A stretch of 64,000 nucleotides of DNA from Baekduia alba (GCF_028416635.1 NZ_CP114013.1:310001-374000), one strand, 5' to 3'. Counted from the stretch's first letter, positions 1 through 64,000 are shown. Program-made: numbers and translations. Notes: generated by a model from the sequence alone, not told the origin.

Positions 1-370
1 CGTGCCCGCCCGGGATGCCCCAGCCGCCGAGCACCCCGTGCTCGACATCCAGCACATGGGTCGCGCCGCCGCGCCCGCCGGCCACGCCGTCGACGCGGCC
101 CAGCAGCTCGGCCATCACGCGTTCGGGCGCGCCGCCCCGCGCCAGCACCCACGGCACGGCGCGGAAGGTCGTCAGGACCGCGTCCTCGCCGGCCAGCACC
201 GACGCGCTGCCCGCGATCACCGCCTCCTCGCTCCCGCACCGGTGCAGGAACCCGCCGATGAGCCCGCGCTCGTACAGCTCCGCCGAGCGCTCCTCGAACC
301 GGCGCATCAGGAGCATCGCGCTCCACCGCGCGAGCGCTGCGGAGGCGTCTCCCAGGGGATGGTCGGGCAT
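1..370 (-). CDS. 2-oxoacid / acetoin dehydrogenase E1 component, alpha subunit (3' part missing)
   Basis: The protein runs off the window edge, so only about the first 123 residues are visible. They read as the N-terminus of a thiamin-diphosphate E1-alpha subunit: the helix LMRRFEERSAELYERGLIGG, a FLHRCGSEEAVIAG stretch, then a GGRGGATHVLD region that matches the G-G-R/K-G-G-S-M-H segment near the cofactor. E1-alpha pairs with E1-beta to decarboxylate pyruvate, branched 2-oxoacids or acetoin. The variant LHRCGSEEA, where FyHlxxGQEA is usual, and the neighbouring aldehyde dehydrogenase and AcoR-like GAF regulator favour an acetoin-type system. That is inference, because the catalytic GDGA region lies outside the window. 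Confidence 0.8.
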   Translation of the reverse strand, partial: MPDHPLGDASAALARWSAMLLMRRFEERSAELYERGLIGGFLHRCGSEEAVIAGSASVLAGEDAVLTTFRAVPWVLARGGAPERVMAELLGRVDGVAGGRGGATHVLDVEHGVLGGWGIPGGH

Positions 371-409
371 CGCGGGACGAGGGTACCCGCGACGCCCGAC
401 CGAGTGGGA

Positions 410-1906
410 TCAGAGGAGCGTCACGACCGACTTGACCTCCGTGTACAGCTCGAGGGCTTCGGCGCCCATCTCGCGGCCCCAGCCCGATTCCTTGTAGCCG
501 CCGAACGGCAGGGCGGCGTCGAACACGTTGTAGCAGTTGATCCACACCGTGCCGGCCCGCAGCGCCTTGGCGGTGCGGTGGGCCTTGCCGAGGTCCTGGG
601 TCCACACGCCGGAGGCCAGGCCGTAGGACGTCGCGTTCGCGTCCGGCGGCAGCCCGCCCTGCTCGAACGGCCGCACGGTGACGACCGGGCCGAAGATCTC
701 CTCGGCCTCGACCTTCATCTGCGGGTTGGTGCCGGCCAGGACGGTCGGCTCGACGAAGTACCCCTTGTCGCCATGGCGCTTGCCGCCGGTGATGGTCTCG
801 GCGCCCTCGGTCTCACCCGACGCCAGGAAGCCGCACACGCGGTCCATCTGCTCCTGGGAGACCAGCGGCCCCATCTGCGTGGCGGGGTCGAGCCCCGGCC
901 CGACCTGGATCGACTTCGCGTGGTCGGCGACGCCGGCGACGACGTCGTCGTAGATCGACTGCTCGACGAACAGCCGCGAGCCGGCGGCGCAGCACTGGCC
1001 GTGGTTGAAGAAGATCGCGTTCGCCGCACCCGGGATCGCGGTCTCGAGGTCCGCGTCGGCGTAGACGACGTTCGGCGACTTGCCGCCGAGCTCCAGCGAC
1101 ACCTTCTTCAGGTTGCCCGCGGCCGCCTGGAGGATCAGCTTGCCGACCTCGGTCGAGCCGGTGAACGCGACCTTGTCGACGTCCGGATGGGCGGCCAGCG
1201 GCGCGCCAGTCTCCTCGCCGAAGCCGGTCACGACGTTGATGACGCCCGGCGGGATCCCGGCCTCGAGCGCCAGCTCGGCCAGGCGCAGCGCGCTCAGCGG
1301 CGTCTGCTCGGCGGGCTTGAGCACGACCGTGCAGCCCGTCGCCAGCGCCGGCCCGAGCTTCCAGCAGGCCATCAACAACGGGAAGTTCCAGGGGATGATC
1401 TGGCCGACGACCCCGACGGGGTCGTGCAACGTGTAGGCGTGCCACTCGGCGCCCGGCATGTACGGGACCGAGATCTGCAGGGTGGAGCCGCCGCTCTTCG
1501 TGGTCCAGCCCGACATGTAGTGGAACAGGTCGGCGGCGAGCGGGACGTCGGCGGCCTTGGCGACGGCCAGCGGCTTGCCGTTGTCCAGCGTCTCCAGCGT
1601 GGCGAGCTCGTCGCCGTGCTCCAGCACGAGGTCGCCCAAGCGGTGGATGGCGCGGCCGCGCTCGGACGGCGTCATGCGGCGCCACGGGGCGTCGGGGTTG
1701 AACGCCGCGCGCGCGGTCTTGACGGCACGGTCGACGTCTTCCGAGCTGCCGCGCGGCACGGTGGCCAGCACCTCGCCGGTCGCCGGGTCATAGGTCTCGA
1801 AGGTCTGGCCGGACGCCGCCTCCACCCAGTCGGCGCCGATGAGCATGCGGTGGTCGCGGGCCACGAAGGCCCGTGCGTCCTGGTCGATCTGGGCGTCGAG
1901 CGCCAT
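410..1906 (-). CDS. NAD(P)+-dependent aldehyde dehydrogenase
   Basis: 498 aa, the usual length for this superfamily. It oxidises an aldehyde to the acid in the cytoplasm. Visible hallmarks: the IIPWNFPLLMA nucleotide-binding loop, FTGSTEVGK (the Rossmann GxTxxG), the general-base glutamate in VSLELGGKSP, the nucleophile cysteine in GQCCAAGSR, and the EEIFGPV motif near the C-terminus. The start was placed at MALDAQ because GGAGGAG lies 5-6 nt upstream; the open frame continues further upstream only as a shadow of the divergent regulator. It lies downstream of an AcoR-like regulator on the opposite strand and next to an E1-alpha gene, so acetaldehyde, as in AcoD/ExaC, is a plausible substrate. 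Substrate not shown by sequence. Confidence 0.95.
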   Translation of the reverse strand: MALDAQIDQDARAFVARDHRMLIGADWVEAASGQTFETYDPATGEVLATVPRGSSEDVDRAVKTARAAFNPDAPWRRMTPSERGRAIHRLGDLVLEHGDELATLETLDNGKPLAVAKAADVPLAADLFHYMSGWTTKSGGSTLQISVPYMPGAEWHAYTLHDPVGVVGQIIPWNFPLLMACWKLGPALATGCTVVLKPAEQTPLSALRLAELALEAGIPPGVINVVTGFGEETGAPLAAHPDVDKVAFTGSTEVGKLILQAAAGNLKKVSLELGGKSPNVVYADADLETAIPGAANAIFFNHGQCCAAGSRLFVEQSIYDDVVAGVADHAKSIQVGPGLDPATQMGPLVSQEQMDRVCGFLASGETEGAETITGGKRHGDKGYFVEPTVLAGTNPQMKVEAEEIFGPVVTVRPFEQGGLPPDANATSYGLASGVWTQDLGKAHRTAKALRAGTVWINCYNVFDAALPFGGYKESGWGREMGAEALELYTEVKSVVTLL

Positions 1907-1999
1907 GTCTGCTCCTCCATTCGAAAACGGGTTGGCGCGAAGGTAGGCGGAGGGGGGTTGCAACTCCGTTGCGTTGGGCGTAGAAACGGTCGTGGGTTG
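1907..1999. promoter_or_regulatory. Divergent control region between aldehyde dehydrogenase and GAF regulator
   Basis: A 93-bp intergenic stretch separates the two divergent start codons. It carries the perfect 8-bp palindrome GTTGCAAC at 1957-1964, followed 3 bp later by the related half-site GTTGCG. It is a reasonable operator for the adjacent AcoR-like regulator, but this is inference from position and symmetry only. Confidence 0.4.
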
Positions 2000-3304
2000 A
2001 TGAGCTCCTGGGTCGCGATCCCCTCGACGGGCGATCGGCGTGGCAGCGCGCTGCGGCTGGCGCGCGCGCACGACGCCGTGCTGTCGGGCGCGCCGCCGCC
2101 TCCCGAGCTGCGCGACGTGATCGTCGACTCCTGGCGCCGCTGCGCCGCGGCCGGCGTCGACGCCGAGCGCGGTCTCGCGCCGCTGGCGCTGGCCGGCGAC
2201 GAGGCGTCCGAGCGCTGGGCGCGCTCGCCGCTCGCGCGCGCCGAGGGCGTGCTGCGGTCGCTGCTCGACGACGTCCGCGCCGAGGGCGAGCAGGTCCTCC
2301 TCGTGTGCGACGCCGACGGGACGCTGCTGTGGATCGACGGCGACCAGCGGATGATCGACCAGGCGACCGGCGTGCACCTCCAGCGCGGCGCGTGCTGGAG
2401 CGAGGCCGGCGCCGGGACCAACGCGATGGGCACCGCGCTCGCGCTCGACCACGGGCTCCAGGTCTTCAGCGCCGAGCACTTCGCGACGCCGGTCCACGGT
2501 TGGACGTGCAGCGCCGCGCCGCTCCACGATCCGCTGAGCGGTGAGCTGCTCGGCGTGCTCGACCTGTCCGGCCCGCTGCAGACCGCGCACCCGCACTCGC
2601 TCGCGCTGGTGACCGCGGCGGCGCGGATGGTCGAGGGCCTGCTCCTGCGCGAGGCGACCGCGCGCGCGGTGGCGGCGCGCGAGGACGCCGAGCTGCGCGG
2701 CGCGTTCCCGCTCGCGGTCCCGCGCCCCGGGCTGCGCGTGCGCGCGCTGGGTCGCGACCGCGCCGAGGTCGACGTCCGCGAGGGCCAGACCGTGACGCTC
2801 TCACGCCGCCACTCGGAGTTGTTGGTGCTGTTAGCGCTGCGGCCGGAGGGCATGAGCGCCGAGCAGGTCGCGATCGCGACGCACGGCGACTTCGGCAAGC
2901 CCGTGACCGCGCGCGCCGAGCTGTCGCGCCTGCGCCGGATCCTCGGCCGCCGCCTGCTGGCCGAGCCCTACCGCCTCGACGCGGCGCCGCGCGCGGACTT
3001 CCTCGCGGCACAGGAGCTCGCGGACGCCGGCGCGCTGTCGGCCGCGCTCGACGCCTACCAGGCGCCGCTGCTGCCGCGCTCGGAGCTGCCGCTGATCGTC
3101 GAGGCGCGCGAGGCGCTGGACCACCGCGTCCGCCAGGCCGTCCTGCGCGCCGACGACACGGACCTGCTGCACCACTGGGTCCACTCGGCCGCCGGCCGCG
3201 ACGACCTCGAGGCCTGCCGCCGGCTCGTCGCCGCGCTGCTCGAGGACGACGAGCGCCGCCCCGCGGCCCTGTCGCACCTGCGGCGCCTGGTCCTGAGCAC
3301 CTGA
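2000..3304 (+). CDS. GAF-domain transcriptional regulator, AcoR-like sensor half with winged-helix C-terminus
   Basis: 434 aa. Residues about 30-235 match the sensor half of AcoR-type activators: IVDSWRRC near the start, then GACWSEAGAGTNAMG, PVHGWTCSAAPLHDP and GVLDLSGP in the GAF domain. AcoR proteins of other phyla continue with an AAA+ sigma-54 domain. Here that is absent; instead VTLSRRHSELLVLLALRPEGM begins a region resembling an OmpR/PhoB-like winged helix (about 265-330), then a helical tail. It probably senses a small molecule and controls the divergent aldehyde dehydrogenase. ATG was chosen because it gives the AcoR-like N-terminus; the much longer upstream open frame is antisense to the dehydrogenase. 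Confidence 0.85.
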   Translation: MSSWVAIPSTGDRRGSALRLARAHDAVLSGAPPPPELRDVIVDSWRRCAAAGVDAERGLAPLALAGDEASERWARSPLARAEGVLRSLLDDVRAEGEQVLLVCDADGTLLWIDGDQRMIDQATGVHLQRGACWSEAGAGTNAMGTALALDHGLQVFSAEHFATPVHGWTCSAAPLHDPLSGELLGVLDLSGPLQTAHPHSLALVTAAARMVEGLLLREATARAVAAREDAELRGAFPLAVPRPGLRVRALGRDRAEVDVREGQTVTLSRRHSELLVLLALRPEGMSAEQVAIATHGDFGKPVTARAELSRLRRILGRRLLAEPYRLDAAPRADFLAAQELADAGALSAALDAYQAPLLPRSELPLIVEAREALDHRVRQAVLRADDTDLLHHWVHSAAGRDDLEACRRLVAALLEDDERRPAALSHLRRLVLST

Positions 3305-3333
3305 CGTGCTCCGCTCCGAGCTGCTGCGCCGGC

Positions 3334-3543
3334 TCAGTCGAACTGCGACGGCTCGGCCACGGCCCACTCGTACAGGAAGTCCTGCGGGCTGAGGCGGTCG
3401 AGGTCGCGGATCAGCGCCTCGTGCATGCGGCGGCGCTGGCGCGGGGTGCAGTCCCAGAACAGGATGCCCTCGCCCTGGTCCATGTCGACGACCTCGATCG
3501 CGTCGCGTTCGACCAGGACCTCGTAGCGAGCGCGTGCCTTCAT
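3334..3543 (-). CDS. Small conserved-looking hypothetical protein
   Basis: 69 aa, charged and soluble, with no signal peptide or membrane segment. It begins MKARARYEVLVERDAIEVVDMDQGEG and ends AVAEPSQFD. Its ATG overlaps the TGA of the upstream DsbA-fold gene (ATGA at 3540-3543), so it is probably translationally coupled to it. I do not recognise a family; function unknown. Confidence 0.6.
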   Translation of the reverse strand: MKARARYEVLVERDAIEVVDMDQGEGILFWDCTPRQRRRMHEALIRDLDRLSPQDFLYEWAVAEPSQFD

Positions 3544-4151
3544 GGCGACGGGGTTCCCACGATGTCGAGGGCGGCATCCCCTTCCAGCAGCGCGCCGTCC
3601 GGCGTCCAGACCGTCGGCGCGACGGTCACGCCGCGCCGCACCGCCAGCTCGGTCGCCTCGTCCAGCGCGCGCGTGACCGCGTCGCGCTCGATCGCCTGCA
3701 GCACGGCGCGCGGGTGCATCTCGCACGCCGACGCCGCGATCAGGACGACGTCCGTGTCGCCGAGGTCGTGCCCGCCGGCGTAGGCCTGGCGGAACGCGGC
3801 GAGGCCGAAGGCCACGATGCGCCCGATCTGCTTGGCGTAGGTCGCGGCGCGCAGCGCCGGCTCGGGGTCGAAGTCCTCAGGCGGCCAGCGCAGGGCCTGC
3901 AGCGTCCGGGCCGCCGCGACGCGCTCGATCTCGCCCTGGGCGATCGCGCGCTCCTCGGCGCAGCGGAAGCCGTCGCTCCACGCGCGCGGCGCGCGGATCG
4001 GGATCCACTCCGCCGCGAACGGCAGCGTCTGGATCACGCGCTCGGCGGAGAGGTACGCCTCGGGCGAGGCGAAGTCGAAGTAGAAGGCCGCGCGGGCGGG
4101 TGGCGCGGCGCTCTGGGCGCCGTCGCCGTGCTGCGTGACCTCGAAGCCCAT
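3540..4151 (-). CDS. DsbA-fold oxidoreductase / 2-hydroxychromene-2-carboxylate isomerase-like protein
   Basis: 203 aa, matching the thioredoxin-fold DsbA/HCCA-isomerase family. The beginning AFYFDFASPEAYLSAERV corresponds to the family FYFDxxSPYSYLA strand-helix, and VAPTVWTPDGALLEGDAALD is the cis-proline segment near the C-terminus. No CxxC is present, so it is more like the glutathione-dependent isomerase branch than a disulfide oxidase. The gene sits 4 bp from the 3' side of lpdA and overlaps the next small gene by 4 bp, suggesting a short operon. Substrate unknown. Confidence 0.8.
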   Translation of the reverse strand: MGFEVTQHGDGAQSAAPPARAAFYFDFASPEAYLSAERVIQTLPFAAEWIPIRAPRAWSDGFRCAEERAIAQGEIERVAAARTLQALRWPPEDFDPEPALRAATYAKQIGRIVAFGLAAFRQAYAGGHDLGDTDVVLIAASACEMHPRAVLQAIERDAVTRALDEATELAVRRGVTVAPTVWTPDGALLEGDAALDIVGTPSP

Positions 4152-4155
4152 CGAC

Positions 4156-5499
4156 TCAGCCGTGGATGAGCCAGCCGTCGGCGGCGCGTGCCGCCTCCAT
4201 CACGCCTTCGGAGAGCGTGGGGTGGCCGTGGATCATGCGGGCGACCTCGCTGTAGCCGCCCTCGAGCAGCTTGACGTTGACGAGCTCCTGGATGAGCTCG
4301 GTGGCGCGGGTGCCGACGATGTGGCCGCCGAGCATCTCGCCGTACTTCTTGTCGCCGACGATCTTGATGACGCCGGTGCGGTCGCCGTAGACCGTGCCCG
4401 CGCCCACGGCGCCGTACTGGACCTTGCCGACGACGACGTCGTAGCCCTGCTCCCTGGCCTGCTCCTCGGTCAGCCCGAAGCTGCCGACGTTCGGGGTGCA
4501 GAACGTCGCGCGCGGGATGTCGAGGTAGGAGATCGGGTGCGTCTTGTGGCCGGCGGCGTCCTCGACGGCGATGATCCCCTCGTCTGAGGCCTTGTGCGCG
4601 AGCGCGGGGCCGGGGACGAGATCGCCGATGGCATACACCTTGGCCTTGGACGTGCGCAGCGCGCCGTCGACCTTGATCAGGCCCTGCTCGGTCAGCTCGA
4701 CGCCGGCGGCCTCCAGACCAAGTGCTGCAACATCCGGCCCGCGGCCGGCGGCGATCACGACCCAGTCGAAGCCGCCGGCGTCGGCCGGGTCGAAGAACGT
4801 GTTGGTCTTGACCGTGATGCCCTGCTTCTTGAACCCGCGGGCGGCGGCCTTGGAGATGTCGGCGTCCTCGGTCGGCAGCACCCGGTCCAGGCCCTCGTAC
4901 AACGTGACGTCCGAGCCCAGGCGCTGATAGGCGCTGGCGATCTCGGTCCCCGACGCCCCCGCGCCGATGACCGCCAGCGTCTCGGGCAGCTCGGTCAGCG
5001 CCCACGCCTCCTCGGTCCCGATCACGTTGGCGCCGAACTCCAGGCCCGGCAGCGCCCTCTTGACGCTGCCGGTCGCCAACACCACCGCCTTGTTGGCCGT
5101 GTACACCGTGTCGCCGACCTTGACCTGGCCGTCGGGCGTCAGCGACGCCTCACCGGCGATGACCTCGACGCCGTTCTTCTTGAACAACCCCGACACGCCG
5201 CCGGTCAGCGTCGTGATGACCTTGGTGCGCCGCTCGCCGATCGCGCCGAAGTCGACCGTCGGCTCGGTCCCGTTCAGGCTGATCCCGAACTCCCCGGCGT
5301 CGCGGACCTCGCTCAAGATGTCGGCCGAGCGCAGCACCGCCTTGGCCGGGATGCACGCGTAGTTCAAACAGCGACCGCCGACGACGTCGTCGCGCTCGAT
5401 CACCGCCGTGCTCAGGCCGAGCTGCGCCGAACGCACGGCGGCCACGTAGCCGCCGGGACCGGAGCCGATGACGATGACATCGAACGTCGTGTCGGACAT
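4156..5499 (-). CDS. lpdA: Dihydrolipoyl dehydrogenase (E3)
   Basis: 447 aa flavoprotein that reoxidises dihydrolipoamide of 2-oxoacid dehydrogenase or glycine-cleavage complexes with NAD+. FAD-binding VIVIGSGPGGYVAA opens the protein. The redox pair lies in GGRCLNYACIPAK, AVIGAGASGTEIAS is the NAD Rossmann loop, YAIGDLVPGPALAHKA the second FAD motif, and HGHPTLSEGV carries the catalytic His-Glu dyad. The spacing C-LNYA-C is kept, but the usual GCIPSK is ACIPAK here. ATG at 5499 is preferred over a TTG 9 nt upstream because TACATT, a good -10 hexamer, ends 7 nt before it, suggesting a leaderless mRNA. Confidence 0.95.
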   Translation of the reverse strand: MSDTTFDVIVIGSGPGGYVAAVRSAQLGLSTAVIERDDVVGGRCLNYACIPAKAVLRSADILSEVRDAGEFGISLNGTEPTVDFGAIGERRTKVITTLTGGVSGLFKKNGVEVIAGEASLTPDGQVKVGDTVYTANKAVVLATGSVKRALPGLEFGANVIGTEEAWALTELPETLAVIGAGASGTEIASAYQRLGSDVTLYEGLDRVLPTEDADISKAAARGFKKQGITVKTNTFFDPADAGGFDWVVIAAGRGPDVAALGLEAAGVELTEQGLIKVDGALRTSKAKVYAIGDLVPGPALAHKASDEGIIAVEDAAGHKTHPISYLDIPRATFCTPNVGSFGLTEEQAREQGYDVVVGKVQYGAVGAGTVYGDRTGVIKIVGDKKYGEMLGGHIVGTRATELIQELVNVKLLEGGYSEVARMIHGHPTLSEGVMEAARAADGWLIHG

Positions 5500-5506
5500 A
5501 GCTCGC

Positions 5507-5512
5507 AATGTA
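5507..5512 (-). promoter_or_regulatory. -10 hexamer of lpdA, probably leaderless
   Basis: Read on the minus strand this is TACATT, 7 nt before the lpdA ATG, with no Shine-Dalgarno between. The distance places the transcription start at or within a few bases of the start codon. Confidence 0.45.
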
Positions 5513-5537
5513 GCGAACGGGTGGTCCGACCCTACCT

Positions 5538-5560
5538 GCGCCTGATCCGCGATCAGGCGC
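5538..5560 (-). terminator. Perfect hairpin after thiE
   Basis: A 10-bp perfect stem, GCGCCTGATC paired with GATCAGGCGC around the loop CGC, lies 5 bp beyond the thiE stop codon. It probably ends the thiE transcript before lpdA, which is read in the same direction. There is no clear U-tract, as is common in high-GC actinobacteria. Confidence 0.65.
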
Positions 5561-5565
5561 CCGGT

Positions 5566-6645
5566 TCAGACGGCCGTCGGCGCCGGCACCTGCAGGCGCG
5601 CGAGCACGCGCACCAGCTTCCAGAACAGCCAGCCCGCCGGGACGATCACGGCGAGGCTCAGCGCGACGTCGCCGACCGACGAGGCGCGCAGCAGGAAGAG
5701 GAAGAAGAAGACCACCAGGATCGCGAGCAGGATCTGGAACAGGAGGACCGCGAGGTAGCGCTTGGTCCACATGCCGTAGGCCGCGGCGAACATCAGCGCG
5801 CAGTAGACGATCAGCGTGCCGGCGCCGCCCTTGCCGCTGTGGCCGGTGACCGCGAGGCCGAGGTTGACGATGCCGAGCGCGACCGCCGCGGCCACGGCGA
5901 CGACCAGCGCGGGCGGGCGCTCGCCGGGCGCGAGCGGCTCGAGCGTCGCCTGGATCTCGGCCGTGCGCTCCTCGGCGGACTTGCGCGGCCGGCGCACGCC
6001 GGGCGGGCCGATCTCGAGCGCGTGGGCGAGCCGGCGCGTCACGGCCTCCGGGTCCTGCGCCTCGGCGATCGCCCGGACGACCGCGACGCGGTTGGCGCCC
6101 GCGGCCATCACCGGGTCGATGGTGTCCTCGTCGACGCCGCCGATGGCGAACCACGGGACCTTCGCGTTGCGCGCCGCGTAGGTGATGAGGTCGGTCCCGA
6201 CCGCGGGGCGCCCCGGCTTGGTCGGGGTGACGTGGACCGGGCCGACGCCGATGTAGTCGGCGACCGCGCCGCCGTCGACCTGGTCCGGCGAATGCGTGGA
6301 GAGCCCGACGAGCGCGTCCGGTCCGGCGATCCGCCGCGCCTGCGCCACCGGCGTGTCGTCCTGGCCGACGTGGACGCCGTCGGCGCCGGTCGCGGCCACG
6401 AGGTCCGGGCGGTCGTTGATGATGAACAACGCCTCGGCGACCTCGCACCACTCGCGGGCGACGGTCGCCGCCGCCAGGATCTCGGCGTCGGTCGCGTCCT
6501 TGCAGCGCAGCTGGAAGACGTCGACGCCGCCGCGCAGCGCCGGCGCCAGCACCTCCTCGAGCGGCCGCCCGCCGGGCGTCGCGTCGCAGACGAGGTACAG
6601 GCGCGCGGCGGCGAGGCGGGCGCGGCGTCGCTCAAGCAGGGACAT
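5566..6645 (-). CDS. thiE: Thiamine-phosphate synthase fused to a C-terminal membrane domain
   Basis: 359 aa, whereas ThiE is normally about 210 aa. Residues about 1-210 are a TIM-barrel Thi[29 protein letters not shown] (pyrimidine/metal site), [38 protein letters not shown] and WFAIGGV. This part joins thiazole phosphate to HMP-PP. A charged linker follows, then four hydrophobic segments (about 248-268, 278-296, 300-321 and 328-346), the third rich in F/L/V. The gene is divergent from thiO-thiS-thiG. The start MSLLERRR gives the usual ThiE N-terminus; no Shine-Dalgarno is visible, and upstream GTG/ATG alternatives near 6684-6693 cannot be excluded. Confidence 0.9.
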
Positions 6646-6698
6646 CGGCGGAGGAGTGTGCCAACTGTGTCGCTGGTGTGTCATCCGTGTCACGGCGA

Positions 6699-6704
6699 TA
6701 CGCT
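6699..6704 (+). promoter_or_regulatory. -10 hexamer of the thiO-thiS-thiG operon
   Basis: TACGCT lies 9 nt before the thiO GTG, without a Shine-Dalgarno in between. This is the same TANNNT-to-start arrangement seen before several other genes here. I found no TPP-riboswitch core (CTGAGA and partner) in this intergenic region. Confidence 0.45.
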
Positions 6705-6713
6705 CGACGTGCC

Positions 6714-9320
<2,607 letters not shown>

Positions 9321-9326
9321 GCGGCG

Positions 9327-10106
9327 ATGCTCCGGGCCATGGGGGCCGGAGATCTCTACGACACGATCGGCGTGGGGTACGGCGCCGGCCGGCGGGAGGA
9401 CCCGCGCATCGCCGCGGCCATCTGGGCCGGGCTCGGCGACGCGCGGACGGTCCTGAACGTCGGCGCCGGCGCCGGCTCCTACGAGCCGCGCGACCGCTAC
9501 GTGCTCGCCGTCGAGCCGAGCGCGGTCATGCGCGCGCAGCGGCCGGCCGGCGCGGCGGCGTGCGTGGACGCGCGCGCCGAGGCGCTCCCGTTCGACGACG
9601 ACGCGTTCGACGTCGTCATGACCGTGCTGAGCGACCACCACTGGGCCGACAACGCCGCCGGCCTACGCGAGTGCGCGCGGGTGGGCCGGCGCGTGGTGCT
9701 GTTCAACTGGGAGAACGCGCTGACCGACACGTTCTGGCTGATCCGCGACTACGTCCCGGAGTTCAACCGGTACGCCGGCGCGCACCCCTCGTTGGCCGAC
9801 CGGGCGGCGACATGCCTGACGCCGGACGCCGAGATCGCGCCGGTGCCGATCCCCTGGGACTGCGAGGACGCGTTCTTCCACGCCTTCTGGCGCCGGCCCG
9901 ACGCCTACCTGCGCGAGGACGTGCGCGCCGTGACGTCGGTGTGGTCGCGCTTCGGGCCGGCGGTCGAGGCGCGCGCGGTCGCCGCGCTGGCCGCCGACCT
10001 GGAGTGCGGCGCCTGGGCGGCGCGCAACGCCGAGCTGCTGGACCTGGACGCGTGCGACGTCGGCGCGCGGCTGGTCGTCGCGGACACGGCGGGGCGCCGC
10101 TCGTGA
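9327..10106 (+). CDS. Class I SAM-dependent methyltransferase (Methyltransf_11-like)
   Basis: 259 aa. TVLNVGAGAGSYEP is the SAM-binding glycine loop (motif I), VLAVEPSAVM carries the acidic residue after strand 2, and CVDARAEALPFDDDAFDVVMTV is motif II/III of UbiE-like enzymes. A WDCEDAFFHAFWRRP segment in the C-terminal half probably covers the acceptor pocket. The acceptor cannot be named. Its stop overlaps the next gene start (GTGA), indicating an operon with the downstream membrane protein. Confidence 0.85.
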   Translation: MLRAMGAGDLYDTIGVGYGAGRREDPRIAAAIWAGLGDARTVLNVGAGAGSYEPRDRYVLAVEPSAVMRAQRPAGAAACVDARAEALPFDDDAFDVVMTVLSDHHWADNAAGLRECARVGRRVVLFNWENALTDTFWLIRDYVPEFNRYAGAHPSLADRAATCLTPDAEIAPVPIPWDCEDAFFHAFWRRPDAYLREDVRAVTSVWSRFGPAVEARAVAALAADLECGAWAARNAELLDLDACDVGARLVVADTAGRRS

Positions 10107-10591
10107 GCGACCCCGTCGACGACGTCCCCCCGCCGCGCTCCGGCGGCCTCTACGGGACGGTCCTCGTCCTGGCCGTGATCATCGCCCTGACGAAGTCCGG
10201 GCAGGCCGAGGCGGCGGTCGTCCTCGGCGGCATCCTGATCACGAGCCTCGTGTTCTTCGTCGTGCACGTCTACGCCGACACGCTCGCGTCGCGGGTCCGC
10301 TACCCGGAGCGCCGCTGGCGCGACCTCGCGCGCCAGCACGCCTACCACGAGGCGCCGATCCTCACGGCGCCGCTCGGCCCGGCGATCCCGCTCCTGCTCG
10401 GCGTCGTCGGCGTCCTGTCGCGGGAGGCCGCCGGGTGGGGCGCGATCGGGATGGGCCTGTTGGGGCTCTTCGGCTGGGGCCTGGCCGTCGGCCGCGCGCT
10501 CGGCTACCGCCACGGCGGCAGCGTCCTGATCGGCCTGCTCAACGTCGGCCTCGGGGCCATGATGGTGGGCCTCAAGGTCCTCGTCCACTGA
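10103..10591 (+). CDS. Small integral membrane protein of unknown function
   Basis: 162 aa with about four transmembrane segments: LYGTVLVLAVIIALT, VVLGGILITSLVFFVVHVYA, a paired hydrophobic region around PAIPLLLGVVGVL, and a C-terminal SVLIGLLNVGLGAMMVGLKVL. A conserved-looking cytoplasmic patch ERRWRDLARQHAYHEAP sits between the second and third segments. GTG start, coupled to the preceding methyltransferase. No family recognised. Confidence 0.75.
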   Translation: MSDPVDDVPPPRSGGLYGTVLVLAVIIALTKSGQAEAAVVLGGILITSLVFFVVHVYADTLASRVRYPERRWRDLARQHAYHEAPILTAPLGPAIPLLLGVVGVLSREAAGWGAIGMGLLGLFGWGLAVGRALGYRHGGSVLIGLLNVGLGAMMVGLKVLVH

Positions 10592-10592
10592 G

Positions 10593-11252
10593 CTAGTTGA
10601 GGACGACGCCGCCGCGGTCGCGAACCGCCTGGGCGGCGGGCGGAAGCTCCGGGAAGAACGGCGTCCAGCGCAGGTCGAGCTTCTCCAGCGACGGCGGCAG
10701 CTTCGGCAGCGCGCGCAGCGGGTTGGCGCGGAGGTCGAGGGTGCGCAGGCGCGGGAGCGCCGCGAGCGTGTCGGGCAGCGTGGTCAGCGCGTTGTCGCGG
10801 AGGTCGAGCACGCGCAGCGCGGGCAGCGCGCCGATCGCCTGCGGGAGGGACGTCAGCCCGTTGCCGCGGACGTGGAGCTCGCGCAGCGCGGCGAGGTCGC
10901 CGATCGCCGGCGGGAGCGAGGTAAGGGCATTGCCTTGCACGCGCAGCTCGACCAGCGACGACAGCTCGCCGATCCAGTCGGGGAGCGCGGCGATGGCGTT
11001 GTCGTCGATGCCCAGGTACTCCAGCGCGCGCAGCGGGCGCACGCCCTCCGGCACGGCGGTCAGGGCGTTGTCGCCGAGGTAGAGGATCCGCAGGGCGCGG
11101 AGGTCTCCGATCGCGGAGGGCACGGCGGTCAGCGCGTTGTGCGCCGCGTCGAGCGTCGTCAGCGCGGCGAGGCGGCCGACCTCGGGCGACAGCTCGGCCA
11201 GCTCCATGTCGGCGACGACCAGGCGTAGGAGATCCGCGGTGCGCTCCCACAC
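10593..11252 (-). CDS. Leucine-rich repeat protein
   Basis: 219 aa from the GTG used here. Seven or more 23-residue repeats of the bacterial type L-xx-L-x-L-xx-N-x-L-xx-LP-xx-I are plain: LRILYLGDNALTAVPEGV, LVELRVQGNALTSLPPAI, LRELHVRGNGLTSLPQAI and LRVLDLRDNALTTLPDTL. It is a curved protein-binding scaffold. There is no signal peptide or catalytic domain, so it is presumably a cytoplasmic adaptor. The start is uncertain: repeat-like sequence (GLDLRGERAIP) continues upstream of the GTG, and the only earlier in-frame start, an ATG at 11390, lies inside the cupredoxin gene. An ATG at 11207 is also possible. Confidence 0.8.
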   Translation of the reverse strand: MWERTADLLRLVVADMELAELSPEVGRLAALTTLDAAHNALTAVPSAIGDLRALRILYLGDNALTAVPEGVRPLRALEYLGIDDNAIAALPDWIGELSSLVELRVQGNALTSLPPAIGDLAALRELHVRGNGLTSLPQAIGALPALRVLDLRDNALTTLPDTLAALPRLRTLDLRANPLRALPKLPPSLEKLDLRWTPFFPELPPAAQAVRDRGGVVLN

Positions 11253-11298
11253 CGCGGCCGGGATCGCCCGCTCGCCGCGCAGGTCCAGCCCGCGCCGG

Positions 11299-11658
11299 TC
11301 ACTTCGCGACCACGTCGATCGTCCCGTCCATGCCCGGGTGCAGCGTGCACTCGTACTTGATCGTCCCCGCCGTGGTCGGCGTGAACGCATACGTGCCGTC
11401 CTTGCCGAAGGTCTTGGACGCGAAGTCCGCGCCGCTGTCGGCCTTGACGTCGTGCGGGACGCTCTCGTCGTTCTTCCACGTGATCTTCTGGCCGACCGGG
11501 ACCTGCACGTGGTCGGGCTTGAAGTGCAGCGCCTTCATCCCGATGACGTCGCCGGCGCCGAGCGCCTGTGCGCTGCCGCCACGGTCGGAGTCGCCGCAGC
11601 CGGCGGCGAGCGCGGCGAGCGACGAGCACAGGGCGAGGAGCGGGAGGAGGCGGCGCAT
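11299..11658 (-). CDS. Cupredoxin (plastocyanin/azurin-like) lipoprotein
   Basis: 119 aa. The signal peptide ends in a lipobox (LAALAAGC), so the mature protein is lipid-anchored on the outer face of the membrane. The remaining 100 residues are a type-1 copper fold: HFKPDHVQVPVGQKITWKND, the first His ligand in SVPHDV, and Cys, His and Met ligands in YECTLHPGM with the typical C-x2-H-x2-M spacing. It is probably a single-electron carrier or copper-binding protein. TAGGGT, 10 nt before the ATG, is a likely -10 hexamer. Confidence 0.92.
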   Translation of the reverse strand: MRRLLPLLALCSSLAALAAGCGDSDRGGSAQALGAGDVIGMKALHFKPDHVQVPVGQKITWKNDESVPHDVKADSGADFASKTFGKDGTYAFTPTTAGTIKYECTLHPGMDGTIDVVAK

Positions 11659-11671
11659 GGCCCCCAGGACC

Positions 11672-12340
11672 CTACGAGACCTCGATCAGCACCGGCGCAT
11701 GGTCGGAGAGCGGCGCATGGTCCAGCGCCACGGGCGCGCGCGCCACCGCCAGCCCGCCGCGCGTGAAGAAGCGGTCGATCCGGTGGCCGCCGACGTCGTC
11801 GAACCCCGGCACCTCCGGGTCCGGCACGTTGGCGTCGCCGCCCAGCAGCGCCGGCGCGTCGCCGGCCCAGCCCGCGAGCGTCGCGCCGCTGCGCGCCATG
11901 TCGGCGCGCGCCTTGTCCTTCGGGTTGGCGGTCGCGTGGACGTTGCCGACCCACACCCCGGACCCGTCGAGGCGCACCGCGTGCAGCCAGCGCCGCTCCG
12001 GCCACGTCCGCAGCCGCTCGCTCGCGTGCGCGCCGATCGCGGCGAACCCGCGCCGCACCAGGATCGCGTTCGCGCCGCCGCCGTTGGCCTTGACGAGGTC
12101 CGGCCGGCGCTCGGCGACCCAGCGCCGCGCCGCCAGGCCGAAGTTGCGCGAGGTCAGCACGGCCCGCGCGTCGGCCTCGGTCGCGCGCGCCAGCGGCCCC
12201 GGCCACCAGGGCGGGACCTCCTGCAGCAGGGCGACGTCCCAGTCGACTCCGGCGATCTTGTCCGTGAACTCGGCCAGCAGCGCGTGCCGCGCCTCGGGCA
12301 CGGAGCGGCCGTGGAAGAGGTTCCAGCTCAGGACGCGCAT
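11672..12340 (-). CDS. Endonuclease/exonuclease/phosphatase (EEP) family protein
   Basis: 222 aa with the metal and catalytic residues of the DNase I/EEP fold in order: SWNLFHGR (Asn), LLQEVPPW (Glu), VGNVHATAN (His-x-Asn position), LLGGDANVPDPE (Asp-Asn), HRIDRFF (Asp), and LSDHAPVLIEV (Asp-His). The family hydrolyses phosphodiester or phosphomonoester bonds in nucleic acids, phosphoinositides or sugar phosphates. No signal peptide. Substrate unknown; an inositol-lipid cluster lies 31 kb away, but no link is implied. Confidence 0.88.
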   Translation of the reverse strand: MRVLSWNLFHGRSVPEARHALLAEFTDKIAGVDWDVALLQEVPPWWPGPLARATEADARAVLTSRNFGLAARRWVAERRPDLVKANGGGANAILVRRGFAAIGAHASERLRTWPERRWLHAVRLDGSGVWVGNVHATANPKDKARADMARSGATLAGWAGDAPALLGGDANVPDPEVPGFDDVGGHRIDRFFTRGGLAVARAPVALDHAPLSDHAPVLIEVS

Positions 12341-12410
12341 CGCGTCCTATGATGCCCGGCCTTCATGGGCGCCCGCGGGGGGTGAGGTGGTCGTCTGCGT
12401 CGCTGGGCCT

Positions 12411-13292
12411 ATGATGGCCCGCTTCCACATGCGCCACTTCCTCACCGGCACCGAGCTGAACTCCGACGACCTGCACGCGGTCCTGGATCGCGCCGCGGCG
12501 CTCAAGCTGGCGCCGCGCTCGAGCGACGTCCTCGACGGGCGGACCGTCGCGCTGATCTTCCAGAAGCCGTCGACCCGCACGCGGGTGAGCTTCGAGGCCG
12601 GCGTCGTCGAGATGGGCGGCCACCCGATGGTCCTGCGCGCCGGCGACATGCAGCTCGGCCGCGGCGAGTCGCTGCGCGACACCGCGCGGGTGCTCGGCCG
12701 CCACGTCGCGGCGGTCGGCGTCCGGACGCACGCCGACAGCGAGCTGGAGGGGCTGGCCGCCGAGGACCAGCTCCCGGTCTTCAACATGCTCACCCAGAAC
12801 GCGCACCCGTGCCAGGTGCTCGCGGACCTCTTGACGCTGCGCGAGGCGTTCGGCGCGCTGGAGGGCCTCAAGCTGGTGTACGTGGGCGACGGCAACAACA
12901 TGGCCCGCTCGCTGCACGACATGGGCCGGATCGCGGGGGTCGAGGTCGTCCTCAGCACGCCGCCGGAGTTCACGCTGGACGGGGTCGAGAACGTCGCCGA
13001 CCCGCACACGGCCGTCGCCGGCGCCAACGCGATCTACACCGACGTGTGGGTCTCGATGGGCGAGGAGGACACCGCCGACGCACGCCGCGCCGCCCTCGGC
13101 CCGTACCGGATCGACGACGCGCTGCTCGACGCCGCGGCGCCGGGGGCGATCGCCCTGCACTGCCTGCCCGCGCATCCGGGCGAGGAGATCACCGAGTCGG
13201 TGCTCTACGGCCACCGCCAGCACATCTGGGACCAGGCGGAGAACCGGCGCCACGCCCAGAAGGCGATGTTGGAGTGGTTGCTCGCCGGCTGA
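12411..13292 (+). CDS. argF: Ornithine carbamoyltransferase
   Basis: Makes citrulline from ornithine and carbamoyl phosphate. 293 aa from the ATG at 12411; ATGs at 12414 and 12429 are also possible, and MRHFLTGTEL (12429) is the usual family N-terminus. The carbamoyl-phosphate site FQKPSTRTRVSFE, the HPCQVLADL motif, an ornithine-loop-type segment VSMGEE and HCLPAHPGEEI with the catalytic cysteine are all intact. It stands alone here rather than with the rest of the arg genes. A long inverted repeat 18 bp downstream probably terminates it. Confidence 0.96.
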   Translation: MMARFHMRHFLTGTELNSDDLHAVLDRAAALKLAPRSSDVLDGRTVALIFQKPSTRTRVSFEAGVVEMGGHPMVLRAGDMQLGRGESLRDTARVLGRHVAAVGVRTHADSELEGLAAEDQLPVFNMLTQNAHPCQVLADLLTLREAFGALEGLKLVYVGDGNNMARSLHDMGRIAGVEVVLSTPPEFTLDGVENVADPHTAVAGANAIYTDVWVSMGEEDTADARRAALGPYRIDDALLDAAAPGAIALHCLPAHPGEEITESVLYGHRQHIWDQAENRRHAQKAMLEWLLAG

Positions 13293-13309
13293 GGTCGGCC
13301 GGGTACGGA

Positions 13310-13360
13310 GCGGGCCGCCGCCGGATGGGTCGGTGTGTGGGTTCCGGCGCCGGCCCGCTG
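13310..13360 (+). terminator. Long GC-rich hairpin after argF
   Basis: AGCGGGCCGCCGCCGG at 13310-13325 pairs with CCGGCGCCGGCCCGCT at 13345-13360, a 16-bp stem with one mismatch and a 19-nt loop. No U-tract follows. Its place directly after argF suggests transcription termination. Confidence 0.6.
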
Positions 13361-13466
13361 GTCCCGTAGCTGGACCCGTGGGGATGTCGCATCCACTGCA
13401 ACGTGGTGCATCGCCCGAACTTGCGCGAACCCGGCGGGGTGAGCGGGTAGGGTCGGCGCGAGGACC

Positions 13467-13943
13467 ATGCCGCCGCCCAAGAAGAAGCCCCGGGCCGCCT
13501 CGCCGCCGCCCGCCGACGAGCTCAGCGCGAACCTCAACGCCGTGCGCGAGCGGCTGGTCTCCTCGGTCATGCTGACGACCGAGCGGCTGCAGGACGCGGT
13601 CGACGACGCGGTCCGCCGCGGCCGGATGACGCGCAAGGACGCCGAGGAGCTGCTGTCGACGCTCGTCGCCGCGGGCCGTGCCCAGACCGAGGCGCTCGTC
13701 GCCGACCTCGAGCAGCTGCTCGGGCGCGGCGACGCGGTGCTGCGGACCGTCGACCGAGCGCGGCGGCGCGTCGGCGCCGGCCCCTCGTTCCCGATCGTCG
13801 ACTACGACGAGCTCACCGCCGCGCAGGTCGCCAAGCGCCTCGGCGCGCTGACGCCGGCGCAGCTGCGCAAGGTCCGCGACTACGAGCGCCGCAACGGCCA
13901 GCGCAAGTCGGTGCTCGCCGCCGTCGAGCGCAAGCTGGGATGA
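13467..13943 (+). CDS. Phasin-like / coiled-coil protein with a C-terminal helical domain
   Basis: 158 aa. A basic proline-rich start (MPPPKKKPRAASPPP) precedes long amphipathic helices (about 20-105) of the PHA-granule/phasin type, then a helix-turn-helix-like tail, YDELTAAQVAKRLGALTPAQ, ending in a lysine/arginine helix. Similar actinobacterial proteins are annotated as phasins or granule-associated, but the tail could bind DNA. Its stop overlaps the start of the decayed tsaA. TAGGGT lies 13 nt before the ATG. Confidence 0.65.
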   Translation: MPPPKKKPRAASPPPADELSANLNAVRERLVSSVMLTTERLQDAVDDAVRRGRMTRKDAEELLSTLVAAGRAQTEALVADLEQLLGRGDAVLRTVDRARRRVGAGPSFPIVDYDELTAAQVAKRLGALTPAQLRKVRDYERRNGQRKSVLAAVERKLG

Positions 13944-14193
13944 GCGGGTCCTACGCGGTCGTCCCGATCGGGCGCGTCGTCGGCGGGCGTGCGGCGGTGC
14001 GCGACGACTGGGCCGCGGAGCGCGCGACGATCGCGCTCGACGCGGCGCGGTTCGACGCCGACGCGCTCTCGGCGTCGACGGCCTGCAGGTGGCCGTCGCG
14101 GGGCTCGATGCCGTGGACGGGACGCCCGTCCTCGACATCAAGCCCTACATGAGCGAGTTCGCGCCGCAGGAGCCGACGCATCAGCCCGCCTGA
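13940..14193 (+). pseudogene. Remnant of a TsaA/TrmO-family gene (internal deletion plus frameshift)
   Basis: The first ~40 codons read SYAVVPIGRVVGGRAAVRDD and on to ARFDADAL, the N-terminus of the short actinobacterial TsaA/YaeB (TrmO-like tRNA methyltransferase) family. At about 14070 the frame is lost. In another frame the family C-terminus follows at once: GVDGLQVAVAGLDAVDG, then PVLDIKPYMSEFAP, ending at TGA 14191-14193. The central SAM-binding part, which should hold F-S-H and the R-P-N-R-I-G motif, is missing. The original start still overlaps the upstream phasin stop, so this was once a coupled operon gene. It should be non-functional. Confidence 0.8.
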
Positions 14194-14206
14194 GCGGGCG
14201 AGCTGA
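14181..14206. terminator. Bidirectional hairpin between convergent genes
   Basis: TCAGC-CCGC pairs with GCGG and, after a short bulge, GCTGA. It lies between the tsaA remnant (plus strand) and the end of the secreted-protein gene (minus strand), and could serve both. Confidence 0.4.
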
Positions 14207-14226
14207 TGGCCGGCTGCTGGTAGCGG

Positions 14227-15987
14227 CTACTTCCTCTTCGCCTTCTTCTTGTGCTTGGCCTTGGGCTTCTTCTTGGCCTTCGGCTTGGCGATCGTGACCT
14301 TCTTGGTGGCCTTGGTCGTGGCGACGTTCCCGGCGGCGTCGGTCGCCGTGACCGTGACGGTCGCCACCGCGGTGGCGCCGGGGTACTTCTTGGTCACCGA
14401 GGCCGGGATCAGGATGTTCACCGGGAGCGCCTGACCGGGCTGGACCAGCGTCGAGGTCGGCGCCAGCTTGACGACGATCGGCTTCGGCTTCTTCTTGGCC
14501 TTGGGCTTCTTCTTCTTGGCCTTCGGCTTGTGCTTGGCCTTGGCGGCGCTGGCGGTCGACTTCTTGGCCTTCTTCTTCGCGACGGCCTTCTTGACCGGCG
14601 GGGTGATCGCCAGCGTCGAGGTCGTGGCGACCGTGGCCGGCGAGTCGCAGTTGACCGTGATCACCAGCGGCTTGCCCTGGCCGCCCGCGCCGACCGGCCG
14701 GTCGCCGGTGACCTGGACCTTGCAGGTCGGCGGCGTCTTGTCGACGAACGTCGCCACCGCCGAGCCCTGCGGCTCGTTGGCCTCGCGCGTCCCGTTGCCG
14801 TTGAGGTCGACGAACGACACGACCGTGTCCTGGCCGGCGTTGGCGCCGGGGTCGGTGACCGTGGCGGTGCCGTCGGCGGCGAGCGCCGCGCTCTGCGTGC
14901 CGGGGTTGACGCCGCTGATCGTCGAGATCAGCTTCTTGCCCGTGAACGGGTTGCCGGCGGTGTCCTTGGCGGTGACCCGGAACGCGATCGGGACGCCCTG
15001 CGGCGCGCCCGCGTTGGTCTGGTCGAACTGCAGCGCGGCCGGCAGCGCCGTGCGCACCATCAGCGCGAACGACGCGACGCCGCCCGCGGCGAGCGTCCGG
15101 GTCGGCTCGAGGTACTGGTCCCACTCGACCGCGCCGGCGTTGTCGACCGGGTCGCCGACGACGGTGTCGTCGTAGCTCGGCGTCGCCGCGTCGCCCGCGT
15201 CCCGCAGCCGCGTCCACACGTCGTTGCCGGCGCCGGAGTCGTCCTCGTAGGCGAGCGCCTGGTAGTGCGACCACGGCAGCAGCGACGGGTCCGGGATCTC
15301 GACGAAGCCGCCGGAGCGGCCGGTGTCGGCGTTCGTGCCGCCGATGAACCGCGGCGGCCCCGGCGTGAAGATGCCGGTGCCGACGTCGCTGCCCTCGAAG
15401 AAGAAGTCGGCCGCGGCGAGCGCCTTGAAGCGCAGCGGGCTGGCGGTGGCGTTCTTGACGTCCCAGCGGATCGTGAACGTCTGGGCGCCGCTGACGTAGG
15501 TCGTCGTCTGGGTGACGGTCGCGACGTCGGTGTCGGCGTTGGACGGGTTGCCGTCCTGGTCGGCGCGGGCGCTGTAGGACGTCACCTGCGTGAACGGGTT
15601 GGCCGCGCTGCCGTCGCCGGTCGCGGGCGCCTGGGCCGGCGTCGCCGGCCAGTACTCGTCGATCAGGTGCGGACCCGCGTCGCCGTAGAAGCCGAAGACC
15701 TTGCCGCTGATCGGCGCCGGCTGCGCCGGCGCCTGGGCGGTCGGCGGGAAGGCGAGGAAGAACCCGGCGTCGCCGAGCTGGCTCGACGAGCGGTAGAAGA
15801 TGTTGGCGGTGTCGGTGTCGCGCTTGGCCTGGAGCTGGCCCTGCGAGCCGACCGCGACGGTCAGCGGCGTGCCGCCGAACGTGACGACGGTGGGGTCGGG
15901 AGGGCTTGCCGCGGACGCGCCGGCGGGCAACGCCACGAGGACCGCGAGCGCCGCAAGCTTTGCGGCGCCGCGCATCGAATTGCGCAA
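14227..15987 (-). CDS. Secreted protein with lysine-rich C-terminal tail
   Basis: 586 aa with a clear signal peptide (LAALAVLVALPAGASA). The body (about 30-420) is beta-rich; it contains FTIRWDVKNAT and an Ig/Big-like part ending before KTPPTCKVQVTG. A lysine/alanine/proline linker follows (KKAVAKKKAKKSTASAAKAK), then one more Ig-like domain, and the end is almost pure K/P/A (about residues 565-586). The basic tail resembles polycation anchors binding acidic envelope polymers; that role is inference. The TTG start is preferred: AAAGG lies 9 nt before it, the same spacing as at the ino1 TTG, whereas the ATG at 15975 is 21 nt away. Confidence 0.75.
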   Translation of the reverse strand: MRNSMRGAAKLAALAVLVALPAGASAASPPDPTVVTFGGTPLTVAVGSQGQLQAKRDTDTANIFYRSSSQLGDAGFFLAFPPTAQAPAQPAPISGKVFGFYGDAGPHLIDEYWPATPAQAPATGDGSAANPFTQVTSYSARADQDGNPSNADTDVATVTQTTTYVSGAQTFTIRWDVKNATASPLRFKALAAADFFFEGSDVGTGIFTPGPPRFIGGTNADTGRSGGFVEIPDPSLLPWSHYQALAYEDDSGAGNDVWTRLRDAGDAATPSYDDTVVGDPVDNAGAVEWDQYLEPTRTLAAGGVASFALMVRTALPAALQFDQTNAGAPQGVPIAFRVTAKDTAGNPFTGKKLISTISGVNPGTQSAALAADGTATVTDPGANAGQDTVVSFVDLNGNGTREANEPQGSAVATFVDKTPPTCKVQVTGDRPVGAGGQGKPLVITVNCDSPATVATTSTLAITPPVKKAVAKKKAKKSTASAAKAKHKPKAKKKKPKAKKKPKPIVVKLAPTSTLVQPGQALPVNILIPASVTKKYPGATAVATVTVTATDAAGNVATTKATKKVTIAKPKAKKKPKAKHKKKAKRK

Positions 15988-16027
15988 GGTTGTGGACCTT
16001 TCAGTTGCGGGAGAGGGCGGCGGAAGT

Positions 16028-17290
16028 CTAATCGGCCGGCGTCTGGGTGATCAGCGATCGGACGAGCGCCGGCGCGTCAGCTTGCAGCGCGCGCGCACGG
16101 GCCAGGGCCCGCAGGTAGTCGGCCGAGGTCAGCAGCGGATCGGCGACGACGAGCCACGGCGCGGACGGCCAGGTCAGGCCGGTGGCCTGCGCGAGGCGGC
16201 GCGCGTAGCGCTCGCGCAGCGCGGGGTGGGGGCCGGCGTCGAGGAGGTCGAGGTCGTGCAGCAGGGACGCCGCGAGGTGCCGCGTGCGCAGGCGGGCCAA
16301 TGCGGCGCGGTGTTCCTGTAGGCGTTGGTCGTCGATGCCGTCGGTCGCCCGCGCCTCGAGCGCGAAGGCGAGCGCCTCGGCCTCGGCGCGGTCGGTCAGG
16401 TGGCGGTCCTCGAACGGCGCGCCAGGGTCGCGGTGGGCGAGGTGGAGCGCGTGGCCGGCCTCGTGGAAGAGCGCCTCGAGGTCGGCGAGCCCGCCGCGGG
16501 GCGCGACGACCAGGTGGACGTCGTCGGGGACGGAGATGGCGGCGCAGAACGCGCGCGGCGACTTGCCGGCGCGCGGGGCCGCGTCGACGGTGACGCCGGT
16601 CGCGGCGAGGTCGATGCCCAGCGCGCCGAGCCGCTCGTGCAGGTGCCCGACCGGATCGGTCGGGAGCAGCGGGTCCGCCCACGCGGCGCGGTGCACGCGC
16701 GGGAGGTCGAAGCGCGCGGTGGCCGGCCCGCCCGCGTCGCCGCCGCCGTCCAGCATCGGCGGCGCGGTCGCGCGCAGCAGCGCCTCGGCCTCGGCGGCCA
16801 GCGCGCCCGGGTCCCGTCCGTGGATCGTGGCCAGCAGCGAGCGCGGCGACGCCCAGCCCAGTGCGCGGGTCTCGGCCCGCACGCGCTCGAGGCCCTCGGC
16901 GGCCAGCGGCGTCAGGCGCCGCGTCACGACGTCCAGCCGCTGCTCCTCGAGCGCGACGCGGCGGCTCAGGTCCGGCTCGGCGGCGAGCTGGCCGGTGAGG
17001 TCGGCGAGCCCTTCCTGGGCCTCGGCGCGGGCGCGCTCGGCGTCGGTCCGCGCGGTCGCCTGGCCGAGCCGGGCCTCGACGGCGAAGCGCAGGAGGCGGC
17101 GGCCGGCGTCGCTCGCGCCGGCCGCGGCGCGCAGCGCCTCGATCGTCGCGTCGTCGTACGCGAGCGCGTGGTGCGCGTAGAGCGAGTCCGGGTCCCAGGC
17201 GCCGTCGTGCCCCGCGAAGCGCCGGTGATGGGCGCGGTTGAGGTCGGTCGCGAACGCCTGCGCCCGCGCCCGGTAGACGTCGAGGTCCAT
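16028..17290 (-). CDS. M3-like zinc oligopeptidase
   Basis: 420 aa, shorter than PepF/oligoendopeptidase F (~600 aa). The zinc site LEALFHEAGHALHLAHRD gives HExxH, and the downstream glutamate is likely in DRAEAEALAFALE. The rest is helical, as in thimet-like peptidases. The absence of a signal peptide suggests cytoplasmic peptide turnover. TAGGAT on the minus strand (17300-17305) lies 9 nt before the ATG, so the transcript may be leaderless. It is divergent from the RlmD-like gene with only 21 bp between starts. Confidence 0.8.
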   Translation of the reverse strand: MDLDVYRARAQAFATDLNRAHHRRFAGHDGAWDPDSLYAHHALAYDDATIEALRAAAGASDAGRRLLRFAVEARLGQATARTDAERARAEAQEGLADLTGQLAAEPDLSRRVALEEQRLDVVTRRLTPLAAEGLERVRAETRALGWASPRSLLATIHGRDPGALAAEAEALLRATAPPMLDGGGDAGGPATARFDLPRVHRAAWADPLLPTDPVGHLHERLGALGIDLAATGVTVDAAPRAGKSPRAFCAAISVPDDVHLVVAPRGGLADLEALFHEAGHALHLAHRDPGAPFEDRHLTDRAEAEALAFALEARATDGIDDQRLQEHRAALARLRTRHLAASLLHDLDLLDAGPHPALRERYARRLAQATGLTWPSAPWLVVADPLLTSADYLRALARARALQADAPALVRSLITQTPAD

Positions 17291-17299
17291 GGCGGTGCC

Positions 17300-17305
17300 A
17301 TCCTA
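17300..17305 (-). promoter_or_regulatory. -10 hexamer of the M3-like peptidase gene
   Basis: TAGGAT on the minus strand, 9 nt before the ATG, with no Shine-Dalgarno. Confidence 0.4.
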
Positions 17306-17311
17306 AGACGC

Positions 17312-18724
17312 GTGACCTCCGACGTCCCCACCACCGACGGCGCCCCCGTGGCCGCCTCCGCCCGCCCGCCGCGCCCTCAGCGAGGCGACGAGCTCGAGCT
17401 CCACATCGAGTCGCTCGCGTTCGGCGGCGCGGGCGTCGCGCGCTGGGGCGACGCCGAGCACGGCTGGGTCGTCTTCGTGCGCGAGGCGCTGCCCGGCGAC
17501 ACCGTGCGCGCCGCCGTCACCAAGCGCAAGCGCCACTACGGCGAGGCGCGGCTGATCGAGGTCGTGACGCCGTCGCCCGACCGCGTCGAGCCCAAGGCCG
17601 ACCACCCGGGCGCGCCGTGGCAGGTGCTGCCCTACGAGAAGCAGCTGGAGATCAAGGCCCAGCAGGTCGAGGACGCGCTGCGCCGGCTCGGGCACCTCGA
17701 CGGCTTCGAGATGCTCCCGATCGTCGGCGCCGTCGAGCAGTGGCGCTACCGCAACAAGCTCGAGTTCTCGTTCGGGACCGATCGCGAGACTCGCGAGCTG
17801 ATCTGCGGCTTCCACGCGCCGGGCTCGTGGGAGGACATCGTGCACGTCGAGGACTGCCTGCTGCAGAGCGAGCGCGGCAACCAGGCGCGCCGCGACGTCC
17901 TGGCGTGGGCGCGCGAGCACGGCTACAGCGCCTATGACCGGCGCACGCAGATCGGCGCGCTGCGCAACCTCGTGATCCGCGAGGGCCGGCGCACCGGCGA
18001 GCTGCAGGTGCGGCTGGTCGTCAGCGACGGCGTCGAGGTCGAGGCGGGCTCGCTGCACGCCGCGGTCGCCGCCGACTCGCTGCTGGTCACCGAGATCGAG
18101 ACGGTCGGCGAGACGACCGCGGGCGGCACGACGTCGCTGGTCGCCGGCGAGCCGACGATCGCCGAGGAGGTCTCCGGCCTGCGGTTCCGGCTCAGCGGCC
18201 AGGCGTTCTTCCAGACCAACACCGAGATGGCCGAGAAGCTGTACGCGGCCGCGGCCGACGTCGCGGGCCTCCAGGGCTGGGAGCGCGTGTACGACCTGTT
18301 CTGCGGCATCGGCACGATCGGCCTGTCGCTCGCGTCGCGCTCCGGCGAGGTCTGGGGCCTGGAGATCGTCGAGGACGCGATCGCCGACGCGATCGGCAAC
18401 GCCAAGGCCAACGACATCTCCAACGCACGCTTCTTCGCCGGCGACGTCCGCCTCGCGCTGCGCGAGCTGGTCGAGAAGGCCGGCCGACCGGACGTCGTGG
18501 TCGTCGACCCGCCGCGCGCCGGCCTGTCGCAGAAGGTCGTGCGCCGCGTGCTCGAGGCCTCGCCCAAGCGCATCGTCTACGTCTCCTGCAACCCGACGAC
18601 CCTGGCGCCGAACGCGGCCCAGATGGTCGAGGCCGGCTACGTGCTGAAGACGGTCCAGCCGGTCGACATGTTCCCGCAGACCCCGCACATCGAGTGCGTG
18701 GCGCTGCTGGAACGCGGCGAGTAG
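17312..18724 (+). CDS. 23S rRNA/tRNA uracil-C5-methyltransferase, TrmA/RlmCD family
   Basis: 470 aa. A TRAM domain (about 25-85; ESLAFGGAGVARWGD, REALPGDTVRA) precedes the methyltransferase domain. AFFQTNTEMAEKLY, VYDLFCGIGTIGLSLA (SAM loop), VVVDPPRAGL and the nucleophile-cysteine motif YVSCNPTTLAPN are all present. It methylates uracil C5 in rRNA or tRNA. The four cysteines that hold a [4Fe-4S] cluster in E. coli RlmD are not there: the expected C-x5-C-G-G-C region reads KADHPGAPWQVLPYEKQ. GTG start. Confidence 0.9.
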   Translation: MTSDVPTTDGAPVAASARPPRPQRGDELELHIESLAFGGAGVARWGDAEHGWVVFVREALPGDTVRAAVTKRKRHYGEARLIEVVTPSPDRVEPKADHPGAPWQVLPYEKQLEIKAQQVEDALRRLGHLDGFEMLPIVGAVEQWRYRNKLEFSFGTDRETRELICGFHAPGSWEDIVHVEDCLLQSERGNQARRDVLAWAREHGYSAYDRRTQIGALRNLVIREGRRTGELQVRLVVSDGVEVEAGSLHAAVAADSLLVTEIETVGETTAGGTTSLVAGEPTIAEEVSGLRFRLSGQAFFQTNTEMAEKLYAAAADVAGLQGWERVYDLFCGIGTIGLSLASRSGEVWGLEIVEDAIADAIGNAKANDISNARFFAGDVRLALRELVEKAGRPDVVVVDPPRAGLSQKVVRRVLEASPKRIVYVSCNPTTLAPNAAQMVEAGYVLKTVQPVDMFPQTPHIECVALLERGE

Positions 18725-18743
18725 CGCCCCGAGCGCCGCCGCT

Positions 18744-18763
18744 CCTCCCCCGCAGGGGTGAGG
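18744..18763 (+). terminator. C/G-run hairpin after the RlmD-like gene
   Basis: CCTCCCCC pairs with GGGGTGAGG (one bulged T) around GCA, 20 bp after the stop codon. A closely similar hairpin follows the GH18-like gene at 29092-29112. Confidence 0.55.
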
Positions 18764-18764
18764 G

Positions 18765-18928
18765 GCGCGCGACTTCAACCCACGGACTCCCACCTACGGG
18801 GGATGGGGATTCGGACGAGCGCGGCGGCGCCCTCATCTTGAGGGAGCGCCGGCGTCCAGCGGCGCCCTCCGGGCCGGGCGGTTCTCGCCGGCTCGCATCC
18901 GCTTTCCGACGACCTTCCCCTGGTGACC
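18765..18928 (+). promoter_or_regulatory. Leader/promoter region of the exopolysaccharide locus
   Basis: About 165 bp without a gene upstream of the UDP-sugar dehydrogenase. It contains the striking stretch TTCAACCC then, 13 bp later, TACGGGGGATGGGG (18800-18813), and the short palindromic run CCTCATCTTGAGGG near 18831. No Shine-Dalgarno precedes the ATG at 18929. The CGGGGGATG core recurs upstream of the sensor-kinase gene at 32567. A regulatory role is inferred from position and recurrence. Confidence 0.35.
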
Positions 18929-20248
18929 ATGTCCGCTGTCTACAACGACGCTGCCTCCGCAGCGGCGTCCGCCCTCGCCCCGCCCGCCTCCGACGTCGCG
19001 ACCGTCGCGGTCATCGGCATGGGCTACGTCGGCCTGCCGACCGCGCTCGCGCTGCGCGACGCCGGCTTCCCGGTCGTCGGCATCGACATCTCCGAGCAGC
19101 GGCTCGACGCGATCCGGTCCGGCGCGGTCGACCTGCTCGACCGCGACCGCCCGCGGCTGACCGAGGCGCTGCGCTCCGGCCTGCTGGACCTCACGAGCGA
19201 GCTGCGCGCGCTCGCCGCGGCCGACGCGGTGATCATCGCCGTGCCGACGCCGGTCGACGACGACTTCGCGCCCGACCTGCGCGCCGTGCACGCCGCCTGC
19301 GGGGCGGCGGTCATGCACGCCCGCGCCGGGCAGACGATCGTGCTGACCTCCACCACCTACGTCGGCACGACCCAGGAGCTGCTCGTCGAGCCGCTGACCG
19401 AACGCGGCTTCACGATCGGTGAGGACATCCACGTGGCCTTCGCGCCCGAGCGGATCAACCCGGGCGACGCGCTGTGGGAGCAGGCCACGGTGCCGCGCGT
19501 CCTCGGCGGCGCGACGCAGGCCTGCGCCGAGGCCGCGGCGCAGATCGTCGCCGCGACGGCGTCCAAGCTCCACGTCGTCTCCTCGCCCGAGGCGGCGGAG
19601 CTGACCAAGCTCCAGGAGAACACGTTCCGCGCCGTCAACCTGGCCTTCGCCAACGAGATGGCCGCCGCCGCCGGCTTCTACGGCGTCGACCCGGTCGAGA
19701 TCGTCGAGGCGGCGTCGACCAAGCCCTATGGGTACCTCGCCCACTACCCCGGGCCGGGCGTGGGCGGCCACTGCATCCCGGTCGACCCGTACTACCTGCT
19801 GGCCCCGCTGCGCGACGGCGGCGTGCCCTCGCCGGTCACCGAGTCGGCGATGGTCGCCGTCGCGGGCCGTCCGGCGGCGGTGGCCGATCGCGCGCTGGCC
19901 CTCACCGCTGAGCGCGGCATCGCCGACGCCGGCGCCCGCATCCTGCTCGTCGGCGTCGCCTACAAGCCCGGCGTCGAGGACCACCGCGAGTCGCCCGCGC
20001 TGCGGATCGCCGGCCGCCTGGCGCGCCGCGGCGCCCAGGTCAGCTACCACGACCCGCTGATCCCGACCGTCGACATCCCGGGCGCGGGCACGCAGCACAG
20101 CGTCGTCGCGCCTGACGCCGCCGACTACGACCTCGTCGTCGTCGCCGTGGTCCATCCCGAGCACCACTACGCGTTCCTGGCCGACGCCGAGCACGTCCTC
20201 GACGCGACCTACCGGACGCCGGGCGGCCAGTTCCGCCACGCGCTGTAG
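18929..20248 (+). CDS. Nucleotide-sugar dehydrogenase (UDP-HexNAc / UDP-glucose 6-dehydrogenase family)
   Basis: 439 aa. It oxidises C6 of a UDP-sugar to the uronic acid in two NAD+ steps. Visible: VAVIGMGYVGLPTALAL (Rossmann loop), VPTPVDDDF, TSTTYVGTT, FAPERINPGD, the lysine in ELTKLQENTFRAVN and the catalytic cysteine in GPGVGGHCIPVDPYY; AYKPGVEDHRESPA binds UDP. The FAPERINPG and GGHCIPVDP pattern is closer to WbpA/TviB/WecC (UDP-N-acetylhexosamine dehydrogenases) than to UDP-glucose dehydrogenase Ugd. It heads the polysaccharide cluster. Start: ATG at 18929; a GTG 6 nt upstream is possible. Confidence 0.92.
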   Translation: MSAVYNDAASAAASALAPPASDVATVAVIGMGYVGLPTALALRDAGFPVVGIDISEQRLDAIRSGAVDLLDRDRPRLTEALRSGLLDLTSELRALAAADAVIIAVPTPVDDDFAPDLRAVHAACGAAVMHARAGQTIVLTSTTYVGTTQELLVEPLTERGFTIGEDIHVAFAPERINPGDALWEQATVPRVLGGATQACAEAAAQIVAATASKLHVVSSPEAAELTKLQENTFRAVNLAFANEMAAAAGFYGVDPVEIVEAASTKPYGYLAHYPGPGVGGHCIPVDPYYLLAPLRDGGVPSPVTESAMVAVAGRPAAVADRALALTAERGIADAGARILLVGVAYKPGVEDHRESPALRIAGRLARRGAQVSYHDPLIPTVDIPGAGTQHSVVAPDAADYDLVVVAVVHPEHHYAFLADAEHVLDATYRTPGGQFRHAL

Positions 20249-20250
20249 CC

Positions 20251-21678
20251 GTGGCGCCCGTCACCGTCCAACCGCGCGAGGCGGAGCCGGACGCGACGTC
20301 CGTCGACGCCGAGCTCCAGGCGCTTGCCTCGCCGCGCGCGGCCGCCGGCGCGCCGGCCTCACCCGCCCTCGCCGCGCGCGAGCCGGGCACGTGGGTCGAC
20401 CGCGTCGCGCGCGGCCTCGCCGTCGTCTACCTGATCGCCCTGCTCGGCGCCGTCGTCGCCTACAAGGGCGCGTTCCTGCAGGCCGTGAGCGTCGATCCGC
20501 TGTTCACGGCCTACGGCATCGTCGTCAGCGCCTACATCATCACGCGGTTCGTGTTCAGCCTCTTCTACCGGCGCACGAAGAACGCCGGGCTCGAGCCGCG
20601 CGTGGCGATCGTGATGCCGGGCTTCAACGAGGAGGAGGCCATCGCGGCGTCGCTGCACAGCCTCCTGGCGCTCGCCTACCCCGCCGGCAAGCTCGAGATC
20701 GTCGCGGTCAACGACGGCTCGACCGACGGGACGCTGGCCGCGATGCGCGCCGTCGCCGAGCAGGCCGGCGGCCGCGTCCGCGTCATCGACCTCGGCGTCA
20801 ACCAGGGCAAGCGCGCCGCCATGGCGGCGGGCATCCGCGCGACCGACGCCGAGATCATCGCCTTCGTCGACTCCGACTCGGTGCTCGAGCCCGACGCGCT
20901 GCGCATCCTCGTGCAGAGCTTCGCCAACGCGAAGGTCGGCGCCGTCTGCGGCCACGCCGACGTGCTCAACGTGCGGGAGACGTGGCTGACGCGCATGCAG
21001 GCGGTCCGCTACTTCGTCGCCTTCCGCGTCGTCAAGGCGGCCGAGTCGATCTTCAGCTGCGTGACGTGCTGCTCGGGCTGCTTCTCGGCCTACCGCCGCG
21101 AGGCGATCCTTCCGCATCTCGAGTGGTGGGAGCATCAGAGCTTCCTCGGCAAGCCGTCGACCTTCGGCGACGACCGGTCGCTGACCAACTGCGTGCTGCG
21201 CAGCTGGAAGGTCCGCTACGAGGCGCGGGCCGTGAGCCACACGCTCGTGCCGACCACCTTCAAGCAGTTCATGACCCAGCAGCTGCGCTGGAAGCGGTCG
21301 TGGACGCGCGAGTCGCTGATCGTCGGCTCCTTCGTCTGGCGCAAGAACCCGATCGCGGCGCTGTCGATCTACGTCGGGATGGTGCTGCCGCTGATCGCGC
21401 CGATCGTCGCGCTGCGCACGATCGTCTACCTGCCCGCCGTCGAGGGCGCCGGCCTGCCGGCGGTCTACCTGCTCGGCGTCTACGCGATGGCGGTGGCCTA
21501 CGGCCTGTACTACGTCATCAGCAAGCCGCGCTACGACGGGCTGTGGATCTACGGCGTCGTCTTCTGCTTCTTCTACCTGTTCTTCCTGCTGTGGCAGACC
21601 TACTGGGCGATCGCGACCGCGCGCTCGTCCTCGTGGGGCACGCGCCCGGCGACGGCCGGGATGGACGGCGGCTCGTGA
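20251..21678 (+). CDS. Processive membrane glycosyltransferase family 2, HasA/NodC/PgaC-like polymer synthase
   Basis: 475 aa. Two N-terminal membrane helices (about 53-75 and 85-105) precede the cytoplasmic GT-A domain: VAIVMPGFNEEEAI, AVNDGSTDGT, FVDSDSVLEPD (DxD), CCSGCFSAYRRE, FGDDRSLTN and the processivity motif QQLRWKRSW. At least four C-terminal helices follow (from about 366). This arrangement is that of hyaluronan, chitooligosaccharide and poly-GlcNAc synthases, which polymerise and translocate a beta-linked polymer from UDP-GlcNAc, with or without a uronic acid donor. With the dehydrogenase before it and the deacetylase after it, a GlcNAc-containing exopolysaccharide is likely. The GTG start is 2 bp after the previous stop. 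Confidence 0.93.
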   Translation: MAPVTVQPREAEPDATSVDAELQALASPRAAAGAPASPALAAREPGTWVDRVARGLAVVYLIALLGAVVAYKGAFLQAVSVDPLFTAYGIVVSAYIITRFVFSLFYRRTKNAGLEPRVAIVMPGFNEEEAIAASLHSLLALAYPAGKLEIVAVNDGSTDGTLAAMRAVAEQAGGRVRVIDLGVNQGKRAAMAAGIRATDAEIIAFVDSDSVLEPDALRILVQSFANAKVGAVCGHADVLNVRETWLTRMQAVRYFVAFRVVKAAESIFSCVTCCSGCFSAYRREAILPHLEWWEHQSFLGKPSTFGDDRSLTNCVLRSWKVRYEARAVSHTLVPTTFKQFMTQQLRWKRSWTRESLIVGSFVWRKNPIAALSIYVGMVLPLIAPIVALRTIVYLPAVEGAGLPAVYLLGVYAMAVAYGLYYVISKPRYDGLWIYGVVFCFFYLFFLLWQTYWAIATARSSSWGTRPATAGMDGGS

Positions 21679-22679
21679 GGCGCGCCGCCGCCCTGCTGCG
21701 CCGCCGCGCCGCGCTGGCGCTGCTGCCGCTGTCGATCGTGCCCTTCGCGGCCGTCGCGCCGGTCATCGCCGACTCGCACCGGGCGTTCCAGCGCGAGCAC
21801 CACATGGGTCCGCTCGCGCCGATCCCGATGGTCCTGACCGCCCGCGAGGCCAAGGCCTTCACGCCGCCGGCGGCGCCGGCCGATCGCGTGCCGGTCCTCG
21901 CCTGGCACGGCATCTCCGACGCCGCGGACAGGCAGTCGACGACGCGGCGCGCGTTCGCCCGGCAGCTCGCGCTGCTGCACCACCTCGGCTACACGACGAT
22001 CGGGACCGCCCAGTGGGCCGCGTTCCGCGCCGGGCACGGGACGCTGCCGCGCCGGCCGATCCTGCTGACGTTCGACGACGGCCGGCTGGCGACCTACCGC
22101 GCCGCCGACCGGCTGCTGGAGCGCGCCGGGATGCGGGCGGCGATGTTCGTCACGACCCAGGCGGTCGAGCGCGGGGAGCCCAAGGACCTGCGGTGGTCCG
22201 AGCTGCAGCGGATGGTCCGCTCGGGCCGCTGGGACGTCGAGCCGCGCGGGCACGCGGGCGCCGTCCGGCTGACGGTCTCGGCCACCGGCGCGCAGGCGCC
22301 GTTCTACGCCGCGCGCCGCTACACCCGCTCCCAGGGCCAGGAGAGCCTGTCGGGCTGGGAGGCGCGCGTCGGCGAGGACCTGTTCGCCGTGCGCGACCGC
22401 TTCGCCGCCCAGGGCCTGACGCCGCACGCCTTCGCCGTCCCGTTCAGCGACTACGGGCAGGAGCGCGGCAACGACCCCGCCATCCCGCGGCTGCTCTCGG
22501 GGCTGCTCACGCGGCAGTTCGGCAGCTTCTTCGTCGAGGACCGCGCCGACCCGGGGTTCACCGCGCCGGGCGCCGGGCTCGCCGAGCGCTACCTGATGCG
22601 TCCCGGCACGAGCCTGGACGCGCTCTACGGCTGGCTTCGCCGGCACGCCCTCCATCGCCACCACCGGAACACGAGGTAG
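21675..22679 (+). CDS. Polysaccharide deacetylase, PgaB/IcaB-like (CE4)
   Basis: 334 aa with an N-terminal membrane anchor or signal (LALLPLSIVPFAAVAPVIA). VPVLAWHGIS and ILLTFDDGRLATY are CE4 motif regions with the catalytic/metal aspartates. PFYAARRYTRSQGQESLSGW and TPHAFAVPFSDYGQE resemble the PgaB/IcaB lineage that de-N-acetylates poly-beta-1,6-GlcNAc. The second metal motif is unusual: where HSxxH or HTxxH is normal, the protein reads DVEPRGHAGAVRL with only one His. Activity may thus be altered. GTGA overlap with the synthase stop indicates tight coupling. Confidence 0.85.
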   Translation: MRRAAALLRRRAALALLPLSIVPFAAVAPVIADSHRAFQREHHMGPLAPIPMVLTAREAKAFTPPAAPADRVPVLAWHGISDAADRQSTTRRAFARQLALLHHLGYTTIGTAQWAAFRAGHGTLPRRPILLTFDDGRLATYRAADRLLERAGMRAAMFVTTQAVERGEPKDLRWSELQRMVRSGRWDVEPRGHAGAVRLTVSATGAQAPFYAARRYTRSQGQESLSGWEARVGEDLFAVRDRFAAQGLTPHAFAVPFSDYGQERGNDPAIPRLLSGLLTRQFGSFFVEDRADPGFTAPGAGLAERYLMRPGTSLDALYGWLRRHALHRHHRNTR

Positions 22680-22683
22680 AACC

Positions 22684-24531
22684 ATGTGCGGGATCGTCGG
22701 ATACACGGGCGCTCGCCCGGCTGAGCCCCTGCTGCTCGACGGCCTCAGCGCCCTCGAGTACCGCGGCTACGACTCGGCGGGTGTCGCGCTCGCCCACGGG
22801 GACGGCAGCGTGGAGACCGTCCGCTCGGTCGGCAACCTCGGCGCGCTCCGCGCCGCGGTCGCCGAGCACGCCCTCGCGGGCGCCGGCACGGCGCTGGCGC
22901 TGCCCGATCCGACCGCGGGCATCGGCCACACGCGGTGGGCCACGCACGGGGCGGTCACCGAGGCCAACGCGCACCCCCACGCCGACGGCGAGGAGCGCGT
23001 GCACATCGTCCTCAACGGCATCGTCGAGAACTGGCTCCAATTGCGCCTCCAGCTGACGGCGCAGGGCGCCGAGTTCACCAGCGAGACCGACGCGGAGGTC
23101 GTCGCCCACCTGATCGGCTCGCTCTACGAGGGCGATCTGGGCGAGGCCGTCGACCGCGCGCGGCGCCGTCTGCGCGGCCACTTCGCGATCGCCGCGATCG
23201 CTTACGACCAGCCCGGCCTGATCGTCGGCGTCCGCCGCGAGTGCCCGCTGGTGGTCGGTGTCGGCGAGGGCGAGAGCTTCGTCGCCTCGGCCGTGGCGGC
23301 CTTCGCCGCGCAGACGCGGCGCGTGCTCGAGCTGGCCGACGGCGAGCTGGTCCGGGTGACGCCGGAGGGCGCCGACGTGGTCGGCCGCCCCGGCGCCGGG
23401 CGCCAGACCGTCCTCGTCGCCGAGGAGCAGCGCGCGCCCGACAAGGGCGCGTTCGACACGTTCATGCGCAAGGAGATCTCCGAGCAGCCGGACGGCGTCG
23501 CCGCCACGGTCTTCGAGCACCTCGCCGACGGCGACGGGCCGCAGCTCGGCATCCCGGACGAGGAGCTCGCGGGGCTGCGCGGCGTGCGCGTCGTCGCCTG
23601 CGGCACCTCGTATCACGCCGGCCTGGCCGCGCGGGAGATCATCGAGACCTGGGCGGGCCTGCCCGTCGAGGTCGACGTCGCCTCCGAGCATCGCCACCGC
23701 GCCGCCCCCGGCGGCGACGGCGAGCTGCTGATCGGCATCACGCAGTCGGGCGAGACCGCCGACACGCTGGCCGCGATGCGCGCCGCGCAGGCCCGCGGCA
23801 GCCGCGTGCTGGCGTTGACCAACATCGCCGACTCCCAGGCCGCGCGCGACGCCGACGCGGTCCTGCTCACGCGGGCGGGCGTCGAGATCGGCGTCGCCGC
23901 CACCAAGACGTTCACCGCGCAGGTCGCCGCGCTCGCGGCGCTCGGGCTGCGGCTGTCGGCGGCGCGCGGGGCGCTGGAGCCCGCCCGGCGCCGCGAGCTC
24001 GCGACCGAGCTCGCGCTCCTGCCCGACCTCATCGAGCGGGCCGTCGCCGACGGCGACGCCTGGGCCGCGCGCGCGGCGTCGCGGTTCGTCGACGCGCCGA
24101 TGGTCATGTTCCTCGGGCGCCAGGGCGGCGCGGCGATCGCGATGGAGGGCGCGCTCAAGCTCAAGGAGGTGTCCTACATCCCGTCGGACGCCTACCCCGC
24201 GGGCGAGATGAAGCACGGGCCGATCGCCCTGCTCTCGGCCGAGACCCCGGTCGTGTGCGTCGCGACCGCCGGCCCGCTGCGCGACAAGCTGCACTCCAAC
24301 ATGTCGGAGGTGCGGGCGCGCGGCGCGCACGTCACCGCCGTGGCCTGCCACACCGACGACGCCGTGGCGTCCCACGCCGACGACGTCGTCCGCGTCCCGT
24401 CGACGCTGCCCGAGCTGCAGCCGCTGCTGGCCGTCGTGCCGCTGCAGCTGCTGGCGCTGCACGTCGCCCTCGCGCGCGGGCTGAACGTCGACCAGCCGCG
24501 CAACCTCGCCAAGACCGTGACCGTCGAGTAG
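22684..24531 (+). CDS. glmS: Glutamine-fructose-6-phosphate aminotransferase (isomerizing)
   Basis: 615 aa, full length. It makes glucosamine-6-phosphate, the first step to UDP-GlcNAc. Cys-1 nucleophile: MCGIVGYTG. Glutaminase domain to about 240 with HTRWATHG and NGIVENW; two SIS domains with CGTSYHAGLA, TQSGETADTL and ATKTFTAQ; C-terminal SYIPSDAYPAGEMKHGPIAL and QPRNLAKTVTVE. It lies 4 bp after the deacetylase. I saw no glmS ribozyme, which would not fit in this spacing. Placement inside the polymer operon suggests dedicated precursor supply. Confidence 0.97.
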   Translation: MCGIVGYTGARPAEPLLLDGLSALEYRGYDSAGVALAHGDGSVETVRSVGNLGALRAAVAEHALAGAGTALALPDPTAGIGHTRWATHGAVTEANAHPHADGEERVHIVLNGIVENWLQLRLQLTAQGAEFTSETDAEVVAHLIGSLYEGDLGEAVDRARRRLRGHFAIAAIAYDQPGLIVGVRRECPLVVGVGEGESFVASAVAAFAAQTRRVLELADGELVRVTPEGADVVGRPGAGRQTVLVAEEQRAPDKGAFDTFMRKEISEQPDGVAATVFEHLADGDGPQLGIPDEELAGLRGVRVVACGTSYHAGLAAREIIETWAGLPVEVDVASEHRHRAAPGGDGELLIGITQSGETADTLAAMRAAQARGSRVLALTNIADSQAARDADAVLLTRAGVEIGVAATKTFTAQVAALAALGLRLSAARGALEPARRRELATELALLPDLIERAVADGDAWAARAASRFVDAPMVMFLGRQGGAAIAMEGALKLKEVSYIPSDAYPAGEMKHGPIALLSAETPVVCVATAGPLRDKLHSNMSEVRARGAHVTAVACHTDDAVASHADDVVRVPSTLPELQPLLAVVPLQLLALHVALARGLNVDQPRNLAKTVTVE

Positions 24532-24564
24532 CGCTCCGGCGCCCTCCCTTCCCTCGAGGACCCG

Positions 24565-26718
24565 ATGACCCTCCGTTCCCTCACGTCCTTCGCGGCGCTC
24601 GCCGTCGCGCTCGCGCTGACGACCGCCGCCGCGCCCGCCTCCGCGGCCGCGGCGCCGGCGTGCTCCACCGTCCGGCCCGCGCACCTGCGCGTCGCGCCGA
24701 GCACCGGCGCCGCCGATCGCGTCATCGTCGCGTGGAGTGTGCCGCCGCGGCGGCCCGCCCGGCTCGCCTACCGCGTCCTGCGCGACGGCGCCGTCGTCGG
24801 CCAGACCTCCTCGCGGCGGATGAGCATCGCGCTGCCGCCCGGCAAGCGCGCGCGGGTCACGGTCGTCGCCGTCGTCGGCGGTCGGCCGACGCGGTGCTCC
24901 GCCCGGATCACGGTCGGCGGCGCGCAGGCGCCCGCCGGCGCGGTCGTCGGGCTGGCCGCCCGGCCCGGCGCGCGCGGGCACGCCGTGCTGTTGTGGGATC
25001 GCCCGGCCGGCAGCGCGCCCGCCGGCTACCGGATCCTGCGCGACGGGCGCGTCGCCCAGCGCGTGACGCGGCCGTCGCTGACCGTGCCGATGACCAAGCG
25101 CGCGGTGCGCTATCAGGTCGCCACGCTGGACGCCAAGGGACGCCGCGGGCCGCGCTCCTCGACCGTGACCGTGCAGGCCGGCCACCGGCCGCCCACCCGG
25201 CCGGCGGGCGCCGGCGCCGCGGCGGTCACGGGTTCCTCGATCACCTTGAGCTGGGGGCGCTCGCGCGCCGTGCGCGGCCGGATCGCCGGCTACCGCGTCC
25301 AGCGCGCCGGGCGCACGGTCAAGGCCGTGCGCGCCACGCGCGTCACGCTGCCCAAGGCGGCGGGCGCGAGCTACCGGATCGTGGCGCTGGACACCGCCGG
25401 CTGGGCCTCGGCCGACTCCGACCCGATCACCGTCGGGGCCAACGCGCCCGTGTCGGGGAAGAGCCGGCCCGGGGCGCCGGCTCCGCACGGCGCGCCCGGC
25501 GCGCCCGGCGCGCCCGTCGCGGCCGCGGTGGGCGACACCACGCTCTCGCTCAGCTGGAGCCCCGCTCCGCTGCCGGACGGCTCCGCGCTGCGCGGCTATC
25601 GGCTCATCCGCGACGGCGTCATCGTCGCGCAGGTGGCGGACGCGCAGGCCGAGGTCGCCAACCTCGAGCCGAAGTCCGGCCACGACTGGTCGGTCGCGGC
25701 GGTCGACACGACCGGCGTGGTGTCGGCGCCGTCGCCGGTCACGCACGTCCTGCAGGCCGACCCGCCGCCGACCCTCGGCACGGCCCAGGCGTTCCTGCTG
25801 GCGTCGACGGACTCGTCCTTCGCCGCGTTCCGCAAGACCTACCGCCAGATCGGCGTCATCTACCCGACCTTCTGGGACTGCGATCACGCGAGCGCGGCGC
25901 TCGGCGGCCGCAACGACGCCGACATCGTGCGCTTCGCACAGGACCGCAAGGTCAAGGTCCTGCCGCGCATCAACTGCCAGAGCACCGCGATCCTGCACCG
26001 GATCCTCACCGAGCCGGCGCTGCGCGAGACGTGGCTGAGCGGGGTGGTCGGCCTCGTCGACCAGTACGGCTACGACGGCCTCAACCTCGACTTCGAGGCG
26101 GTCGCCGCCGCCGATCGCGACGCGCTCACGAGCTTCGTCATCGACCTGTCCGGGCGGCTGCACGCCCAGGGCAAGCTGCTCTCCCAGGACGTCTCGCCGA
26201 AGACCAAGGACATCCCCAACCACCCGCGCGGCACGGCGTTCGACTACGCGGCGATCGCGCCGCACCTCGACTGGGTGTTCGTGATGGCGTGGGGCGGGCA
26301 CTGGTCCACCAGCGCGCCGGGCCCGATGGACGACATCGGGTGGGTCCGCCACATCGCCGACTACGTCTCGACGATGCCCAACCACGAGCGCTTCGTCATC
26401 GGGACCATGTTGTACGGGATGGACTGGGTCGGCGACGGCGGACCCGACCACCCCGGAGAGGGGCGGCACTACCCGGAGATCCAGCAGCTGATCGCGCGCT
26501 ACGGCGCCACGCCGATCTACGACGCCGACGTGGACTCCTGGCACCTGTCCTACACCGACGAGGCCGGAGCGGCGCACACCGTGTGGTACCCGGACGCGGC
26601 GACGACCGGCCGCCGGCTCGCGGTCGCCCGCGAGCACGGTCTCGGCATCGGGTTCTGGCGGCTGGGCCAGGAGGACGACCGGCTGTGGAGCGCCCCGGAG
26701 CTGGCGGTGGCCGGATGA
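24565..26718 (+). CDS. Secreted Fn3-repeat protein with C-terminal GH18-like domain
   Basis: 717 aa. Signal peptide (VALALTTAAAPASA), then about four fibronectin-III-like repeats up to ~400, each with a GYRVLRDG or GYRLIRDG-type strand. The GH18-like barrel follows (about 405-717): IGVIYPTFWDCDH, YGYDGLNLDFEAV (the DxxDxDxE signature region ending in the catalytic Glu), FVMAWGGHWS and GIGFWRLGQED. GH18 enzymes and relatives cleave or bind beta-linked GlcNAc polymers. Because it lies between glmS and glmM, it probably trims, releases or binds the polymer. Enzyme activity is likely but not proven. Confidence 0.88.
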   Translation: MTLRSLTSFAALAVALALTTAAAPASAAAAPACSTVRPAHLRVAPSTGAADRVIVAWSVPPRRPARLAYRVLRDGAVVGQTSSRRMSIALPPGKRARVTVVAVVGGRPTRCSARITVGGAQAPAGAVVGLAARPGARGHAVLLWDRPAGSAPAGYRILRDGRVAQRVTRPSLTVPMTKRAVRYQVATLDAKGRRGPRSSTVTVQAGHRPPTRPAGAGAAAVTGSSITLSWGRSRAVRGRIAGYRVQRAGRTVKAVRATRVTLPKAAGASYRIVALDTAGWASADSDPITVGANAPVSGKSRPGAPAPHGAPGAPGAPVAAAVGDTTLSLSWSPAPLPDGSALRGYRLIRDGVIVAQVADAQAEVANLEPKSGHDWSVAAVDTTGVVSAPSPVTHVLQADPPPTLGTAQAFLLASTDSSFAAFRKTYRQIGVIYPTFWDCDHASAALGGRNDADIVRFAQDRKVKVLPRINCQSTAILHRILTEPALRETWLSGVVGLVDQYGYDGLNLDFEAVAAADRDALTSFVIDLSGRLHAQGKLLSQDVSPKTKDIPNHPRGTAFDYAAIAPHLDWVFVMAWGGHWSTSAPGPMDDIGWVRHIADYVSTMPNHERFVIGTMLYGMDWVGDGGPDHPGEGRHYPEIQQLIARYGATPIYDADVDSWHLSYTDEAGAAHTVWYPDAATTGRRLAVAREHGLGIGFWRLGQEDDRLWSAPELAVAG

Positions 26719-28055
26719 GCGCGGTGATCGCAGCGCCGGCGGAGCGCCGGCTGTTCGGCACCGACGGGATCCGCGGCGTGGCGGGCGAGCGGCTCAGCGC
26801 GCACCTGGCGCTGCGCCTCGGCGCCGCCGCGGCGACGCTCTCCGAGCGTGCCCGGCCGCGGGCGCTGATCGTCCGCGACACGCGCGCGTCCGGGCCGATG
26901 CTCGAGGCCGCGCTCGCCGCGGGCCTGGCCGGGGCGGGGGTCGACGTCGTGCTCGGCGGCGTCGCGCCGACGCCCGCGGCCGCGCTCGGCGTGCTGGCCG
27001 ACGGCCTGGACCTCGGCGTGGTCGTCTCCGCCTCGCACAACCCTCACCGCGACAACGGCATCAAGTTCTTCGGCGCCGACGGCCACAAGCTCACCGACGC
27101 GCAGGAGGCCGCGCTCGAGGCGCGGCTCGACGCCGCGCCGGCCCCGCCGGCGCGCTTCGGCACCGTCGCGGTCAGCGACGCGCCGGCGCGCGCCTACGCC
27201 CGTGCGCTGCTGCGGCGCTTCGCGGGCCTGGAGCTCGAGGGGCGGCGGATCGTCCTGGACTGCGCCAACGGCGCCGCGTTCAAGATCGCGCCGCGCGTGT
27301 TCCGCGCGCTCGGCGCGCGCGTCACCGTCGTGGGCGACGCGCCGGACGGCCGCAACATCAACGCCGGCGTGGGCTCCACGCATCCCGAGACGCTGCAGGC
27401 CGCGATGGCCGGCGGCCGGTACGACGCGGGGTTCGCGTTCGACGGCGACGCCGACCGCGTGCTGGCCTGCGACCGGGCCGGCCGGCTGCTGGACGGCGAC
27501 GACCTCCTCGTCCTGGCCGCGACCCATTTGCGCGCCGCCGGGCGCCTTCCGGGCGACGGCGTCGCCGTCACCGCGATGAGCAACTTCGGCGCTCGCCGGG
27601 CGCTCGCGGCCGCCGGCATCGCGCTGTGCGAGACGCCGGTCGGCGACCGCCACCTGCTCGTCGCGCTGCGCGAGCGCGGCTGGGCGCTGGGCGCCGAGCC
27701 CTCAGGACATCTCATCGATCGCAACTTCGCCCCGTCGGGCGACGGGACCGCGGCGGCCCTGCTGTGCCTCGAGGCGCTCGGCGGCCGCGAGCTGGCCGAC
27801 GTCGAGCCGTTCGACCGGCTGCCCCAGGCGCTGGTCAACGTCGCCATCGCCGGGCACGCGCCCCGGACCGCCGCCCACGACGCCGTGCGCGGCGCGATCC
27901 GCGACGCGGAGCGTGCGCTCGCGGGGCGCGGACGCGTGCTCGTGCGGCCCTCGGGCACCGAGCCGCTGGTGCGCGTCATGGCGGAGGCGCCGTCGCTGGC
28001 GGAGGCCGAGGCGGTCTGCGCGACGCTGGCCGCCGTGGTGTCGGCCTGCGCCTGA
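26715..28055 (+). CDS. glmM: Phosphoglucosamine mutase
   Basis: 446 aa. It converts GlcN-6-P to GlcN-1-P. LFGTDGIRGVAG at the start, the phosphoserine loop VVSASHNPHRDNGIKFF, the Mg site AFDGDADRVL, the sugar loop GAEPSGH and the phosphate loop VRPSGTEPLVRVM are intact. It overlaps the preceding GH18-like gene by 4 bp (ATGA). With glmS in the same run, two of the three UDP-GlcNAc enzymes are co-transcribed with the polymer synthase. Confidence 0.97.
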   Translation: MSAVIAAPAERRLFGTDGIRGVAGERLSAHLALRLGAAAATLSERARPRALIVRDTRASGPMLEAALAAGLAGAGVDVVLGGVAPTPAAALGVLADGLDLGVVVSASHNPHRDNGIKFFGADGHKLTDAQEAALEARLDAAPAPPARFGTVAVSDAPARAYARALLRRFAGLELEGRRIVLDCANGAAFKIAPRVFRALGARVTVVGDAPDGRNINAGVGSTHPETLQAAMAGGRYDAGFAFDGDADRVLACDRAGRLLDGDDLLVLAATHLRAAGRLPGDGVAVTAMSNFGARRALAAAGIALCETPVGDRHLLVALRERGWALGAEPSGHLIDRNFAPSGDGTAAALLCLEALGGRELADVEPFDRLPQALVNVAIAGHAPRTAAHDAVRGAIRDAERALAGRGRVLVRPSGTEPLVRVMAEAPSLAEAEAVCATLAAVVSACA

Positions 28056-28069
28056 GCCGGGCTGCGGCG

Positions 28070-29104
28070 GTGGGCGCGGCGCTCGCGCGGCTCGGGACCC
28101 TGGCCGCCGTCGCCGCGGCGCTCGCGGCGGCGCCGCCGCCCGCCGGCGCCCCGCGCGCGCCCGGGCCGCCGCCGCGCGTGTTCGCGTTCGTCTCCTCGGT
28201 CGGCGGCGAGGAGCTCGCCCGGCTGCGCCGCGTCGGCGCGAAGATCGACGTGGTCGCCCCGAACTGGTACACGCTGGCTCCTGCCTCGGGCGCGCTGGCC
28301 GGGCCGTCGCCCGGGCGCCGGGAGGCGCTGCTGGACGCGGCCCGCGCGCACCACGTCCGGGTCTGGCCGGTGGTCAACGCCCGCACCGGCGGCGGCCGCG
28401 CCTGGACGGGCGCGCACGCCCGTCGCCGGATCGTGCGCGCGCTGGCCGTCGCGGCCGCGAGCCGGGGTGCGACGGGCGTGACGTTGGACATGGAGGAGCT
28501 GCGCGTCACGCAGCGCGACGCGTTCACCGCGCTGGTGGGCGCGGCCGCGCGGCGCCTGCACCGGCACGATCGCCGGCTCGCCGTCTACGTGCCCCGGCCC
28601 GGTCCGGGCACACGCGCGGCCTACGACTGGGCGGCGATCGCCCGGCGGGTCGACCTGCTGCTCACGGCCGGCTACAACGAGCACTGGGCGGGCGGCCCGC
28701 CGGGTCCGATCAGCACGACGGGCGGCTTCGACCAGGTGGTCGAGCGCGGGCTCGCGCTGGCCGGGCCGGCCAGGGCGGTCCCGCTGCTCGGAGCGTTCGG
28801 CTACCGCTGGCCGGCGGCCGGCCGCGGCACGCTGCTGTCCTCGGCGGAGGCCGAGCGCCTGCGCCGCGCCAACGGCGCCGGGGCCCTGCAGGAGGACGGG
28901 TCGTCGCGCTTCCAGCTCGGCGGCGACACCGTGGTCTACGAGACCGCGGCGGGCCTGCGGGCGCGGGCGGCCGCGGCCCGGGCGGGTGGCGCGACCTGGC
29001 TGGGCCTCTTCTCGCTCGGCCGTGAGCCCGAGCGGTTCTGGGACGGCCTGGCGACCGCGCGGCGCACCCGATCGGCGGGCGTGACCTCCGCGCCTCCCCC
29101 CTAA
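28070..29104 (+). CDS. Second secreted GH18-like protein (spore-germination YaaH-type fold)
   Basis: 344 aa from GTG 28070, which gives a signal peptide (LGTLAAVAAALAAAPPPAGA). The rest is a compact GH18-like barrel: VFAFVSS, KIDVVAPNWYTL, GVTLDMEEL (position of the DxDxE signature; one Asp and Glu kept), VDLLLTAGYNEHWAG and VPLLGAFGYRW. This pattern is closest to YaaH/YdhD-type GH18 proteins that act on GlcNAc-containing wall or cortex polymers. It follows glmM by 14 bp. A hairpin overlaps its stop codon. Confidence 0.8.
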   Translation: MGAALARLGTLAAVAAALAAAPPPAGAPRAPGPPPRVFAFVSSVGGEELARLRRVGAKIDVVAPNWYTLAPASGALAGPSPGRREALLDAARAHHVRVWPVVNARTGGGRAWTGAHARRRIVRALAVAAASRGATGVTLDMEELRVTQRDAFTALVGAAARRLHRHDRRLAVYVPRPGPGTRAAYDWAAIARRVDLLLTAGYNEHWAGGPPGPISTTGGFDQVVERGLALAGPARAVPLLGAFGYRWPAAGRGTLLSSAEAERLRRANGAGALQEDGSSRFQLGGDTVVYETAAGLRARAAAARAGGATWLGLFSLGREPERFWDGLATARRTRSAGVTSAPPP

Positions 29105-29112
29105 GGGGGAGG
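29092..29112 (+). terminator. Hairpin terminating the exopolysaccharide operon
   Basis: CCTCCCCC and GGGGGAGG pair as a perfect 8-bp stem around CTAA. The TAA in the loop is the stop codon of the GH18-like gene. It resembles the hairpin at 18744-18763 that precedes the operon, so the two mark its edges. Confidence 0.6.
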
Positions 29113-29194
29113 AGGGGGTCAAGTCTGTCGCGCGTGCGCTAGTCATACGGGCCGCTCCGTCCGTCCGTCCCCCGCCGTCCGTCGTCTCGCGTCC

Positions 29195-31066
29195 GTGTCC
29201 ACCGTCCCGCTGCACACCTGGGTCGAGCCCTGGCTCGTCGCCCTGTCCATCTTCACCGCCGCCGTCTGGTCGTTCACCGCGATCGAGCTGGTCGGTCGCC
29301 TGCGCCTCGTCGTGCAGCCGGCCGTGCGTCATCGCTGGCTCGCCGCGGCGGCGGTCGCGCTCGGCTGCGGGGTCTGGGGCACGCAGTTCACGGGGATGTT
29401 GGCCTTCCGGGTCCCGGCCACGGTCCGTTACGACCCGCGGCTGGTCGCCGCGTCGCTCGTCCTGGCCGGGATCGGCGGCGCCTGCGCGCTGGCCGCGGGC
29501 ATGCCGCCCCGGCCGGGCCGGCGCCGGCAGCAGGCCGCCGCGCTCGGCTTCGGCGCCGCGGTCGCCGCGGCGCACGTCGTGGCGATGAGCGCGATGCGCG
29601 CCGACGGCGTGACGCGCCGCTGGGACGCGGCGGTCCTGCTGGCCTCGATCGTCCCCGCGACGGCCGGCGCGCTGGGCGGGCTGTCCCTGGCGCTCGGCCG
29701 GCCGGGCGACGCGCCGTCGACCTGGCGCCGCGGGGCGGGCGGCGTGCTGCTCGGCGCCGGCATCGCGGCGACGCAGTACGTCGGGATGAGCGCGGTCGGC
29801 CTGCGCGCGCCCGCCGGCCCGCCGGCGGGCGGCTCCGGCGCCCAGGTCCTCACCGCGGGCCTCGTGGCCGCCGTCGCGCTGAGCATCCTCGGCGCCGCCC
29901 TGGCGCAGTCGCTCGTCCACCGGCGCGCGATCGAGGACGCGCGCGTCATGCGCGCGGTCGGCGAGGCGCTGCGGGAGATGAGCGCCGGACTGGACGGCCG
30001 CCACGCCGTGTGCGAGGCCGCGCAGCGCATCACCGGGTGCGTCGTGGCGTGCCTGTACGACCTCGTCGCCGACGGGCCGCCGCGCCCGGCCGCGACCGCC
30101 GGGCTGGCGCTCCGTGAGACCCATCACGTAGGAACGCACATCATAGAGGCGATCGAGGCGGTCCGCCACGAGCGCCGCGGTCGCGTCGTCGCCGACGCCC
30201 CCGGCGGTCCGCTGCTGCTCGAGCCCGTCCTGCGCGACGGCCGGGTGGCCGCCGTCCTGTGCCTGGAGCTCGCGCGCCGCACGGCGCTGCCGTCCCGGCG
30301 CCGGCGCGCGGCGGTCCGGCTCCTGGCCGCCGAGGCCGCGGTCGCGATCGAGCGTGCCGAGCTGGTGGAGCGCCTGCGTGCCTCCGACCGGACCGAGGCT
30401 GCCACGCGGCTGGCCAGGGACCTGCACGACTCCGTCTCGCAGGAGGTCTCGCTGGCGTCCTGGTACGCGCAGCTGGCGATCAAGGCGTTCGACGACGACC
30501 GGCCCGACGCGCGCGACCTCGTGGTCCGCGCCGCCGAGCAGCTCTCGCGCACCCAGGACGAGATGCGCGACGTGCTGCGCGGGCTGCGCGAAGGGCGCCG
30601 GGCGCTCGACGGGGAGGCCACAGTGCCCGAGCTCGTCGAGGCGCTCGCCGCCGAGCACGCGCGCAGCGGCCGTTGCGCCGTGTCCGTGGTCCAGGACGGA
30701 GACGACTGGCAGCAGCTCGGCGCCGGCGTGGGCGAGGCGCTCTACTTCGCGGTGCGCGAGGCCATCAACAACGCCGACAAGCACGCCGCGGGCGCGGATG
30801 TCCACGTCGGGCTGCGGGCCGGCAGGGGCAGCGTCAGCGCGATGGTCCACGACGACGGCCCCGGCTTCGACCCCGACCGCATCCCCGAGGGTCGCTGGGG
30901 CCTGCTGGGCATGCGCGAGCGCGCCGAGCGCCTCGGCGGCGTGGTCGTCGTCCGGGCGAGCGCGGGCAGCGGGACGACGGTGACCGTCACGCTCCCGCGG
31001 CACGGCGGCGAGCGGCGGGCCGGCGCGGGCGCCGACGCGCCGCGCGCCGAGGCGGCCGAGGGCTAG
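29195..31066 (+). CDS. Membrane sensor histidine kinase with degenerate MHYT domain (NarL/DesK class)
   Basis: 623 aa. About seven N-terminal helices (to ~245) resemble the MHYT sensor, with motif remnants TQFTGM, AHVVAM and TQYVGM; the metal-ligating His is largely replaced. A GAF-like region (about 250-400) precedes HisKA_3 with LARDLHDSVSQEVS (phospho-His) and HATPase_c with REAINNADKH, DDGPGFD and GRWGLLGMRERAERLGG. MHYT domains have been proposed to sense O2, CO or NO through copper. Next door are an orphan receiver and the polysaccharide operon. GTG start. Confidence 0.9.
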   Translation: MSTVPLHTWVEPWLVALSIFTAAVWSFTAIELVGRLRLVVQPAVRHRWLAAAAVALGCGVWGTQFTGMLAFRVPATVRYDPRLVAASLVLAGIGGACALAAGMPPRPGRRRQQAAALGFGAAVAAAHVVAMSAMRADGVTRRWDAAVLLASIVPATAGALGGLSLALGRPGDAPSTWRRGAGGVLLGAGIAATQYVGMSAVGLRAPAGPPAGGSGAQVLTAGLVAAVALSILGAALAQSLVHRRAIEDARVMRAVGEALREMSAGLDGRHAVCEAAQRITGCVVACLYDLVADGPPRPAATAGLALRETHHVGTHIIEAIEAVRHERRGRVVADAPGGPLLLEPVLRDGRVAAVLCLELARRTALPSRRRRAAVRLLAAEAAVAIERAELVERLRASDRTEAATRLARDLHDSVSQEVSLASWYAQLAIKAFDDDRPDARDLVVRAAEQLSRTQDEMRDVLRGLREGRRALDGEATVPELVEALAAEHARSGRCAVSVVQDGDDWQQLGAGVGEALYFAVREAINNADKHAAGADVHVGLRAGRGSVSAMVHDDGPGFDPDRIPEGRWGLLGMRERAERLGGVVVVRASAGSGTTVTVTLPRHGGERRAGAGADAPRAEAAEG

Positions 31067-31071
31067 GACCC

Positions 31072-31428
31072 GTGGTCAAGCGGGTGCTGGTGGTCGACGA
31101 CCATCCGGGCGTGACGCTCGCGCTGCGCGTGTCGTTCCGCCTCGACGGGCGCTTCGCCGTCTCCGACAGCGCGGAGACCGCGGCGGACGGCCTGGCCAAG
31201 CTCGACGGGCAGGACGCGGTGCTGCTGGACCTGCACCTCCCGGACCTGTCGGGCCTGCCGCTGGTCCGCGCGTTCCGCGCGCGCCGTCCTGAGGTGCCGA
31301 TCGTGCTGCACTCGGCCGCGGGCGACTCGCCGGAGGTCGACGCCGTGCGCGGGCTCGTGGACGCGGTGACCGTCAAGGGCCCGGTCGACGAGCTGCTCGC
31401 GGTCCTCGGGCGGCTGACGGCGGGGTGA
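31072..31428 (+). CDS. Single-domain response regulator
   Basis: 118 aa, receiver domain only: VLVVDDHPGV (acidic pocket), phospho-acceptor Asp in DAVLLDLHLPD, LHSAAGD at the Thr/Ser switch position and VTVKGPVDE with the conserved Lys. There is no DNA-binding output, so it works by protein contact or as a phosphate sink. GTG, 5 bp after the kinase stop, so kinase and regulator form a pair. Its last 56 bp overlap the 3' end of the convergent glmU-like gene. Confidence 0.88.
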   Translation: MVKRVLVVDDHPGVTLALRVSFRLDGRFAVSDSAETAADGLAKLDGQDAVLLDLHLPDLSGLPLVRAFRARRPEVPIVLHSAAGDSPEVDAVRGLVDAVTVKGPVDELLAVLGRLTAG

Positions 31429-32491
31429 CCCCGGAGCGCAGGTGCGCGAACGGGCCGACGGCGGCGTCGTCCTCCACGGCGCAGTCCTCGAGCACCGAGT
31501 GCAGGACGCTCACGCGGTCCCCGAGCCGCGCGGACCGCAGCGTCGCGTGCGGGCCGACGCGGCAGCCGGCCCCGACCACCGTGGCGCCCTCCAGCTGGCA
31601 GCCCGGCTCGACGACGGTCCCGGGACCGATGCGCACGTCGGCGTCGATCACCGTCGTCGCCGGCTCGACGATCGTCACGCCGGCGCGCAGGTGGGCGTCG
31701 AGGATGCGCGCCTGGGCCACGGCGCGCACCGCTACGAGGTCGGCCTGGTCGTTGACGCCGAGGCAGACCGCCGCGTCGCCGGTCTCGTGCGCGGCGATCC
31801 GGTGGCCGGCGGCGCGCAGCAGCGCCGGCGTGTCGGACAGGTAGAGCTCGCCCTGGGCGTTGTCGGGCTTGAGCGCCGGCAGCGTCGCGAGCAGCGCGCC
31901 GCCGTCGAAGCACAGGACCCCGGTGTTGACCTCGTCGATGGCGAGCTCGGCCGCGGTCGCGTCGCCCGGCTGCTTGGTCTCGACCACGCGCAGCACGTCG
32001 CCGCGCTCGTCGCGCACGACGCGGCCGTAGCCGGCCGGCTCGTCGAGGCGCATGGTGAGGACCGTCAGAGCCGCGCGGGCGCGGGTATGGGCGGCCACGA
32101 GGTCGGTGACGGTCGCGGCGGTCACCATCGGCACGTCGCCGGCGAGCACGACGACCGGCCGGTCGGCGTCGAGGTGCTCGGCGGCGCAGCGCACGGCGTC
32201 GCCGGTGCCGCGGGCCTCGGGCTGCGTGGCGACGATCACGGCGTCGGGCACGTGCGGCGCGAGGTCGGCGCCGGGCCCGGCGACGACGATGACGCGGTCG
32301 GCGGCCGCGCCCAGCGCCGCGCGCGCCGTCCACGCCACCATCGGCCGCCCGCAGATCGGGTGCAGGACCTTGGGCAGCGGGCTGCGCATCCTCGTGCCGT
32401 GCCCGGCGGCGAGGACGACGACGGCCGGCGCCGGGGACGACGGTGTGGAGGTCACTCGCGCAGGTTCGCGGCGCCGGGCGCGGATCTCCAT
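31373..32491 (-). CDS. GlmU-like UDP-GlcNAc pyrophosphorylase lacking the acetyltransferase half
   Basis: 372 aa; bifunctional GlmU is about 455-480 aa. The uridylyltransferase domain is complete: VVVLAAGHGTRMRSPLPKVL, QPEARGTGDAVRCA, LAGDVPM, AGYGRVVRD, EVNTGVLCF, NAQGELYLSD and CLGVNDQADLVAV. The left-handed beta-helix starts (TTVIDADVRIGPGTVVEPG) but stops just after VGPFAHLRSG, at the site of E. coli Arg333. All later acetyl-CoA and GlcN-1-P residues (E. coli Lys351, His363, Tyr366, Asn377) are missing. It should form UDP-GlcNAc from GlcNAc-1-P but not acetylate GlcN-1-P. Start: ATG at 32491; a GTG at 32455 is the alternative. Confidence 0.88.
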   Translation of the reverse strand: MEIRARRREPARVTSTPSSPAPAVVVLAAGHGTRMRSPLPKVLHPICGRPMVAWTARAALGAAADRVIVVAGPGADLAPHVPDAVIVATQPEARGTGDAVRCAAEHLDADRPVVVLAGDVPMVTAATVTDLVAAHTRARAALTVLTMRLDEPAGYGRVVRDERGDVLRVVETKQPGDATAAELAIDEVNTGVLCFDGGALLATLPALKPDNAQGELYLSDTPALLRAAGHRIAAHETGDAAVCLGVNDQADLVAVRAVAQARILDAHLRAGVTIVEPATTVIDADVRIGPGTVVEPGCQLEGATVVGAGCRVGPHATLRSARLGDRVSVLHSVLEDCAVEDDAAVGPFAHLRSGVTPPSAARGPRAARRPGP

Positions 32492-32566
32492 CGGCGCTAC
32501 CCCATGCGGGGGATGACGGCGGCGCGACGGGGCCGCGAACGCGGGCCACCCTGCTACACCGCCCGC
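32492..32566. promoter_or_regulatory. Divergent region between glmU-like gene and sensor protein
   Basis: 75 bp holding CCCCATGCGGGG (a 4-bp-arm hairpin) merged with CGGGGGATG at about 32507-32515, the motif also found before the UDP-sugar dehydrogenase. TACACC at 32555-32560 lies 6 nt before the plus-strand ATG, as in other leaderless starts here. Confidence 0.35.
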
Positions 32567-33544
32567 ATGGTCCCCGACGCCGACGCAGGGCACGCCGCCG
32601 TCGCGGTCTGGGAGCGCGCCGCGCGCGAGGTCGCGGCCCTCCTCGGGTCGGCGTCCTTCGATCTGCGCTTCTCACTGATGGAGGGCGGCGCCGCGGTACG
32701 CGGCGCGTCCGGCGCGTCCGGGCCGGTCGCGCCACGGCACGCCGAGCCGGCCCCGCCGCCGGCGCCGTGGATGGTCGAGGCGCGCTGCGGCGCCGCGACG
32801 GGCTGGCTGCTGGCCGCGCAGGCGCCGCCGGACGCGGCGGCCGAGCGCGCCGCGGAGGTGCTGCGCCGCGCGACCGACGGGCGGGTCGCGCTGCTGCTCC
32901 AGCAGCGCACGCGCCGGCACGCGGTCCTGTTCGCCGACCTGCTGGAGTCGCTCACGCACCGGCTGCGGACCGACGTGAGCACCCTGCAGCTCGTGGCCGA
33001 CGGCGCGCTGCGCGACGTGTTCGGCGACGACGAGCGTGCGTCCGTCGCCCGCGAGCTGCGGGAGCTGGAGGCCGAGTCGCAGCGGCGGCTGTCCGGGGTG
33101 CGCGAGGTCATGGCCGCGCTGGAAGCGGCGGCGGTCGCCCGCGCCGAGCCGGTCGCCGCGGTGCTGGCCGACGCGTTCGCGGCCGCCGGCGTGGACCTGG
33201 AGGTCCAGGGCGGCGAGGACGCCGGCGCGCGGGCGGTGGCGCTGATGCCCGCGCCGGGGTGGTCGGCCTGCGCGCGTATGCTCGCCGAGGCGCTGGCGGC
33301 CGATCCCCGTCTCGGCGGCGAACGCGCGGTGGTGGCGATCTCTGCCCACCCCGACGGATGGCGCGTCATCGCTGGCGGGGCCGGTCGGGCGCAGGCGCCG
33401 GTCGGCTGGACGCACCAAGAACTAGGTGTTCTGGCGGGCGCTGGAGCCGTCGTGAGCGCCGCCCTTGGCGACGTCTGCGCGGTTCGCACCCGAGATGATG
33501 CACTTCGTGTCGAGTGGACGATTCCGGCGGCTTCCTCGTCGTAG
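32567..33544 (+). CDS. Histidine-kinase-like sensor protein without a recognisable ATPase core
   Basis: 325 aa, soluble. The N-terminal 120 residues may be a GAF-like sensor. VLFADLLESLTHRLRTDVSTLQ (about 128-147) looks like a DHp dimerisation helix, with the His in the S/T-H-x-L-R context of class I kinases. Beyond it no N-box or glycine-rich G1/G2 boxes are visible; the C-terminal part is a divergent alpha/beta region (VVAISAHPDGWRVIAGG). It may be a degenerate kinase or phosphatase, or a phosphotransfer partner. A LuxR-type response regulator follows 47 bp downstream. Confidence 0.65.
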   Translation: MVPDADAGHAAVAVWERAAREVAALLGSASFDLRFSLMEGGAAVRGASGASGPVAPRHAEPAPPPAPWMVEARCGAATGWLLAAQAPPDAAAERAAEVLRRATDGRVALLLQQRTRRHAVLFADLLESLTHRLRTDVSTLQLVADGALRDVFGDDERASVARELRELEAESQRRLSGVREVMAALEAAAVARAEPVAAVLADAFAAAGVDLEVQGGEDAGARAVALMPAPGWSACARMLAEALAADPRLGGERAVVAISAHPDGWRVIAGGAGRAQAPVGWTHQELGVLAGAGAVVSAALGDVCAVRTRDDALRVEWTIPAASSS

Positions 33545-33591
33545 AGTGAGGCGGGCGCACCCCGCCGTCCCACGCGGAGTCGCGCGCTCCG

Positions 33592-34233
33592 ATGCCGTCT
33601 CTCTCCGTTCCCCTCGTCGTCGTCGACGATCACCCCATGGTCGTCCTCGGCCTCCGCACGCTCTTCCACCAACGGCCCGAGGTGGAGGTCGTCGCCTACG
33701 CGCACGACGCCGCGGCGGCGCTCGCGGCCTGTCGCGAGCACCGGCCGCGGGTCGTCATCCTCGACGTCGCGCTGGAGGGCTCGCCGATCGACGGGTTCGC
33801 GCTGTGCCGCCGCGTCCGGGCCGAGATCGCATCGGTGGAGGTCGTGTTCTACACAGGGCGCGAGGAGATCGGGATCGCCAACCAGGCGTTCGCCGCCGGG
33901 GCGCACGGCGTGGTCTCCAAGGCCGACGCGTCGAGCGACCTGCTGCGGGCGATCCTGCTCGTGTCGCGCGGCAAGACCTACACTTCGCCGGTGTTCGCGG
34001 CGCGGGCCGAGGCAACCGAGTTCGGCGACCTGTCGCCCAAGCAGCTGGCGGTGCTCCGCCACCTCGCCGAGGGACGCGATCGCAAGGAGATGGCCCAGCG
34101 GATGGGCATCGGCGAGGAGACGGTCAAGACCCATCTCGCCGAGGTCCGCCGCAAGCTCGGCGCGCGCACGTCCGCCCAAGCGGTGGCGATCGGCCTGCTC
34201 AACGCCCTGTTCGATCCCGCGGCGGCGCCCTAG
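33592..34233 (+). CDS. LuxR/NarL-family response regulator
   Basis: 213 aa. The receiver (about 5-125) has VVVDDHPMV and the phospho-acceptor in VVILDVALEG, with VVSKADA (conserved Lys) near its end. The C-terminal LuxR HTH (about 148-210) reads LSPKQLAVLRHLAEGRDRKE, then MGIGEETVKTHLAEVRRKLG, a normal DNA-recognition helix. It probably pairs with the sensor before it and is the only DNA-binding regulator in the polysaccharide/signalling segment, so it is a candidate controller of that locus. Confidence 0.92.
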   Translation: MPSLSVPLVVVDDHPMVVLGLRTLFHQRPEVEVVAYAHDAAAALAACREHRPRVVILDVALEGSPIDGFALCRRVRAEIASVEVVFYTGREEIGIANQAFAAGAHGVVSKADASSDLLRAILLVSRGKTYTSPVFAARAEATEFGDLSPKQLAVLRHLAEGRDRKEMAQRMGIGEETVKTHLAEVRRKLGARTSAQAVAIGLLNALFDPAAAP

Positions 34234-34238
34234 CGCCG

Positions 34239-35264
34239 ATGCGGCCGCCCCGCCTGAAGACCGCTCGCCTGCTGCTGCGCGAGTTCCGGCCCGAGGACGT
34301 CGCGCCGCACGCCGAGGCGGCGCTCGACGAGGAGGCGCAGCGCTTCCTCGGCGGCGTGAAGACGCCGTACGAGTCGTTCGCCGGGCTCGCCACGCACGCC
34401 GGCCATTGGGCGCTGCGCGGGTACGGCGGCTGGATCGTCGAGCGCCGCGAGGACGGCGCGTTCCTCGGCCGCGTCGGCCTGTTCCACCCCGAAGGCTGGC
34501 CCGGCGTCGAGGTGGGGTGGAAGCTCGCGCGCCCCGCGTGGGGCAAGGGCTACGCGCCGGAGGCGGCCGCCGCCGCGATCGGATGGGCGTGGACCGCGCT
34601 CGACCTGCCCGAGCTGATCTCGCTGATCGTCGCCGACAACGCCAACTCCCAGCGCGTCGCGCAGAAGCTCGGCGAGGCGAACACGGGTCCCGTCGAGACG
34701 CCGTTCGGCACCGCCGACCGCTGGCTGATCCGGCGCCCCGAGGGCGACGCGCCGTGGGCGCTGCGGGACGCGACCCTCGACGACGCGCCCCGGCTCGCGC
34801 TCCAGTTGCGCGAGGCGATGGAGCGCTTCCGCGACTTCTCGCCTCCGGGCTGGCCGGTGCCCGACCACACGACCGACGACGAGGTCGAGGCGCTGAAGGA
34901 CCCCAACTACCGGTGCGTCGTCGCCGAGCCCGGCGGCGTCCTGGCCGGCCACGTGTCGTGGCGCCCCGCGGTGGACGCGCTCAGCGGCCCCGACGACCCC
35001 GACACGGCCTACCTCGGCCAGCTCTACGTCGAGCCAGCCTGGTGGGGCTCGCCGCTGGCGACCAAGTTGATGGACATCGCCATCGCACGCGCGGGCGCCG
35101 ACGGCTTCCAGCGCATGCATCTGGTCACGCCCGCCGCGCAGGGCCGCGCGCGGCGCTTCTACGAACGCTGCGGCTGGCGCACCGTCGCGCCGCCGGTCGA
35201 TGACGCCCGCTTCGGCATGCCGACGATCGCGTACGCGCGCGACCTCGATCGCGTCGGCGGCTAG
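34239..35264 (+). CDS. Tandem GNAT acetyltransferase
   Basis: 341 aa with two GNAT domains. The first (about 1-165) is RimJ/RimL-like: TARLLLREFRPEDVAPH, GWKLARPAWGKGYAPEA (acetyl-CoA loop) and ADNANSQRVAQKLG. The second (about 170-341) has ALRDATLDDAPRLA, LGQLYVEPAWWGSPLATKLM and RARRFYERCGW. Tandem fusions acetylate small molecules or protein N-termini. The acceptor is unknown. It begins 5 bp after the LuxR regulator stop, so it may be transcribed with it. Confidence 0.87.
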   Translation: MRPPRLKTARLLLREFRPEDVAPHAEAALDEEAQRFLGGVKTPYESFAGLATHAGHWALRGYGGWIVERREDGAFLGRVGLFHPEGWPGVEVGWKLARPAWGKGYAPEAAAAAIGWAWTALDLPELISLIVADNANSQRVAQKLGEANTGPVETPFGTADRWLIRRPEGDAPWALRDATLDDAPRLALQLREAMERFRDFSPPGWPVPDHTTDDEVEALKDPNYRCVVAEPGGVLAGHVSWRPAVDALSGPDDPDTAYLGQLYVEPAWWGSPLATKLMDIAIARAGADGFQRMHLVTPAAQGRARRFYERCGWRTVAPPVDDARFGMPTIAYARDLDRVGG

Positions 35265-35267
35265 CAG

Positions 35268-36248
35268 CTAGCGGTCCTTCTTCAGCCAGTCGGCCAGCTG
35301 ATCGGTCGCGCTGCCGACGGCGCCGCCGGCGTCCTTGAACAGCGTGCGGAACCGGTCGGCGTAGTGCGCGGCCGCGTCGCCGGCCTCGGCGCGCGCGCCC
35401 GGCTCCTCGCCGCGCTTGAGGTACTCGCCGGCGACGATCCGGTCGTACTCGCCCGAGCGCACCCACGTCATCAGCTCCTGCGCGCGGCGCACGGGCAGCG
35501 GGTGCGTCAGGTTCATGTCCAGGAACAGCCGCGAGAGCCGCTCCAGCCCGCCGCCGCCGGTGTCGAAGTCGTGCGCCTGGGCCATGAACTGGGAGAGGTC
35601 GAGGTCGTCGGCCTCGGCGCCCGCGGCGAGGATCATCAGCGTCCGGCACACCGCCTCCGGGTCGCGCGTGACCAGCGCGGCCGCGCGGTCGCAGGACAGC
35701 TCCGCCGCGCGATACCACTCCATCAACGCGCGTCGCACGGCCATCAGCGGCAGGCCGCCGATCACCGGGATCGGGAGGCTCGTGCCCATCCGCAGCAGGA
35801 TGACCAGCGCCGTGTGGTAGACGACGTGGTCGGCCAGGACGTGCCCCGCCTCGTGGGCCAGGACGGCCCGGCGCTCCTCGACGCCGAGCAACCGCACCAA
35901 CTCGGAGTTGATCACCACGATCGGCCGGCCGGCCCCGATCGTCGAGGCGTTGGCCACCGGGAACTGCGTGATGTACAGCTCCGGGACGTCGTCGAGGTCC
36001 AGCGTGCGGAAGACCTGGTTGTGGGCGTTCCAGGTCTCCGCCAGCTGCGCCGGGCCGAGCCGGACCGAGGACCCCAGGTACGCCGCGCGCAGCGCCCGCT
36101 CGTACCCGAGCTCGATCAGCTTGCGCACCACCTGATCGAGTCCGGGGATCGACGCGAGCGCCGCGGTCGCCGCCCGGTCGGCGGGATGCTCGAAGGCACG
36201 TGGGGAGATGCCCTGGAGCTGGTAGCCGTCGACCGGGAGCGTGTTCAT
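35268..36248 (-). CDS. M48-family zinc metallopeptidase
   Basis: 326 aa. AVLAHEAGHVLADHVVYH is the HExxH zinc helix and ELSCDRAAALV supplies the third ligand Glu, as in HtpX/Ste24/Oma1 peptidases. One hydrophobic stretch after the zinc helix (LVILLRMGTSLPIPVIGGLPLMAV) suggests membrane association. A C-terminal helical region follows, with DRFRTLFKDAGGAVGS. It probably takes part in membrane protein quality control. It is convergent with the GNAT gene (3 bp apart). Confidence 0.88.
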   Translation of the reverse strand: MNTLPVDGYQLQGISPRAFEHPADRAATAALASIPGLDQVVRKLIELGYERALRAAYLGSSVRLGPAQLAETWNAHNQVFRTLDLDDVPELYITQFPVANASTIGAGRPIVVINSELVRLLGVEERRAVLAHEAGHVLADHVVYHTALVILLRMGTSLPIPVIGGLPLMAVRRALMEWYRAAELSCDRAAALVTRDPEAVCRTLMILAAGAEADDLDLSQFMAQAHDFDTGGGGLERLSRLFLDMNLTHPLPVRRAQELMTWVRSGEYDRIVAGEYLKRGEEPGARAEAGDAAAHYADRFRTLFKDAGGAVGSATDQLADWLKKDR

Positions 36249-36261
36249 GAGGCCGATGATG

Positions 36262-37710
36262 TCACGCGGCGACCATCACCGGTGCGGGATCCTGCGCGTC
36301 GTCCGCGATCGTACGACGCTCCGCCCGGGCGAGCGCGACGGCGAAGCCGACGGCGATCGCCGAGAGGGCGCCGCAGCCGATCGCGACGACCTCGAACGCG
36401 CTGCCGGTCTCGGTCGGCGTCGGCGCGCCGACCGCGCCCAGGAAGACGCTGCCCAGCGTCGCCACGCCGAGCGCGAAGCCCAGCATGTTGATGGTGTTGA
36501 ACAGCCCGGACGCGTCGTGGGCCTGCGCCGGCGCGACGGTCGCGATCGAGCGCGTGATGATCTGCGAGTAGCCGGCGCCGAAGCCCGCGCCCGCCAGGAG
36601 CAGGAGCGGCAGCGCCTCGAGGTCGCTCCACGTGCCGTCGCCGGTCACGAGGCCCAGCCCGAGGTACCCGCCCGCCGAGACGGCCAGCCCGATCGGTGCG
36701 AGGCGGCGACCGAGCTCCGGGGCGAGCGCCGGGACCGTCAGCGACGTCGCGGCGAACCCGAGCGCGTAGGGCGCGAAGGTCAGCCCCGCGCGCAGCGGCG
36801 AGTCGCCGAGGCCCTGCTGGAGGTGCAGCGTCAGCGTGAACAGGAAGCCGCCGTAGGCGATCATCACCGCGGTGGTCGCGGCCATGCCGAGGCCGAAGCG
36901 CGGGGCGACGAGCAGCCGCATGTCGGCGACCGGCGTCCCGCCGCGCGCCCGCAGGCGACGCATGTGGAGGGCCAGGAGCAGCGCGGTCGGGACCGCGGCG
37001 GCCATCGAGGCCCACGTCCACCACGCCCAGTCGACCTCGTGGCCGAAGACGAGCGGGACCATGACCAACACGATGGCGTCGGTCATCAGCGCGACGCCGA
37101 GCCAGTCCATCCGGCGCCCGCTCGGGCGCTTGGTGACGGGCAGCAGCCGCGGGCCGATCGCCAGCAGCGCGAGGCCGACCGGCACGTTGATGAGGAACAC
37201 GGGGCGCCACGAGGCGCCCAACAGGTCGAGGTCGACGAGCGCGCCGCCGAGCACCTGGCCGGCGACGACGCCGGCGCTCACGACCGTCGCGAGCAGCGCC
37301 ATGGCCTTCATGCGCGCAGCGCCCTCGTACTGCAACTGGATGACGGTCATCACCTGCGGGCCCATCGCGGCGGCCGCGACGCCCTGGCCGATGCGGGCGG
37401 CGATCAGGACCGGCGTGGCCCACGCGAGGCCGGCGAGCAGGGACATCAGGGTGAAGCCGGCCAGGCCGGCGAGGAACAGGCGGCGGTGGCCGTGGTCGTC
37501 GCCGAGGCGCGCGCCGGTGATCAGGAGCGCCGCGTAGGCGAGCGCGTAGCCGGAGATCACGAGCTGCAGCGCGGCGCCCGAGACGCCGACGTCGGACTGG
37601 ATCGCGGGGCCGGCGACGTTGACGATGGCGGTGTCGAGCGACGCCATGAACGTCCCGGTGAGCAGGACGGCCAGGGCGGCGCGACTGGGGGTCTGGGGAG
37701 GAGCGGTCAT
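36262..37710 (-). CDS. MFS drug/metabolite exporter, DHA2 (EmrB/QacA) type
   Basis: 482 aa with about 14 membrane segments. FMASLDTAIVNVAGPAI in helix 1 is the DHA2 signature (motif D1), TGARLGDDHGHRRLF is motif A, and AGQVLGGALVD is antiporter motif C. It exports drugs or metabolites against H+. It is divergent from a quinone oxidoreductase, across an intergenic region with a clean inverted repeat. ATG at 37710 is chosen; a TTG precedes it by 3 nt. Confidence 0.92.
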   Translation of the reverse strand: MTAPPQTPSRAALAVLLTGTFMASLDTAIVNVAGPAIQSDVGVSGAALQLVISGYALAYAALLITGARLGDDHGHRRLFLAGLAGFTLMSLLAGLAWATPVLIAARIGQGVAAAAMGPQVMTVIQLQYEGAARMKAMALLATVVSAGVVAGQVLGGALVDLDLLGASWRPVFLINVPVGLALLAIGPRLLPVTKRPSGRRMDWLGVALMTDAIVLVMVPLVFGHEVDWAWWTWASMAAAVPTALLLALHMRRLRARGGTPVADMRLLVAPRFGLGMAATTAVMIAYGGFLFTLTLHLQQGLGDSPLRAGLTFAPYALGFAATSLTVPALAPELGRRLAPIGLAVSAGGYLGLGLVTGDGTWSDLEALPLLLLAGAGFGAGYSQIITRSIATVAPAQAHDASGLFNTINMLGFALGVATLGSVFLGAVGAPTPTETGSAFEVVAIGCGALSAIAVGFAVALARAERRTIADDAQDPAPVMVAA

Positions 37711-37730
37711 CAACGGCAGACTGCCGGCGA

Positions 37731-37782
37731 CCGGGCGCGCTCGCGATTCCCTGCGAGGTAATGCAGGTCATGTCGCGCCCGG
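37731..37782. promoter_or_regulatory. Inverted repeat in the exporter/oxidoreductase divergent region
   Basis: CCGGGCGCG (37731-37739) and CGCGCCCGG (37774-37782) are perfect 9-bp arms. A smaller repeat, CTGC-N8-GCAG, lies between them. The position, within 75 bp of the exporter start, fits an operator for a regulator encoded elsewhere. No regulator gene adjoins. Confidence 0.4.
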
Positions 37783-37832
37783 CTGGGTACCCGGCCGCGC
37801 CGGTTGCGACGCTAGGCACGACGCCGGCGGGG

Positions 37833-37838
37833 TAGGTT
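37833..37838 (+). promoter_or_regulatory. -10 hexamer of the quinone oxidoreductase gene
   Basis: TAGGTT, 8 nt before the ATG, with no Shine-Dalgarno; a leaderless transcript is likely. Confidence 0.42.
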
Positions 37839-37846
37839 CCAGGGCC

Positions 37847-38788
37847 ATGCGCGCCGCCACCGTCCGCGACGGCGAGATCGTCGTCGAAGACCATCCCGAT
37901 CCCACGCCCGGCCACGGCGAGGTGCTGATCCGGGTCCGCGCCGCGGCGCTCAACGGCGCCGACATGATGCAGAAGCGCGGGCTCTACCCCGCGCCGTCCG
38001 GCTGGCCGCAGGACATCCCGGGCCTCGACGTCGCCGGCGAGGTCGCCGAGCGCGGGCCCGACGCCACGCGCTTCGCGGTCGGCGACCGCGTCATGGGCTT
38101 CGTCGGCGGCGGCGGCCAGGGCGAGCTGCTGGTCTGCCACGAGCGGCTGCTCATGCCGGTCCCCGACGTCCTGGACTGGCCGCGCGCCGGCGGCTTCTCC
38201 GAGGTCTTCACCACCGCGCACGACGCGCTCTTCACGCAGGGCGGGTTGACCGCCGGCGAGCGCCTGCTGATCCACGGCGCGGCCGGTGGCGTCGGGACCG
38301 CGGCCGTGCAGCTGGCGCGGGCGACCGGCGCCGAGGTCGTCGCGTCGGTCCGCAACGCCGACCATCACGCGGGCGTCGCCGCGCTCGGCGCCGGGACCGT
38401 CGTCGTCCCCGACGACGTCGACGGCACGTTCGACGTCATCCTCGAGCTCGTCGGCGCGCCCAACCTCCCGGCCAACGTCAAGTCCCTCAACATGCTCGGC
38501 CGGATCGTCGTGATCGGCATCGCCGCGGGCGCGAAGGGCGAGCTGAACCTCGGCGCGCTCATGGGCAAGCGCGGGCGCATCAGCGCGTCCATGCTCCGCG
38601 GCCGCAGCCTGGAGGAGAAGGCGCTCGCCGCGCGCCTCGTCGAGCGCCACGTCCTGCCGCTGGTCGCGCGCGGCGTCCTCGACGTCCCGATCGCCGAGAC
38701 CTGTCCGCTGGCCGACGCCGCGCAGGCCTACGAGCGCTTCGCCGCCGGCGGCAAGCTGGGGAAGATCGTCCTGACGATGGGAGCGTAG
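37847..38788 (+). CDS. Zinc-independent medium-chain dehydrogenase, NADPH:quinone oxidoreductase-like
   Basis: 313 aa. GroES-like N-terminus (VLIRVRAAALNGADMMQKRG), PGLDVAGEVAERG, then the NADPH Rossmann loop LIHGAAGGVGTAAVQLA and the C-terminal AYERFAAGGKLGKIVL. The zinc-binding cysteines of alcohol dehydrogenases are absent, as in quinone oxidoreductases (QOR/PIG3-like). Divergent from an MFS exporter, which suggests a shared response to a toxic or redox-active compound. Confidence 0.9.
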   Translation: MRAATVRDGEIVVEDHPDPTPGHGEVLIRVRAAALNGADMMQKRGLYPAPSGWPQDIPGLDVAGEVAERGPDATRFAVGDRVMGFVGGGGQGELLVCHERLLMPVPDVLDWPRAGGFSEVFTTAHDALFTQGGLTAGERLLIHGAAGGVGTAAVQLARATGAEVVASVRNADHHAGVAALGAGTVVVPDDVDGTFDVILELVGAPNLPANVKSLNMLGRIVVIGIAAGAKGELNLGALMGKRGRISASMLRGRSLEEKALAARLVERHVLPLVARGVLDVPIAETCPLADAAQAYERFAAGGKLGKIVLTMGA

Positions 38789-38799
38789 GTGGCTGGTCG

Positions 38800-39141
38800 A
38801 TGAACGCCGTCGAGCGCCTGTGGCGCGCCATCCGCAAGGGCGACTGGGAGGCCGCGTCCGCCCAGCTGCACGAGCACGCCGTCGTCCGCTGGCCGCACTC
38901 CAACGACCGCTTCGACCGCGCCATCGACTACATCACCGCCCACCGCCTCCACGGCGGCCGCACCCGTGTCGACATCCGCGGGATCGTGTCCGAGGGCAAG
39001 CGAGTGACGGTGTGGGCCGTGATCGACGACGAGGACGGCATCTGGCACGTCGGCGGCTTCTACGAGCTGCGCGACGGCCACATCGCCCAGGGCGTGGAGA
39101 TCTTCGCCCGCGAGGGCGACTACCCACCGATGACGGGCTGA
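38800..39141 (+). CDS. SnoaL-like (NTF2-fold) protein
   Basis: 113 aa, the size of a minimal SnoaL-like domain. LWRAIRKGDWEAASAQLHEHAVVRWPHS and the later GGFYELRDGHIAQGVEIFAREG show the fold. It begins 11 bp after the oxidoreductase stop and is likely co-transcribed with it. Ligand or reaction unknown. Confidence 0.75.
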   Translation: MNAVERLWRAIRKGDWEAASAQLHEHAVVRWPHSNDRFDRAIDYITAHRLHGGRTRVDIRGIVSEGKRVTVWAVIDDEDGIWHVGGFYELRDGHIAQGVEIFAREGDYPPMTG

Positions 39142-39178
39142 GGGCCGATTCTCCGGGCGGCCCGGAGCACTGGCCTGG

Positions 39179-39361
39179 TCAGGTAGCCGGCGCGCCGGGG
39201 TCGTCGTCCGGGTCCACGTCGGCGACGTCCGCCAGGTGGATCGCGCACAGGGTCGGCCCGCCGCGTTCGAGCGTCAGCTCCAGCTCGCGCGCGGTCAGGG
39301 TGGCGCCGCACTCCTCGCAGCGCTCGCCCGCCTGCTCCAGCGTGTGCTCTTCGAGGTCCAT
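39179..39361 (-). CDS. Small zinc-ribbon-like protein
   Basis: 60 aa. CEECGATL followed by CAIHLADV provides a C-x2-C ... C-x2-H pattern that could bind one zinc ion. The tail is acidic (ADVDPDDDPG). Such small proteins are often unannotated; function unknown. It starts just after the membrane-protease-like gene in the same direction and may be its operon partner. Confidence 0.6.
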   Translation of the reverse strand: MDLEEHTLEQAGERCEECGATLTARELELTLERGGPTLCAIHLADVADVDPDDDPGAPAT

Positions 39362-39371
39362 GACCGCGAGG

Positions 39372-40088
39372 CTACGCCCGCCCGGCGGCCCGAAGCAACG
39401 CCGGCATGCGATCGATGTTCACCAGGAAGTAGGCGGCCGCGGAGATCGGCAGGACCGGGATCGCGCGGTCCAGCCAGACCTTCAGGACGATCGCGATCAC
39501 GGCGCTCACCCACAGGCCGATCGCGGTCGCGCGCGGCCGCAACCCGTATCGGCGCGCGTAGACGAGGAACACGCCGGCGAACACGGCGTCGGAGATCCCG
39601 AGGCGCCCCGCCGGCAGGTGCGTGCCCCAGTCCGGCATCTCCAGCGACAGCGGGTCGCCGCGCTGCGTGATCCCGGCGTTGCCCAGCGTCTCGGACGGTC
39701 CGCCGGCGAACGTGGAGATCACGTCGATGACCGCCACGAAGATCGGCAGCGCGATCGCCAGCGACGGCGCCAGGAGCCCGACCGCGAAGATCGCGCCGAA
39801 CGCCGCGTAGCCGACGGCCTCGGTCGGCGTGGCCGCCGCGCCGAGGTCGGCGACGTTGAACCCGGCGACGAGCAGCAGCAGGCCGGCGGCGGCCAGCCAT
39901 AGCAGCGGCGGCACGTCCGACACGGGCACGATGGCGGCCATGCACGCGTAGGCGAACGCCGCGCCGACGCTGAACGCCACGACGATCGACGTGTCGACGT
40001 CGCTGATGGTCGGGAGCGAGGGCGCGAGCAGGAAGTACGCCTGCGCCGCGACGAACGTCCCTAGTACGGCGGCAAGTCCGCGTACCAC
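39372..40088 (-). CDS. Polytopic membrane protein with presenilin/signal-peptide-peptidase-like motifs
   Basis: 238 aa with about eight hydrophobic segments. Three stretches line up in order with the intramembrane aspartyl protease (A22) motifs: PIFVAVIDVIS (Y/F-D motif, Asp kept), LGISDAVFAGVFLVYAR (GxGD motif, here GISD) and IPVLPISAAAYFLVN (PALP-like). Archaeal and bacterial presenilin homologues cut membrane helices of signal peptides. The loop between the first two motifs (about 35 residues) is hydrophilic. The GTG at 40088 is used; it overlaps the end of the uracil-DNA glycosylase gene by 28 bp. A non-proteolytic membrane protein remains possible. Confidence 0.6.
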   Translation of the reverse strand: MVRGLAAVLGTFVAAQAYFLLAPSLPTISDVDTSIVVAFSVGAAFAYACMAAIVPVSDVPPLLWLAAAGLLLLVAGFNVADLGAAATPTEAVGYAAFGAIFAVGLLAPSLAIALPIFVAVIDVISTFAGGPSETLGNAGITQRGDPLSLEMPDWGTHLPAGRLGISDAVFAGVFLVYARRYGLRPRATAIGLWVSAVIAIVLKVWLDRAIPVLPISAAAYFLVNIDRMPALLRAAGRA

Positions 40089-40666
40089 TCGCCCAGGACC
40101 CGGAAGGCGGACCAGAAGGCGCGCTTGGCGTCCTCCTCGTCGAGGCACTCGTCGATGTTCGGCGTGACGATCGCGTCGATGGACGGCGTCAGCTGCTGCC
40201 GCGCGCCCGGGACGTACTCGAGCGGCCGGGCCAGCGGCACGTCGAGGTCGTTGAGCGCCGTCAGCGCGTCCTCGCCCATCACGACCACGACCTTGGGCTG
40301 GACGATCGCCAGCTCCTCGATCACGCGCGCCACGCATGCGGGGTCGGCCAGCGACGGATCGCCGACGGGGCACTTCACGCACAGCGTGCCGTAGACGGCG
40401 AGCGGATCGACCTGCAGGCGCTTCAACGCCTTCATCAACGCCGTGCCGGAGCGGCCGTAGAAGGCGACGCCCTCTTCGACCTCCGACGGCATCGGCGCGT
40501 GCTTGAGCAGGAAGACGTCGGCCTGCGGGTGGCCGGACCCCAGGACGGGCATGATCCCGCCGCGTGGGCAGGAGTCGCACCCCTGGATCTCCCGGGTCAG
40601 GCCATTGAGCTCGCGGATGGCGCGCTCGAGGTACTTCTCACGGATCTCGTCGTCAGTCGCGGGCAT
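40061..40666 (-). CDS. Uracil-DNA glycosylase family 4-like protein with divergent catalytic motif
   Basis: 201 aa. C-x2-C in IQGCDSCPRG plus two later cysteines (LCVKCPVGDPSLADPAC) match the [4Fe-4S] ligands of family 4/5 UDGs; FYGRSGTALMKAL and PKVVVVMGEDALTAL also fit. But the catalytic motif GExPGxxED is replaced by LKHAPMPSEVEEG, and the helix-strand ending NVVKCRPP reads TLCVKCPV. It may repair other lesions or bind DNA. ATG at 40666 is used; the open frame continues to 40738 with weak similarity. Confidence 0.75.
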   Translation of the reverse strand: MPATDDEIREKYLERAIRELNGLTREIQGCDSCPRGGIMPVLGSGHPQADVFLLKHAPMPSEVEEGVAFYGRSGTALMKALKRLQVDPLAVYGTLCVKCPVGDPSLADPACVARVIEELAIVQPKVVVVMGEDALTALNDLDVPLARPLEYVPGARQQLTPSIDAIVTPNIDECLDEEDAKRAFWSAFRVLGEWYADLPPY

Positions 40667-40765
40667 GGACGATCCGAGATTCGACGGTCCCGGAGGAGGC
40701 CCCTGCGACTGCATCAGCCCTTGCGTTGCCGCCGGCACAACCCGGCGAGAGCGGTCGTGATCATC

Positions 40766-42694
40766 TCAGGCCGCCCCCCGCCGGCTTGCGCGCCGGATGC
40801 GGCGGTCGCGGCGGGCCCTCCGCGCCGCCTTCGGGGTCGCCCGGGTCTCCAGGAACTTCAGCGCCTGCACGTAGAGCAGCGTGCCCGACTTGGTGGAGAT
40901 CTCCGCATGGCGCAGGGACTCCAGGAACTCCTCGGGCCCGTCGAAGTCGCGCATCCGGATCCGCACCGAGCCGAGGCCGGCGGCGACGTGCGAGTCGCTG
41001 CCCGCGCCGCGGACGATCTGGTACTTGGCGGCGAAGCGCTCCGCCTCCTCGTTGAAGGAGCCGATCGCCACGCGCGGGTTGTAGACCTCGATCGCGTCGA
41101 CGTCGTCGACGATCTTGAGCAGGTGCTCGTAGTCGGGGACCGCGTGCATGCGGTCGAACGGATGCGGGACGTAGACGAGGCCGCCCTGGCGCTTGATCTC
41201 GGCGACGGTCTCCTCGAGCGTGAGGCCGCGCGGGATCTTGTCGGTCAGGAACAGGCCGATGACCTCGCCCTGGGACGCGGTCTTGACCTCCTCGCCGACG
41301 ATGATCTTCACGCCGAACTCGGCGGCCTTCTCCTGCGCCTCGAACGCGCCGGAGACCTCGTTGTGGTCGGTGACCGCGATCGCGCCGAGGCCCTGCTCGC
41401 GCGCGGTCGCCAGCAGGTGCTCGACCGGCGTGGCGCAGTCGCCGCTGTGGTCGGTGTGCATGTGCAGGTCGACGTCGACCAGGCGGCGGTCCTTGATGCG
41501 CTCCCACAGCTCGGGGTCGCCCTCGAGGTCGTGGCGGCGGGCGACGACGCGCGCGTAGGACGCCTCGACCTCCTCGGCCAGCGCCGACCACGGCCGGATG
41601 CGGCCCGCCCGCCCCGCGTCGGCCCTCAGGCGGGTGCGCAGCGCGTCGTCCTCGATCAGGCGCGCGAGCTGCGCGGCGAGGACCTCGACGTCGCCGGGCT
41701 CGAACAGCAGGCCGTCGGTGTCGGCGAGCTCCTCGTAGACGGGCAGCCGCGAGAGGACCGGGATCGCGCCGGCGGCGGTGGCGCGCATCACGAGCGCGGG
41801 GGCGGGCAGCGCGCCGGCCGAGGCGGCGACCAGGACGTCGGCGGCGGCCAGGGCGGCGTCCTCGGCCTCGGGCCCGGCGGCGTCGACGAAGCGGACGCGC
41901 TCGCGCAGCTCGGCGCGCAGCGGCGTCGAGGACGAGGGGCCGGACGCGGAGAGGACCGTCGCCTCCCACGGCAGGTCGGTGCCCAGGCGGCGCAGCGCGC
42001 GCAGGAACAGCCGGAGCGCCGGGCGCTCCTCGACGTCGACGAAGACCAGGCGCAGCGGCGCGCCGGGGGCGCGCGCGACGCGCGGGGTGGCGGTCGCCGG
42101 CCCGGTGCCGGGGCGCGCCAGCTCGTAGCCGGCGGGGAAGAAGCGCTGGAGCAGGTCGGCGGTGGCGCCGAACGCGGCGTGGCGCGCGTCGAGCCGGCCG
42201 AAGACGAGCGTGACGAGCTTGCGCGCGACCTGCGTGGCGACGACGCGCTCGGCCGGGGCGTGGAACGTCCCGACGTTCAGCGCGCGCGAGTGCCGCAGCG
42301 CGACCGAGGAGACCGACGGCGCGAACGGCTCGTGGACGTGGCAGATGTCGAAGGCGGAGACCAGCAGCAGCTCCTCGACGGTGCGCGCGACGTCGATCGG
42401 GACCGCCGGGCGCCGGCGCCCCATCGCGTTGGACGCGCCGTTGGCGTTGCCCGGGACCGGCAGCACCTCGCCGACCGCGAGGACCCTGACCTCACCCGGC
42501 TCACCGAGGACGTCGCCGTTGCGGATCGCACGCCGCGTGACCCGGACCGCCTCCTCATCGCGCGACGGCGCCGCGACCACGACACGATGCCCGCGCGCGG
42601 TGAGCTCCTCGCTCAACCGGGCGACATACGTGTTGACCTCGTGCCGGTCCTCCCACGGATAGGGACTGACCTGGACGATCGCCAGCGGATCCAC
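40766..42694 (-). CDS. Glycosyltransferase (GT4-like) fused to a PHP metallo-phosphoesterase domain
   Basis: 642 aa. The first ~390 residues form a GT-B glycosyltransferase: IVQVSPYPWEDRHEVNTYVA, DICHVHEPFAPSV, GTFHAPAERVV and ATAAGAIPVLSRLPVYEEL, the donor-binding region. From ~405 a PHP domain follows: DVDLHMHTDHSGD (HxH), VTDHNEV, VGEEVKT, VPHPFDRMH and GSDSHVA, all metal-ligand motifs of histidinol-phosphatase-type enzymes. One protein may thus transfer a sugar and remove a phosphate. GTG at 42694 begins the GT fold directly; TATGCT 6 nt before it suggests a leaderless start. The end is basic (RRARRDRRIRRASRRG). Confidence 0.88.
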   Translation of the reverse strand: MDPLAIVQVSPYPWEDRHEVNTYVARLSEELTARGHRVVVAAPSRDEEAVRVTRRAIRNGDVLGEPGEVRVLAVGEVLPVPGNANGASNAMGRRRPAVPIDVARTVEELLLVSAFDICHVHEPFAPSVSSVALRHSRALNVGTFHAPAERVVATQVARKLVTLVFGRLDARHAAFGATADLLQRFFPAGYELARPGTGPATATPRVARAPGAPLRLVFVDVEERPALRLFLRALRRLGTDLPWEATVLSASGPSSSTPLRAELRERVRFVDAAGPEAEDAALAAADVLVAASAGALPAPALVMRATAAGAIPVLSRLPVYEELADTDGLLFEPGDVEVLAAQLARLIEDDALRTRLRADAGRAGRIRPWSALAEEVEASYARVVARRHDLEGDPELWERIKDRRLVDVDLHMHTDHSGDCATPVEHLLATAREQGLGAIAVTDHNEVSGAFEAQEKAAEFGVKIIVGEEVKTASQGEVIGLFLTDKIPRGLTLEETVAEIKRQGGLVYVPHPFDRMHAVPDYEHLLKIVDDVDAIEVYNPRVAIGSFNEEAERFAAKYQIVRGAGSDSHVAAGLGSVRIRMRDFDGPEEFLESLRHAEISTKSGTLLYVQALKFLETRATPKAARRARRDRRIRRASRRGAA

Positions 42695-43105
42695 CGGCTC
42701 AGCATAGGCCACCGTCGCCGCCGCGCTCAGCGTCGGCCGCTGCGCGCCCACCACCACAGCGCCACCGCCTCGCGGCCCACGCGCCTCCTCACCGGCGGCG
42801 CCATCACCGCGTCGGCCGCGACGGAGCTGCGTGGCGCGCTGCGATCTCGACGCCGTGCTGCGCCCGAGCAGCCACCGGGAGGTGGGGGGAGCGTCGACGG
42901 TCGCGGCAGTCGCGGTCGACTTGACCGGGAACATCCCCGTCAACGTGCCGGCAGTGCGGCGAAGCTGCGGAGGGCCGAGGTCGACGGCACACAGGTGGCA
43001 CATGGGGCACCTGCGTGCCGTTCACTCCGCCCGCGGGTCACGCCCGACGCCGCGCGGCGCACCGGGGCCGCGCGCCCGCCCGCCCGCACGCCACCCCCAA
43101 ACACG
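42695..43105. other. Intergenic region without a convincing gene
   Basis: About 410 bp. All open frames here have arginine/alanine-rich, low-complexity translations and no family likeness, so I call none. It includes the promoter of the GT-PHP gene, an imperfect palindrome TTGACCGGG/CCCGTCAA at 42921-42943, and an imperfect stem GGCAC-AGGTG/CACCT-GTGCC spanning 42986-43019. Confidence 0.5.
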
Positions 43106-43133
43106 AACGGCCCGCCTTCGCAGGCGGGCCGTT
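43106..43133 (-). terminator. Strong intrinsic terminator of ino1
   Basis: AACGGCCCGCC pairs perfectly with GGCGGGCCGTT (11 bp) around a 6-nt loop, 24 bp after the ino1 stop. Read on the minus strand the stem is followed by a CGTGTTTG stretch, which is weakly U-containing. It is the clearest terminator in the window. Confidence 0.85.
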
Positions 43134-43157
43134 CGGTGCAACATGATGCGGGAAGGA

Positions 43158-44393
43158 CTACGCCTTGGCTGCCGCGCGCTTGCGCGCTGCCGGCTTGGCC
43201 GCGCCGCGGGGCGAGGTCAGGGCCTTCTTGACGTGGTACTTCGCGATGAACTTCTCGGTCGCGTCGCGCGCCTCGTCGTCGGGACGCTGCGTGTGCGGCG
43301 ACTTCATCAGGTAGGACGACGGGCCGTCGAGCTGGCCGCCGACGCCGTGGTTGAGGGCGAGCTTGGCCAGGCGGACGGCGTCGATGACGATGCCGGCCGA
43401 GTTCGGCGAGTCCCAGACCTCGAGCTTGAGCTCGGCGGTCAGCGGCACGCCGCCGAAGGCCTCGCCCTCGAGGCGGATGTGCGCCCACTTGCGATCGGTG
43501 AGCCACGGCACGTAGTCCGACGGGCCGACGTGCACGTCGTCGGCCGGGAGGTCCAGGCCGGCGATCGACGTCACCGCGTTGGTCTTGGAGATCTTCTTGG
43601 ACTCCAGGCGCTCGCGCTCGAGCATGTTGTAGAAGTCCATGTTGCCGCCGACGTTGAGCTGCGACGTCCGCTTGAGCTTGATGCCGCGCTCGTGGAACAG
43701 CCGCGCCAGCACGCGGTGCGTGATCGTGGCGCCGACCTGGGACTTGATGTCGTCGCCGATGATCGGGAGGCCGGCCTTCTTGAAGCGCTTGTCCCAGTAG
43801 TCCTCGCGGGCGATGAAGACCGGGATGCAGTTCACGAAGCCGCAACCGGCCTCGAGGATCTGCTCGACGTACCACTTGGTCGCCTGCTCGGAGCCGACCG
43901 GGAGGTAGGAGACGACGACGTCGGTGTGCGTCTCCTTGAGGATCTTGACGATGTCGGCGGTCTCGCCGGGCGCCTTGTCGATCTTCTGGGAGAGGTACTT
44001 GCCGAGGCCGTCGTGCGTCATGCCGCGGTAGACCGGGACGTCGAGCTTCTTCGGGACCTTGTTGGTGAACTTGATCGTGTCGTTCGGCTTGGCCCAGATC
44101 GCCTGCGCGAGGTCCTTGCCGACCTTCAGCTTGTTGATGTCGAAGGCGCAGGTGAACTCGATGTCGCGCGGGTGGTAGCCGCCGAGGTCGTTGTGCATCA
44201 GACCGGGGATGGTCTCGTTGCGCTCGTCGTCGGCGTAGTGGTAGACGCCCTGGACGAGGGAGTTCGCGCAGTTGCCGACGCCGATGATCGCGACGCGGAC
44301 CTTGTCGCGCTGGTAGCGCGCGGAGCCGTTCGTCGCCGGGGCCGTAGCCGTCTTCTTCGGCGCGGTGATGCCGTTGGTGCCGTTGGTGCTCAA
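43158..44393 (-). CDS. ino1: Inositol-1-phosphate (myo-inositol-3-phosphate) synthase
   Basis: 411 aa. It isomerises glucose-6-phosphate to myo-inositol-phosphate with bound NAD+. [18 protein letters not shown] is the NAD loop, [41 protein letters not shown] and [17 protein letters not shown] line the active site, and [14 protein letters not shown] is family-typical. The final ~20 residues are a lysine/alanine tail. The start is TTG: AAAGG lies 9 nt upstream and no ATG exists before the Rossmann strand. It is the first gene of an inositol-lipid cluster with PIP synthase and a PAP2 enzyme, all on the same strand. Confidence 0.96.
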
Positions 44394-44449
44394 GAGGGAG
44401 TGCCTTTCCTAAGAAGTCAGGGATCAACTATCCCGACGCGGCGCTCCGG

Positions 44450-45055
44450 TTACAGGGCTGCCGGCTCGGTCAACGCCTTCCGAACGTGGAAGATCCGCTG
44501 CAGGACGGTGATCGTGCTGAGGCCCGCGAGGACGTACACGGCGGGTTCCAGCAACTCGAAGTCTGCCAGACCCGCGCCCTTGGCGAACAACAGGCCGATG
44601 CTGAGGATCACCACACGCACCGCGCGGGTCGCGATCCCGACCTTGCACTCGACGCCCAGCGCCTCGGCACGGGCCCGCGTGTAGGAGACCATCAGCGACG
44701 CCAGGACCGCCACGACGCAGGCCGCGACCGCGAACTGCATGTCGCGCGAGGCGAAGTACGCGGCGACCGTCGTCAGGACGACGCCCTCCTCGATGCGGTC
44801 CAGCGTGGAGTCCAGGAACGCGCCGAACGGCGAGCCCTTGCCCGACATGCGGGAGTAGCGGCCGTCGAGCGTGTCGCAGACGGAGCCGACGATGAACACC
44901 ACGCCGGCGAGGAAGAACAGCCGCTGGGTGACGAGGGCGGCGGCGACGACGCACAGCACGAAGCCGGTGAGCGAGATGGCGTTGGGCGTGAGGCGCGACT
45001 CGATCAGGCGGTTGCGCACCAGCTCGCGCCGCTCGCGCGAAGAAGGAGTTGACAT
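44450..45055 (-). CDS. CDP-alcohol phosphatidyltransferase, probably phosphatidylinositol-phosphate synthase
   Basis: 201 aa with about six membrane helices. The signature VGSVCDTLDGRYSRMSGKGS with AFLDSTLD fits D-x2-D-G-x2-A-R-x8-G-x3-D-x3-D, except that the usual Ala is Ser (YSR). The family joins an alcohol to CDP-diacylglycerol. The position next to ino1 supports inositol phosphate as acceptor (PgsA1/PIPS), giving PI-phosphate; other acceptors (glycerol phosphate) are possible. It lies 18 bp from the PAP2 gene and 56 bp from ino1. Confidence 0.9.
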   Translation of the reverse strand: MSTPSSRERRELVRNRLIESRLTPNAISLTGFVLCVVAAALVTQRLFFLAGVVFIVGSVCDTLDGRYSRMSGKGSPFGAFLDSTLDRIEEGVVLTTVAAYFASRDMQFAVAACVVAVLASLMVSYTRARAEALGVECKVGIATRAVRVVILSIGLLFAKGAGLADFELLEPAVYVLAGLSTITVLQRIFHVRKALTEPAAL

Positions 45056-45073
45056 GGTGTCTGGGGGAAGGTT

Positions 45074-45853
45074 CTAGGCCGTGGCCTTGGCGGGCGTGAA
45101 GGCCCACGCTTCCGGGCGCTTCTGCGCGAGCCACTTGGCAGCGTAGAAGCTCAGCGCCGCGGTCGCTGCGCCGAGGACCGCGTCCATGACCCAGTGGTTG
45201 CCCGTGGAGACGACCACCCAGAACATGATCAGCGGGTACAGCGCCCAGAAGATCCGCAGCGAGCGCCACTTCACGAGCTGCGCCAGCGACCAGCCGATCA
45301 GCAGCGCGTTGCAGCAGTGCATCGACGGCACGGCGGCGTACGGGTTGAAGAGCGCGTTGACCTTGACGTCGTTGTGGTCGACGCCGGTGAAGGTCGAGAC
45401 GGTGTCCTGGAAGCCGAGCTCCGGGAAGAACCGCGGCGGCGCCGTCGGGTACACCATGTAGCCGACCAGCGCGATCGCCATGCCGACGATGAACATGTTC
45501 CGCACGAAGTAGAAGCGCTCGTTGTGGAACAGGTAGATGTAGATCAGCGCGGCGAGGCAGACCGTGGTCTGGGCGTTGATGTAGATCCAGCTCGCGACAT
45601 CGGTCGCGAAGCCCCAGCCGCCGCTCCACGTCTGGATCGTCGGCTCGATGAAGAGGCCGGTGGCCTGCTCGAGCGAGATCAGGTGGCGGGCGTGCTGGAA
45701 CGCGGTTGACGCGCCCTGCGGGTCGTCGATCGCGCCACGGGTGAGACGGTACGCGTAGTACGCCGAGGCGAACAGGAGCACCTGGCGGATGACGTCGAAC
45801 GGACCGTGGGGGAAGACCCGTTCCATGAGGCGTGAGGGGAGGCCGACCCGCAT
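45074..45853 (-). CDS. PAP2-superfamily membrane enzyme resembling inositol-phosphorylceramide synthase (AUR1-like)
   Basis: 259 aa with about six helices. MVYPTAPPRFFPELGF, NPYAAVPSMHCCNALLIGWSL and STGNHWVMDAVLGA correspond to the three catalytic blocks of lipid phosphatase/phosphotransferases (His in PSMH and in GNHxxxD). The YPTAPPRFF-PSMH-GNHW set is the one seen in AUR1/IPC synthase-like and mycobacterial inositol-lipid enzymes, which transfer inositol phosphate from PI to a lipid alcohol. Given ino1 and PIP synthase alongside, either dephosphorylation of PI-phosphate or an inositol-phosphate transfer is plausible. TAGGCT 10 nt before the ATG is a likely -10. Confidence 0.85.
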   Translation of the reverse strand: MRVGLPSRLMERVFPHGPFDVIRQVLLFASAYYAYRLTRGAIDDPQGASTAFQHARHLISLEQATGLFIEPTIQTWSGGWGFATDVASWIYINAQTTVCLAALIYIYLFHNERFYFVRNMFIVGMAIALVGYMVYPTAPPRFFPELGFQDTVSTFTGVDHNDVKVNALFNPYAAVPSMHCCNALLIGWSLAQLVKWRSLRIFWALYPLIMFWVVVSTGNHWVMDAVLGAATAALSFYAAKWLAQKRPEAWAFTPAKATA

Positions 45854-45937
45854 GGAATGGACCAGCCTATCGCGCCTCTCAGCCTCCGCGCAGTAGGGGT
45901 GCCCACACCTAACAGCCGCTAACCGGAACGCCGGGGT

Positions 45938-47494
45938 TCAGCTCGTGCAGCGCGGGGCGGTGGCGCGGACCCGGTCGAGCGCGAAGCCGGCGGAGATCCG
46001 GACGGGGCCCGGGCGGGTCAGCCGCAGGGCGGTCCAGTCGCCGTCCTTGACCACGCAGCCGGCGCCGCGGGTGAGGTGCCAATAGGGCGACCAGCGGACG
46101 CGCAGGTGGACGGTCGCGGAGGGGCGCGGCGAGATCAGGTCGACGCGGTCGGCGTCGATCGCGGTGACGCGCGCGCCGCCGTCGGCGAGCGCCGCCGGGC
46201 GGTCGACCGCGAAGACCTTCCAGTGCGGGTCATGCCAGACCTCGCGCAGGTACGGCGCGGCGCCGTCGCGGACGAGCTTGGCCTCCTCGGCGGCGGAGTA
46301 GTCCACCGGCGCGTCGGCGAGCGCGACGTAGCGGACGGCGTTCTCGTCCAGCCAGGCGCGGTAGCGGGCCGGCGTGAGCGGCCGGCCGTCGTAGAAGAGC
46401 CCGTTGACCTTGCGGTCCAACTGGCGCTCCCAGCCGCGCGCGAGCGGGACGGTCGGCGCGACGCGGGCCGACTCCCAGTGGTTGTCGGTGAACGGGATCT
46501 CGATCCGGAACGGGCCGTGCGCGGCCTGCTCGCCCTTGACGAACGTGAGCAGGCCGTCGTAGTAGGACGCGTGGACGGAGTCGTCGGAGCGCGCGCGCCA
46601 CACGTCGTCGATCGGCGTCGCGACCTGCCAGTAGACGAGCGGCACGACGAGCAGCGCGAGCGCGCGGCGGCGGTCAGGCCACAGGGTCAGGGCGGCGAGC
46701 GGCCCGGCGAGGATCGCGCCGAGCCGGACGGCGTTGCCGCCCATCGGCGTCGACAGCGCCTCGCTGGCGAGCAGCAGCAGCGCGTAGAGGACCAGGCCGG
46801 CGCGCAGCGTGCGCGACGCGCTGCGCCACAGCACGGCGATCACGAGCAGCGTCCCGGCGAGCGTCGGCAGGAACGCGCTGAGCGTGAACGGGAACGAGCC
46901 GCCCTCGGGGAACAGGACGCTCAGCGCCAGCGCGGGGACGAGCGCGGCCGCGAGCAGCAGCGCGGTGGCGAGCGTCCGGCGCTGCGACCACCACCACGCG
47001 ACCAGCGCGAGCGCCAGGAACGCGGCCGCGACGGGGCTGGCCAGCGCGCTCAGCGCGCCCGCGATCCCGCACCAGACGAGGCGGTCGCGCTTGAGCGCGA
47101 GCACCGCCAGCAGCGCCAGCGCCAGGCCGAGCGCGAACGTCAGCCGGCCGGTGACGAGCGAGACGAGCGTCGCGGTCGCGAACCAGTAGGACGCCGGCCG
47201 GGCGCCGCGCGCGTCGCCGACGATGCGCTCGAACGCCCAGGCGGAGACGACCGCGCTGATCGCGCCCACGAGCTGCGGCGACGTCCACGCCGCCAGCGGC
47301 GGGAACAGGATCGAGTAGGCCGGGTTGTGATGGCCCGCGTACCAGCCGTTGTCCCAGACCACGAACCCCGCGTGCTCGAACAGCCCGGTCCGGTAGGTCT
47401 GGGCGGCGAGGTCGGCCGACGGCGGGTCGACGATCAGGTAGATCGCCGCCAGGACGGCGGCGAGCACCCACGATGGCGGGAGGCGGCGGCTCAC
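45938..47494 (-). CDS. Large polytopic membrane protein with C-terminal extracytoplasmic domain
   Basis: 518 aa. About eight to ten helices fill residues 8-290, with an extracellular-looking loop FVVWDNGWYAGHHNPAYSI after the first. From ~300 a soluble domain contains FRIEIPFTDNHWESARV and, near the end, VDLISPRPSATVHLRVRWSP. The overall layout is like GT-C glycosyltransferases, but no DD/DE motif is clear, so no function is assigned. GTG start; it follows the CAP-domain gene by 16 bp and precedes the inositol-lipid genes on the same strand. Confidence 0.7.
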   Translation of the reverse strand: MSRRLPPSWVLAAVLAAIYLIVDPPSADLAAQTYRTGLFEHAGFVVWDNGWYAGHHNPAYSILFPPLAAWTSPQLVGAISAVVSAWAFERIVGDARGARPASYWFATATLVSLVTGRLTFALGLALALLAVLALKRDRLVWCGIAGALSALASPVAAAFLALALVAWWWSQRRTLATALLLAAALVPALALSVLFPEGGSFPFTLSAFLPTLAGTLLVIAVLWRSASRTLRAGLVLYALLLLASEALSTPMGGNAVRLGAILAGPLAALTLWPDRRRALALLVVPLVYWQVATPIDDVWRARSDDSVHASYYDGLLTFVKGEQAAHGPFRIEIPFTDNHWESARVAPTVPLARGWERQLDRKVNGLFYDGRPLTPARYRAWLDENAVRYVALADAPVDYSAAEEAKLVRDGAAPYLREVWHDPHWKVFAVDRPAALADGGARVTAIDADRVDLISPRPSATVHLRVRWSPYWHLTRGAGCVVKDGDWTALRLTRPGPVRISAGFALDRVRATAPRCTS

Positions 47495-47510
47495 GAGCGA
47501 GCCGCCGAGA

Positions 47511-47948
47511 CTACGAGCTGAAGTCCGCGGTGATCGCGTTGCCGCGCTGCCGGCCCATCGAGCCGTAGACGCGGCCGACGCCGACGCGGTGCAGCTTGCC
47601 GTTCATCAGGACCGCGCGATGCGGCGCCGACGTCAGCCACAGCTTGAGCAGGACCTTCGCGGTGACGTGCGAGCCGGTCGGCGCCCAGGCGAGCGTCTCG
47701 CCGTACTGGCGGCGCTTGCCGGCGCGGGCGAGACGCGTCGAGAACGACGAGCCGTCGAAGGAGGAGTGGCTGAGCGCGTCGTGCTTGAGCATCAGCGACG
47801 AGTGCCGGCGGGCGACCTTCGCCAGCGGCGCGGTCAGCTTGACGGTCGGGAGGTGGTGCGTCCGCCGGATGCGGTTGATCTCGCGGACGATCGCGATCTC
47901 GGCCGAGGTCGAGGCGGCGTACACGGGCGGGGGTGCAGCAACGGGCAT
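47511..47948 (-). CDS. CAP/SCP-domain protein
   Basis: 145 aa from the ATG used. IVREINRIRRTHHLPTVKL, SSLMLKHDALSHSSFDG, YGETLAWAP and WLTSAPHRAVLMNGKLHRVGVG are the standard CAP (YkwD-like) motifs, including the conserved His, Glu and second His. Such proteins are normally secreted. Here only a short PVAAPPPVYAA precedes the domain, and no signal peptide appears in any upstream frame. GGAG lies 10 nt before the ATG. An ATG at 48062 extends the frame without adding a signal sequence. Confidence 0.8.
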   Translation of the reverse strand: MPVAAPPPVYAASTSAEIAIVREINRIRRTHHLPTVKLTAPLAKVARRHSSLMLKHDALSHSSFDGSSFSTRLARAGKRRQYGETLAWAPTGSHVTAKVLLKLWLTSAPHRAVLMNGKLHRVGVGRVYGSMGRQRGNAITADFSS

Positions 47949-48175
47949 GGGCGCAGACTCCGGGTCCGGGGATGATCGGATCGGGACGGGCAGTCCATGC
48001 CCTACAACAATTCGGTTCGACCGCTGCCACGGCCGGTTCTCGGTTCGGGAAGTGGCGGACATCCCCTGCCGAGGCGGGGGACCCTATCTCCCCGACAAGA
48101 TCGACGCCCTGTCGCGACGGTGAAGAACTGCACGTCTCTTCCCAGGCTCGCCGGCGCGGGTAGCCTGGGCGGCCG
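47949..48175. other. Non-coding region between CAP-domain gene and sugar kinase
   Basis: About 227 bp. The minus strand would form the leader of the CAP gene and contains small stems (GGGCA-TGCCC near 47990; CCCCCGCC with GGCGGGGG near 48080). On the plus strand TAGCCT at 48161-48166 sits 9 nt before the sugar-kinase ATG and is a likely -10 of a leaderless mRNA. Confidence 0.45.
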
Positions 48176-49075
48176 ATGCGGATCCTCTGCGTGGGAGAGG
48201 CGCTCGTCGACCTCGTCTGCGAACGCCCGGTGAGCTCGATCTCCGAGGCCGGCGCGTTCGTGCCGCACTTCGGCGGGGCGATCGCGAACGTCGCCGTGAC
48301 CGCGGCGCGGCGCGGCGCCGACGTCGCGCTGGCCGGCGGCGTGGGCGCGGACGCCTGGGGCGGCTGGTTGGCCGAGCGGCTCGCGGCCGAGGGCGTCGAC
48401 CTGACGTGGTTCGACCGGCGCGAGGACGTCGCGACGCCGGTCGCGTTCGTGACGGTCGACGCCGAGGCGCAGCCGTCGCTCACGCGCTACGGCACGGGAT
48501 CGGCGGCGGCGATCACCGGGCTGGGCGACCGGCTCCTGGAGGCGGTCGACGCGTGCGACGCGCTGCTCCTGTCGTCCAACACGCTGGTGGGCGAGGAGGA
48601 GCGCGCGATGACGCTCGCCGCGCGCGACCGGGCGCTGCGCGACGGCAAGCCCGTGATCCTGGATCCCGACCTGCGCTTCGCGCGCTGGCGGTCGCGGTCG
48701 GCGGCGGTGGAGGTCGTCGGCCCGCTGGTCGAGCGCGCGTTCCTGGTGAAGTGCAGCGCCGACGAGGCGCTGGCGCTCACGGGCGAGCTCGACGTCGAGG
48801 CCGCGGCGCGGTCGCTGGTGGCCGCGGGCGCGGCGCACGTGGTCGTGACGCGCGGCGGCGACGGCGCGCTGCTGCGCGGCGGCGGGCTGGACCGCGACGT
48901 CAAGGGCGTGCCCGCCCGGCCGGTGGACGCCACGGGCGCCGGCGACGCCGTCACCGGCGTGCTGCTGGCCGCGCTCGCGCGCACCGGCTTCTACCCGGCG
49001 TCGATCGCGGCGATGCTGCCCGACGCGATGGCCGAGGGCGCACGGGCGACGGAGCGGTACGGGGCGCTTGCCTGA
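48176..49075 (+). CDS. PfkB-family sugar kinase (fructokinase-like)
   Basis: 299 aa ribokinase-fold enzyme. ILCVGEALVDLVCE opens it, HFGGAIANVAVTAARRGADVALAGGVG is the PfkB N-terminal signature, and DATGAGDAVTGVLLAAL holds the anion hole and catalytic Asp. It phosphorylates a sugar, probably fructose or another ketohexose, or an inositol or nucleoside analogue; the sequence does not tell. The stop overlaps the TTG start of the endonuclease III gene by 8 bp. Confidence 0.9.
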   Translation: MRILCVGEALVDLVCERPVSSISEAGAFVPHFGGAIANVAVTAARRGADVALAGGVGADAWGGWLAERLAAEGVDLTWFDRREDVATPVAFVTVDAEAQPSLTRYGTGSAAAITGLGDRLLEAVDACDALLLSSNTLVGEEERAMTLAARDRALRDGKPVILDPDLRFARWRSRSAAVEVVGPLVERAFLVKCSADEALALTGELDVEAAARSLVAAGAAHVVVTRGGDGALLRGGGLDRDVKGVPARPVDATGAGDAVTGVLLAALARTGFYPASIAAMLPDAMAEGARATERYGALA

Positions 49076-49784
49076 CGTCGCGACGATCCGCCGTGACGTG
49101 TGGCGCCCGCCCACGCGGGCGCGGGTCGCCCGGATCCGGGAGAAGCTGCGCGACGTCTACGGCGTGCCGCTCGCGCCGCCCCACGCCGACCCGCTCGGCG
49201 AGCTGGTCCTCACCGTGCTCTCGCAGTCGACCAACGACCGCAACCGCGACGTCGCGTTCCTGCGGCTGCGCGAGCGGTTCGCGGCGTGGGACGCGGTGCG
49301 CGCCGCGCCGGTCGCCGAGGTCGAGGAGGCGATCCGGCCGGGCGGGATCTCCAAGGTCAAGTCCCGGCGGATCCACGACATCCTGGTCGCGATCGAGGAC
49401 ACCAACAAGGTCGCCGGCAGCCTGGACCTCGCCTGGATGCGCGACGCGCCGGTGCCCGAGTCGCGCGACTTCCTGTGCGCGCTGCCGGGCGTGGGGCGCA
49501 AGACCGCGGCGTGCGTCCTGCTGTTCTCCTACGGGTTGCGCGACATCCCGGTCGACACGCACGTCTCGCGCGTCGGGATGCGCCTGCACCTGCTGCGTCC
49601 GGGCGCGCCGTTCGACGAGCTGCACGACGCGATGCTCGCGCTCACGCCGCCCCGCGCGGAGCTCGAGCTCCACGTCAACCTGCTGCGCCATGGGCGCCGC
49701 ACCTGCCACGCCCAGAGGCCCGCGTGCGGGGCTTGTACGTTGAGATCTTCATGTCCCGCGTTTCGCCAGGTCTATAGCCGATGA
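49068..49784 (+). CDS. Endonuclease III-like DNA glycosylase/AP lyase
   Basis: 238 aa. HhH motif LPGVGRKTAACVLLFSYG with the catalytic Lys, the Asp in IPVDTHVSRVGMRL, and the [4Fe-4S] loop C-x6-C-x2-C-x5-C (CHAQRPACGACTLRSSC). LVLTVLSQSTNDRNRD matches the normal N-terminal helix. It removes oxidised pyrimidines in base excision repair. The TTG start overlaps the sugar-kinase end, and its stop overlaps the next ATG (ATGA). Confidence 0.93.
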   Translation: MPDVATIRRDVWRPPTRARVARIREKLRDVYGVPLAPPHADPLGELVLTVLSQSTNDRNRDVAFLRLRERFAAWDAVRAAPVAEVEEAIRPGGISKVKSRRIHDILVAIEDTNKVAGSLDLAWMRDAPVPESRDFLCALPGVGRKTAACVLLFSYGLRDIPVDTHVSRVGMRLHLLRPGAPFDELHDAMLALTPPRAELELHVNLLRHGRRTCHAQRPACGACTLRSSCPAFRQVYSR

Positions 49785-50680
49785 CACCACCTGCGCCGGG
49801 CGGCGATGCGCCAACGCCGCGCGTAGCCCTCGCCACCTGCTCGTTCTTCCCAGACGGCGACGCCGACGACGCCGGCCTCCCGGACGCGATCGAGGGCGAC
49901 GTCGCGTTCGCGATCTGGGACGACCCGGCGGTCGACTGGTCGATGTACGACCTGGTTGTCGTGCGGTCGACGTGGGACTACCAGGAGCGCCGCGAGGAGT
50001 ACCTCGCCTGGGCGCGCGGGATCGGGGACCGGCTCGTCAACCCGCCGGCGATCCTGGAGTGGAACACCGACAAGCGCTACCTACGCGAGCTCGCCGACGC
50101 GGGTCTGCCGGTGGTGCCGACGGCGCTGGTCGAGCCGGGGGAGGCGTTCGTCGCGGCGGCCGCCGGCGACTACGTGGTCAAGCCGACCGTCAGCGCGGGG
50201 TCGCGCGACACGGCGCGGTTCGAGGGCGAGGACGACGCCGGGAGGGCGGCCGCGCTGGTGGCGGCGATCCACGCCAGCGGGCGCACCGCGATGGTCCAGC
50301 CCTACGTCGCCTCGGTCGACGCGCGCGGCGAGACCGCGCTGCTGTTCTTCGGCGGCACGTTCTCGCACGCGATCCACAAGGGGCCGCTGCTCGCGCGCGG
50401 CGCCGACCCGACGTCCGAGGTCTTCGCGGCCGAGACGATCGAGCCGCGCGCGGCGACCGCCGCCGAGCGCGCGCTGGGCGAGCGGATCGTGGCGCACATG
50501 GAGGACCGCTTCGGCGACGGGTCGCTGACCTACGCGCGGGTCGACGTGGTCGAGGACGCCGACGGCGCGCCGCTGCTGCTGGAGCTCGAGCTGACCGAGC
50601 CGTCGCTGTTCTTCGGCGGCGACCCTGGACGTCTGTCGGATTTTGCGGCCGCTCTGGGCCAACATCTACCTGCGCGCTGA
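49781..50680 (+). CDS. ATP-grasp domain protein
   Basis: 299 aa. RVALATCSFFPDGDADDAGL begins a pre-grasp domain, LVVVRSTWDYQER is the strand shared by RimK-like and YheC-like ATP-grasp proteins, YVVKPTVSAGSRDT is the nucleotide lysine strand, and LTYARVDVVEDADG with LLLELELTEPSLFF supplies the Mg-binding residues. The enzyme ligates a carboxylate to an amine or thiol; substrates unknown. It is coupled to the endonuclease III gene, perhaps only by position. Confidence 0.85.
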   Translation: MTPPAPGGDAPTPRVALATCSFFPDGDADDAGLPDAIEGDVAFAIWDDPAVDWSMYDLVVVRSTWDYQERREEYLAWARGIGDRLVNPPAILEWNTDKRYLRELADAGLPVVPTALVEPGEAFVAAAAGDYVVKPTVSAGSRDTARFEGEDDAGRAAALVAAIHASGRTAMVQPYVASVDARGETALLFFGGTFSHAIHKGPLLARGADPTSEVFAAETIEPRAATAAERALGERIVAHMEDRFGDGSLTYARVDVVEDADGAPLLLELELTEPSLFFGGDPGRLSDFAAALGQHLPAR

Positions 50681-50704
50681 CTGCCTAGGCACACTGTCAG
50701 GTTC

Positions 50705-51673
50705 ATGGAGCGTTGGAGTGGGAATGGGACCTCCGTCATGTCTGGCAGCGGTCCTCTCAAGCACGTGCGCGTGCTCGTCGCGCATCGCGACGCCAAGGTG
50801 TGCGCCGATGCCGACGCGCTGCTGACCGGCGTCGGCGCGCAGGTCGTGTCGTGCCACGAGCGCGTCGCGGCCGCCGAGGCGGTCCGGGCCGAGCGCCCGC
50901 ACGTGGTGCTGCTCGACCACGCGCTGGACGGCGGCGGGCGCTTGCTGGTCCGCGACGTCGCCGGCGACCCGGAGCTGCTGGGCGTCGCCGTGGTGCTGCT
51001 GCACCCGGGCGCCGACGTGGAGGACGTGGTCGGAGCGCTGCGCGATGGCGCGGTCGACGTGTGGACGGGCGCGAGGGTCGCGCCCGAGCTGATCGCGCGG
51101 GTGCGCGTCGCCTACCGGTCGCGCCAGATGCTCGACCTCGCGCTGAGGCGGTACAACGACCTCGAGGACCTCGCCTACCGCGACGAGCTGACCGAGCTGC
51201 CCAACCGCCGCGGCGCCAGCCGGCAGATCGACGTCCTGATCAGCCGCGCGCGCCGGCATGGCCATCAACTCGCCCTGCTCCTGATCGACGCGGACCGCTT
51301 CAAGCTGGTCAACGACGAGCACGGCCACGCCGTCGGCGACATCGTCCTGCGCGAGCTGGCGTCGCGCCTGCGCGAGCGCGTGCGCCGGGAGGACGTCGTC
51401 GGCCGCTGGGGCGGCGAGGAGTTCGTGGTGGCGCTGCCTGAGACCACGCCGGACGGCGCCGCCGCCGTCGCCGAGTCGCTGCGCGACGCGATCGCCTGCA
51501 CCCCGATCGCCGCCGACGACCAGGCGCTCGCCATGACCGTCAGCATCGGCGTCGCCGCCTGGACCGGCCAGGAGCTCGACGTCCTCGTCTCCCGCGCCGA
51601 CCGCGCGCTCTACGCGGCCAAGGCCGCGGGCCGCGACCGCGTCGTCCTGGAACGCGCGGTCCGCGCGGCCTGA
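50705..51673 (+). CDS. Response regulator with GGDEF domain (diguanylate cyclase)
   Basis: 322 aa. Receiver-like domain (about 18-130): VRVLVAHRDAKV and VVLLDHALDGG with the phospho-acceptor Asp, although the first acidic pair is H-R-D rather than D-D. The GGDEF domain (about 150-318) has DELTELPNRRG, LLIDADRFKLVNDEHGHAVGD and the active motif RWGGEEFVVALP, so it should make c-di-GMP. No R-x-x-D inhibitory site is evident. c-di-GMP often switches on exopolysaccharide synthesis, so a link to the 18.9-29 kb locus is possible. Starts at 50705 or 50738 are possible. Confidence 0.92.
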   Translation: MERWSGNGTSVMSGSGPLKHVRVLVAHRDAKVCADADALLTGVGAQVVSCHERVAAAEAVRAERPHVVLLDHALDGGGRLLVRDVAGDPELLGVAVVLLHPGADVEDVVGALRDGAVDVWTGARVAPELIARVRVAYRSRQMLDLALRRYNDLEDLAYRDELTELPNRRGASRQIDVLISRARRHGHQLALLLIDADRFKLVNDEHGHAVGDIVLRELASRLRERVRREDVVGRWGGEEFVVALPETTPDGAAAVAESLRDAIACTPIAADDQALAMTVSIGVAAWTGQELDVLVSRADRALYAAKAAGRDRVVLERAVRAA

Positions 51674-51898
51674 GCCACGCGCCCTCCGCCGCCCTCGGCA
51701 CACGCGCCTCCGCTGCGGTGTGCGGCGCGACCGTCGCTGGCCGCGGTCGGCCGCCCCGTCTGCGCTCACCCTGTCGCGGCCCACGGTCAGCCGTCCAGCA
51801 TTCCGGGCTGAGATCGAGGGGCGACAAAAATCTACTACACTGGCGCTCAGATCTTTCCGCAGGACCCGACCCGACAGGCAAAGGAGCCACACCCCGAC
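51674..51898 (+). promoter_or_regulatory. dnaK operon promoter region and leader
   Basis: 225 bp without a gene. TACACT (51836-51841) is a good -10 hexamer, and AAAGGAG at 51880-51886 is the dnaK Shine-Dalgarno. CTGAG at 51808-51812 and CTCAG at 51846-51850 bracket the promoter and could be part of an HspR site, but the canonical HAIR element (CTTGAGT-N7-ACTCAAG) is not present. The start of dnaK thus has a leader with an SD, unlike many genes here. Confidence 0.5.
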
Positions 51899-53821
<1,923 letters not shown>

Positions 53822-53824
53822 TCC

Positions 53825-54442
53825 ATGAGCGAGGAGCGCGAGACGCGCGCCGCCCACGCTGACGAGGTCCAGGCGCCGGAGGAGACTCCGGCGCCCGAGG
53901 CCACGGCGCCGGTCGACGACGGCATCGAGGGGCTCGCGCAGGACGCGGCCGCCGAGGCGCCGGAGCCGGAGACGGCCGAGCCGGACTTCAAGGACCTGTA
54001 CCTGCGGGCGGCGGCCGAGACGGACAACATCCGCAAGCGCGCGCGTCGCGACGTCGAGGTCGCAAGCGCCCGTGGCGTCGCGCGCCTGGCGCGCGAGCTG
54101 CTGCCGTCGCTGGACAACCTGGACCGGGCGCTGGCCGCGGCCGAGGCCGAGGAGGCCGCCGCCGAGCACGCGGCCAAGGCCGTCACCGGGGTGACGACAG
54201 AAGAGCACCACCTCACCAAGGGGATCCGCCTGGTGCAGCAGGAGCTGCTGGGTGCGCTGACGCGCGTCGGCATCGAGCAGTTCTCGCCCGTGGGCGAGAC
54301 GTTCGACCCGCACCAGCACGAGGCCGTCGCGCAGGCGCCCGTCGAGGGCGCCGCGACCGGCACGGTCGCGCAGGTCTACCAGCCCGGGTACCGCTACAAG
54401 GAGGAGATCCTCCGTGCGGCCAAGGTCGTGGTAGCCGCATGA
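53825..54442 (+). CDS. grpE: Nucleotide-exchange factor GrpE
   Basis: 205 aa. An acidic disordered N-terminus (about 1-55), then the long dimer helix LYLRAAAETDNIRKRARRDVE and the beta-domain motif QELLGALTRVGIEQFSPVGETFDPHQHEAV plus VYQPGYRYKEEILRAAKVVVA. It releases ADP from DnaK. It lies 3 bp after dnaK, and its stop overlaps the dnaJ ATG. Confidence 0.97.
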   Translation: MSEERETRAAHADEVQAPEETPAPEATAPVDDGIEGLAQDAAAEAPEPETAEPDFKDLYLRAAAETDNIRKRARRDVEVASARGVARLARELLPSLDNLDRALAAAEAEEAAAEHAAKAVTGVTTEEHHLTKGIRLVQQELLGALTRVGIEQFSPVGETFDPHQHEAVAQAPVEGAATGTVAQVYQPGYRYKEEILRAAKVVVAA

Positions 54443-55584
54443 CCGCCGGCGACCCCTACAAGATCCTTGGGGTCGATCGCAAGGCGTCCCAGGACGAGAT
54501 CAAGAAGGCGCACCGCAAGCTGGTGCGCCAGCATCACCCGGACCACAACCCGGGTGATGCGGTCGCCGAGGAGAGGTTCAAGGAGATCCAGGCGGCCTAT
54601 GACCTGATCGGGGACCCGGACAAGCGCAAGCAGTACGACCGCGGCGGCCTCTTCGGCATGGGCGGCGGCGCGGGTGGGGGCGCGGCCGGCGGCGGCGCGG
54701 GCGGAGGGTTCTCCGCGGGCGACTTCGGCGGCTTCCAGGACATCTTCAACAACATCTTCCGCGGCGAGGGCGGCGGGACCGCGGGTGGTGGACGGGCGCG
54801 CACGTCCGAGCCGCCGCGCGGCGGTCCGCGGCCGGAGCGCGGCAAGGACCTGGAGTCCTCGGTCGCGATCTCCTTCGAGCAGGCGATCACCGGCGCGCAG
54901 ATCCCGCTGAGCGTCGCGACGACGCAGCCATGTCCTACATGTCGCGGCACCGGCGCCAAGCCGGGGACGTCGCCGCGCGTGTGCCCGAAGTGCAACGGGC
55001 GGGGCATCGAGTCCCAGGGCCAGGGGCTGTTCTCGATCTCGCAGCCGTGCTCGCGGTGCCACGGGTCGGGCGCGATCATCGACGACCCGTGCCCCACGTG
55101 CGCGGGCGCCGGCCAGCAGAAGACCGTCAAGAACTACAAGGTGAACATCCCGGCGGGGGTGCGCGAAGGCTCGCGCGTCCGGCTGGCGGGGAAGGGCGAG
55201 GCGGGCCGCAACGGCGGGCCGCCCGGCGACCTGTACGTCGTCACCCATGTCGCGCCGTCGCCGATCTTCGAGCGCAAGGGCGACAACCTCGAGGTCGAGG
55301 TCCCGCTGACGATCCCGGAGGCGATCCGCGGCGCCGACGTCGAGGTGCCGACGCTCAATGGGCGCAAGAAGCTGCGGGTCGCGCCCGGGACCAAGCACGG
55401 GACCGTGCAGCGGCTGCGCGGCGAGGGCCCGCCGAAGCTCGGAGCCGGTCCCACCCGCCGGGGCGACCTGCACTACAAGTTCGTCATCGACGTCCCGGCG
55501 ACGCTCAGCGCCGAGCAGTCCGAGGCGGTCGAGAAGCTGTCCGAAGTGATGGGCGACGACCCGAGAGCGAGGCTGTTCTCATGA
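54439..55584 (+). CDS. dnaJ: Chaperone DnaJ (Hsp40)
   Basis: 381 aa. J-domain with HPD in VRQHHPDHNPGDA (about 30-42), a glycine-rich linker (about 75-120), four zinc-finger CxxCxGxG repeats (CPTCRGTG, CPKCNGRG, CSRCHGSG, CPTCAGAG) and the C-terminal peptide-binding domains. It stimulates DnaK ATPase and delivers substrates. Overlaps grpE and hspR by 4 bp each. Confidence 0.98.
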   Translation: MTAGDPYKILGVDRKASQDEIKKAHRKLVRQHHPDHNPGDAVAEERFKEIQAAYDLIGDPDKRKQYDRGGLFGMGGGAGGGAAGGGAGGGFSAGDFGGFQDIFNNIFRGEGGGTAGGGRARTSEPPRGGPRPERGKDLESSVAISFEQAITGAQIPLSVATTQPCPTCRGTGAKPGTSPRVCPKCNGRGIESQGQGLFSISQPCSRCHGSGAIIDDPCPTCAGAGQQKTVKNYKVNIPAGVREGSRVRLAGKGEAGRNGGPPGDLYVVTHVAPSPIFERKGDNLEVEVPLTIPEAIRGADVEVPTLNGRKKLRVAPGTKHGTVQRLRGEGPPKLGAGPTRRGDLHYKFVIDVPATLSAEQSEAVEKLSEVMGDDPRARLFS

Positions 55585-56090
55585 GGCGCACGACCCGGAC
55601 GACCGTGACGGTGAGCAGCGACCGCGGGGTCTTCATGATCTCCGTGGCCGCCGAGCTGGCCGAGATGCACCCGCAGACGCTGCGGATGTACGAGCAGCGC
55701 GGCCTGATCGAGCCGAAGCGCTCCCCGAAGGGCACGCGGCTGTACTCGCACGAGGACGTCGAGCGCCTGCGGCGCATCCAGGAGATGACGAACGACCTCG
55801 GCCTCAACCTGGCCGGGGTCGAGCACGTCCTGCGCCTGGAGCAGGAGCTGGATCGCGCCCGCCGCCGCGTCGACGCGCTGGAGCGCCGGACGACCGAGCT
55901 CCAGGCCGAGATGACCGAGCAGATCGAAGCCGTCAAGCGCGAGCTGCGCGGCGGCGAGCTCGTACCGCTGAAGCACACCCGCGACATCGTGCCCCAGCAC
56001 CGCATGCCTCCGGCCTCGCCGTCACCGGAGCCACCCCCGGGCCCTCGCCGGATCCCGGTGGAGCGCGACGGCGAGCAGCCGTCGCGCTGA
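55581..56090 (+). CDS. hspR: Heat-shock repressor HspR (MerR family)
   Basis: 169 aa. Winged-HTH: FMISVAAELAEMHPQTLRMY, then EQRGLIEPKRSPKGTRLYSH, as in HspR; a coiled coil (about 80-125) for dimerisation; and a proline-rich tail. HspR with DnaK as co-repressor shuts off the dnaK operon when free DnaK is plentiful. Its location as last gene of dnaK-grpE-dnaJ-hspR gives autoregulation. Confidence 0.96.
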   Translation: MRRTTRTTVTVSSDRGVFMISVAAELAEMHPQTLRMYEQRGLIEPKRSPKGTRLYSHEDVERLRRIQEMTNDLGLNLAGVEHVLRLEQELDRARRRVDALERRTTELQAEMTEQIEAVKRELRGGELVPLKHTRDIVPQHRMPPASPSPEPPPGPRRIPVERDGEQPSR

Positions 56091-56141
56091 GCGCCGGTCG
56101 CGCCGCCCGTAGGCGCTCTCTGCCACCCCCACCAACCCCTA

Positions 56142-56147
56142 TAGATT
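56142..56147 (+). promoter_or_regulatory. -10 hexamer of the chitosanase gene
   Basis: TAGATT (overlapping TATAGA at 56140) ends 7 nt before the ATG, and no SD is seen. A leaderless transcript is likely. Confidence 0.42.
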
Positions 56148-56154
56148 CGCCCCG

Positions 56155-57000
56155 ATGCGGTCGATCAGCCCGGGTGTGGTGAGCGCGTGGTCGCGAGGGC
56201 TGATGCTGGGCGTGTTGGTGGCGCTCGTCTCGGCGTCGGCCAGCATGGCGACCCCGGCCGCGAACGTGCTCACCCCGGCGCAGCGGCATGTCGCCGACGA
56301 GCTCGTCAGCATCTTCGAGAACAGCTCGCCGACCATCCGCTACGACTACATCGAGGATCTCCACGACGGCTGCGGGCTGACCGCGGGGCGGGCGGGGTTC
56401 TGCTCGGCGACGGGGGACATGCTGGAGACGGTCGAGGCCTACGCGCAGCGGCGGCCCGACAACGGGCTGGTCGCCTACCTGCCGGTGCTGCGCCGGCGCG
56501 CGGCCAGCGGCAGCGCCAGCACCGACGGGCTGGGCCGCCGGTTCGTCGCCGCCTGGCGCGCGGCGTCGCGCGACATGGCGTTCCGCGCGGCGCAGGACGA
56601 CGTCGTCGACGAGCTGTACTTCGAGCCGGCCGCGGAGCGCGCGGCCGCCATCGGCCTGCGCACGCCGCTGGCCGTCGCGATCTTCTACGACACCGCCATC
56701 GAGCACGGCACCGCCCAGGACGCCGACGGGCTGCCGGCGCTCGTCGCGCGCACGCGGCGCCGCGCCCGTGGCCTGCCGGCGGCCCCCCACATCACCGAGC
56801 GCCGGTGGCTCATGACCTTCCTCGCCGTCCGCCGCGCCGACCTGCTCGCGCCGCACAACCGCGCGCGGCGCGTGGACTGGCCGGACTCCGTGGGCCGGGT
56901 CGACGCGCTCGCGCACCTGCTGCGCGCCGGGCACGCCGACCTGGAGCCGCCGCTCGCCGTCGACCCGTGGGGCGACAACGTGTTCACGCTCACGCGCTGA
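56155..57000 (+). CDS. Chitosanase, glycoside hydrolase family 46
   Basis: 281 aa. A signal peptide or anchor (GLMLGVLVALVSASASMA) leads into the GH46 domain: LTPAQRHVADELVSIFENSS with the general-acid Glu, YDYIEDLHDGCGLTAGRAGF with the catalytic Asp and conserved Thr, FCSATGDMLETVEAY, AQDDVVDELYFEPA and FYDTAIEHG. Family members hydrolyse beta-1,4-glucosamine chains (chitosan). Two positions differ from Streptomyces N174: its Arg42 is Cys and Tyr44 is Leu here (DGCGLT for DGRGYT), which may alter subsite binding. A product of the deacetylated-GlcNAc type made by the 20-22 kb genes would be a conceivable substrate. Confidence 0.92.
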   Translation: MRSISPGVVSAWSRGLMLGVLVALVSASASMATPAANVLTPAQRHVADELVSIFENSSPTIRYDYIEDLHDGCGLTAGRAGFCSATGDMLETVEAYAQRRPDNGLVAYLPVLRRRAASGSASTDGLGRRFVAAWRAASRDMAFRAAQDDVVDELYFEPAAERAAAIGLRTPLAVAIFYDTAIEHGTAQDADGLPALVARTRRRARGLPAAPHITERRWLMTFLAVRRADLLAPHNRARRVDWPDSVGRVDALAHLLRAGHADLEPPLAVDPWGDNVFTLTR

Positions 57001-57003
57001 GCG

Positions 57004-57744
57004 TCACGTGCCGCGGGCCAGGATCAGCCCGCCGTCGACCGGCACGACGACGCCCGTCATGTAGGGGTTGGTCGCCGCGAAGACGATCGCCTGCGCGACG
57101 TCCTCGGCCGCCCCGACGCGGCCGGCCGGCACGGTCGCCGCGATGCCGTCGTGCGTGGCCGCGCGGGCCTCGGCGGGCATGGTCGACCACCACGGCGTGT
57201 CGATCACGCCGGGCGAGATCGCGTTGACGCGGCGCGGCGCGAGCTCGGTCGCCAGCGGGCCGATCGCGGACTCCAGCGCGCCGTTGAGCGCGGCCAGCCC
57301 CGTCGTCCCCGGCATCGCGGCGCGGGCCGACGTCGCGGTCACGAAGACGATCGCCGCGTCCTCGTTCAACTGCCCCAACAACGCCTGGAGCACCTCCAGC
57401 TGCGGCCAGAGCTTGCCGTCGAAGGCCGCGCGCAGCCGGCCGAGGTCCAACTCCGCGAACGGCCCGGCGCCCGAGGCGCCGCTCAACGCGAGGACCAGGA
57501 CGTCGATCGTGCCCGCCGCGTCCGCCAGCGCCGCGCGGCCCGCCGGATCGCCCGCGTCCGCCACCAACCCGGACGCGCCCGAGCGCGCCGTCGAGGCCGC
57601 CAGCCGGTCAGCGTCGCGTCCCGTCACCAGGACCCGCGCGCCGAGCCCCACGAACGCCGCGGCGGCGGCCTCGCCGATGCCGGACGTCCCGCCCGCGATC
57701 ACCACGCGCCGGCCGTCGAGGTCCGAACCTTGTCGAGTCGTCAT
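57004..57744 (-). CDS. Short-chain dehydrogenase/reductase with atypical active site
   Basis: 246 aa. The cofactor loop VVIAGGTSGIGEAAAAAF and C-terminal SPGVIDTPWW plus VVVPVDGGLIL are classical SDR features. The catalytic Tyr-x3-Lys is not there: the expected position reads GTTGLAALNGALES, and the Ser region is VTATSARAAMPG. It may reduce a substrate by a different mechanism or be a non-catalytic relative. It is divergent from a TetR regulator and shares its promoter; TACAGT lies 6 nt before the ATG. Confidence 0.88.
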   Translation of the reverse strand: MTTRQGSDLDGRRVVIAGGTSGIGEAAAAAFVGLGARVLVTGRDADRLAASTARSGASGLVADAGDPAGRAALADAAGTIDVLVLALSGASGAGPFAELDLGRLRAAFDGKLWPQLEVLQALLGQLNEDAAIVFVTATSARAAMPGTTGLAALNGALESAIGPLATELAPRRVNAISPGVIDTPWWSTMPAEARAATHDGIAATVPAGRVGAAEDVAQAIVFAATNPYMTGVVVPVDGGLILARGT

Positions 57745-57784
57745 GTCTCGACTGTAGCACCGTGTCGATACACTCCGTCTCGAC
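57732..57784. promoter_or_regulatory. Duplicated TetR-type operator between SDR and tetR
   Basis: Two copies of GTCGA[G/T]-N9-CTCGAC: the first at 57732-57752 overlaps the SDR start codon and its -10 hexamer (57751-57756), the second at 57764-57784 ends 3 bp before the tetR ATG. The centres are 32 bp apart (three helix turns). This fits a TetR dimer repressing both genes. Confidence 0.7.
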
Positions 57785-57787
57785 TCC

Positions 57788-58348
57788 ATGGCCGACCGCC
57801 CGCACACCGGTCCCAAGCGCAACGACCAGACGCGCCGGGCGATCCTCGCCGCCACCCAGCGCCTCCTGCGCGAGGACGGCTATCCCGCGCTGAGCATCGG
57901 CGCGATCGCGCGCGCCGCCGGCGTCGGGCGCCAGACGATCTACCGCTGGTGGCCGTCGAAGGCCGACGTCGTGCTGGAGGCGCTGATCGAGTGGGGCGCG
58001 GAGCAGGTCGCGATCCCGGTCGAGGGGCCGCTCCCGGATCGCCTGCGCGCGTTCCTGCGCGACACCTTCCGCGGCGCCAGCGACCCCGACGCTGCCGCGT
58101 TCCTCAAGGTCCTCGCCGCCGAGTCGCAGCGCGACCCCGAGTTCGGCGAGCGCTTCGGGGCGTTCCTCGCGGCGCGGCGCGCGGTCCTGGCGTCGGTCCT
58201 CGCGCCGGACGTCCCCGCCGAGCGCGTCCCGCTGCTCGTCGATCTGGTCTTCGGACTGCTCTGGTACCGGCTGATCGTCGGGACCGCGCCGCTGGACGAC
58301 GCGGCCGCCGACGCGGTCGCCGGCCTGCTCGCCCGCGCCGCTGGGTAG
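57788..58348 (+). CDS. TetR-family transcriptional regulator
   Basis: 186 aa. N-terminal HTH: RRAILAATQRLLREDGYPAL then IGAIARAAGVGRQTIYRWWP, a standard TetR recognition helix. The C-terminal ligand domain (about 75-186) resembles the TetR_C (AcrR-like) type with FLKVLAAESQRDPEFGERF. It probably represses the divergent SDR gene and itself through the paired operators. Its inducer would likely be a substrate of the SDR. Confidence 0.92.
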   Translation: MADRPHTGPKRNDQTRRAILAATQRLLREDGYPALSIGAIARAAGVGRQTIYRWWPSKADVVLEALIEWGAEQVAIPVEGPLPDRLRAFLRDTFRGASDPDAAAFLKVLAAESQRDPEFGERFGAFLAARRAVLASVLAPDVPAERVPLLVDLVFGLLWYRLIVGTAPLDDAAADAVAGLLARAAG

Positions 58349-58351
58349 GTT
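58346..58351 (+). promoter_or_regulatory. -10 hexamer before the DUF membrane cluster
   Basis: TAGGTT overlaps the tetR stop codon and lies 9 nt before the next ATG (58361), with no SD; a leaderless start for this cluster is likely. Confidence 0.4.
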
Positions 58352-58360
58352 TCGTGGCGG

Positions 58361-59359
58361 ATGCGGCCGCTGAACCTGGGGGAGACGCTCGACGCGTCGA
58401 TCAAGATCGTACGCGCGCGGTGGAAGACGCTCGCGATGGTGATGGTCGTGATCGCGCTGCCGCTGGAGATCGCCTCGGTGCTGATCATCAGCTCGACGAC
58501 CGACGTCTACCAGGCCGGCTCGAGCTTCTCGACGACCGAGGCCACCAAGACGACCTACTCCGACAGCGGCGCCTACGCCGCCGGGCAGGTCGCGGTCATC
58601 GCGCTCACGTTCCTCAGCTACCTGCTCGGGACCGTGGCCTGCTACCGCGCGGTGAGCGACACGTACCTGAACCGCGAGACGAGCGCGCGCGCCTCCCTGT
58701 CCTACGCGGCGGGCCGCCTCGGCGCGACGCTGTGGCTGACGATCGTCTTCGCGGTCGGCATCGTCGCCGGCTTCGTCGCGCTCATCCTGCCCGGCGTCTG
58801 GCTGTCGGTCGCGTGGTCGGTGGCGTTCCCGGTGATGCTGGTCGAGGGGACGGGAGGAGTGGGCGCGCTGAAGCGCTCGTTCCAGCTCACCGAAGGGCGC
58901 TGGTGGGCGACGCTCGGCCGGCTGGCCGTGGCCTACATCCTGGTCACCGTGCTCTCGCTGGTCGCGACCGCCGTGTTCCTCGTCCCGTCGGGCCTGCTCG
59001 TCGACGACACGTCGACCGGCGCGCTGCTGTTCGAGCACGCCGCGAACTTCGTGGTGTCGCTCGTCACGACGCCGTTCATCGCCGCGGTGACCACGTTGGT
59101 GTACTTCGACCTGCGCGTCCGCAAGGAGGGCTTCGACCTCGCGGTGCTCGCCGAGCGCATGGGCGGCGCGCCCGCCGCCGGCCCGGCGCCGCAGCAGCGC
59201 GACCCGTTCGGCCATCCGGTCGCGCCGGAGCAGGCGCCCGCGCCGGCGCCCGGATCGTTCGCGCCGCCCACGCCTCCCGCGCCGCCGCCCGCGACCCCCG
59301 GCGGCTGGGCGCCGCCGGTGGCCCCGCAGCCGCAGCGGCCCCCGGCCCCGGACGAGTGA
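58361..59359 (+). CDS. Polytopic membrane protein, glycerophosphodiesterase-membrane-domain-like
   Basis: 332 aa. Begins MRPLNLGETLDASIKIVRARWK, the opening of the actinobacterial family related to the GDPD membrane domain (DUF7544/DUF7847-like). About six helices run to ~255, then a proline-rich cytoplasmic tail (APAPAPGSFAPPTPPAPPPA). It has no catalytic motif and probably organises or gates membrane components. It is followed directly (GTGA overlap) by the DUF4129 gene. Confidence 0.75.
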   Translation: MRPLNLGETLDASIKIVRARWKTLAMVMVVIALPLEIASVLIISSTTDVYQAGSSFSTTEATKTTYSDSGAYAAGQVAVIALTFLSYLLGTVACYRAVSDTYLNRETSARASLSYAAGRLGATLWLTIVFAVGIVAGFVALILPGVWLSVAWSVAFPVMLVEGTGGVGALKRSFQLTEGRWWATLGRLAVAYILVTVLSLVATAVFLVPSGLLVDDTSTGALLFEHAANFVVSLVTTPFIAAVTTLVYFDLRVRKEGFDLAVLAERMGGAPAAGPAPQQRDPFGHPVAPEQAPAPAPGSFAPPTPPAPPPATPGGWAPPVAPQPQRPPAPDE

Positions 59360-60021
59360 GCGACGCGGCCCTGCGCGACCTCGCCGCCCGCGCGGCGAGC
59401 GGCGACGGCTCCGCCCGCGGGTCGCTGACCGGCGAGGCCCGCGCGCAGGCCCGCGACATCCTGGCCGAGGATCGCTTCCACGCCGGCAAGCACGGCGAGG
59501 GCCCGCTGCACGCGCTGTTCGTCCGGCTCGGCGACTGGCTCGAGGCGCTGGTGCACGCCATGCCCGGCGGCAGCGTCAGCGGCGGCGTCGTGTTGGGGTC
59601 CTTGGTCGCGCTCGCCGTGACGGTCGTCGCGCTGACGGTCACCGCCTGGTTCCGAGCCCGCGCCCGCCGGGCCGCGGCCGCCCGCGTCGCCGGCCCCGGC
59701 GACGTCCCGGGCGCCGCCGCCGCCGGGCCGGCCGAGCTGGAGCGCCAGGCGACCGCCGCCGAGCAGGCCGGCGACCACGACGCCGCGATCCGCCTGCGCT
59801 TCGCCGCCGGCCTGCTGCGTCTGGACGCCGCCCAGGCCATCGCGCTGCGCCCCTCGCTGACGTCGGGCGACGTCGGCCGCGCCCTGAAGTCCGACCGCTA
59901 CGACGCGCTGGCCGACACGCACGACGCCGTCGCCTACGGCGGCCATCACGCCGGCGCCGACGAGGCCGCGGAGGCGCGCGCCGACTGGCCGGCGGTCGTC
60001 GGAGAGGCGCGCCGGCGATGA
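59356..60021 (+). CDS. DUF4129-domain membrane protein
   Basis: 221 aa. ARDILAEDRFHAGKHGEGPL, one transmembrane helix (VVLGSLVALAVTVVALTVTAW), then a TPR-like cytoplasmic end (LERQATAAEQAGDHDAAIRL, LTSGDVGRAL) is the DUF4129 pattern. Members accompany MoxR-DUF58 modules and are often fused to transglutaminase-like domains. GTG start overlaps the previous stop. Confidence 0.82.
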   Translation: MSDAALRDLAARAASGDGSARGSLTGEARAQARDILAEDRFHAGKHGEGPLHALFVRLGDWLEALVHAMPGGSVSGGVVLGSLVALAVTVVALTVTAWFRARARRAAAARVAGPGDVPGAAAAGPAELERQATAAEQAGDHDAAIRLRFAAGLLRLDAAQAIALRPSLTSGDVGRALKSDRYDALADTHDAVAYGGHHAGADEAAEARADWPAVVGEARRR

Positions 60022-60785
60022 CGCGCCCGACCGTCCTGGTCGCGGCTGGGATCGTCGCCTTCCTCGCGCTCGTGACCTTCCTCGGGCGGGCGCCGCAGCA
60101 GCCCTCCGGGCCCGCGTCGTCGTCCTACGCCACGACGCCGGACGGCCTCGCCGCCTACGCGTCGCTGCTCGAGCGCGCCGGCCACGACGTCCGGCGCGTG
60201 CGGGCGTCGCTCGACGACCGGCCGCCGGCGCGTGGCGAGGTGGTCGTGGTCGTGGACGGGCTCCCGCTCGCCGCCGAGCAGCGCGACGCGCTCCACGCCT
60301 TCGTCGCCGCCGGTGGCCACGCCGTCCTCGCCGGCACCGCCGCGACGACGCTCGGCGGCCGGCCGGCCGCCGGCCGGGACGTCGTCCAGCGCATCGGCCG
60401 CGGCACCGCGACGCTCGTCGCCCGCGCCGACCCGCTGCGCAACCGCGCGCTGGACCGCGACGACAACGCCGCCCGGGCCCTCGCGCTCGCGGGCGCGCCG
60501 GCGCGTCGCGTCGCGTTCGTGGAGTCGGTGCACGGCTACCACGACGCGCGCGGGCTCGCGGCGCTGCCCGACCGCGTCCAGACCTGCCTGTGGCTCCTCG
60601 GCGCCGCCGCGCTCGCGTTCCTGATCTGGCGTGGCCGGCGGCTCGGCCCGCCCGAGGGCCAGGCCCGCGTGCTGCCGCCACCGCGCCGCGCGCACGTCGA
60701 GGCCCTGGCCGCCGCGCTGGCCCGCACGCGCGACCGCGACACCCTGAAGACGACGCCCCCGAAGACGGAGACCGAACCGACATGA
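60018..60785 (+). CDS. DUF4350-domain membrane protein
   Basis: 255 aa. Helix VLVAAGIVAFLALVTFLG, then an extracytoplasmic DUF4350 domain (about 30-180) with SSYATTPDGLAAYASLLERAG and the amidotransferase-like strand HAFVAAGGHAVLAG. A second helix (LWLLGAAALAFLIW) leads to a basic tail. In other genomes this gene occurs just before moxR, as here (ATGA overlap). Confidence 0.82.
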   Translation: MTRPTVLVAAGIVAFLALVTFLGRAPQQPSGPASSSYATTPDGLAAYASLLERAGHDVRRVRASLDDRPPARGEVVVVVDGLPLAAEQRDALHAFVAAGGHAVLAGTAATTLGGRPAAGRDVVQRIGRGTATLVARADPLRNRALDRDDNAARALALAGAPARRVAFVESVHGYHDARGLAALPDRVQTCLWLLGAAALAFLIWRGRRLGPPEGQARVLPPPRRAHVEALAAALARTRDRDTLKTTPPKTETEPT

Positions 60786-61711
60786 AGGACTTGCACGATC
60801 GCGTGGCGGCCGAGGTCCGGCGCGCCGTCGTCGGCCAGGACCATGCGCTCGGGCTGCTGCTCGCCGCCGCGGCGCTCGGCGGCCACGTCCTGCTCGAGGG
60901 CCCGCCCGGGACCGCCAAGACGCTGCTGGCCCGCGCGTTCGCGCGCGCGTTGGACACCACCTTCGGCCGCATCCAGTTCACGCCCGACATGTTGCCCTCC
61001 GACGTCACCGGCACGGTCGCGCTGCGGTCGGGCGACCTCCAGTTCCGCCCCGGCCCGATCTTCGCGTCCGTCGTCCTCGCCGACGAGGTCAACCGCACGC
61101 CGCCCAAGACGCAGGCCGCGTTGTTGGAGGCCATGGAGGAGCGCCAGGTCACGGTCGACGGCGAGCGCCATCCGCTGCCCGAGCCGTTCGTGGTGCTCGC
61201 GACCCAGAACCCGGTCGAGTACGAGGGCACCTACCCGCTGCCGGAGGCCCAGCTCGACCGCTTCCTGTTCCGGGCCGAGGTCGGCTACCCGAGCGAGGAG
61301 GACGAGCGCGCGCTGCTCAAGCTGGCGCGCCGCGGCCTGGCGCCGGCCGCGCTGGACGACGTCCGCGCGGTCGCCGGCCCTGACGACCTGCGCGCCGCCC
61401 GCGACGCCGTCGGCGCCGTCCGCGCGACCGACGCGGTCGAGGCGTTCGTCGTCGCGATCGCCCGCGCCACCCGCGACCTGCCCGGCGTGACGCTGGGCGC
61501 CAGCCCGCGCGCGGCCGTCCACCTGCTCGCCGCCGCCCGCGCGGCCGCGCTGCTGGCCGGGCGCGACTACGTCACCCCGGACGACGTCGTCCACATGGCC
61601 CGTCCGGTCCTCGCCCACCGCCTCGTCCTCGCGCCCGAGGCCGAGCTCGACCGGTTCACCGCCGCCGACGCCGTGGCCGCCGCGCTCGCCACGGTGCCGG
61701 TGCCGCGATGA
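60782..61711 (+). CDS. MoxR-family AAA+ ATPase
   Basis: 309 aa. VVGQDHALGLLLAAAALGGH, Walker A LEGPPGTAKTLLARAF, Walker B VVLADEVNRTPPKTQAALLEAMEE and sensor-1 VLATQNPVEYEGTYPLPEAQ, followed by the arginine finger region (LDRFLF). MoxR proteins act as chaperones that insert metal or assemble complexes with VWA partners; the next gene is the DUF58 partner. Confidence 0.95.
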   Translation: MKDLHDRVAAEVRRAVVGQDHALGLLLAAAALGGHVLLEGPPGTAKTLLARAFARALDTTFGRIQFTPDMLPSDVTGTVALRSGDLQFRPGPIFASVVLADEVNRTPPKTQAALLEAMEERQVTVDGERHPLPEPFVVLATQNPVEYEGTYPLPEAQLDRFLFRAEVGYPSEEDERALLKLARRGLAPAALDDVRAVAGPDDLRAARDAVGAVRATDAVEAFVVAIARATRDLPGVTLGASPRAAVHLLAAARAAALLAGRDYVTPDDVVHMARPVLAHRLVLAPEAELDRFTAADAVAAALATVPVPR

Positions 61712-61730
61712 CCGCGGAGGGCTCCGCCGG

Positions 61731-62969
61731 GTGGCGCTGACCGCGCGCACCGTCGCCGCGCTCGTCGCGCTCGCGCTCGCCGCGCTGGTCCTGCCGGGCG
61801 CGGCGATCGCCGTCGCCGGCGCGGTCCTCGCCGGCCTCACGCTCGCCGACGCGCTGCTGGCCCGGCGCGCGCCGCGGGTCCGGCGCACGCTGCCGCGAGT
61901 GCTCTCGCGCGGCGTCGGCGTCCCGCTGCGCATCGCGCTCGAGGGCGACGACGCCGGCCCCACGCGCATCCGCCAGCCGCTGGTCCCCGACCTCGCGCTC
62001 GCCGACCAGGAGGCCACCGGCCGGGTCCTCGCCACGACGCTCACGCCCCGCCGCCGCGGCCGCCACACGCTGCCCGCCGTGGCGCTGCGCACCCGCGGGC
62101 CGCTCGGCCTCGGCGCCTGGCAGCACCGCGCCGCGGGCGACCTGGAGCTCACCGTCTACCCCGACCTCCCGTCCGCGCGCCGCCTCGCGCTCGCCGTCCG
62201 CGAGGGCCGCTTCCGCGATCCGGGCGTCCGCACGCGCGGGCCCGTCGGGCTCGGGACCGAGTTCGAGCGCGTGCGCGACTACCTGCCCGACGACGACATC
62301 CGCCAGGTCAACTGGCGCGCGACCGCCCGGCTCGGCCGGCCGATGAGCAACCAGCACCGCGTCGAGCAGGACCAGGAGATCGTCATCGTCCTCGACGTCG
62401 GCCGGCTCATGGCCGCGCCGCTGCGCGACCGCACCCGCTGCGACGAGGCGCTCGACGCCGCCACGGCGCTCGCGCTCGTCGCCGACGAGCTCGGCGACCG
62501 CTGCGGCGCGATCGCGTTCGACGACGCGGTCCGCCGCCGCGTCCGGCCCGGCCGCGCCAGCGGCGCCGACGTCGTGCGGGCCACCTTCGACCTCGAGCCC
62601 TCCGAGCGCGACGCCGACTACGAGCTGGCGTTCCGCACGATCGGCGGCGGCAAGCGCGCGCTCGTCGTCGTGCTCACCGACCTGCTGGACGCGGCGGCCG
62701 CCCGCGCGCTCGTCGACGCCGTCCCGGTCCTCACCCGCCGCCACGCGGTGCTCGTCGCCTCGGCGCGCGACCCGGACGTCGCGGCGATGGCCCAGGACCC
62801 GACCGACCCCTACGTCAACGTCGCCGCCCGCGACCTGCTCGCCGCCCGCACTCAGGCGGCGGCCGCCGTCCGCGGGGCGGGCGCCCAGGTCGTCGAGGCC
62901 GACCCCGGCCAGCTCGGCGCGGCCTGCGTACGGGCCTACTTGTACGCCAAGTCGCGCCGGCGGCTGTGA
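61731..62969 (+). CDS. DUF58 / VWA-like protein, MoxR partner
   Basis: 412 aa. Two N-terminal helices, a beta-sandwich (about 60-165) and the DUF58 signature RDYLPDDDIRQVNWRATARLG, then a VWA-like fold with VIVLDVGRLM in place of DxSxS, so the MIDAS is incomplete. It probably cooperates with MoxR. GTG start, 19 bp after moxR. Its last 34 bp overlap the convergent SpoIIM gene. Confidence 0.9.
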   Translation: MALTARTVAALVALALAALVLPGAAIAVAGAVLAGLTLADALLARRAPRVRRTLPRVLSRGVGVPLRIALEGDDAGPTRIRQPLVPDLALADQEATGRVLATTLTPRRRGRHTLPAVALRTRGPLGLGAWQHRAAGDLELTVYPDLPSARRLALAVREGRFRDPGVRTRGPVGLGTEFERVRDYLPDDDIRQVNWRATARLGRPMSNQHRVEQDQEIVIVLDVGRLMAAPLRDRTRCDEALDAATALALVADELGDRCGAIAFDDAVRRRVRPGRASGADVVRATFDLEPSERDADYELAFRTIGGGKRALVVVLTDLLDAAAARALVDAVPVLTRRHAVLVASARDPDVAAMAQDPTDPYVNVAARDLLAARTQAAAAVRGAGAQVVEADPGQLGAACVRAYLYAKSRRRL

Positions 62970-63901
62970 CCGCGCCACAGCACGAGCGACCAGTACAACA
63001 CGCCCAGGCCGACGCCGACCACGTACGGCCCCGCGCCGCCCCAGCCCGCCGGCGAGACGTAGCCCTCGACGACGCCCGCGACGACCAGCCACGGCGCCGT
63101 GCCGAGCACGATCGCCATCGCCGGCCGCGCCTGCGCCGCCAGCGCGTCCAGGCGCCGCAGCGGCCCCGGCGCCACCAGCGCCCAGCCGAGCCGCAGCCCC
63201 GCCGCACCCGCCACCACGATGCACGACAGCTCGAGCACGCCGTGAGCGACGACGAGCCGCGCGACCTGGTCGAGGTTCCCGTTGGCCGCCGCGACGCCGA
63301 GGACCGCCCCGAGGATCAGCCCGTTGTAGAGCAGCAGCACCCCGCCGCCGACCGCGAACAGCAGCCCCGCGGCGAACGCCTGGAACGTCACCTGGATGTT
63401 GTTGGTGAAGATCTCGCTCGAGAACGACGCCGACTGCGCGGTCGTCAACCCGCGCGAGCCGCGCGGCGGGTTCGCGCCGTCGATGAAGCTCCCGGGCACC
63501 AGGCCCGCCGCGGCGTCGGGGTCCACGACGCCCCAGACGAACGCGAACACCGCCCCGCCGACGAAGAGCGCGACCGCCACGGCGAGCGCGAGCCGGCGCT
63601 CGACGACGAGCCGCCAGTAGCCGTTGGTCAAGAAGTCGACAGGCGCGCGGCGCCGGCCGACGTCGGCGTAGACGACCGCGCGCGCCCGCACGACCAGCCC
63701 TTCCAGGCGCCCCGTCAGCGGGTCGCCCGGGAACAGCCGCCGGGCGAGCGCGAGGTCGGCCGCCGCGCCGCGGTACAGCGCGCCCAGCTCGAGCACGCCG
63801 GCGGCGCCCAGCCGCTCCGGCCGGCCGCCCGCGCGCCCGAGCGCGGCCTCCAACGCCTGCCAGCCGCCGGCGCGTTCGCGCTCGAACCGGTCGAGGGTCA
63901 T
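62936..63901 (-). CDS. SpoIIM/DUF95-family membrane protein
   Basis: 321 aa. A soluble N-terminus (ELGALYRGAAADLALARRLF, about 40-60), then six hydrophobic segments and EIFTNNIQVTFQAFAAGL, the conserved N-N-I-x-V-x-F region, and VVAHGVLELSCIVVAGAAGLRLG, both of the SpoIIM/DUF95 family. In spore-formers SpoIIM helps peptidoglycan hydrolysis at the septum; in actinobacteria it pairs with RDD proteins next to the MoxR-DUF58 module. The next gene (divergent) is indeed RDD-like. Confidence 0.92.
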   Translation of the reverse strand: MTLDRFERERAGGWQALEAALGRAGGRPERLGAAGVLELGALYRGAAADLALARRLFPGDPLTGRLEGLVVRARAVVYADVGRRRAPVDFLTNGYWRLVVERRLALAVAVALFVGGAVFAFVWGVVDPDAAAGLVPGSFIDGANPPRGSRGLTTAQSASFSSEIFTNNIQVTFQAFAAGLLFAVGGGVLLLYNGLILGAVLGVAAANGNLDQVARLVVAHGVLELSCIVVAGAAGLRLGWALVAPGPLRRLDALAAQARPAMAIVLGTAPWLVVAGVVEGYVSPAGWGGAGPYVVGVGLGVLYWSLVLWRGHSRRRDLAYK

Positions 63902-63920
63902 GACCGTTCGCCTTCCCGGG

Positions 63921-63926
63921 TACCGT
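63921..63926 (+). promoter_or_regulatory. -10 hexamer of the RDD-family gene
   Basis: TACCGT, 10 nt before the ATG, with no SD. It lies in the 35-bp divergent gap after the SpoIIM gene start. Confidence 0.4.
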
Positions 63927-63936
63927 GCGCCACGAG

Positions 63937-64000
63937 ATGGAGGACTACCAGGACCGGCTGCGGATCGCCACGCCCGAGGGCGTGACCGTCGACCTCGTCC
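63937..64000 (+). CDS. RDD-family membrane protein (truncated by window end)
   Basis: Only the first 21 residues are visible: MEDYQDRLRIATPEGVTVDL and one more. The pattern T-P-E-G-V-x-V-x-L near the start is how RDD proteins begin before the A-G-L-G-S-R-x-x-A helix. The gene position next to SpoIIM and MoxR supports this. Start by ATG with a TACCGT hexamer upstream. Confidence 0.7.
   Translation, partial: MEDYQDRLRIATPEGVTVDLV

What the first reader, a model, noticed from the sequence alone, without database searches (positions are those of the whole stretch)
18929..34233. A self-contained aminosugar exopolysaccharide locus with its own precursor supply and signalling
The sequence shows, in order on the plus strand: a UDP-sugar dehydrogenase, a HasA/NodC-like GT2 polymerase, a PgaB/IcaB-like deacetylase, glmS, an Fn3-GH18-like protein, glmM and a second GH18-like protein, bounded by two similar hairpins (18744 and 29092). 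A membrane histidine kinase, a lone receiver, a truncated GlmU, a second sensor and a LuxR regulator follow. Polysaccharide operons rarely carry both glmS and glmM. The combination of uronic-acid donor, GlcNAc polymerase and deacetylase suggests a zwitterionic polymer unlike hyaluronan or PNAG. The polymer structure is inference.
Basis: partly seen in the sequence, partly recalled or inferred. Interest (0 to 1): 0.8.

Follow-up and report, generated by a model that had tools for sequence, protein, structure and literature searches.

The report
Hyaluronan-synthase-like sugar polymer gene island
A soil actinobacterium carries a compact 15.5-kb gene island that looks built to make and export an amino-sugar polymer with a hyaluronan-synthase-like machine, extra precursor enzymes and its own regulators, but the enzyme that was thought to give the polymer positive charges has lost its metal-binding residues.

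Summary
The locus is real and is a discrete unit. In a same-genus relative the flanks (window to 18753, and from 34237) are separated by only 552 bp, and in Candidatus Solirubrobacter pratensis the DH-to-LuxR block recurs with different upstream DNA. Seven plus-strand genes (18923-29104) are packed as one likely operon. The synthase folds like class I hyaluronan synthase (VIA Z 35.9; chitin synthase 27.8) but forms a separate actinobacterial clade, usually next to a nucleotide-sugar dehydrogenase and a PgaB-like protein. GlmS (second copy) is shared with several relatives; GlmM (second copy) is essentially unique to this genome among about 50 loci. Best reading: an N-acetylated, acidic hyaluronan-like polymer, GlcNAc plus an N-acetylhexosaminuronic acid, trimmed by secreted GH18 enzymes. 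Polymer chemistry is inference. New variant of a known kind (synthase-dependent exopolysaccharide).

The parts
18754..34236 (.). Whole island, absent from a same-genus genome where the flanks lie 552 bp apart (an RTX-like small gene sits there instead)
   Evidence: blastn of window against G270 region: 17663-18753 and 34237-35245 collinear, 552 bp between
18746..18803 (.). Imperfect inverted repeat at left edge, after the upstream methyltransferase gene
   Evidence: no U-tract
18923..20248 (+). Nucleotide-sugar 6-dehydrogenase, UDP-HexNAc type (motif GGHCIPVDPYYL)
   Evidence: TIGR03026 357 bits; UDP-ManNAc DH models about 210 bits vs TuaD 108, Ugd 59; closest PDB Cap5O
20251..21678 (+). Membrane GT2 polymer synthase, hyaluronan-synthase-like, with GDDR, QxxRW and WGTR motifs
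21675..22679 (+). PgaB/IcaB-like CE4 protein, both metal histidines replaced (R191, A196); probable pseudoenzyme
22684..24531 (+). GlmS paralogue (glutamine-fructose-6-phosphate transaminase), second copy in genome
24565..26718 (+). Secreted Fn3-GH18 protein, catalytic motif DGLNLDFE kept
26715..28055 (+). GlmM paralogue (phosphoglucosamine mutase), second copy; SASHNP motif present
28040..29104 (+). Second secreted GH18-like protein (GVTLDMEE)
29094..29111 (.). Perfect hairpin over the stop codon of the last operon gene, candidate terminator or mRNA end
29195..31066 (+). MHYT-GAF-HisKA_3 membrane histidine kinase
31069..31428 (+). Stand-alone receiver domain
31373..32593 (-). C-terminally truncated GlmU (uridyltransferase plus partial left-handed helix)
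   Evidence: another, longer GlmU frame elsewhere at C1:1086270
32570..33544 (+). Protein with a weak HisKA-like stretch by eye, no Pfam match; conserved in S. pratensis
33592..34233 (+). LuxR-family response regulator

Best explanation
A horizontally variable exopolysaccharide island. GlmS2 and GlmM2 (with housekeeping or truncated GlmU) raise the UDP-GlcNAc supply; the dehydrogenase oxidises UDP-GlcNAc (or an epimer) to an N-acetylhexosaminuronic acid donor; one hyaluronan-synthase-like membrane GT2 uses both donors and pushes the chain out through its own channel; the membrane-anchored PgaB-fold protein now acts as a non-catalytic chain-binding or assembly factor in this species; secreted GH18 enzymes trim or release the chain; the two-component genes control expression. 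Shown: gene content, order, fold, island borders, loss of the metal ligands, recurrence of DH-GT2-CE4 in many actinobacteria. Inferred: donor identity, alternation, linkage, export, role of the CE4-like and GH18 proteins, regulation.
For: Fold: GT2 model (pLDDT 86.7) matches CvHAS at Z 35.9 and XlHAS1 at 35.1, ahead of chitin synthase 27.8 and cellulose synthase 27.7. Acceptor-collar residues around GlcNAc in XlHAS1 (Y288, F292, C307, D342, R343, W382, S385; PMC11750622) are kept as Y254, F258, C273, D308, R309, W347, S350 in the alignment. DH is directly upstream of GT2 in 8 of 16 Thermoleophilia and 17 of 26 other loci, CE4 directly downstream in 12 of 18 and 25 of 31; GT2 and CE4 are one ORF in L100. 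DH is UDP-HexNAc type: over 21 homologues the UDP-ManNAc DH models give the best E-values (2e-76, 5e-74), UDP-Glc DH models weaker ones (4e-56, 2e-36, 4e-17). Cluster genomes with a linked GlmS (G000, G198, G228, G195) hold 2-3 GlmS; three same-genus genomes without the cluster hold one. GH18 within 6 kb in 11 of 12 Thermoleophilia loci. Island border. Island genes are closer to S. pratensis (GlmS 81%, GT2 78%) than housekeeping GlmM (70%) or the flanking methyltransferase (64%).
Against: No biochemical data. The GT2 clade is distinct from both HAS and NodC, and the residues near the GlcA carboxylate in CvHAS (K177, R341; PMC12987647) are shared by NodC too, so use of a uronate donor is not proved by sequence. 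The DH is not next to the GT2 in half of the Thermoleophilia loci. No dedicated export or lipid-anchor gene was seen.
Confidence: 0.5

Rival explanations
1. The GT2 makes a beta-linked GlcNAc homopolymer (chitin- or PNAG-like), and the dehydrogenase serves another glycan.
For: NCBIfam's best GT2 model is NodC (198 bits, cut-off 550), then PgaC; CE4 and GH18 partners are typical of chitin/PNAG systems; Paenibacillus has CE4-GT2-CE4-GH18 with no annotated dehydrogenase between; DH not adjacent in half of the Thermoleophilia loci.
Against: DH abuts the GT2 in 25 of 42 loci with room; the fold is nearest HAS.
Confidence: 0.25
2. True hyaluronan (GlcNAc-GlcA): a has-type operon with extra genes.
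For: HAS fold and DH next to the synthase, extra UDP-GlcNAc pathway genes as in the S. zooepidemicus has operon (glmU, phosphoglucoisomerase; PMC4930576).
Against: The DH is nearest to UDP-ManNAc dehydrogenases, with GGHCIPVDP instead of the CxPKD of UDP-Glc enzymes (the CxPKD motif is general knowledge); the GT2 falls outside the HAS pair.
Confidence: 0.12
3. One reading: a partly deacetylated, zwitterionic polymer.
For: PgaB fold (Z 26.9); 23 of 39 homologues keep D-D-H-H, including S. pratensis; Actinomadura clusters add two further CE4 genes; unlinked CE4-like genes exist in this genome.
Against: In this window both metal histidines are R and A, confirmed by an independent alignment with E. 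coli PgaB; catalytic loss at least three times and gene loss at least twice among Thermoleophilia relatives.
Confidence: 0.1

Closest known systems
Streptococcal has operon / class I hyaluronan synthase
   Same: HAS-fold membrane GT2 next to a nucleotide-sugar dehydrogenase, with additional UDP-GlcNAc pathway genes
   Different: Dehydrogenase is of UDP-HexNAc type; adds CE4-fold and GH18 proteins, GlmS and GlmM; the GT2 is a separate clade
pga / ica (PNAG) systems
   Same: GT2 synthase plus PgaB-fold protein, with glycoside hydrolase partner (PgaB C-domain; separate GH18 here)
   Different: GT2 is HAS-like and far below the PgaC model cut-off; dehydrogenase present; CE4 metal site lost in this window
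NodBC chitooligosaccharide synthase/deacetylase
   Same: GT2 next to CE4; NodC is the best curated model hit
   Different: 28% identity to NodC, score 198 against cut-off 550, no NodA seen, dehydrogenase and GH18 present
CE4 pseudoenzymes (e.g. Bacillus anthracis BA3943, PDB 7bkf)
   Same: CE4 fold retained with catalytic residues lost
   Different: PgaB/IcaB branch, within a synthase operon, lost repeatedly among relatives

Membership tests
Class I hyaluronan synthase | HAS fold with GDDR, QxxRW and WGT(R/S) motifs | tested here: met
   VIA Z 35.9 over 370 residues, motifs in the alignment
Class I hyaluronan synthase | Falls within the HAS clade | tested here: not met
   Window clade of 45 sequences separate (0.885) from CvHAS+XlHAS1 and NodC; deep nodes unresolved, few HAS references
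Class I hyaluronan synthase | Makes GlcNAc-GlcA polymer | not testable with these tools
   needs biochemistry
has operon | UDP-glucose dehydrogenase (HasB) next to the synthase | tested here: not met
   DH is UDP-HexNAc type by model scores, nearest PDB and motif; substrate itself untested
PNAG pga/ica | PgaC/IcaA synthase (TIGR03937) | tested here: not met
   143.6 bits, cut-off 422.3
PgaB/IcaB N-deacetylase | PgaB N-domain fold | tested here: met
   Z 26.9, 2.5 A over 249 residues to 4f9d
PgaB/IcaB N-deacetylase | Asp-His-His metal site | tested here: not met
   D135 kept, PgaB H184/H189 replaced by R191/A196
NodC | TIGR04242 cut-off | tested here: not met
   198.5 bits, cut-off 550
GlmS | TIGR01135 equivalog, N-terminal MCGIVGY | tested here: met
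   682 bits, cut-off 418
GlmM | TIGR01455 equivalog, SASHNP serine loop | tested here: met
   466 bits, cut-off 447.6
GlmU (bifunctional) | Both domains, TIGR01173 cut-off | tested here: not met
   312.9 bits, cut-off 366.9; acetyltransferase domain incomplete
GH18 | Family match and acidic catalytic motif | tested here: met
   Fn3-GH18: Pfam 69.6 bits, YdhD 1.6e-35, DGLNLDFE; second protein weaker

The most novel reading that the evidence does not exclude
The actinobacterial DH-GT2-CE4 clusters define a new class of hyaluronan-synthase relatives that make an all-HexNAc-derived acidic polymer (GlcNAc alternating with GlcNAcA or ManNAcA), whose charge is tuned in evolution by repeated loss of the linked deacetylase.
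Probability: 0.3. Interest if true: 0.7.

Novelty: new variant of a known kind. Interest (0 to 1): 0.5.

Why it matters
A widespread bacterial relative of hyaluronan synthase with its own dedicated dehydrogenase would give a natural test of how one active site selects two donors, and a possible source of new glycosaminoglycan-like polymers from soil actinobacteria. The repeated decay of the linked deacetylase suggests how the charge of an envelope polymer can be switched in evolution.

Tried and rejected
RNA families and tRNAs in the window: none. Sigma-70 promoter scan: none; terminator scan did not call either hairpin. Residue test for GlcA binding (K177, R341 of CvHAS) is uninformative because the same residues occur in NodC. 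Literature searches for such clusters in actinobacteria or Solirubrobacter found no description; the operon survey PMC7112194 was read only by keyword passages, and those did not mention it. Considered and rejected: glmS/glmM as the sole housekeeping copies (a pair sits at 4.31 Mb); chance proximity (recurrence in many genera); a decaying pseudogene for the CE4 (open frame; dN/dS 0.67, similar to the GH18 genes at 0.69 and 0.54, though dS is rough in such GC-rich DNA). A tblastx synteny run timed out and was replaced by tblastn/blastn.

Full report
Setting. The window is G000:C1:310001-374000 of a single-contig 5.86-Mb genome, GC-rich; its closest cluster relatives are in Solirubrobacter and Conexibacter.

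Genes. GlmS and GlmM pass their curated equivalog cut-offs, carry MCGIVGY and SASHNP, and are second copies: a housekeeping glmM-glmS pair lies at C1:4311019-4314544 with 58% and 56% identity, and another GlmU in a 477-codon open frame at C1:1086270. The truncated GlmU of the window is on the minus strand and its C-terminus is cut inside the left-handed helix domain.

Synthase. By sequence the closest solved relatives are hyaluronan synthases; NodC is the best curated model, well below cut-off. The predicted fold (pLDDT 86.7) is that of hyaluronan synthase: Z 35.9 to CvHAS, with chitin synthase at 27.8. In a tree the window's GT2 sits in a mostly actinobacterial clade (0.885) apart from HAS and NodC; the deeper branching is unresolved. 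The GlcNAc acceptor-collar residues described for XlHAS1 (PMC11750622) are kept.

Dehydrogenase. Best PDB matches are Cap5O and an archaeal UDP-ManNAc dehydrogenase; model scores run UDP-ManNAc DH 214 and 208, TviB 150, then UDP-Glc enzymes 138, 108, 59, with the same order of best E-values over 21 homologues; the Cys motif is GGHCIPVDP here and GGHCIP(C/V)DP in most homologues. That this motif marks UDP-HexNAc enzymes is general knowledge of the family, not a test made here.

Deacetylase-like protein. The model is PgaB-like (Z 26.9). The two Asp are kept, the two metal His are R191 and A196; a separate phmmer alignment to E. coli PgaB (HTWNSH) puts the same residues opposite its two His (the numbers H184 and H189 are from my knowledge of the PgaB structure). 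S. pratensis keeps both His. Of 39 homologues 23 keep all four residues. On the GT2 tree the state changes five times from an intact ancestor: at least three catalytic losses and two gene losses (branch support in that part is uneven).

Conservation. Orthologues (44-69% identity) occur in 10 of 299 sampled genomes of the class, in several families, and in none of three same-genus genomes. The genome-contig scan adds Solirubrobacter, Conexibacter, Actinomadura, Actinoallomurus, Mycobacterium, Nocardioides, Arthrobacter, Pseudonocardia, Frankia and Nitrospinota. The recurrent core is DH-GT2-CE4; GlmS (6 of 15 loci with room) and the Fn3-GH18 (11 of 12) are mostly Thermoleophilia additions; GlmM is found only in the window apart from an N-terminal GlmM fragment joined to the GT2 in one MAG contig (L080); the MHYT kinase and the truncated GlmU are window-specific; REC, SENS and LuxR recur together only in S. 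pratensis, where a PAS histidine kinase stands in the place of GlmU.

Island. In G270 (same genus; flanking methyltransferase 94% identical) window 17663-18753 and 34237-35245 are collinear with 552 bp between them holding a small RTX-like gene. In S. pratensis nucleotide similarity starts at 18992 and stops at 34214, and the upstream methyltransferase lies on another contig. Island genes are more alike between the two species (GlmS 81%, GT2 78%) than housekeeping GlmM (70%) and the methyltransferase (64%), which points to horizontal gain; loss in the three same-genus relatives is the alternative. The island GlmM is a long-branch outlier (57-61% to all housekeeping copies).

Conclusion. A synthase-dependent exopolysaccharide island, with a HAS-like synthase in an arrangement for which I found no description. 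The chemistry of the polymer remains inference.

Noticed in passing
L083:8745-15838 and other Actinomadura/Actinoallomurus loci: A six-gene version: DH, GT2, PgaB-like CE4 with an extra C-terminal domain, two more CE4 genes and a small secreted protein without Pfam match.
   Followed up: partly
L100:3030-5573: GT2 and CE4 fused in one open frame in a Thermoleophilia MAG.
   Followed up: partly
L055/L080:5032-7254: N-terminal GlmM fragment in frame with the GT2 in a MAG contig; real fusion or assembly artefact is open.
   Followed up: no
window 18724-34240; G270 (L161) and G298 (L163) equivalents: The methyltransferase-GNAT junction looks like a variable site: a 15.5-kb island here, an RTX-like gene in G270, other DNA after the methyltransferase in G298.
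   Followed up: partly
L095:9797-17298 (Nitrospinaceae MAG): GT2 followed by a CE4 protein and a 1391-aa TPR-CE4 protein.
   Followed up: no
L115 (Paenibacillus cellulositrophicus plasmid): CE4-GT2-CE4-GH18 order outside actinobacteria, GT2 40% identical.
   Followed up: partly
L086:1259-4278 (Candidatus Frankia meridionalis): Carries this GT2-CE4 pair (48% identity to the window GT2); whether it is distinct from the nodBC genes described for Frankia (PMC4447401) was not tested.
   Followed up: no
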